Shown here: one piece after another, positions 1 to 22,299 of the stretch
Position numbering within the stretch: position 1 is the stretch's first letter
How the letters are laid out: each line of letters begins with the position of its first letter
Virus record (IMG/VR): IMGVR_UViG_3300017989_000473
Coordinates: 1-22,299 of that record
From: a virus
Direction: 5' to 3' (one strand)
DNA: 22,299 bases
The notes under the pieces: generated by a model
What the model saw: only the letters and a program-made list of their open reading frames with translations
Databases searched by the model: none
What the model was told of the DNA's origin: nothing
Program-made: the position numbers and the translations under genes

Positions 1-900
1 CAAGGCTGGGAACTCATCATTGGCACGCCTAAGGGGCGCGATGCGTTCTATCAAGTGTGGCGAGAAGCGCAGAAACGGCCAGACGATTACTTCTCACTGA
101 TGCTCAAGGCGTCAGAGACGGGCCTGATCCCGGCCGATGAGCTTGCTAAGGCCCGTGAAGCCATGAGCGAGGCCGAATACAACCGGGAATATGAATGCTC
201 GTTCGATGAACCTGGCGTCGCGCAGTTCATCGAATCGAAAGACTGTGATGCGGCGGTGCAGCGTGACGTCGCGCGCGGTCAGCCTGTCGTGATCGGCGTG
301 GACGTCGCGCGGTTTGGTGATGACCAGTCGTGCATTGTGGTCCGGTACGGTGACGCCGTGGTGGACATTCAGCGGTTCCGGGGCCTCGACACAATGCAGT
401 TCGTCGGTCACATCGCGACAGAGGTCGAGCAACACAGTCCGCAACAGGTGTTTGTCGATGGCGTCGGCGTCGGCGGTCCGGTCGTGGATCGTCTGCGCCA
501 GCTGGGTCACAAAGTCGTGGATGTCTCGGCCGGCGCAAAGGCCACCAACGATGCGAGATACTTCAACCTTCGCGCTGAAATGTGGGCACGGATGCGGGAC
601 TGGATCCGATCGCGGGGCATGATTCCACGGGATCAGGGCCTGATTGATGATCTGACGGCGCCGACTTACGAATTCGATCCATCCAACCGCATCAAGCTCG
701 AGAAGAAGGAAGACATGAAGAAGCGCGGCCTGGCATCACCGGATGCGGGCGACGCACTGGCCATGACATTTGCCTATCCGGTGCAGGTCCGGCCCGAGTG
801 GCGCGAACGTGCGGGCGGGGTCATGGTGAAGACCGGCAATCCACGCCTTGACCGCAAACGGAGTGGCAGAACGCGCGGCCCGCGTAGAATATTTGCCTAA
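1..900 (+). CDS. terL: Terminase large subunit, C-terminal part (5' end outside window)
   Basis: The reading frame is open from base 1, so the gene enters from outside; 299 codons plus TAA are visible. The fragment opens with GWELIIGTPKGRDAFYQVW, the stretch that closes the ATPase domain in large terminases. The RNase H-fold nuclease follows, with three acidic motifs: GVDVARFGDD (first Asp at about residue 101 of the fragment), VFVDGVG (Asp about 153) and SPDAGDALAM (Asp about 251). In the family these Asp residues bind the two metals that cut concatemeric DNA, while the missing N-terminal ATPase drives DNA through the portal. The portal gene lies about 1.3 kb downstream. T7 instead keeps its terminase genes at the far end of the morphogenesis cluster, so the order is rearranged here. 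The family call is secure; the true start cannot be seen. Confidence 0.95.
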   Translation, partial: QGWELIIGTPKGRDAFYQVWREAQKRPDDYFSLMLKASETGLIPADELAKAREAMSEAEYNREYECSFDEPGVAQFIESKDCDAAVQRDVARGQPVVIGVDVARFGDDQSCIVVRYGDAVVDIQRFRGLDTMQFVGHIATEVEQHSPQQVFVDGVGVGGPVVDRLRQLGHKVVDVSAGAKATNDARYFNLRAEMWARMRDWIRSRGMIPRDQGLIDDLTAPTYEFDPSNRIKLEKKEDMKKRGLASPDAGDALAMTFAYPVQVRPEWRERAGGVMVKTGNPRLDRKRSGRTRGPRRIFA

Positions 901-938
901 GCGGTCTGGTATCAGCCGGGGGGGGTTAAGACGACACT

Positions 939-1139
939 ATGGAGAATAATATTCCACGCCACGTCTGGATCATCACTGTCGACGGCGCACCCATGGCTCG
1001 CGTCCACGCTGAGACGGATGACGATCGCACCCGCATGGAAGGCCGCGCCAAGATCAAGGCCCGCACTTTTTCTCGCGCCAATCCGGGCGCACAAGTCCAC
1101 ATCGTTCACGAAGACACCAGACAACAGGATGACGCTTGA
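939..1139 (+). CDS. Small hypothetical phage protein (66 aa)
   Basis: No family is recognised. The protein is short, soluble and charged, beginning MENNIPRHVWIITVDG and ending in an acidic/polar tail; there is no signal peptide or membrane segment. The middle, from HVWIITVDG to VHIVHEDT, alternates hydrophobic and polar residues and could form a small alpha/beta fold. The start is the only ATG that fits. A run of eight G (918-925) lies 13 nt upstream and may act as a loose ribosome binding site, but no classical one is present. The stop overlaps the ATG of the next gene by one base (TGATG), so the two are probably co-translated. Its place between terminase and the five small paralogs suggests a packaging or virion accessory role, which is inference only. 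Confidence 0.6.
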   Translation: MENNIPRHVWIITVDGAPMARVHAETDDDRTRMEGRAKIKARTFSRANPGAQVHIVHEDTRQQDDA

Positions 1140-1351
1140 TGGGCATGGGATCTTCAAATCCGTCGGTGCCAAAGGCCGAACCAATCCCGCAGGTGCCGCA
1201 GGAAGACAGCCCGAACACGCTTGAGGTCGAAAAGCAGGCGGCAACGTCGGCCAAGGCCCGCAACGGCGCAACCGCGCATCTGCTCACGCCTGGCAAGGAT
1301 AAGGGCACAAGCTCTCCGATCCAGGGCCAACCGAAACAGTTGATAGGATGA
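1139..1351 (+). CDS. Tandem small virion-type protein, copy 1 of 5 (70 aa)
   Basis: First of five related genes in a row. It starts MGMGSSNPSVPK; a TTG three bases upstream is also possible, but ATG 1139 matches the MG-x-G start of the other copies and sits in a TGATG overlap with the previous gene. A Pro/Glu/Ala-rich, probably disordered middle follows, then ATAHLLTPGKDKG and the terminal QPKQLIG. The HLLTPG...LIG tail matches the other copies. It contains PIQGQ, echoed as PIQGR in copy 3, with a shared 13-nt DNA string. In T7 the equivalent place just upstream of the portal holds small proteins (6.7, 7.3) that are packaged and leave with the DNA. A similar role here is inferred from position and composition, not shown. 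Confidence 0.75.
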   Translation: MGMGSSNPSVPKAEPIPQVPQEDSPNTLEVEKQAATSAKARNGATAHLLTPGKDKGTSSPIQGQPKQLIG

Positions 1352-1355
1352 AAAA

Positions 1356-1598
1356 ATGGGCAAGGGGAGCTCGAAGCCAGCCACACCGGCTGCTGCCGCA
1401 CCACAAGAGCCAAGTGCTACCGTGACAGACGCGGGTGCACCGGACGAGGGCAACAAGGCGATTATGCGCACGGTTGCGACAAACACCAACCCGGCATCGT
1501 CATCGCCTTTGGCTTCGGGCAGCCCGCCCGGCAATGCGCTGCTTGATGATCCGCGCCGCAAGACGCAGCAGGGCGCAACCAACTCACTGCTGGGGTGA
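1356..1598 (+). CDS. Tandem small virion-type protein, copy 2 of 5 (80 aa)
   Basis: Longest of the five copies. It opens MGKGSSKPATPAAAAPQEP, closest in its N-terminus to copy 5 (MGKGSSSKAATPAPAEP). A low-complexity Ala/Pro/Ser/Thr region follows, then GNALLDDPRRKTQQGAT and the terminal NSLLG. The ATG at 1356 lies four bases after the previous stop, and AGGATGA, which spans that stop, serves as a ribosome binding site. No catalytic motif, membrane segment or signal peptide is visible, and the chain is probably disordered apart from its two ends. The shared ends suggest that both termini are functional, for instance as docking signals for packaging or ejection; that is inference. Confidence 0.75.
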   Translation: MGKGSSKPATPAAAAPQEPSATVTDAGAPDEGNKAIMRTVATNTNPASSSPLASGSPPGNALLDDPRRKTQQGATNSLLG

Positions 1599-1602
1599 TC
1601 TG

Positions 1603-1815
1603 ATGGGATTTGGCAAGAAGTCGAGCCCACCGCCCGAGGCGCCCAAGCCCGTGGCGACGGTGCAGAACGAGAACCGACCGGACGATGATCAAAAGCGCGG
1701 TGTGCCGATCCAGGGCCGTGCCAATGAGCAGGTTGCATCGAAGCCGCTGCTGACGCCAGACGCTGGCACAAGTGATGGCGTCGACTACACGAAGCGCAAT
1801 AGGTATCTGTCTTAA
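1603..1815 (+). CDS. Tandem small virion-type protein, copy 3 of 5 (70 aa)
   Basis: The frame is open further upstream, but the ATG at 1603 is chosen because it gives the shared start (MGFGKKSSPPPEAPKP), lies four bases after the previous stop, and has GGGGTGA just upstream. The middle is polar and charged (ENRPDDDQKRG), followed by PIQGRANEQ, then ASKPLLTPDAG and the terminal YTKRNRYLS. This is the only copy that ends in LS rather than IG or LG. Its start is most like copy 4 (MGFGSKKSS), suggesting that 3 and 4 are a recent duplicate pair while 2 and 5 form another. Its TAA overlaps the ATG of copy 4 (TAATG). Function unknown; a virion or ejected role is inferred from context. Confidence 0.75.
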   Translation: MGFGKKSSPPPEAPKPVATVQNENRPDDDQKRGVPIQGRANEQVASKPLLTPDAGTSDGVDYTKRNRYLS

Positions 1816-2015
1816 TGGGATTCGGCAGCAAGAAGTCATCGCAGCCGGCGCAGGCGCCGCGCGATACGCCATCAGCCGACACGTACGCGTCAAAGCCGGC
1901 TGAAGATCCGATCAGCAACCAGATCAACAACCGCCAGCCAACACCGGCCGGCGCAAAGCCTTTGCTTGGGCCGTCGGCATCCGATCCCAAGCAAAAGCAT
2001 TATCTCCTAGGGTGA
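1815..2015 (+). CDS. Tandem small virion-type protein, copy 4 of 5 (66 aa)
   Basis: It starts on the last base of the preceding TAA, so translation is probably coupled. The N-terminus MGFGSKKSSQPAQAPR is nearly that of copy 3. A polar, Asn/Gln/Pro-rich middle leads to AGAKPLLGPSASDPKQ and the terminal KHYLLG, the same LL-x-P...LLG tail as its neighbours. No cysteine, membrane span or enzyme motif is seen. Because only the two ends are conserved among copies while the middle varies in sequence and length, the family looks like a pair of short recognition signals joined by a flexible linker. That reading, and a place in the virion, are inferences. Confidence 0.75.
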   Translation: MGFGSKKSSQPAQAPRDTPSADTYASKPAEDPISNQINNRQPTPAGAKPLLGPSASDPKQKHYLLG

Positions 2016-2020
2016 TCCAT

Positions 2021-2218
2021 ATGGGCAAAGGCAGTTCTTCAAAGGCCGCAACACCGGCCCCGGCTGAGCCCGTGGGTGAGGTCAAAGGCGATCCAAACTA
2101 CAAGCCACCGGTTGAACAGAACCGCACGGAAGGCTCGCCATTGGCCCGTCCGCTGCTCGCCCCCGGTGGCACGTCGACCTACGGCACACAGAAGAAACCG
2201 AATAACCTGATCGGCTGA
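2021..2218 (+). CDS. Tandem small virion-type protein, copy 5 of 5 (65 aa)
   Basis: Last copy before the portal gene. A GTG at 2012 in the same frame overlaps the previous gene, but ATG 2021 gives the shared MGKGSSSKAATPAP start and is preceded at five bases by AGGGTGA, so it is preferred. The central part (KGDPNYKPPVEQNRTEG) is polar. The C-terminus SPLARPLLAPGGTS...KPNNLIG repeats the family tail. T7 protein 7.3, which lies just upstream of the T7 portal gene, also begins MG, is low-complexity and is a small ejected tail-assembly/host-range protein. The likeness is in layout, not in alignable sequence. Confidence 0.75.
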   Translation: MGKGSSSKAATPAPAEPVGEVKGDPNYKPPVEQNRTEGSPLARPLLAPGGTSTYGTQKKPNNLIG

Positions 2219-2223
2219 CGCAC

Positions 2224-3993
2224 TTGCTCCCTCAATCACAGCAGGCCGCACTGCGGTTTGCGCTCAAAGCCAGATCGTCCCGGCAGAATTGGGACACGCT
2301 GTTTGAGCGTCTGGCGCTGATGTTCCTGCCGAACCGCAGTGGCTTCACGTCCGAGCGCACCGACGGCGAGGATCTTGAAGATCACCTGAACTCATCGGCA
2401 CCAGCGTTGGCACGGCGTGGCCTCGCGTCGGCTGTGTCCACGATGCTGCGGCCGGCAGGGCGGCACTGGTTCAGGGGATCCGTAAAGTTTCACGCGCTGA
2501 ACGCTGACGCTTCGGTGCGGCTCTGGCTCGATCAGGTCACGCAGATCATGTTCGATGCGATGTACGATCCGCGGGCGCGGATGGAGCCGAACTTGGCGAT
2601 GTGCGACGACGATTTGGTTACGTTCGGCAACGGCTGCGTGCGCATGGGCTGGGACATTCGCGGCTCGCATTTGCGGTTCCGCACGCGCTCGATGACCAAC
2701 ACGTATTACGTGGTGGATGCCTCGGGCCAAGTGGTGGGCCTGATCACATTTGAGATGTGGACGCTGCGGCAGCTGATCGAGCGGTTTGGCAAAGACAAGC
2801 TCACGAAGCAGATGAAACGCGATCTTGACCAATCCAACCGCGAAAACGGGATGGATAAGGAGTATGAGCTGGTTCACATCGTCGTCCCGGTTTCAGACGC
2901 CAAGGCCATGGGAATGACGGTGCGCAAGCCGTGGTCGTCGCTCTGGATGTCGGTCACGTGCAAGGAATCACTCGAGGCGAAAGGCTTTGATTATTTCCCG
3001 TACCTGACGCCGCGCTGGGACCTGTCGACGGGCGAAACCTACGGCCGATCGCCGGCAATGGTGGCGCTCAAGGATGCACAGCTTCTCCAGGCCATGACCG
3101 AGACGGTCATTGATGCTGGTGAGAAGGCGCTCAACCCGCCGACATGGGGATACGGTGACGCGATCTCTGGTCTTCTCGATCTGTCGGCGGGAGGATTTAC
3201 GCCGGTTGAGGCAAGCTTTCCGGGCAATCAGGCGCCAATCAATCCGATCCAGCTTGGCACGCTCCCGCGCGAGATCTTCGAATTCATCAGCGTGGTCGAG
3301 GAACGGATTTATTCGGCGTTTTATCGGGATATTCTCGAACTGCCGTCGGCGCGGGACAAGGATCTGACGGCCACTGAGATCAACGCACGCCTGGATCAGT
3401 ACATGCGCCAAGCAGCGCCGGTCTTCTCGCGCATTGAGCACAGCTACAACGCTCCGCTGGTCGAGACGGTCTACAAGATCCTCGAGATGAACGGCCAGCT
3501 GCCGCAGAAGCCCGACATGATTCAGATGGCGGAAGAGTACAGCGGCGAAGACGCGATTGAATTCGAGTATGAGAGCCCGATCAAGACGGCGCGCGACAAA
3601 GCCGAAGCGATGAAGATATTCGAAGGCATGCAGATGTTGGCCGGTGGCGCTGCAACGATGGGCGAACAGGCTGTGATGGCGGTGGCTGAAAACTTCAACC
3701 CGGATGCGTTTGCACGCGGCGTCGGTGGCATGAAGCTCGATCTTCCTGAATGGCTGTTTACGCCAATGGAAGAGATGATCGCCATGCGTCAGCAGCGGAT
3801 GCAGGCGGCCGAAGCGCAGATGCAAGCCGACATGATCCAGAAAGTGGCACCGGGTGCGGCACAACTTGGCAAGCTCGTGCCGGAAGCGGCGAAAGCCGGA
3901 CTGATCGATCAGGGACCAGATCAAGCGTTGTTGCCAGCACCCGAAGGCATTCCGTTCGAAGACATCGAAGGTCTAGCCGGAGAGATTTTATGA
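2224..3993 (+). CDS. Portal (head-to-tail connector) protein, T7-like
   Basis: The 589-residue protein fits the podovirus head-tail connector family (T7 gp8-like). It would form the dodecameric ring at one capsid vertex through which DNA enters and leaves and on which the tail is built. Seen in sequence: an N-terminal helical part (residues 1-60), the hallmark LASAVSTMLRPAGRHWFRG near residues 67-85 (family pattern: small residues, L-x-P, then WF), a long mixed core, and a C-terminal Gln/Ala/Met-rich helix (around 515-545) typical of portal crowns. The start is uncertain: TTG 2224 gives MLPQSQQAAL, with CTG 2215 as the alternative. Neither has a clear ribosome binding site, so translation may be coupled to copy 5, which ends six bases upstream. 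The stop overlaps the next gene (ATGA). Confidence 0.92.
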   Translation: MLPQSQQAALRFALKARSSRQNWDTLFERLALMFLPNRSGFTSERTDGEDLEDHLNSSAPALARRGLASAVSTMLRPAGRHWFRGSVKFHALNADASVRLWLDQVTQIMFDAMYDPRARMEPNLAMCDDDLVTFGNGCVRMGWDIRGSHLRFRTRSMTNTYYVVDASGQVVGLITFEMWTLRQLIERFGKDKLTKQMKRDLDQSNRENGMDKEYELVHIVVPVSDAKAMGMTVRKPWSSLWMSVTCKESLEAKGFDYFPYLTPRWDLSTGETYGRSPAMVALKDAQLLQAMTETVIDAGEKALNPPTWGYGDAISGLLDLSAGGFTPVEASFPGNQAPINPIQLGTLPREIFEFISVVEERIYSAFYRDILELPSARDKDLTATEINARLDQYMRQAAPVFSRIEHSYNAPLVETVYKILEMNGQLPQKPDMIQMAEEYSGEDAIEFEYESPIKTARDKAEAMKIFEGMQMLAGGAATMGEQAVMAVAENFNPDAFARGVGGMKLDLPEWLFTPMEEMIAMRQQRMQAAEAQMQADMIQKVAPGAAQLGKLVPEAAKAGLIDQGPDQALLPAPEGIPFEDIEGLAGEIL

Positions 3994-4220
3994 CGGAGCT
4001 CAAGAGCTTCCGGAAATTGGCGCAGATTGCGCTCCTGCAAGAGATGATGGATCGCGTTGAGGCGGGCGAGTTTACCGAGCTCGCATTCATCGGGACCACA
4101 CAAGACGCAGGTGCGGCGGCGCTCTGGACGGGCGATCTTGAGGCGGTGCGCCTCGGCGTGTTGGCCTTCCTCGTTGAGAGCGAGGATCTGATGTCAGCGT
4201 CGTGCGGCACGGTGCACTAG
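3990..4220 (+). CDS. Small hypothetical protein between portal and Bbp19-like gene (76 aa)
   Basis: It starts in an ATGA overlap with the portal stop, with CGGAGAG about six bases upstream as ribosome binding site; the frame is open further upstream inside the portal gene, but this ATG is clearly the best start. The protein reads MTELKSFRKLAQIALLQEM and then EFTELAFIGTTQDAGAAAL. It seems to be one amphipathic helix followed by a small beta/alpha unit (WTGDLEAVRLGVLAFLVE). No family is recognised with confidence; short proteins of this kind are common in alphaproteobacterial phages and prophages. Its position in the head gene block suggests a head-assembly accessory, which is inference. Confidence 0.65.
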   Translation: MTELKSFRKLAQIALLQEMMDRVEAGEFTELAFIGTTQDAGAAALWTGDLEAVRLGVLAFLVESEDLMSASCGTVH

Positions 4221-4224
4221 TCAC

Positions 4225-4497
4225 GTGAAACGTTCCGTGACGCGCCATCAGGCGATAATTCGGCATGAGCATGAAAAGCTGGTCCGGCTGAGCAGGGCGT
4301 TCGGTCATGTCTATGCCACGGACGACGGCCGCCTCGTGCTGGATTATATCGTCCAGCAGTTGTGCCGGACTGACCAACCTGGCGTTCACGACAATCCCCT
4401 TCAAACGTATCACCGGCTCGGCAAGCGCGATGTTGGCCTGGCAGTCATGCGTTTGATCGAAGGCGTGACCCAAGAACCGGAGATTGACAATGAGTGA
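4225..4497 (+). CDS. Bbp19-like small phage protein (90 aa)
   Basis: It resembles the small Bbp19 family found next to portal and scaffold genes in many podoviruses. Matching features are a central GRLVLDYIVQQLC (family: G-R-x-V-L-x-D-L), a variable loop, and the closing GKRDVGLAVMRLIEG (family: G-R-R-x-V-x-x-x-I). The family's molecular role is not well defined; membership rests on this pattern and on position. A GTG at 4225, four bases after the previous stop, is the best start. ACGGTG about ten bases upstream is a weak ribosome binding site, and coupling to the preceding gene is likely. The 3' end overlaps the scaffold gene by eight bases. Confidence 0.7.
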   Translation: MKRSVTRHQAIIRHEHEKLVRLSRAFGHVYATDDGRLVLDYIVQQLCRTDQPGVHDNPLQTYHRLGKRDVGLAVMRLIEGVTQEPEIDNE

Positions 4498-5554
4498 AGC
4501 AGCAGCGGTTGAAACGCAGGCATCAAACGCGGGGGGCACGGCTGGCGCCAACGCAAATTATGGAAACGCAACACCGGGGAGCCAGTCAACCGCTGCAAGC
4601 CTCGCCGATGGGAATACTGAAACCACGCGGCAAAATGGTGACGCTGGATCGTCGCAAGCGGGGCAACAGGGACAAGCGGCGGCACCGGGCAGCACCGAAC
4701 AGAATGGCACGGGCCAAGCTGATCCATCCTCAATGGATTGGCGTCATCGGATGGCGCAGGGACTTAAAGAGGAAGACCGCGACGCGTTTATCAACGAAGC
4801 TTCGCGATCGGACAGTGAGACGTCTTTTGCGCAGCGGTTCCTGGATCTGCGGCGCAGCCAGTCGAAGATGATGCCGGTTCCTGATCCTGATAATGATGAT
4901 GCAAAATCGGAGATCTGGAACAAGCTTGGCCGACCGGAAAAGCCCGATGCCTATGAGTTCAAGGCCCCAGAAGGCATTGAGGTGACGGATTCGGACAAGG
5001 CCGCATTCGACGACTTCAAGCCGATCGCGCATCGTCACGGCGTGACGCAGAAGGCGATGGATGAGTTTGTCGAGGCGCAGGCCCGATACAATAAGCTGGA
5101 GGCTGAAGCTCGTCAGGTCCGCGCCAATGATCTTGAATCCGAACGGCGCACGCAACTCAAGGCGGCGTGGGGCGGAGATTTCGAGCAGAACCTTGCAGTG
5201 TACAGCAATGTTGTGACGCACACTCTGGGCGGGCCTGAGAGCACAGAGCGCGAAGAGTTCCGCAACATGCGGCTCGAGGACGGCACGCTGGTGTCGAACC
5301 ATCCGACAATTGTTCGCATGCTTACCAAGCTCGGGCGCGAACGTGTTGATGATGATACCGATTGGAATCCGATCAATCAGGATCGCAAGGTGGGCGCGCA
5401 AGAGCGCCTGAAGGCTTTGCAAAACGAGATGCTGGAAAAACGGCTGTCACCTGGCATGCCGGGCTATCCGCAAGAAGAGTTCGCCCGCCTCTACAAAGAG
5501 GTTGGATCGACACGGCGCCGAACACCGAACGATCGGTTTCAGCGCGCCGTCTAG
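4490..5554 (+). CDS. Capsid scaffolding / assembly protein (354 aa)
   Basis: It should guide coat-protein assembly into a procapsid and then leave. The N-terminal 80 residues are a low-complexity Ala/Gly/Gln/Thr/Asn region, followed by a charged helical part. Near residue 146 comes the characteristic LGRPEKPDAYEFKAP segment and then a helical GVTQKAMDEFVEAQARY, a pattern seen in phage scaffold/capsid assembly proteins. The C-terminus is basic and helical, as expected for the coat-binding end. Length is close to T7 gp9 (about 307). ATG 4490 is chosen over TTG 4484 because GGAG (4479-4482) is correctly spaced. It lies directly before the capsid gene, the usual order. It ends in two in-frame stops in a row, TAG then TAA (5552-5557). 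Confidence 0.88.
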   Translation: MSEAAAVETQASNAGGTAGANANYGNATPGSQSTAASLADGNTETTRQNGDAGSSQAGQQGQAAAPGSTEQNGTGQADPSSMDWRHRMAQGLKEEDRDAFINEASRSDSETSFAQRFLDLRRSQSKMMPVPDPDNDDAKSEIWNKLGRPEKPDAYEFKAPEGIEVTDSDKAAFDDFKPIAHRHGVTQKAMDEFVEAQARYNKLEAEARQVRANDLESERRTQLKAAWGGDFEQNLAVYSNVVTHTLGGPESTEREEFRNMRLEDGTLVSNHPTIVRMLTKLGRERVDDDTDWNPINQDRKVGAQERLKALQNEMLEKRLSPGMPGYPQEEFARLYKEVGSTRRRTPNDRFQRAV

Positions 5555-5579
5555 TAACCGCCGTTCCCCGTGTTCCGCC

Positions 5580-5602
5580 GCGTTCCTTAAGGGAACGGAG
5601 CG
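5580..5602. repeat. Palindrome copy 1 in the capsid leader
   Basis: CGTTCCTTAAGGGAACG (5581-5597) is a dyad with 7 of 8 arm bases matching around one central base. As RNA it can form a 6-bp CGTTCC/GGAACG stem with a five-base loop. It is flanked by G on the left and GAGCG on the right, as is copy 2. No U-tract follows, so it does not look like a simple terminator. Confidence 0.7.
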
Positions 5603-5715
5603 GTACGGCCCGGCATGGACAACCGTCCACCTGCGTTCACTGAGCACACAGAACCCGGCTTTTCTGGTTGTCGCCCGAGCCCCGCACAGCGGTTCCCTTT
5701 GGCGTCAATCCCTTG

Positions 5716-5742
5716 CTCGCGTTCCTTAAAGGAACGTGAGCG
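5716..5742. repeat. Palindrome copy 2 in the capsid leader, extended hairpin
   Basis: CGTTCCTTAAAGGAACG (5720-5736) is a perfect 8+1+8 dyad and differs from copy 1 by one base. The symmetry extends: CTCGCGTTCC (5716-5725) can pair with GGAACGTGAG (5731-5740), giving a 10-bp stem with one G-U pair and a five-base loop. It lies about 70 bases upstream of the capsid ATG and has no following U-tract. It could be an operator for a dimeric regulator or a structured RNA processing/stability element. Confidence 0.7.
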
Positions 5743-5793
5743 TTCCGCCGTTCCTTCTCGCGCTCTCACATGATCCAAGGAGATATACAACCT

Positions 5794-5808
5794 GAGAGGG
5801 TGATATTA
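5794..5808 (+). promoter_or_regulatory. Capsid gene ribosome binding site
   Basis: GAGAGGGTGA ends four bases before the capsid ATG (5808), with its GAGAGG core about eight bases away, so it is the likely functional site. A second site, AAGGAGATATAC (5777-5788), has the same sequence as the ribosome binding region in front of T7 gene 10 but lies about 25 bases from the ATG with no start codon at the right distance. Confidence 0.6.
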
Positions 5809-6671
5809 TGGCTGCGCCATATATCGACGACGCGTTTGAAACGGCGTTCAACAGCGAGTTGCACCTGAACTACGAACAGGGCGATACGCATTTTCGCGGG
5901 CTGCTTCGCACGGATGGCGATGTGGTCGGCGAGAAAGTCCGCTTCCAGAAGCTGGGCGGAATCGAAATGACGGATAAAGCCGCGTACGGCGAGGTTCCGT
6001 TGTCGATCCCGGCGCACAGCTACGCAGACGCGGAGATGGTCGACAAGTACGCGCGTGTCGCCATCCAGAAGCTGGATCTGACAAAGCTGTCCACCAATGT
6101 TCGCCAAGGCTATGCCAAGCGGCTGGGGGATGCTGCCAACCGTCGGATCGACAACCAAGTTGTTGCCGCGCTTGATTCAGGCGGTGCAACAAACGTCATC
6201 AACTCGGGTGGCTCCGGCAACCTGACGCGGGCGATTGCGCTGGAGCTGCAAGAGAGCTTCAATGTCAACGAAGTCCCGGACGATGGCATGCGCTTTTGTG
6301 CCATCACGCCGCGGGCGCACTCGCACCTGATGACGATCACGGAATACAAGGACGCCGATATCATCGGTTTTGACGATCTTCCGTACAACTCTGGTGCACC
6401 GCACGGTCGCAAGTATCGCAACTGGCTGGGCATCAACTGGTTCACGACCAACCGCTTGACGGGTGCGGCAACCGCTGCATGCAAGATGTACGGCTGGCAT
6501 TATTCCGCGGTCGGCCACGGCATCAACTCGGACGTCGAAGCCGATTGGGGCTGGTGCACGAAAAGCCAGATGTGGGACGGCGTGGTCTCGCTCTCGATGG
6601 GCGCCGTCGTGATTGATGATGCTGGCGTGTTTCAGATCCTCGTTGACGACACAACCGCAATCCCAAGCTAA
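5808..6671 (+). CDS. Major capsid protein (287 aa)
   Basis: The N-terminus FETAFNSELHLNYEQ, then FRGLLRTDGDVVGEKVRFQK, follows the pattern of the phage capsid protein family whose members open with a helix, a Y-x-Q-x...L-R segment and a V-x-G-x-x-x-x-F-x-K strand (HK97-type coat fold). KLSTNVRQGYAKRLGDAAN forms the expected long helix, and the C-terminal half contains GMRFCAITPRAHSHLM and a WLGINWFTTNRL stretch typical of the A-domain. At 287 residues it is shorter than T7 gp10A (about 345). It directly follows the scaffold gene and has its own long leader, consistent with high late expression. A 14-nt gap containing AAGGAGG separates it from the next gene. No frameshift extension like T7 gp10B is evident. 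Confidence 0.9.
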   Translation: MAAPYIDDAFETAFNSELHLNYEQGDTHFRGLLRTDGDVVGEKVRFQKLGGIEMTDKAAYGEVPLSIPAHSYADAEMVDKYARVAIQKLDLTKLSTNVRQGYAKRLGDAANRRIDNQVVAALDSGGATNVINSGGSGNLTRAIALELQESFNVNEVPDDGMRFCAITPRAHSHLMTITEYKDADIIGFDDLPYNSGAPHGRKYRNWLGINWFTTNRLTGAATAACKMYGWHYSAVGHGINSDVEADWGWCTKSQMWDGVVSLSMGAVVIDDAGVFQILVDDTTAIPS

Positions 6672-6685
6672 GGAGGGGCTGAACC

Positions 6686-7204
6686 ATGGCAGTCACGACA
6701 CAGCTAAGTGACCAGTACAAGCTCCAGTATTCCTCGACGCAATCTGAGCTTGGAACGGTCTACGGCACCGAAGTTAAAGGCATGCTCCGGGCTGAATACG
6801 TCACACACACGCAGTCGGGCGCGGGCGATGCAACGTCATCGGTTGCGCTCTGCAAACTCCCGCCCGGTCGCTGCCGCCTGATCCTGCCGCTCTGCTACTT
6901 CTACATCAACTGGACGACGGCATCGGCAACGATCGACATCGGTTGGGATGCGTACACGCAACTTGATGGCACGGCTGTTGCGGCTAATCCGGATGGTATC
7001 ACCGACGGGTTGAGCGTCGATACAGCTGACGTGTACGGCTGGGAAGAGCTGTCGGCGAATATCGGCGCCGGCATCACCGCCGATGTCGGCTATGCCAAGC
7101 TGTTCGACAGTAAGGAAGGCGTGACGATCCGAGCAACCAGCCAGGACACGGCGATTGCTGCCGCTGACGATCTGGCTGGCGTTATCGTTTATACCTGCGC
7201 TTAA
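6686..7204 (+). CDS. Probable virion structural protein (172 aa)
   Basis: A strong AGGAGG (6671-6676) stands nine bases before the ATG, among the best ribosome binding sites in the window, which suggests high production like the capsid gene beside it. The protein is rich in Ala, Thr, Gly and Asp and predicted to be mostly beta. Landmarks are LCKLPPGRCRLILPLCYFYI, then ATIDIGWDAYTQLDG, then KEGVTIRATSQDTAIAAADD. Similar 'L-P-P-G-R...I-G-W-x-A-Y...G-V-x-I-x-A' proteins occur next to capsid genes in podoviruses as uncharacterised virion components. A head-decoration or head-completion role is inferred. No enzyme motif, signal or membrane span is visible. Confidence 0.7.
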   Translation: MAVTTQLSDQYKLQYSSTQSELGTVYGTEVKGMLRAEYVTHTQSGAGDATSSVALCKLPPGRCRLILPLCYFYINWTTASATIDIGWDAYTQLDGTAVAANPDGITDGLSVDTADVYGWEELSANIGAGITADVGYAKLFDSKEGVTIRATSQDTAIAAADDLAGVIVYTCA

Positions 7205-7211
7205 CACGGGA

Positions 7212-7240
7212 CAGGCGGGGCTTCGGCTCCGCCTGACTTT
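7212..7240 (+). terminator. UUCG-capped hairpin, possible terminator or processing site
   Basis: CAGGCGGGGC (7212-7221) pairs with GCTCCGCCTG (7226-7235) around a TTCG tetraloop closed by C-G, giving a 10-bp stem with one G-U pair. This is a very stable structure. Only ACTTT follows, so if it terminates transcription it does so weakly. It sits between two virion genes and directly before ATG 7244, where no other ribosome binding site is visible. It may instead attenuate expression downstream or protect the 3' end of the capsid-region message. Confidence 0.7.
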
Positions 7241-7243
7241 CAT

Positions 7244-7531
7244 ATGGCATCTGGAATCAAGACATCATTCACTGGCACCGGCACGTCTGAGGTCTTCGTG
7301 ACCGTCAACACAAGCGCGCTCTGCTACGCAGCGGATTTCACGACAGGTTCCGGTTCGGGGTCTGTCACGCTGCAAATGGAATCATCCACGGGCGATTGGA
7401 TCGCGTGCGCTGCTGCCATCACGGCCGATGCGAATTGGGCGATCTTTGATGCGCCCTCAACCAACCCGCGCAAGTTCCGATGGAATTGCACGTCGCATTC
7501 GTCCGGCACAATCGCCTGCTATCTGGAGTAG
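7244..7531 (+). CDS. Small beta-rich probable virion protein (95 aa)
   Basis: The protein runs from MASGIKTSFTGTGTSEVFV to a C-terminal SHSSGTIACYLE. It alternates Thr/Ser/Val strands, with LQMESSTGDWIAC, ADANWAIFDA and RKFRWNCTS in the middle, and looks like one small beta-sandwich similar in style to phage head-decoration or tail-accessory proteins. Four cysteines are unusual for its size. The ATG lies nine bases after the UUCG-capped hairpin, and no Shine-Dalgarno is visible outside that hairpin, so its translation may be low or dependent on RNA folding. The next gene starts five bases after its stop. No specific family is recognised; virion membership is inferred from composition and neighbours. 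Confidence 0.65.
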   Translation: MASGIKTSFTGTGTSEVFVTVNTSALCYAADFTTGSGSGSVTLQMESSTGDWIACAAAITADANWAIFDAPSTNPRKFRWNCTSHSSGTIACYLE

Positions 7532-7535
7532 ACGC

Positions 7536-7973
7536 ATGGGAATTCTTCTCTCGGCGCAACGCCGCGACTTTCACCGGGCCTACGCCACGCCTATTCGGGC
7601 CATGTGGCATTACTTCTCAGCCGATCACACGCTGTCGGATATGGCGTGCGACACGTACTTCCGAACCATGATGGGTGAACTGAAGCCCGGCGATCTTATC
7701 CACGCGATCGACAAAACCGAAGACGAAGCGATCCTGCGTGTTCAGTACCTGGACGATGAGCTGAGCAAGATCGGGGTCGCGGTCGAACGGCGCGTCACTT
7801 ACGAGCCAACCACGGAAAGCGGCTATCAGATCCGCCACGCAGGCGGCCGAGGCCGCGGCACACGTTACCAGATTGTCGACCAGAACGGTGATTTGGTGGC
7901 GGATAATATCATGGGGCAGAAAGCCGCCATGCGGGCTCTCGAAGAGCTTGAAACGCGACCGGAGGCAGCCTGA
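7536..7973 (+). CDS. Probable virion-associated protein (145 aa)
   Basis: The frame is open further upstream, but ATG 7536 is preferred: it follows the previous stop by four bases, has GGAG (7525-7528), and gives a clean N-terminus, MGILLSAQRRDFHRAYATP. The segment MWHYFSADHTLSD...TYFRTMMGELKPGDLIHAI follows a pattern common in short phage proteins near tail genes (W-x-Y-x-x-x-D, then Y-F, then L-x-x-G-D-x-I). The second half has a basic GGRGRGTRYQIVDQNGD stretch and a C-terminal helix. The function of such proteins is not established; they usually sit among structural genes. Its stop overlaps the next ATG (TGATG), with GGAGG upstream of that start. Confidence 0.65.
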   Translation: MGILLSAQRRDFHRAYATPIRAMWHYFSADHTLSDMACDTYFRTMMGELKPGDLIHAIDKTEDEAILRVQYLDDELSKIGVAVERRVTYEPTTESGYQIRHAGGRGRGTRYQIVDQNGDLVADNIMGQKAAMRALEELETRPEAA

Positions 7974-8806
7974 TGGCGGACGACTATTCGGTCACAGAAG
8001 GCTCGGGTCTGACGTTCGGCGCCGATGAGGTGTCGGGCGTCAAGTATCCACGGGTGAAGCCGGTGATTGGTGCCGATGGCGTGGTCACAGACACGTCAGC
8101 GGGTGCCGGCGCGGTTGATACCGGCACCCAGCGCACGACGCTGGCGAGTGACGATCCAGCTGTCGTTGCCCTGCAAGTGCTCGACGATATCAAGCAGACG
8201 GAAGACGCGGCGCATTCCACCGGGCACGGTGGAGCTCTGGTGCTGGGCGTGCGCCGCGATGCCAAGGCTGTGGGCGCTGATACCGATGGCGACTATGCCA
8301 CGTTCAACCTCAACGCCAATGGTGATCTGAGGGTGGATGCTGGTGCACGGGGCGTGCCGAGCGTACAGCCAACCGTGACGGCCGGGGCATACACCGCAGG
8401 CGATATCCTGGGCGGTGAGATGACGATTGCCAATGCAGCGCGCGTGTCCGGTGCAGGCGGCAGCCTGAAGGCGATCACGGCGATTGTGGAAGACGACAGC
8501 GGGACCAACGTCTGGGCGGCCAACGATATCGAGGTGCTGATCTTCGACAGCAATCCGGCCGGCACGTACACTGACAACGCGGCCATGGCATTGACGGATG
8601 ATGATGCAGAGCTGCTGGTCGCGGCTGTCACGCTGGATACGAAATACAAGTCGGGCAACGTGTCTGTGTTGTCGGCAAGTGGTTTTGATATCCCATATGT
8701 GTGTTCGGGCTCGAGCAGCTTGTTTGCTGTGGCTGTCAACGTCAATGGCCGCCAGCCTGCCGCAACCGATGCCATCCGGTTCAAGTTCCACCTGGAGCGC
8801 GATTAG
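7973..8806 (+). CDS. Probable virion structural protein (277 aa)
   Basis: Two parts can be seen. Residues 1-125 contain DTGTQRTTLASDDPAVVALQ and LVLGVRRDAKA, then DTDGDYATFNLNANGDLRVD, a combination recurring in phage proteins encoded among capsid and tail genes. Residues 130-277 are a beta-rich unit with AYTAGDILGGEMTIANAAR, IEVLIFDSNPAGTYTDN and a closing ATDAIRFKFHLERD. No enzyme motif, signal or membrane segment is visible. The ATG overlaps the previous stop and has GGAGG (7961-7965). Its stop is immediately followed by the ATG of tail tubular protein A. It is probably a head or tail surface protein of the virion; the exact location is unknown. Confidence 0.7.
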   Translation: MADDYSVTEGSGLTFGADEVSGVKYPRVKPVIGADGVVTDTSAGAGAVDTGTQRTTLASDDPAVVALQVLDDIKQTEDAAHSTGHGGALVLGVRRDAKAVGADTDGDYATFNLNANGDLRVDAGARGVPSVQPTVTAGAYTAGDILGGEMTIANAARVSGAGGSLKAITAIVEDDSGTNVWAANDIEVLIFDSNPAGTYTDNAAMALTDDDAELLVAAVTLDTKYKSGNVSVLSASGFDIPYVCSGSSSLFAVAVNVNGRQPAATDAIRFKFHLERD

Positions 8807-9412
8807 ATGTTTTCGCGCACGGACATCGTGAACAATGCGCTGGCGCATGTGTCCGAACACCGGATTACCGATCACGCGGAATCATCACCGTCCGCAGTCA
8901 AGGCCCGCACGGTCTGGCCTCTGGCGCGGCTCGAGGCGCTATCGGCCTATGAATGGGGCTTCGCGTCCAAGATCGTGAAGCTGGATCGGTCCAACACCAC
9001 GCCGGTTGCCGAATGGCAATACGCCTATGACAAGCCTGGCGATTTTGTGCGGATTGTTGCGGTCTCGGACTGTTCGCAGTTTGACCGGGATAACGTCTTT
9101 TATCATTGGGCGGACAGGGATGGACGGATCGAAACCGACGCAGCCGCGATCTATCTGCACTATGTCTATGACCACGATACGGTTGGCAAATGGCCGGTGC
9201 ACTTTGTCGACTACATGGCCGTAACGCTGGCCCAGCGTATCAATCCATCCATCACGACCAGCCAGTCAACGGGTGAGGCGCTGGCATCCATGAAAATGCG
9301 GATGCTCACAACCATGCGGGCACGGGATGCCCAACAGCAGCCACGCCGCAGGCCGCCGCGCGGCAACTGGATCCGGGCGCTGCGCTCGGGCGGCATGACG
9401 ACCAGGAGCTAG
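8807..9412 (+). CDS. Tail tubular protein A (T7 gp11-like, 201 aa)
   Basis: Length (T7 gp11 is 196) and order directly before tubular protein B fit the family that forms the 12-subunit adaptor ring between portal and nozzle. Visible signatures: a start with a short helical MFSRTDIVNNALAHVSEHRI, the helical ALSAYEWGFASK, the strand pair PVAEWQYAYDKPGDFVRIV, then IYLHYVYDHDTVGKWPVHF and a long helix. The C-terminus is rich in Arg and Pro (QQQPRRRPPRGNWIRALRSG), as in other family members. The ATG abuts the previous TAG, and GGAG (8793-8796) is the ribosome binding site. The stop TAG is followed after four bases by the proposed CTG start of tubular protein B. Confidence 0.9.
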   Translation: MFSRTDIVNNALAHVSEHRITDHAESSPSAVKARTVWPLARLEALSAYEWGFASKIVKLDRSNTTPVAEWQYAYDKPGDFVRIVAVSDCSQFDRDNVFYHWADRDGRIETDAAAIYLHYVYDHDTVGKWPVHFVDYMAVTLAQRINPSITTSQSTGEALASMKMRMLTTMRARDAQQQPRRRPPRGNWIRALRSGGMTTRS

Positions 9413-9419
9413 TCCACTG
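9404..9419 (+). promoter_or_regulatory. Ribosome binding site and CTG start of tail tubular protein B
   Basis: AGGAG (9404-9408) lies eight bases before CTG 9417. The frame has a stop at 9396-9398 and no ATG, GTG or TTG before ATG 9522. The intervening 35 codons read as the conserved N-terminus of this tail protein, so the CTG is the best start. Confidence 0.7.
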
Positions 9420-12400
9420 GCATCCATCAATGCGCCGATCCTAAGCTTCAAGGGCGGCATTCTCGGCAAGCATCTGTGGGGACGTGTCGACGTTCCGGCC
9501 TATGCCGAATCGGCTGAGATCATGACGAACTGGCGCCCGACGGCGCAAGGCGTCATGACGCGGCGTCCGCCAACGCGCTATGTCGATACAATGCGGGATT
9601 CAACGTCAAAGGCGGTGATCTTCCCGTTCGTGTTCTCGACAACGCAAAGCTACATCGTCACCGCAGACGATAGCTTTTTCCGATTTTATATCAAAGATTC
9701 GCTGCTCACGATCCCGTCGGTGACGACAGAGATTGAAGAGGGCGAGTTCGACACGTTGCATCCCGACCTGGCGGACGGGTCATCGATCACGGCCTCATCT
9801 ACGTCTGCTGGATCGGTTGCGAATCTGGTTGACGAATCCACGTCAAGCTACTGGCAGGCGGGCGGGTCTGCGACGGCAACGCTTGATTTCGACATGACGT
9901 CGGCCGTGACGCTGCGGGATTTGTGGATCTCATCGCCATCCTCGCCGACCAACCGGACGCCAACGGCGTTTACGTTTGCGGGCTCAAGTACAGGCGCATT
10001 CGCGGGCGAAGAGACGACTATTTTGAGCGTGACTGGTGAATCAAACTGGTCCGCGTCTGAGCTGCGCCGGTTCCGTATCACAACGCCTGGATCGTATCGC
10101 TATTATCGGCTCACGATGACGGCGTGCGAAGCCGGCACCGGGTCATATGCGATCTCGGAAATCTCGCTGTACGATAGTCCGTGGTTCGACAATTCGACCG
10201 GCAACGGCGTGATCACGATCACGGCCGGCAAGCTTTACATTGACAGTGATGGCGGCGGGTTCGGGATTGCCGAACAGGTGTTGCCGATCAACGAGGCCAG
10301 CACAGATCACACGCTGGTGTTTGATGTGGTGCACGGCCCGGTCAACTTGCGGATCGGATCAACGTCGGGCGGCGATGACCTGGCGCTGTTTGAAACGCTG
10401 CGCACGGGCCATCATCGGATCAGCTTCAACCCCGGATTGGCGGCCAACGCCTATATCCAGTTTTATCACTCCGCCAATGCGGGTCGCGTGATTGATGGTG
10501 TTCGTATCCTCAAAGCTGGCGCGGTCGGCGAAGCAACGGGCCTGCCATGGCTGACGCGGGCGGTGGCTGATGATGCCGCCCTGCAGGTGCCGCACCCGTA
10601 CAGCGAAACCGAGCTCCCTGAAATCCAATGGCATCAGATTGGTGATGTGCTCTATCTCGCGCACCCGAACCATGAAACGCGGCGGCTCGAGCGCCGCGGT
10701 CACACATCATGGTCATTAACGCGCTCGCGGACCGAAGGCGGTCCGTTCCAGGATGCCAACACCGGGCCGATTTCATTGTCGGGATCGGACACATCTGGCG
10801 AGATCACGCTGACGGCATCGGATGATCTGTTCGTTGATAGCGATGCCGGGCAGCTGATTGCGCTGACGGATGGCGGCCAGTTGAAAACCAAGACCGCAAC
10901 GGCGGTTGCGATCTCAACCGATGGCATCAAGGTCACGGGATCGAGCGGGGCTGCGCGGACGTTCAATATCCAAGTGTCAGGGACGTTTTCGGGCACGGTG
11001 CGTTTGCAGGAAAGCTCGGGCAACGAAAACAACTACGTCGATACCAGCCAGACATATACGGCCGCCACGAATGTCAACTACGACGACAACAAGGACAATC
11101 AGACGTGGTTCTATCGTCTGACCGTGGAGGCGTACACGTCCGGTTCCATCACGATGAAGCTGACCTATTCGGGTGGCTCATCGACGGGAATTGTCCGCAT
11201 CGTCAGCGTGACCAATGCGACGAGCGCCACGGCCGAAGTGATCACGCCGCTGGCGTCGACCGACGCCGTGACGACGTGGAAACGGCAGGAATGGTCGGAT
11301 ACGCTTGGCTGGCCATCGGCCATCACGGGCGGATATGGTCGGTTCTGGTACAGTCGCGGCATTCAGGTCTGGGCGTCGCAATCGGATGACTTCACGAACT
11401 TCGAAGAAGGCGACGAAGACGATGAGGCGTTTTCATGGACGCTGAACCAGGAAAGTTCTGAGGGCATCCGGTTCCTGGATTTCATCGGGCAATTGGTGAT
11501 CGGGACCGCAACGCGCGAGCAGATCGGAACCGGCAACACGCGATCCGAACCTGTTAGCCCGACAAATTTTCAGACGCTGCCAGCGTCAGAGGAGGGATCT
11601 GCGCCGCTCAAGCCGGTTCGTGCGGAAGGCTCGATCATCTATGCGCATCGCTCGCGCAAGAAGCTGATGCAATTCACGCAGACGCCGGGGGCCTTGTCGG
11701 ACAGCTCGTTCACCTCGATTGACCTCTCAGAGCTCGCACCGGAACTTCTGGACGACAAGATTGTCTCGATTGCCATCCAGCGTGAACCGCAACGGCGCAT
11801 TTTTGTGGTGCTCAAATCCGGGCGTATGGGCGAGCTTTTGTTCCGCCGCGAGATCGAGGTGACGGCCTGGAATATCTATGAGACTGACGGCCGCGTTGAG
11901 GATGTGCAAGTCATATCGCAAGAAGACGAGGATCTTGTGTACATGATTGTTCGTCGCAAGATCAACGGACAATGGAAGCGGTTTATCGAGCGCCTGGGGC
12001 GCGAGGATGTCGCGGAAGATTGGGGCCTGTTCCATCTCGACGCGTATCTCAGCCGGGCCATGACGGTGCCTGATACGTTGATTGAGCCGTCTGGTACGAC
12101 TGGCACGATTACGGTTGAGGCCGATGATCCCGTGTTTGTCTCGGGCGATGTCGGATCGATCTTGTGGTTTCCGGTTGGCCGTGGGGAAATCACCGCTGTC
12201 ACGGACGCTTACAACGTGACTGTGCAAGTCAGATCAGATCTTGATGAGGCACGACCCATCCCGTCCGGGCGCTGGGGGTTTGCCACCGAGACGTCGAGTG
12301 TGTCCGGCGCCAATCATCTGGAAGGCGCAACCGTGCGCATCTGTGGCGACATGATGGATCTGGGAACAGCAACGGTCTCGGGCGGCGCTGTGACACTGCC

Positions 12401-12767
12401 GCAGGCGTGCTCGATCGTGCACATCGGGTTGCCGGTCCGGTCGCGCTACAAGTCGTTGAAGCTGGCCTATGGCGCACAGAAGGGTACGGCGATTGGCCAG
12501 CAGAAAGCGATCAAGCAATTGGTGGCGCTGCTCTACCGCACCGGTCCGACGCTGACCTACGGCCGCAACTTCGATGAACTGTACTCCATCGACACGCGCA
12601 CGGATGACGTCCCATGGGATGAGCCTGTGCCTCTTGAGACCAGCGAGAAGGTGTTAGACTTTGATCCTGAGATGCGAACGGACCCTCGCCTCTGCTTCGA
12701 GGTCGACGATCCCCTCCCTGCTACCGTCGTTGGAACCGTCGCAGCCATCCAAACCCACGACCGTTAA
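9417..12767 (+). CDS. Tail tubular protein B (T7 gp12-like) with F5/8C-like domain, CTG start
   Basis: 1116 residues counted from CTG 9417; T7 gp12 is about 794. The family forms the hexameric tail nozzle below the adaptor ring. The N-terminus INAPILSFKGGILGKHLWGR and the following VDVPAY...NWRPTAQGVMTRRPP match the family's opening (S-F-x-G-G, R-x-D, N...G...R-R-P). Residues about 121-254 look like an inserted galactose-binding, discoidin-like domain: ITASSTSAGSVANLVDE, SSYWQAG, then YRYYRLTMTACEAGTGSY and ISEISLYDS. Two related short units, LTASDDLFVDSDAGQL (about 464) and VEADDPVFVSGDVGSI (about 899), are an internal repeat usual in the family. The late part, from RFWYSRGIQVWASQS to VYMIVRRKINGQWKRFIERL, is typical nozzle sequence. 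The 3' end overlaps the next frame by up to 107 bases. Confidence 0.9.
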   Translation: MASINAPILSFKGGILGKHLWGRVDVPAYAESAEIMTNWRPTAQGVMTRRPPTRYVDTMRDSTSKAVIFPFVFSTTQSYIVTADDSFFRFYIKDSLLTIPSVTTEIEEGEFDTLHPDLADGSSITASSTSAGSVANLVDESTSSYWQAGGSATATLDFDMTSAVTLRDLWISSPSSPTNRTPTAFTFAGSSTGAFAGEETTILSVTGESNWSASELRRFRITTPGSYRYYRLTMTACEAGTGSYAISEISLYDSPWFDNSTGNGVITITAGKLYIDSDGGGFGIAEQVLPINEASTDHTLVFDVVHGPVNLRIGSTSGGDDLALFETLRTGHHRISFNPGLAANAYIQFYHSANAGRVIDGVRILKAGAVGEATGLPWLTRAVADDAALQVPHPYSETELPEIQWHQIGDVLYLAHPNHETRRLERRGHTSWSLTRSRTEGGPFQDANTGPISLSGSDTSGEITLTASDDLFVDSDAGQLIALTDGGQLKTKTATAVAISTDGIKVTGSSGAARTFNIQVSGTFSGTVRLQESSGNENNYVDTSQTYTAATNVNYDDNKDNQTWFYRLTVEAYTSGSITMKLTYSGGSSTGIVRIVSVTNATSATAEVITPLASTDAVTTWKRQEWSDTLGWPSAITGGYGRFWYSRGIQVWASQSDDFTNFEEGDEDDEAFSWTLNQESSEGIRFLDFIGQLVIGTATREQIGTGNTRSEPVSPTNFQTLPASEEGSAPLKPVRAEGSIIYAHRSRKKLMQFTQTPGALSDSSFTSIDLSELAPELLDDKIVSIAIQREPQRRIFVVLKSGRMGELLFRREIEVTAWNIYETDGRVEDVQVISQEDEDLVYMIVRRKINGQWKRFIERLGREDVAEDWGLFHLDAYLSRAMTVPDTLIEPSGTTGTITVEADDPVFVSGDVGSILWFPVGRGEITAVTDAYNVTVQVRSDLDEARPIPSGRWGFATETSSVSGANHLEGATVRICGDMMDLGTATVSGGAVTLPQACSIVHIGLPVRSRYKSLKLAYGAQKGTAIGQQKAIKQLVALLYRTGPTLTYGRNFDELYSIDTRTDDVPWDEPVPLETSEKVLDFDPEMRTDPRLCFEVDDPLPATVVGTVAAIQTHDR

Positions 12768-13236
12768 GCGGTTTGATGATCTGTTTCGGTTCGTCGATAT
12801 CCACTTGTTTCCATCGGCGTTTGATCTGGCGGCGCACACATCCGGCCGCAATATGCCGGAGCTGGATTTGATCGTCGGCAACGCCATGGTTGAAAAGGCG
12901 ACGTACATGCCTGTCGGGTTCTGCGTGGCGTATTTCGAGCCATGCGGCACGACCAGCATTCAGGCATCGTTTGCAAACTACTTTCGGACATGGCCCAAGG
13001 ACATCATGCAGGGTATGGCGCCCGTGATCAAACGCATCTTTGATGCCGGCGTGACGGAATTGCACGCCATTGCAGACGAAGAGATTGAGGGGGCGATTGA
13101 TCTGGTGCGCTGGGCGGGCGGCGAAAAAACCGGCGACCGGAGCGATGCGCCACCCATCGGGGATGTCTACCGTATCGATATGAACGGCAAACCAATGCAG
13201 CGCTGGATGGCGCTGGCAGAAAGGGGCAACGGCTGA
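12661..13236 (+). CDS. Internal virion protein A-like, GNAT-fold-like (up to 191 aa)
   Basis: By order (after tubular protein B, before a gp14-like gene) this is the gp13 counterpart. Residues 84-158 look like an acetyltransferase-fold unit: a central PVGFCVAYFEPCGTTS strand pair, a helix around MAPVIKRIFDAG, then ELHAIADEEIEGAIDLVRW, similar to the C-terminal 'I-x-x-x-N-x-x-A-I-x-L' part of GNAT-like DUF2833 phage proteins. Catalytic competence is not implied. The start is uncertain. TTG 12661 has GAAGGTG seven bases upstream but overlaps tubular protein B by 107 bases, and its first 35 residues look like out-of-frame sequence; TTG 12730 is an alternative without a ribosome binding site. Residues from about 36 (VKRFDDLFRFVDIHLFP) are certainly coding. 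The stop overlaps the next ATG. Confidence 0.72.
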   Translation: MILRCERTLASASRSTIPSLLPSLEPSQPSKPTTVKRFDDLFRFVDIHLFPSAFDLAAHTSGRNMPELDLIVGNAMVEKATYMPVGFCVAYFEPCGTTSIQASFANYFRTWPKDIMQGMAPVIKRIFDAGVTELHAIADEEIEGAIDLVRWAGGEKTGDRSDAPPIGDVYRIDMNGKPMQRWMALAERGNG

Positions 13237-13721
13237 TGGCGATGGCGGCTGCAATCGGCCCGATCATCTCTGGTGTTGCGTCGCTGGCGGGGGCCATGGT
13301 GTCGGCAAGTGCAATGAATGCACAAGCCGATCAGGAAGAAGAGATCTCGCGCTGGAATGCACAGCGCCAGCGTGAAAAAGCGGCACTGGCACAGGCCAAG
13401 GGCGCGCAGGAAAGCCGCGTGAAGCAGGAAGAAGGCGACCGTGCGATGGCGACGGCGCGGGCGGCTGCGGCGCAAGGGGGCGGCGCGACTGACACGGGCA
13501 CGCCATTGCTGTTGCAGCAGGAGTTCGCGAAGAACACGTTCTACAATACGGAAGTTGCGATGTTCAACGCCAAGGTCGAGCAAGGCGATTTGAACAACGA
13601 CGCGAAGATCACCGAGTATGAAGGACAGGTCCGCGCGAACGCAACGCGGACGCAGGCCACCGCTTCGCTGATAAGCGGATTTGCTGGGGCGGCGAAGGGC
13701 ATTGCGGGAGCGTTCGGCTGA
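13236..13721 (+). CDS. Internal virion protein B-like (T7 gp14-like, 161 aa)
   Basis: The N-terminus AAAIGPIISGVASLAGAMVS (residues 4-24) and the C-terminus SLISGFAGAAKGIAGAFG are hydrophobic and Gly/Ala-rich. They flank a charged, helical, Gln/Glu/Arg-rich centre (QADQEEEISRWNAQRQREKA) and a GGGATDTGTPLLLQQEFAKN loop. This layout fits T7 gp14 (196 residues), which is released from the virion and placed in the outer membrane at the start of DNA ejection. Position between gp13-like and gp15-like genes supports the call. ATG 13236 overlaps the previous stop (TGATG), as does its own stop with the next ATG, so these ejection genes look translationally coupled. Confidence 0.82.
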   Translation: MAMAAAIGPIISGVASLAGAMVSASAMNAQADQEEEISRWNAQRQREKAALAQAKGAQESRVKQEEGDRAMATARAAAAQGGGATDTGTPLLLQQEFAKNTFYNTEVAMFNAKVEQGDLNNDAKITEYEGQVRANATRTQATASLISGFAGAAKGIAGAFG

Positions 13722-16700
13722 TGGCGCGGATGCCGAAGCCCGACGATTTGGGCGTCAATGCGCTGCGGCCAAGTTTGTCCGCCTCGCAAATCAACATTGG
13801 CGTTGCGGCTAAGACCGGGCAGGCGGGCCGCGCCATGGGGGCCGCGATTGCGGATCTTGGCGGGGCGTTTGGGCAGATTGCCGGACGCTTGCAAGAAGCC
13901 GGCAACGCACAGAACGATGCGCGGTTTCAGATCGAATGGAACAAGGCGCAGACCGACACGTGGAATGACATCAACCAGACGACGCCCGAGGATGGATCAG
14001 GCTGGCAGCAGTTTACGCCACGACTTGAGGCCAAATACAAAGAACTTGATGAGAAGTATCCGGTTTCAGGTCAGAAGCGACGACTGCGCCGTGAGCTTGG
14101 GGCAACAAACGACATTCTGCGCCGGGGCCAGCGGGCGGCGCTTACCATGCAGGACATGGGCCGCAAGCATGCGCTGGGCGTTGAGCAGAAAGAAGTTGGC
14201 GGCATTGTCCAGCAGCTGAACGATGATCCGTCTGATGAGAACTATGAGCGGCTAAAGACATCGGCATTAGATCTGATCGAAAGCGGCCGCGGCACCTACT
14301 ACACTGAAAGCGATATTCAAAGGCGGCGCCGTGAGGTGCTATCGACGCTGGCGCTGACGCGGGCGAACAAGCTGCTCGAGGACGATCCCGAGACCGCGAA
14401 AAAACTGTTTGATGAGGCGCGCAAGCTGAAGCGTGCGGTGCCGATCGAGGAGGACCAGGGCAGCGGGGCGGATTCGTCCAGTGTTAAAAAGTATCTAAAT
14501 AAAAACGCATTGCGTGGATGGGACAAGGTTAATCCCAAAATGCAGGAACGCATTGCGTCTATGCTATCGGATATGCCGGAGCCATTGCGGCAAGGACTGC
14601 TGATTTCCGACACGGCGCGCTCATGGGATCAGCAGGTTGCGGCCGCGCGTCGCCATGGCGTTGATCCGATCAAAGGCAAGCCCGGAACGTTGGCGCCGTG
14701 GGGACGCGGCAGACATCACGGGGATGATGTGCAGGCTGTTGACTTCTACAAGCCTGCGCCGCGCACGCTGGCTTGGATGCGGGAAAATGCGCCAAAATAC
14801 GGCCTGAAGTTTCCGGAGTGGGGGCGCAAAAGCGATCCATGGCATATGGAAATGGATCGCAATTTCAAGGATCGCGAGGGTGAGGCGCCAAGCACTTCGG
14901 ATGGTGTCAGCCAGATTGTCGCGTTTGAGGCCCGACGCGACAAGCAAGGGCGCATTACTGTTTATGAACCGCCGTCAAACGATGGTGGTGGAAAATTCGA
15001 AGTTGCTGGGATTAACGAGCGCCATCATCCAAAGGCTGCCGCAAAGCTGGCGCGGATGGTCAAAGCCGGGAATCATGACGAAGCGGAGCGTTACGCGGAA
15101 GAGTATATTCGAAAATATACAGATAAATCCGCAGCGCTTGTGCCGGGGGATGCTGCTCAATTTGTCGTGCGCGACATGGCATTCAATCGCGGGCCAGGTG
15201 GTGCCAATGCCGCTTTGCGCATGGCAGTCGGTGCAACGCCAAGGTCCAAGGCCGCAGCACATAAAGCGCTGACAGCGGATGAGCGCGCCCGTGTAGAACG
15301 CGCGGCTCAGGAAGATCCGAGCGGATTTATTCAGGCGTTCACGCAGGCCCGCGCCGATTATGAATCGCAATTCGTGGGCAAGCGCGAGAATTTGGCGGTT
15401 GGGCTCAAAAACCGCTGGGCGAAGGCGGAAAGAATTGCGCTTGAAATGGCCAATGGCGGCCAAGGTGCCAGCAGTGAAACTCTGCCCGGTGGCGCTGGCG
15501 AGGATGAAGATGTCAGCGCCGGCAGGGCGGGTCTGACGGCGTTGTTCGGCGACCAGGCCGAACCGATCTTGCGCGCCGTGGAAGACGAGCCAAACGCGCC
15601 GCTGTCGCAGTATCTGGACAAGTCCGAACTGAAGGAACTTTCAAAGCGTATTGGCGCGGACGCATCACAGATGACGGTCAAGGACGCCATGACGGCGGCC
15701 TATGCGATTTCGAAGGCCGACGGCGGACCTGAAAGCGTGATGACTGAACGCGAGCGTGAGTTGATGGCGCTTGCGAAGCAAAACCCAGAGACCAAACTGA
15801 CCGACGTTTTAAGCGACGAAGAGCGCGCGGAGTATACACAGCGGTTCGGGTCGTTGCGCGGTGTCACCGTCGGACAGGCAGCAGAGCGCATTGGGGCCGC
15901 ATCGGAAGAAATCGAAGGCCGCGCCAACGGTGTCGTGAGCCGTGCGGCAATCGCCGAAGAATTCCCGATGGGACGGGTCAACGAAGGCCAAGCCGTCACA
16001 GTTGAATCGCAGCGGCTCGGGCGTATGACGTGGACTGCGGAAGAACTCAACGCCATCTCGCCAAAGCAGTTGCGGTCGCTTGCCAAGTCGGCCGATCGCC
16101 GGTTCCGATCCTTTCAGCGGCAGCAGAGATCAATTGCAAAAGGCATCATGTCCCGGCAATTGCGCTCCGTCGAAGACACGGGCGCATCGGTCAACGACTA
16201 TGATCCCGATTTGATCGGGCGCGTGATGGCGGGCACGCCGGAAGCCAAGGCGTTTAATTGGAACCTTGAGATTGCAAAGCTGGCATTTCGCACAAAGCGC
16301 GAGATGGCCGACTTTGATCGCGAGGATTTGGAAGAGCGCTACGCGGATCTGCGCGAGGCCGTCGAACGGGATGCCGGATACAACCCGACGGCACGGGCCA
16401 TCCTGGGGCGGACTGAAAGCGCGATCAACAAACTGCTGCGTCAACGCGAGCGTGATCCTGCACAAGCGGTGCAACAATCGCGCGAGGTCCAGGCCGTGCG
16501 CAAGGAGTTCAAGATTGGCCGCGAGGGCGTGAAAGACGCCAAGCAGGCGTTTGCGATGGTGGACGCGCGCATGAAGGCGCAAGAGCGTCTTGGCCTCAAG
16601 GTCGTGCCGCTCACAAAGGACGAAGCCGATAGCATCCTTGGCCGTATCAATCAGGTGCCGGCGAACAAACGACGCGAAGCCACCAAACAAGTCTGGGCGA

Positions 16701-16954
16701 AGGTGCAACAGATTTATGGGCGTCACGCGGAGATGGTCATGCGTGCGGCGGTGGATTTGTCCAGGATCGACAAGGAAGACGACCGAACACGCCTGGACCG
16801 TGAAATGCGCCGGTCTCAACGCCGCGCAACTCCGACCATCACGGATGAGAGTGTGATCAATCGCGCAATCAAGGGCGGTCGCGAAGACGTTGAGGAAGAA
16901 GACGTCAAGCCGAACATACCGTTTCTGATGAATCCGCTCGGGCTTCTCAACTGA
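13721..16954 (+). CDS. Internal virion protein C-like with M15 peptidase-like and GH108-like domains (1077 aa)
   Basis: By place it is the T7 gp15 counterpart (747 residues), a helical ejection protein; residues 1-245 and 600-1077 are charged, helical and fit that role. Two extra modules lie between. Residues 285-380 resemble M15 (VanY-type) peptidases: RHHGDDVQAVDFY (331-343) and DPWHMEMD (372-379) supply the His/Asp and His zinc ligands, although His-to-Asp spacing is one longer than the usual H-x-x-G-x-A-x-D. Residues 395-575 resemble GH108-type muramidase plus its peptidoglycan-binding part: VAFEARRD (Glu 403 as likely acid), DGGGKFEVAGIN, then RDMAFNRGPGGANAALRMAVG. Together they would cut peptide and glycan bonds in the wall. 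DNA around 14480-14560 and 14930-15140 looks more AT-rich than its surroundings, hinting at module insertion. T7 places its lytic domain in gp16 instead. Confidence 0.85.
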   Translation: MARMPKPDDLGVNALRPSLSASQINIGVAAKTGQAGRAMGAAIADLGGAFGQIAGRLQEAGNAQNDARFQIEWNKAQTDTWNDINQTTPEDGSGWQQFTPRLEAKYKELDEKYPVSGQKRRLRRELGATNDILRRGQRAALTMQDMGRKHALGVEQKEVGGIVQQLNDDPSDENYERLKTSALDLIESGRGTYYTESDIQRRRREVLSTLALTRANKLLEDDPETAKKLFDEARKLKRAVPIEEDQGSGADSSSVKKYLNKNALRGWDKVNPKMQERIASMLSDMPEPLRQGLLISDTARSWDQQVAAARRHGVDPIKGKPGTLAPWGRGRHHGDDVQAVDFYKPAPRTLAWMRENAPKYGLKFPEWGRKSDPWHMEMDRNFKDREGEAPSTSDGVSQIVAFEARRDKQGRITVYEPPSNDGGGKFEVAGINERHHPKAAAKLARMVKAGNHDEAERYAEEYIRKYTDKSAALVPGDAAQFVVRDMAFNRGPGGANAALRMAVGATPRSKAAAHKALTADERARVERAAQEDPSGFIQAFTQARADYESQFVGKRENLAVGLKNRWAKAERIALEMANGGQGASSETLPGGAGEDEDVSAGRAGLTALFGDQAEPILRAVEDEPNAPLSQYLDKSELKELSKRIGADASQMTVKDAMTAAYAISKADGGPESVMTERERELMALAKQNPETKLTDVLSDEERAEYTQRFGSLRGVTVGQAAERIGAASEEIEGRANGVVSRAAIAEEFPMGRVNEGQAVTVESQRLGRMTWTAEELNAISPKQLRSLAKSADRRFRSFQRQQRSIAKGIMSRQLRSVEDTGASVNDYDPDLIGRVMAGTPEAKAFNWNLEIAKLAFRTKREMADFDREDLEERYADLREAVERDAGYNPTARAILGRTESAINKLLRQRERDPAQAVQQSREVQAVRKEFKIGREGVKDAKQAFAMVDARMKAQERLGLKVVPLTKDEADSILGRINQVPANKRREATKQVWAKVQQIYGRHAEMVMRAAVDLSRIDKEDDRTRLDREMRRSQRRATPTITDESVINRAIKGGREDVEEEDVKPNIPFLMNPLGLLN
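14505..14558. repeat. Twin 11-nt hyphenated palindromes at a module border
   Basis: ACGCATTGCGT occurs at 14505-14515 and 14548-14558, 43 bases apart. The encoded residues are in different frames (N-A-L-R versus R-I-A), so protein constraint does not explain the match. Each copy is a palindrome with five-base arms. They lie just before the M15-like domain in an AT-rich patch. Confidence 0.5.
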
Positions 16955-19900
16955 TGGATGATTTCAAACCAATCGGCCAAAATGTGTACGATGACGACGA
17001 GCGCCCGTCGGGTCTGATTGGTCAGTCCGGGTCCATGGCCTCGTTCCTGCGGGATTACGAGGTCGAGGAAACGCCGACGACAACTGTCATCGAAAAGAAC
17101 TCGTTTGCGGCGCCGCGGGCCGATCAGGTTGAATACCTCAAAGCCTATCCCGATACCGCATCGGACTTTGATGGCCGGTTCGGGCCGGGTGCGGCGGCCA
17201 AGGCATTGGGCACGCCGAAGGTTGTCGAAGATGCCGACAAGATGCAGGTGGTGCAATCCCCGATCACCGGGCTGGATGTGCTTGCCCGTGTTGGCGCCGA
17301 TGATGGTGTGCCGGCGATCCTCGATGGCTATCTGACCAGCCAGCGCCTTGCCGAAGAGACCACGGAAGATGTGGCCCGCACCAACAGCCTCAAGGCGGTC
17401 TGGGATCAGGGCGCGAGTGACAAGGCCGCGTCGTGGATCGACGGGGAGGTTGAGAGCGCGGCGAAGTCGGTTGCAGCGCTCGAAGCGGACGCCAAGCGTG
17501 GCCCGATTACTTTGGATGCTCAAAACCGGTTGGATACGGCGCGGGCGCGGCTCAAGGCGGCGCAAGATGTGAAGGCTGATGCGGCGGCCGGCGAACGTCA
17601 AATGACGCCCAAAGAGCGCGTGATGATGGCGATGTTGATTGAAGCGCAGTCGGGCGTGATCGACAAGGCGGTCCGTGAGCTCCAGCAGTTTGATTCAGAT
17701 CCTGAATACCGAAAAGACCTGATGGCGCGGAGCGCGTCTGCGGGCCTTGATGAGGCGCGCTGGAACAAGGATGTTCGCGAGATCCTTGCCAAGCGTGTCA
17801 ACGAGGCGGTGCGGCGCCGGGATCTGTTGCGCCAGGCTCTGAGCCAGGGCCGCATGCGCGGCGCCATGACGGACGCCACCGCAATCGGTGAGTTTGTGCG
17901 GTCGTATGCGCGCGGCATTGCGCAAGCCACCGGCATCATGGGTGGGGCGCTGAACCAGTGGGCGGAAAGTCTTGAAGGTGAAGCGGGTCTAGGCGATGCG
18001 CTCAAGAGCTGGTCGAACAAAATCATTGAGGATATCCCGGCTGAGGCTGCGCCAGAACTCTTGAAAATCCAGTCGGCGCGCGATGTGTCGCTGTGGTTTT
18101 CCTCAAAGCTTGGCCAGGCTTTCGGCACGACGTTGCCGATCGTTGCAAGTGCGATAGCGGCTGGTCCGACTGCTGGTGTGACGGCGGGCCTTGCCATGGG
18201 CCAGGGCGAAATGCGCAACACGCTGGAAGATGCGCTGTTGGCGGAAGGTGTCGAGATCTCCAAATCGGAGATGCAGCGGATCGTGATGACATATGGCACG
18301 ATCATTGGCGGTCTGGATGCCATTGTGCCGGTTCTGATCTCGCGCTCTGGCCTTCGCATGATCTTGACGACCAGCGCCAAGCGGGCGGCGCAAGTCGGGA
18401 TTGCACGTCAGTTGGCCGTGGCTGTGGCGCGGGACAGCACGATCGAAGGCGCAACGGAAGCTGCGCAAGAGTTCCTGCTGGAATGGGGCACGGCTGATGC
18501 CCTGGACCGCGGCATTGATTTTGAGGCGTTCGCGCCCAAGGCGATCGAAGCCTTCGCAGCAGGCTTTGCAGGTGGTGTTGGGTTTACGACCGTTGGCATT
18601 CCGGGTGAATACTCTCAGATCATGCGGCGGCGCCGTGACGAAGCGCTGGAAGCGGCTGAGAAAATCCGCACTGAGATCGAAGCACAGACGCCGGCCAAGC
18701 CAGATGCGGGTGATGCGGGTGGCGGCATGGCTGTGCCAACCGAGGCCCCAGGCACGAATGAGGTCGTGACATCACGGCCGCCAAGCGATCCAACCGCAGA
18801 AGCGCCGAAGATCCCCGATCGGCCAAAGATCATTGCCAAGCCGCGGACGCCAATTCCTGAATCAAAGCCGGTTGAGCGTCCAAAGGCGCCAGACCGGCCG
18901 CAGACGGCCATTGAATACATTCGCGAGCGTGGCGGGATTATCGACGAAGGCGGCGATCTTGCCGCCATGGACGCACCGCGCGGCGTGATTGCCGACAATG
19001 GGCAAGGGTTGAGCCCGGACGCTATGCGCGAAAGTCTGGTGCAGGCGGGCTATCTGCCAACGCCCGCGGAAGGCGAGCAGGAGTTTACAACCGCTGATGA
19101 TGTCTATGACATCGTGCAGCGCTCGCTCGCGGGCGAACGTGTTGTTGCGATTGGCCGCGAGGCCGATGAAGCCACGTATCAGGATTATCGAAAGAGCGGC
19201 AATCTGGATGAGCAATCCAATGAGATCCTGAACGATCTGCGCGACAGTCTGGGCGAGTACGGTATTGCGTATGATCTGACTGAGATCGAAGAGCAGCGCG
19301 TTGTCGATCTGGTCCGTAACGAGGGCCTGACCCCGGATGATGCGTTCGAGCGCAATGCCATCATGCGCGGGTCTGGCGCGGCTGAAGTTCGCGCGAACGA
19401 GCCGGGTCAAGCGGATGTGCCGTTTCCGCCAATGTCGGGTGGGCGCGGTGTGAGCCAGCCGGGCGCGGTTGATATTGCATCGCGCCTGCCGCAGCTTCGC
19501 GCTTATCTCAAGGGGGGCGGCTCACTGTCGCGCAAGGCGTATCGCCAGATTGCGCAATCGACGGGCGTTCCGCAGAGCCAGGTTCGCGAGTTCCTTGAGG
19601 CGGCGGAAGATGCGGGCATTGTGAAGCGGGATCGCCGCGGTGCGTTCCGTCGAGACCAGGTTGATGATCCGAACGTGGTCGAGATTGACGTCTTCGACGA
19701 TCTGCCATCCGAGGACAAAGAACAACCGAAGTCCGTTTCAATTGACGATTTTATTTCTGATGTTGAGCGGCTGAAAGAAAAGTTCGGAGCGCCCGAGAAA
19801 GAGACGATTGAGGCTCAAGATATTGAGCCGATCAACGTTGATGTGAAGTTCGCAATTGGCGGCGGACTGACTGTCAAGGTGACAGACGCGGGGCCGCTGT

Positions 19901-21015
19901 TGGAGCGCATTGCGGATGACCTGCGCTCCTTCCAATCGGAATCAAATGAAACACTTGCTGTGCTCGAGCGCATGCAGGACGTCGAGATTGAAGGCTCTAG
20001 TGCGGAAGACTTAGCACGCCTTCGAACGGCTCTTGTCGATCTCCAGAAGATTGTTCAGGACAGATTGCAGGCATCTTACGCGCTCTCAGATCAAATTTAT
20101 ACGTTTGAAAATGATCTGCAAACGCGCTTCCAAGATGCTGTCAATCGAATTGAGTCTGTCGAGGACAGGGCGGACACCTTAACGTCGGAGATAGTTGATC
20201 TATTTGATAGGATTGAGGGTGAGCTGGAATCGCGTGGCGTTGATCTCAACGACGAGTCACGAGAAAAGTATGACGGATCCGGGCAGCAGCTTATTGCGCC
20301 GTATGTTGACGAGGACGTTGATCAGAGCAAGACGCTTATTGAGCTATTCGAAGAAAAAGCGAAATCTCTAGAAAAGAGCGGAGCGAGTTTCGATAAGATT
20401 GAAAGGCTGTTGTCGTCTGAGCCTGACCTTGAGGCAATGAGCATTGATGAATTGGAATCAATGCTTGATACGTTGAATGAGGCGCAGGGTGCGCTTCTGA
20501 CACGACTTGATGTCTCAAGGTTCTATCTCAAGTATTACAATGAAGAGGGCTTTGATAAAATTGGAGAGCGGTTTGATGAAATCCGAAAGGATATCATTGA
20601 GCCAGCCACTGAGCGTCTGGAGGACGGCGCAGACGAGATCGAAAGCTTTATAGCGGATGTTGACGAGCTTGCGTCTGGATCACCGCAACTCGCCTCGGCC
20701 GCCCAAACCCAGAACACCATGACGCGCATGGTGCAAAGCCAATTGCGCTCGGGCAAGACGGTTCGGATATCGGATCGCACGATCGACAGGGTGCGCAACG
20801 CTCTGGCGCCGATGTTGCATCACATTCCGTCGGATGCGCAGGTGGCGGTCATCCAGACAATCAAGCCGAGCCCTCTGGTCAAGAAGACGGACCGCGTTGA
20901 TCTTGAGATGCTGGACCTTCGGACGGGGGAGTCATTCTCCCTTGTCGACGTCCCCTTCACCGTCCGCGAGATCGCGAACGTCCGCGCGGTCCACGTCCCA
21001 TCCGGGTCGGCATAG
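16954..21015 (+). CDS. Internal virion protein D-like / giant ejection protein, first part (1353 aa, ends at amber)
   Basis: Position and size match T7 gp16 (1318 residues), which spans the envelope during DNA ejection. Segments: 1-300, charged helical; 384-418, 442-463 and 525-550, hydrophobic Gly/Ala-rich stretches (e.g. GTTLPIVASAIAAGPTAGVT), with the gp16-like STIEGATEAAQEFLLEW at 495-511; 575-650, Pro-rich linker; 652-735, a unit reading IEYIRERGGIIDEGGDLAA that recurs in large phage and prophage proteins; 839-895, winged-helix-like (SLSRKAYRQIAQSTGVPQSQ); 929-1246, acidic coiled coil in visibly less GC-rich DNA; 1247-1353, return to GC-rich sequence. It starts at ATG 16954 in a TGATG overlap. 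The frame continues past TAG 21013-21015 with no further stop for over 900 bases, so this may be only the front part of a longer protein. Confidence 0.85.
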   Translation: MDDFKPIGQNVYDDDERPSGLIGQSGSMASFLRDYEVEETPTTTVIEKNSFAAPRADQVEYLKAYPDTASDFDGRFGPGAAAKALGTPKVVEDADKMQVVQSPITGLDVLARVGADDGVPAILDGYLTSQRLAEETTEDVARTNSLKAVWDQGASDKAASWIDGEVESAAKSVAALEADAKRGPITLDAQNRLDTARARLKAAQDVKADAAAGERQMTPKERVMMAMLIEAQSGVIDKAVRELQQFDSDPEYRKDLMARSASAGLDEARWNKDVREILAKRVNEAVRRRDLLRQALSQGRMRGAMTDATAIGEFVRSYARGIAQATGIMGGALNQWAESLEGEAGLGDALKSWSNKIIEDIPAEAAPELLKIQSARDVSLWFSSKLGQAFGTTLPIVASAIAAGPTAGVTAGLAMGQGEMRNTLEDALLAEGVEISKSEMQRIVMTYGTIIGGLDAIVPVLISRSGLRMILTTSAKRAAQVGIARQLAVAVARDSTIEGATEAAQEFLLEWGTADALDRGIDFEAFAPKAIEAFAAGFAGGVGFTTVGIPGEYSQIMRRRRDEALEAAEKIRTEIEAQTPAKPDAGDAGGGMAVPTEAPGTNEVVTSRPPSDPTAEAPKIPDRPKIIAKPRTPIPESKPVERPKAPDRPQTAIEYIRERGGIIDEGGDLAAMDAPRGVIADNGQGLSPDAMRESLVQAGYLPTPAEGEQEFTTADDVYDIVQRSLAGERVVAIGREADEATYQDYRKSGNLDEQSNEILNDLRDSLGEYGIAYDLTEIEEQRVVDLVRNEGLTPDDAFERNAIMRGSGAAEVRANEPGQADVPFPPMSGGRGVSQPGAVDIASRLPQLRAYLKGGGSLSRKAYRQIAQSTGVPQSQVREFLEAAEDAGIVKRDRRGAFRRDQVDDPNVVEIDVFDDLPSEDKEQPKSVSIDDFISDVERLKEKFGAPEKETIEAQDIEPINVDVKFAIGGGLTVKVTDAGPLLERIADDLRSFQSESNETLAVLERMQDVEIEGSSAEDLARLRTALVDLQKIVQDRLQASYALSDQIYTFENDLQTRFQDAVNRIESVEDRADTLTSEIVDLFDRIEGELESRGVDLNDESREKYDGSGQQLIAPYVDEDVDQSKTLIELFEEKAKSLEKSGASFDKIERLLSSEPDLEAMSIDELESMLDTLNEAQGALLTRLDVSRFYLKYYNEEGFDKIGERFDEIRKDIIEPATERLEDGADEIESFIADVDELASGSPQLASAAQTQNTMTRMVQSQLRSGKTVRISDRTIDRVRNALAPMLHHIPSDAQVAVIQTIKPSPLVKKTDRVDLEMLDLRTGESFSLVDVPFTVREIANVRAVHVPSGSA
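21013..21015 (+). other. In-frame amber codon splitting one long frame
   Basis: The TAG ends the 1353-residue frame, but the same frame continues as SRNGAIVYAPLTLAGVPDHS into the HETVH domain. No convincing start or ribosome binding site lies just after it. TAG also ends five ordinary genes here (4220, 5554, 7531, 8806, 9412), so it is a normal stop in this phage. Confidence 0.8.
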
Positions 21016-21045
21016 AGCAGAAATGGTGCTATAGTCTATGCGCCG

Positions 21046-21963
21046 TTGACCCTGGCGGGCGTGCCTGATCATAGCCTCCGGGGTCAGGCTTACCATGAGA
21101 CCGTCCACTTTCTCCGCGCTCAAGGGCTTCTCGATGGCGTCGTCTGGGATCGGCTTGTCGCTCATGCCTATAATCTCCGTGTCATGGGTATGCAGTTGGG
21201 CACGGTCCTCAAGATCGTCAATGACCCAACGGCGGGCAATGCCGGCGATTCAACGCTGATCGACGCATACACGGATCGCTACGAGCCGCGTTTTGATACG
21301 ATCGAAAAACTCAACGATGCACTTGCCGAAGAGGGTGTCGCACATTTCGTCGAGCTTGCCTACCATGGGCACTGGATCGACGCGGAGATTGCCCCGGTTG
21401 CGGATGAGCTGAACGCGATCCTGTCGGGGGCGTATGGCGATCAGACGACGGTGGCGCCTGATGCGTCGTCCGTCATGGCGGCAATCAACAGCTTCGATCG
21501 CCAGTCAGTGACACCGGGCCTCCCCATGGACAAAGCCTCACGCATGGCGCGGGCGAAAGAGATGGGGTTTGATACGGATGAAATATACTATCATGGAACA
21601 GGGACTAGCCGCCAAATTGATGAGTTCGGCTTAAAGAACCGGCGCGGCGAAATGTTGCCGACGTTCTTTGTTGGAGAAGGCAACAAAAGGTTTGCGAATG
21701 GCTTTTCGACGATTGAAGACGGACGTATTTATCCTGTTCATTTAAATCAAAGCAAGTTTTTGGATACAAAAAAAGCGAGCCATCGCAAGGCATTAGATGA
21801 TTTGATTGCATCAAATGGCCTAATGCCGGAGGAAGTATATAAAAAAATGTGGCGGGTGAGCGTATTCTGCCGGGATGGGGCAATACTCGTGTTTTTGATA
21901 TGGTTCGCGATGCGGGATGGACGGGTATGCGTATACAGGAGCGGCCCGATTTTGAGAGTGTAG
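21046..21963 (+). CDS. Metallopeptidase-like plus ADP-ribosyltransferase-like segment, same frame as the preceding gene
   Basis: Numbered from TTG 21046, which has no ribosome binding site; it is more naturally read as a continuation of the upstream frame from 21016. AYHETVHFLRAQGLLDG (HETVH at residues 17-21, bases 21094-21108) is an HExxH zinc motif. EEGVAHF (about 95-101) could give the third, glutamate ligand of a gluzincin, as in the 'HEaxHAL...GLF' domain of large phage polyvalent proteins. From about residue 180 the sequence changes to a second module in more AT-rich DNA: IYYHGTGTSRQIDEFGLK, then PTFFVGEGNKRFANGF and IYPVHLNQSKFLD, fitting the ART-PolyVal type of ADP-ribosyltransferase (His of YHGT, aromatic residue in the second motif). 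After residue 268 (KKM) this frame becomes implausible (Cys, Trp and Val-rich) and stops at 21963. The end of the domain lies in the -1 frame. Confidence 0.7.
   Translation: MTLAGVPDHSLRGQAYHETVHFLRAQGLLDGVVWDRLVAHAYNLRVMGMQLGTVLKIVNDPTAGNAGDSTLIDAYTDRYEPRFDTIEKLNDALAEEGVAHFVELAYHGHWIDAEIAPVADELNAILSGAYGDQTTVAPDASSVMAAINSFDRQSVTPGLPMDKASRMARAKEMGFDTDEIYYHGTGTSRQIDEFGLKNRRGEMLPTFFVGEGNKRFANGFSTIEDGRIYPVHLNQSKFLDTKKASHRKALDDLIASNGLMPEEVYKKMWRVSVFCRDGAILVFLIWFAMRDGRVCVYRSGPILRV
21828..21849 (+). other. Candidate -1 frameshift site: GGAGG followed by A7
   Basis: GGAGG (21828-21832) precedes the run A7 (21841-21847) by eight bases. The upstream frame reads TAT AAA AAA ATG; the -1 frame opens immediately after a TAA at 21840-21842 and carries the rest of the ADP-ribosyltransferase-like domain. 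One extra A, or a -1 slip, joins the two exactly. The heptamer here is T-AAA-AAA rather than the ideal A-AAA-AAG, so slippage would be imperfect on the P-site codon. Confidence 0.6.
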
Positions 21964-22299
21964 CCGTCTTTGACCCCCGCAACATCCGCTCTGTCAACGC
22001 CGCGTTTGACCCTGCAAAGGCTGATAGCGCGGACCTTCTGGCTCGCAATTCAACGGGGGACATGCTAAAATTAAGGGCGGGATATCGCCCGCCAAGCAAG
22101 CCCCAGAGGCCCTTCGATGATGACTATGCAGCACCTCCTGGCGATCCAGGCAGCCGGCTTGAAACGACAATCGACGGCGACCCTCTCACTGCCCGGTATG
22201 TCGCAGGACGGCGCACAGTCGGCGGAGACGACGTCGGATTGTCCCCGGAAGACACGGAGTCGGCAGCGCGCGCGCTCTTTACGGTCAACAGCGTTGATC
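21843..22299 (+). CDS. Continuation in the -1 frame: end of ADP-ribosyltransferase-like domain (runs off window)
   Basis: This frame is open from 21843 to the window end, without an upstream ATG; GTG 21849 is the only early start, at a possible distance from GGAGG 21828-21832. It reads VAGERILPGWGNTRVFDMV, RDAGWTGMRIQERPDF, then VAVFDPRNIRSVNAAFDP and ADSADLLARNS. The motif 'A-G-x-x-G-M-x-I-x-E' followed by 'V-F-D-P-x-x-I-R-S-V-N-A-x-F-D-P' is the well-known end of phage ART-PolyVal domains, and its start lies in the other frame just upstream. The likely third catalytic residue (Glu in RIQE) is therefore here. Beyond it, DGDPLTARYVAGRRTVGGDD is another segment recurring in alphaproteobacterial polyvalent proteins. 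It is almost certainly part of the same gene as the preceding frame, separated by a real, programmed or artefactual frameshift. Confidence 0.72.

Follow-up and report, generated by a model that had tools for sequence, protein, structure and literature searches.

A tandem array of five diverged small genes upstream of a podophage portal, a candidate expanded set of portal adaptors

The DNA analyzed here (the window) is a 22.3 kb IMG/VR virus record (IMGVR_UViG_3300017989_000473, 22,299 nucleotides) from a podophage that encodes a terminase large subunit (TerL), a Head-tail_con portal, a capsid protein and an internal virion protein. The slot between TerL and the portal is bordered on the left by the C-terminal part of TerL (55–900, plus strand; phrog_2, 6.8e-23) and on the right by the portal, or head-tail connector (2224–3993, plus strand; PF12236, E 5.6e-76). 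It holds a 66-residue open reading frame (939–1139) followed by five short plus-strand genes, c1 to c5 (1139–2218): c1 (1139–1351, 70 residues), c2 (1356–1598, 80 residues), c3 (1603–1815, 70 residues), c4 (1815–2015, 66 residues), whose own ATG overlaps the c3 stop, and c5 (2021–2218, 65 residues), directly before the portal. Neighboring genes either share a single base (TGATG, TAATG) or are separated by 4–5 bases, and a purine-rich site lies 5' of each start, within the end of the preceding gene. The five reading frames are translationally coupled, and the portal that follows them is of T7 type. A second contig, found in a different metagenome (L002/L013), retains every one of them, and their products are rich in proline, serine, alanine and charged residues.

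Farther along the record lies the gene of the internal virion protein (13236–13721, plus strand; phrog_418, 2.4e-14), gp14-type by position and family label. After it come two very large proteins (13721–16954, 1077 residues; 16954–21015, 1353 residues) for which a Pfam scan gave no match above cut-off, and which sit like gp15 and gp16 in the T7 gene order. In the product of 9522–12767 (1081 residues), an F5/8 type C domain just reaches the Pfam cut-off (PF00754, 2.3e-6), and 21046–21963 has a weak match to ART-PolyVal (ADP-ribosyltransferase of polyvalent proteins; 6.4e-4, below cut-off).

Judged by their sequences, the five genes are one family of diverged tandem paralogs. The original prediction of a five-copy array of one small-protein family is borne out by shuffle tests, in which mutual similarity exceeded that expected from composition: summed local scores among the copies reached z 12.2 (0 of 400 residue shuffles as high) and summed global scores z 16.5 (0 of 400), with each of the ten pairs above all 400 shuffles. 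When 6 N-terminal and 3 C-terminal residues were trimmed, the sum stood at z 3.4 (0 of 400 shuffles as high) and only some single pairs stayed above all shuffles. As for the predicted end motifs, the MG-x-G start is present in all five copies, LL-x-P in four (c2, whose C-terminal motif, LLDDP..LLG, is the most divergent of the five, has LLDDP) and a terminal L[I/L]G likewise in four (c3 ends YLS). The two sub-pairs proposed with them fared differently. Copies c3 and c4, which are each other's clear partners (local z 7.8; a 31-nt DNA repeat at 71%; c3 is nearest to c4), form the one clear sub-pair; the pairing of c2 with c5 (z 3.2) does not hold up, c2 matching c1, c3 and c4 equally well or better.

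Small portal-upstream proteins are already widespread in podophages, and the five-copy array is the largest set that we have seen. Proteins with a proline-rich start and an end of the type ..STILTG..G....KTLLGQ occupy the TerL-portal slot in relatives, one to three per phage, starting with M[G/C] and ending in ..KTLLG (the LLG group). Two each are held by HTVC010P, Skadi and a Manatee Spring phage; further holders are BcepC6B, Carin-1, Vibrio 1.185, Tr60_Ab31, epsilon15 (gp3), BPP-1 (Bbp22), Reyranella prophages and many IMG/VR contigs. In phiVC8 nothing lies between TerL and the portal, and in BPP-1 the slot also holds an accessory gene, a GNAT. A literature search on PHROG 831 and on epsilon15 and gp6.7 brought up no study of what the LLG group does.

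These relatives often carry two or three members in tandem, alike at the ends and different in the middle, for example three in L260, L263, L244, L092 and L099 and two in L250, L251, L259 and L266; in L260 and L263 the end of the third is weaker (TMVGNR, TMVSR). The relatives with the nearest portals (the L041 group) carry one to three tandem paralogs of the MGKF...TLLG type. The proposed pattern of same ends and different middle recurs in independent arrays (L260, L263, L250, L259), and the expected arrays beside portals are common, at one to three copies. Under a single rule applied to 281 sequences, which scanned each whole locus for LLG-ended reading frames, beyond the portal slot too, none of the 274 sequences outside the window's own phage had at least four clustered LLG-ended small reading frames and 21 of 274 had three; the window's phage scores four by this rule and has five, the uncounted copy being the one that ends YLS. 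An automatic rule that errs both ways, applied to 32 complete, non-redundant slots (that of the window among them), placed at least one candidate slot protein in 22. Another automatic count finds only two of the five window copies, overlooks L237 and L010 among others, and includes doubtful reading frames such as those of L177 and L011; the maximum of three copies outside the window's phage is therefore based on the locus listings and on the 281-sequence rule. Tandem copy number among relatives ranges from zero to three.

Membership of the window copies in this wider group was assessed in several ways. They are small genes between TerL and a Head-tail_con portal, with the M[G/C] start in all five and the [L/I/M][L/I]G end in all except c3. 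PHROG and Pfam profile scans of c1–c5 gave no match even at E 10, including to PHROG_831, the profile that epsilon15 gp3 matches at 6e-34. Window copies scored no better than their own shuffles against a C-terminal HMM built from 34 relatives, a PDB search with the family profile returned chance matches only, and hhalign with the first small alignments aligned just 5 columns. End-anchored alignment against 17 LLG representatives gave z 4.9, 2.3, 4.0, 3.0 and 3.2 for c1 to c5, compared with −1.7 to 2.15 for 17 control proteins; since one control, the ICP3 6.5 protein, came out at z 2.15 to 3.2, a single z near 2–3 is not decisive. With shuffles that preserve local composition (blocks of 10), the window copies again stood above the controls (Mann-Whitney p 4.6e-4), and hhalign of seven window and sibling copies against 20 family members gave P 2.5e-4, with LL-x-P..LLG in register on ILTG..LLG. 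Weighing the profile negatives together with the end-anchored and hhalign signals, we treat c1–c5 as a putative diverged branch of the wider LLG-tail portal-upstream group, outside PHROG_831.

The AlphaFold2 (AF2) model of c4 has no secondary structure (pLDDT 61, pTM 0.11), as predicted for an extended or disordered peptide. The window portal was modeled at pLDDT 80; its best PDB match is the Carin1 portal (8ck0, E 3.9e-26), with T7 (9jyz) fourth, and the model has a long C-terminal helix (515–548) followed by a low-confidence tail.

The slot had been likened to that of T7, and rightly so: the genes of gp6.7 and gp7.3 sit upstream of the T7 portal. In the published structure of T7, 12 copies of gp6.7 are present, with loop I (residues 2–15) encircling the portal barrel, loop II touching gp15 and residues 34–50 lying on gp15, and the protein is used again in the ejected channel (PMC11784390). 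Against the LLG family, eight of eight gp6.7 proteins gave z 2.3–4.9 in end-anchored alignment, the signal falling mostly within the first 25 residues, where gp6.7 docks on the barrel. At the profile level, gp6.7 against the family gave P 0.0067 over 10 residues only, the direct comparison with the window copies was weak (P 0.05), and the gp6.7 profiles PF17570 and phrog_1391 had no match to the window copies. T7 gp6.7 thus appears to resemble the wider LLG group weakly, at the N-terminus. The N-termini of epsilon15 gp3/PHROG_831 and T7 gp6.7 are alike (MC..KP..P; L225 3037–3243, L175 565–831), a possible family link so far unrecognized.

In Vibrio phage Peru-2, a small protein of this position was found in virions by mass spectrometry, at low abundance (PMC13320782). 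From this observation, the gp6.7 structure, the N-terminal likeness, the slot and the predicted disorder, we infer two-ended portal adaptors. The array may accordingly be described as a candidate expanded gp6.7-like set of such adaptors, tandem paralogs of the small portal-upstream protein found in many T7/epsilon15/HTVC010P-type podophages, a reading to which we give about an even chance. A gp7.3-type function is unlikely, though it fares best among the alternatives: c1–c5 would be assembly factors in the tail channel, or would act in fitting the nozzle to the adaptor, docking by their C-termini. The T7 gp7.3 gene is also just upstream of the portal, its C-terminal loop (84–98) anchors to the nozzle (PMC11784390), and the C-terminus is well conserved in the LLG family; however, gp7.3 is unlike that family (z −0.6; 1.8 for the ICP3 homolog) and does not resemble the window copies either (z 0.4–1.1), which its profiles PF11653 and phrog_1320 also fail to match. 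We rejected gp7.3 as a homolog.

Conservation of the LLG end could in part have another source. Copies c1, c2 and c4 end in GGA/GGG-TGA a few bases 5' of the next ATG, and the terminal glycine of LLG is encoded by GGA or GGG in 24 of 41 family cases, as against 519 of 1770 portal glycine codons (Fisher 1.1e-4). This bias implies that, in many cases, the terminal glycine codon also serves the next gene as its likely ribosome-binding site; likely Shine-Dalgarno sites lie in the gene ends at 1342–1351, 1590–1598 and 2007–2015, and in family ends. Some of the LLG conservation may therefore operate at the DNA level. That the end is mainly a DNA signal, its codons serving as the Shine-Dalgarno sequence of the next coupled gene in otherwise unrelated small late proteins, is very improbable. 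The other 17 of the 41 family members retain LLG while using GGC or GGT, epsilon15 gp3 and Carin-1 among them, so the protein motif is more than just a ribosome-binding signal, and conservation extends to the K-[T/S]-L-L context and to the N-terminus. The array does suggest how a translation-coupled unit with its ribosome-binding site inside the last codons of the preceding gene could multiply in tandem, each unit bearing the start signal of the next.

Comparison with the sibling contig L013, from another sample, bears on whether the genes are translated and on how freely they vary. Over 10.36 kb the two sequences show 50 differences, 44 of which are concentrated in the 383 bp of 1340–1722 (a patch assigned to neither strand), that is, in c2 and c3 (binomial 1e-56). 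The two genomes are otherwise nearly identical, and the patch has the look of an allele exchange rather than of clonal drift. There are 11 synonymous and 7 nonsynonymous codon differences in c2 and 12 and 2 in c3, whereas c1, c4 and c5 together have 3 synonymous and no amino-acid changes, c5 being identical. For c2 and c3 combined, the 23 synonymous and 9 nonsynonymous codons fall on about 115 and 335 sites, respectively (Fisher 1.4e-8), and in their middles alone there are 9 synonymous and 2 amino-acid changes. This synonymous excess indicates that the genes are translated and that each middle is constrained, and it rules out a non-coding explanation of the array; purifying selection acts on c2 and c3, middles included. 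The N-terminus of c2 is not invariant, as three of its nonsynonymous changes lie within the first 16 residues. The original prediction of conserved termini on a disordered linker free to vary therefore stands in part: the termini are conserved and the proteins extended or disordered in prediction, but within c2 and c3 the middle is not free.

The same data make it hard to regard c1–c5 as accessory peptides of a late operon, acting in host takeover, anti-defense or host range, with the c2–c3 patch as strain adaptation. Such a role would suit the clustering of strain differences in c2 and c3 and a slot that holds accessory genes in relatives, as with the BPP-1 GNAT, but pN is far below pS within the patch and a slot protein with the same ends is widespread across unrelated hosts, and we consider it highly doubtful. 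Equally improbable are redundant copies that have drifted since duplication with no division of labor, which the zero-to-three tandem copy number among relatives would allow, but against which stand five open reading frames in both contigs and the purifying selection on c2 and c3.

The portal-adaptor reading treats each copy as a mostly unfolded, extended chain that carries a short motif at either end and a middle specific to it. Docking on the outer face of the 12-fold portal barrel would fall to the N-terminal MG-x-G-[S/K]..P segment, just as residues 2–15 of gp6.7 dock there, the portal being the presumed docking partner. Partners of the middle and of the C-terminal LL-x-P...L[I/L]G segment would be internal core or ejection proteins, with the gp14-type internal virion protein as a candidate core partner, or the neighboring ring. 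The peptides would thereby bridge rings of unlike symmetry and depart with the core at infection, and the five paralogs would form a mixed adaptor set, each with its own partner, in place of a single adaptor in every position. Virion location, portal docking, ejection and division of labor are thus our inferences for c1–c5. A more specific and rather improbable version is that duplication made a heteromeric ring, in which the five paralogs share the 12 barrel sites through a common N-terminal dock while their middles bind different core partners, so that the symmetry mismatch is met by specialized subunits, and that epsilon15 gp3, the LLG group and gp6.7 are one ancient adaptor family.

If PHROG_831-type proteins, which lie beside the portal in many podophages, were gp6.7-type adaptors, a large annotation gap would be closed. 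Phages whose copy number runs from one to five would then offer natural variants for studying how cores of other symmetry attach to a 12-fold portal.

Among known systems, T7 gp7.3 is likewise small and late, is encoded upstream of the portal and has a C-terminal loop that is anchored, but it differs in sequence and has a basic N-terminus. T7 gp6.7 shares with the array its small size, its extended form, its position upstream of the portal and an N-terminus resembling the LLG group, and its structure shows it to be an adaptor between portal barrel and core (PMC11784390); it differs in being a single copy of 88 residues, with a different C-terminus in most homologs. Epsilon15 gp3 and PHROG_831 proteins occupy the TerL-portal slot, are 65–80 residues long and rich in proline, alanine and serine, as the window copies are, and have an M[C/G]..GS.PSVP start and an LLTG...KTLLGQ end. 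End-anchored global alignment of epsilon15 gp3 with c1 to c5 gave z 6.3, 3.6, 4.8, 2.6 and 3.4, values slightly inflated because the start methionine was shuffled too, with c1 the best match of the five (0 of 300 shuffles as high). Epsilon15 gp3 is, however, a single copy with an arginine-rich segment and an STLLTG box that are absent from the window copies, and the PHROG_831 profile fails to match the latter. The tandem MGKF...TLLG sets of L250, L259, L260 and L263 belong to a group of phages whose portals are about 24–29% identical to that of the window; these sets have three copies at most and are otherwise diverged in sequence, but they place two or three paralogs with shared ends and different middles in the same slot.

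What the first reader, a model, noticed from the sequence alone, without database searches (positions are those of the whole stretch)
16954..22299. Giant ejected polyvalent protein combining gp16-like, winged-helix-like, metallopeptidase and ADP-ribosyltransferase modules
Read across the amber codon and the -1 shift, one gene would encode a T7 gp16-type ejection protein followed by a winged-helix-like unit, a coiled coil, a HETVH protease-like domain, an ADP-ribosyltransferase-like domain and further sequence, over 1750 residues and still open at the window end. Effector domains joined to an ejection protein would be delivered with the first DNA, before any phage gene is expressed, much as T4 delivers its ADP-ribosyltransferase Alt. 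That would be a built-in host-takeover or counter-defence package.
Basis: partly seen in the sequence, partly recalled or inferred. Interest (0 to 1): 0.72.

Follow-up and report, generated by a model that had tools for sequence, protein, structure and literature searches.

The report
Ejected multi-enzyme phage protein, gene interrupted
This is one broken copy of a known kind of giant phage protein, predicted to be packed in the virus head with the DNA-injection proteins and carrying a protease-like and an ADP-ribosyltransferase-like part; intact relatives exist, so the stop codon and frame slip look like a mutation or sequence error rather than a new mechanism.

Summary
The features are real. 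ORF 16954-21015 (1353 aa) ends in an in-frame amber. The same frame stays open past it (HETVH, then MARAKEMGFDTD...YHGT), and the rest lies one frame back, from the A7 run at 21841-21847 to the contig end. One ART profile built without the window matches the first frame on model positions 1-96 and the second on 111-164 of 164, so the shift falls inside one ART domain. Uncultivated-phage contigs encode the same order (hydrophobic N part, winged-helix-like unit, HEAVHALR zincin, ART) in one uninterrupted 2378-aa ORF with LPD38 behind, at the same place after tail nozzle, gp14 and gp15 genes. At least 14 loci have a giant ART and/or zincin ORF downstream of a gp12 homologue. This is the phage 'polyvalent protein' class (Iyer et al. 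2017) in the T7-gp16 position. A solved cyanophage A4 pre-ejectosome chain has an ART-like fold near its C-terminus. The amber and shift occur only in this record, about 1.3 and 0.45 kb from its end: most likely error or decay. The window's ART keeps the catalytic H but has F and T at the usual Y and D, so activity is doubtful. Virion packaging and activity are inferred.

The parts
16954..21015 (+). First part of the giant polyvalent ejection-protein gene, 1353 codons, closed by an in-frame amber at 21013-21015
   Evidence: fourth gene after and including the 191-aa protein behind the gp12-like tail gene, as in relatives
17797..18594 (+). N-terminal ejection segment (aa 282-547) with two hydrophobic stretches (aa 396-415, 443-463)
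   Evidence: E 2e-16 to the N part of the gp16-position giant of L109; hydropathy; weak PHROG 'virion structural protein' E 0.003, and 5 of 10 family members hit PHROG 'virion RNA polymerase'
18862..19446 (+). Middle domain (about aa 637-831) shared with other giants
   Evidence: blastp E 8e-15 (L106), 1e-11 (L109), 1e-7 (L104)
19495..19650 (+). Winged-helix-like unit (aa 848-899)
   Evidence: 46% identity to L049, E 8e-9; weak TrmB/IclR HTH hits, E 0.014-0.05
19731..20680 (+). Presumed coiled-coil/helical spacer with lower GC (0.46-0.54)
   Evidence: composition; only weak coiled-coil-type profile hits
21013..21015 (+). In-frame amber codon, 27 residues before HETVH; private to this record
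   Evidence: relatives are open here
21016..21510 (+). Zincin-type metallopeptidase (MPTase) segment: HETVHFLR at 21094-21117 and the downstream EE (third-ligand candidate)
   Evidence: profile E 1e-9; H, E, H, L, R and E invariant in 18 sequences
21517..21843 (+). ART domain, first two thirds (LPMDKASRMARAKEMGFDTDEIYYHGT...), frame 0
   Evidence: Pfam ART-PolyVal E 8.5e-5, below cut-off; family profile E 1e-17, model 1-96
21841..21847 (+). Run of seven A at or near which the reading frame changes by -1
   Evidence: no stable downstream structure, z 0.39
21846..22298 (+). ART domain, last third (AGWTGMRI...VFDPRNIRSVNAAFDPAKADSADLLA) and following sequence, frame -1, open at contig end
   Evidence: family profile E 2e-13, model 111-164
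13236..13721 (+). gp14-like internal virion protein (context)
   Evidence: phrog_418 E 2e-14
13721..16954 (+). gp15-position ejection protein, 1077 aa (context)
   Evidence: position; E 1e-5 to the gene before the giant in L109
9522..12767 (+). gp12-like tail nozzle protein (context)
   Evidence: phrog_376 E 2e-137

Best explanation
It is the gene for a polyvalent internal virion protein in the T7-gp16 position of a short-tailed phage. The expected protein is 2-3 thousand residues: an N-terminal ejection/membrane segment, a middle domain, a winged-helix-like unit, a coiled coil, a zincin protease, an ART domain and, beyond the contig end, probably LPD38-type sequence. Inferred mechanism: it is packed in the head with the gp14- and gp15-like proteins and ejected first; the N part joins the DNA conduit; the protease cuts the chain so that parts are released; the ART domain modifies a host protein before phage genes are read. 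In this record the gene is interrupted by an amber in front of the protease motif and by a -1 frame change inside the ART domain. Both most likely reflect sequence error near the contig end, or real decay, not programmed recoding.
For: Same module order in one open 2378-aa ORF in L049/L050 (83.6 bits, E 2e-19 over zincin to ART; winged-helix unit E 8e-9), with ART-PolyVal E 1e-8 and LPD38 E 3e-22, both above cut-off. A second lineage (L101-L103) has nearly the same zincin-ART spacing. Synteny gp11 - gp12 - small - gp14 (phrog_418) - gp15 position - giant in L049; giant ART/zincin ORF downstream of a gp12 homologue in at least 14 loci. Zincin signature invariant in 18 proteins. ART fold of the intact relative: pLDDT 79, the highest-ranked Foldseek hits are ART-fold proteins, Z 8.3 to ParT. 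Of 42 ART copies with a recognised end, 41 (all in viral contigs) are in one frame apart from a single broken chromosomal copy. A solved pre-ejectosome chain, 9k3a_B (A-4L gp27), matches the ART model at residues 1418-1600, Z 6.7, and its gene sits in the same cluster.
Against: No peptide or virion data. The zincin model is poor before the HExxH helix and has no Foldseek match. The window's ART has F for Y and T for D, so it may be inactive or bind rather than transfer. An N-terminal link to T7 gp16 was not found by sequence. Only one record covers the breaks, so error and real mutation cannot be separated.
Confidence: 0.82

Rival explanations
1. Real decay: the phage or strain carries a genuinely truncated gene and makes only the 1353-aa protein, which still serves as ejection protein; the effector part is a pseudogene.
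For: Two breaks within 0.83 kb while the 16.9 kb before them show no other break that I saw; the ART active-site residues also depart from the family majority; 1353 aa is close to T7 gp16 (1318 aa, PMC8954989); L018 matches the upstream part at 100% over 6358 bases, so upstream sequence quality is good.
Against: The frames on both sides are otherwise clean, so any decay would be very recent. Both breaks lie close to the contig end, where errors are likelier (inference).
Confidence: 0.3
2. Programmed recoding: amber readthrough and -1 frameshifting yield a minority of full-length, effector-bearing copies among many structural 1353-aa copies.
For: A7 run with a GGAGG 8 nt upstream, reminiscent of dnaX-type signals (own knowledge); frames open on both sides.
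Against: Intact relatives need no recoding; the 0-frame codons TAT AAA AAA ATG are not a canonical slippery heptamer; no stable downstream structure (z 0.39); the shift falls inside a domain; two recoding events in series would be needed.
Confidence: 0.05
3. Separate genes: the 1353-aa protein is complete and 21046-21963 is an independent small gene.
For: The amber is a formal stop, and a TTG start exists at 21046.
Against: That start lies just before the zincin motif and I could see no ribosome-binding site before it; the ORF would end inside the ART domain; relatives have one chain.
Confidence: 0.03

Closest known systems
Phage polyvalent proteins with MPTase and ART-PolyVal domains (Iyer et al. 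2017, PMC5512222)
   Same: Giant multi-enzyme chain in the virion gene cluster; HExxH zincin plus ART with N-terminal H; LPD38 in the intact relative; proposed autoprocessing and host modification.
   Different: This copy is interrupted; its ART has F and T at the Y and D sites; the contig ends before any LPD38.
Virion RNA polymerase of N4-like phages with MPTase/ART (e.g. Roseovarius Plymouth podovirus 1, as described in PMC5512222)
   Same: Ejected giant protein with zincin and, in some, ART; 5 of 10 N segments of the family, though not the window's own, hit PHROG 'virion RNA polymerase'.
   Different: No RNA polymerase domain found here; the gene sits in a T7-type gp11-gp12-gp14-gp15 order.
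Anabaena phage A-4L gp27, PDB 9k3a_B (cyanophage A4 pre-ejectosome)
   Same: Giant gene following the tail tubular and internal-protein genes; ART-like fold near the C-terminus with LYHGT and GTYFS motifs.
   Different: No HExxH found; very weak sequence similarity; no ART-PolyVal hit.
T7 gp16
   Same: Position of the third internal virion protein; hydrophobic segments.
   Different: No transglycosylase domain detected; extra enzymatic modules.
T4 Alt
   Same: Head-packaged ART as a functional model.
   Different: Different ART clade (R-S-E), separate protein (PMC5512222).

Membership tests
Phage polyvalent proteins (Iyer et al. 2017) | Two or more different enzymatic/effector domains in one polypeptide | tested here: met
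   Zincin and ART in one 2378-aa ORF in L049 in the window's order; in the window itself the chain is interrupted by amber and shift
Phage polyvalent proteins (Iyer et al. 2017) | Gene among late virion genes | tested here: met
   gp12 (phrog_376) - 191 aa - gp14 (phrog_418) - 1077 aa - giant; same in relatives
Phage polyvalent proteins (Iyer et al. 2017) | Delivered into the host with the DNA | not testable with these tools
   needs virion and host-cell proteomics
Zincin-like MPTase of polyvalent proteins | HExxH helix and downstream Glu ligand | tested here: met
   H139 E140 H143 and E218 invariant in 18 sequences; profile E 1e-9
Zincin-like MPTase of polyvalent proteins | Zincin fold | tested here: inconclusive
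   helical part pLDDT over 90 but the preceding strand region under 50; no Foldseek match; best VIA Z 4.6, to a lethal-factor-family toxin; IrrE peptidases only at E 0.5-1.6
ART-PolyVal / Tox-ART-HYD2 | ART fold | tested here: met
   for the intact relative L049; the window belongs to the same sequence family
ART-PolyVal / Tox-ART-HYD2 | Curated Pfam score | tested here: inconclusive
   window pieces 20.8-23.8 bits against cut-off 31.2, with the domain split between frames; L049 36.4 bits passes
ART-PolyVal / Tox-ART-HYD2 | H-Y-D catalytic triad | tested here: not met
   window has H, F, T; in 39 relatives H 37, Y 20/F 10, D 25/T 3. It is placed in the ART sequence family, not claimed as an active HYD enzyme
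T7 gp16 | N-terminal lytic transglycosylase | tested here: not met
   no such Pfam hit; this domain is also missing in P22-type homologues (PMC8954989)
T7 gp16 | Position after gp14 and gp15 and hydrophobic membrane segments | tested here: met

The most novel reading that the evidence does not exclude
The amber and the -1 slip at the A7 run are both genuine and used: most copies end at residue 1353 and act as structural ejection protein, and a small recoded fraction carries the protease and ART into the host.
Probability: 0.04. Interest if true: 0.7.

Novelty: new member of a known kind. Interest (0 to 1): 0.33.

Why it matters
It shows that ejection-position giants with protease and ART modules recur in many uncultivated short-tailed phages, with a conserved gene order. 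Together with the ART-like fold in the solved cyanophage A4 pre-ejectosome, this makes the proposal that effectors ride in the ejectosome directly testable in a cultivated phage. The window itself adds a damaged copy, not a new principle.

Tried and rejected
Whole-gene DNA and protein searches of 50,697 phage records: no match. Single-sequence scans with the N part and with the zincin alone: nothing; only alignments (A2, A3) worked. Genome scan with the zincin-ART segment: nothing. A scan for other contigs around the frame change found none, so the breaks have no second observation. Recoded TAG was rejected: TAG ends several ordinary genes. Programmed shift: no downstream structure, no canonical heptamer, not conserved. 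Zincin fold search: no useful match; the VIA list has a lethal-factor-family chain at Z 4.6, too weak to use alone. N segment against PDB sequences: nothing. Pfam/NCBIfam for the gp15-position gene: nothing above chance. The paper on cyanophage A4 (PNAS 2025) is not held, so what it says of gp27 was not read.

Full report
WHAT IS THERE. The window is a complete IMG/VR virus record of 22,299 bases, so the gene is cut by the contig end. ORF 16954-21015 (1353 aa) overlaps the stop of the preceding gene and ends in TAG. The same frame is open to 21963, and the -1 frame is open from before 21849 to the end. Openness alone is beyond chance: 0 of 2000 shuffles for 21016-21843, and 87 of 20,000 for the -1 stretch. 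TAG closes several ordinary genes here, so it is not reassigned.

ONE GENE, SHOWN BY HOMOLOGY. I collected ART-bearing phage loci and zincin-bearing loci. Profiles built without the window were run on the separate frames, with no joining of the frames. The ART profile (164 positions) matches the frame-0 piece on 1-96 (E 1e-17) and the -1 piece on 111-164 (E 2e-13). The zincin profile matches the segment after the amber (E 1e-9), not the segment before it and not a reversed control. The amber lies 27 residues before HETVH and the shift lies in the middle of the ART domain; the shift at least is not at a domain boundary.

INTACT RELATIVES. L049/L050 (contigs of 50.3 and 46.4 kb) encode one 2378-aa ORF with the window's order: hydrophobic N part, winged-helix-like unit (46% over 52 aa, E 8e-9), HEAVHALR zincin, ART, then about 1450 residues. 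Pfam gives ART-PolyVal and LPD38 above cut-off. L101-L103 encode a 2678-aa ORF with zincin and ART at nearly the same spacing (144 residues from HExxH to ART signature; L049 146, window 149). Of 48 distinct ART copies, 41 have both ends in one frame; 1 is broken (a bacterial chromosome, L020); for 6 the end was not recognised by my pattern. The window's breaks are therefore private to this record as far as the searched collections show.

POSITION. Upstream lie gp12 (phrog_376, E 2e-137), a 191-aa protein, gp14 (phrog_418, E 2e-14) and a 1077-aa gene. L049 repeats this order. In at least 14 distinct loci a giant ORF with ART and/or zincin lies downstream of a gp12 homologue, usually with a 540-1140 aa gene just before it. 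The window's N part (aa 282-547) is related to the N part of the L109 giant (E 2e-16), and the middle domain recurs in several giants. In T7 the third protein of this cluster, gp16, crosses the inner membrane and reaches the cytoplasm (PMC8954989). Similarity to T7 gp16 itself was not found and no transglycosylase domain was detected, so 'gp16-like' means position and role, not proven descent.

FOLDS AND ACTIVE SITES. The ART model of the intact relative (pLDDT 79) hits ART-fold proteins: RES toxin and tankyrase by Foldseek (prob 0.9-0.99); ParT Z 8.3, MbcT Z 8.2, PARPs about 7 by VIA. Z values near 8 alone would be modest, but the top of the list is uniformly ART. Among the rows is 9k3a_B residues 1418-1600 (Z 6.7): this is gp27 of Anabaena phage A-4L, 1717 aa, solved in the pre-ejectosome, with LYHGT and GTYFS motifs. 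Its gene follows the tail tubular and internal-protein genes, so an ART-like domain inside an ejectosome has been seen physically, although sequence relation to this family is barely detectable. The polyvalent ART site is described as H-Y-D (PMC5512222). In 39 relatives: H 37; Y 20, F 10; D 25, T 3. The window has H, F and T, so catalysis is uncertain. The zincin keeps all metal-site residues, but its fold test was inconclusive.

MECHANISM. Shown: gene order, module order, family membership of the zincin motif region and ART, interruption of this copy. Inferred: packaging, ejection, autoproteolysis, host modification; these follow the published model for polyvalent proteins (PMC5512222) and for head-packaged ARTs (PMC9503650). 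The interruption is most simply error near a contig end, or recent decay; the two cannot be separated with one record. Programmed recoding is unlikely: relatives do without it, the codons at the A7 run are not a canonical slippery heptamer, and no downstream structure is present (z 0.39). A GGAGG 8 nt upstream of the run is the only feature in its favour.

NOVELTY. The idea of an ejected protein with protease and ART effectors, compared with T4 Alt, is published (2017, PMC5512222). This is a new, damaged member. The recurrence in the gp16 position of many uncultivated phages and the link to 9k3a are the useful additions.

Noticed in passing
L123 (KF356198.1) 20116-25269, minus strand: Anabaena phage A-4L gp27, annotated only 'tail protein' and solved in PDB 9k3a (chain B), has an ART-like fold near its C-terminus (residues 1418-1600) with LYHGT and GTYFS motifs; Pfam does not flag it.
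   Followed up: partly
window 14470-15400: The gp15-position protein has RHHGDDVQAVDF...DPWHMEMD (DD-peptidase/VanY-like pattern; Pfam only E 0.26) and, after it, a stretch resembling a peptidoglycan hydrolase by eye; the A-4L counterpart carries Peptidase_M23 (E 1e-21).
   Followed up: partly
window 9783-10151: The gp12-like tail nozzle protein carries an F5/8 type C (discoidin, sugar-binding type) domain at aa 88-210 (Pfam E 2e-6, at the cut-off).
   Followed up: no
window about 1340-1740: A near-identical contig (L019) differs here by about 40 substitutions and two indels while the rest is almost identical: a local variable patch between terminase and portal genes.
   Followed up: no
window 19600-20700 and 21400-22000: GC falls from about 0.61 to 0.46-0.54 over the coiled coil and the ART domain, as if these modules were later acquisitions.
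   Followed up: no
L020 10024-10468: An ART copy in a Mesorhizobium chromosome is interrupted by an in-frame stop, a probable decayed prophage remnant.
   Followed up: no
L034, L095: Two ART domains in one giant ORF.
   Followed up: no
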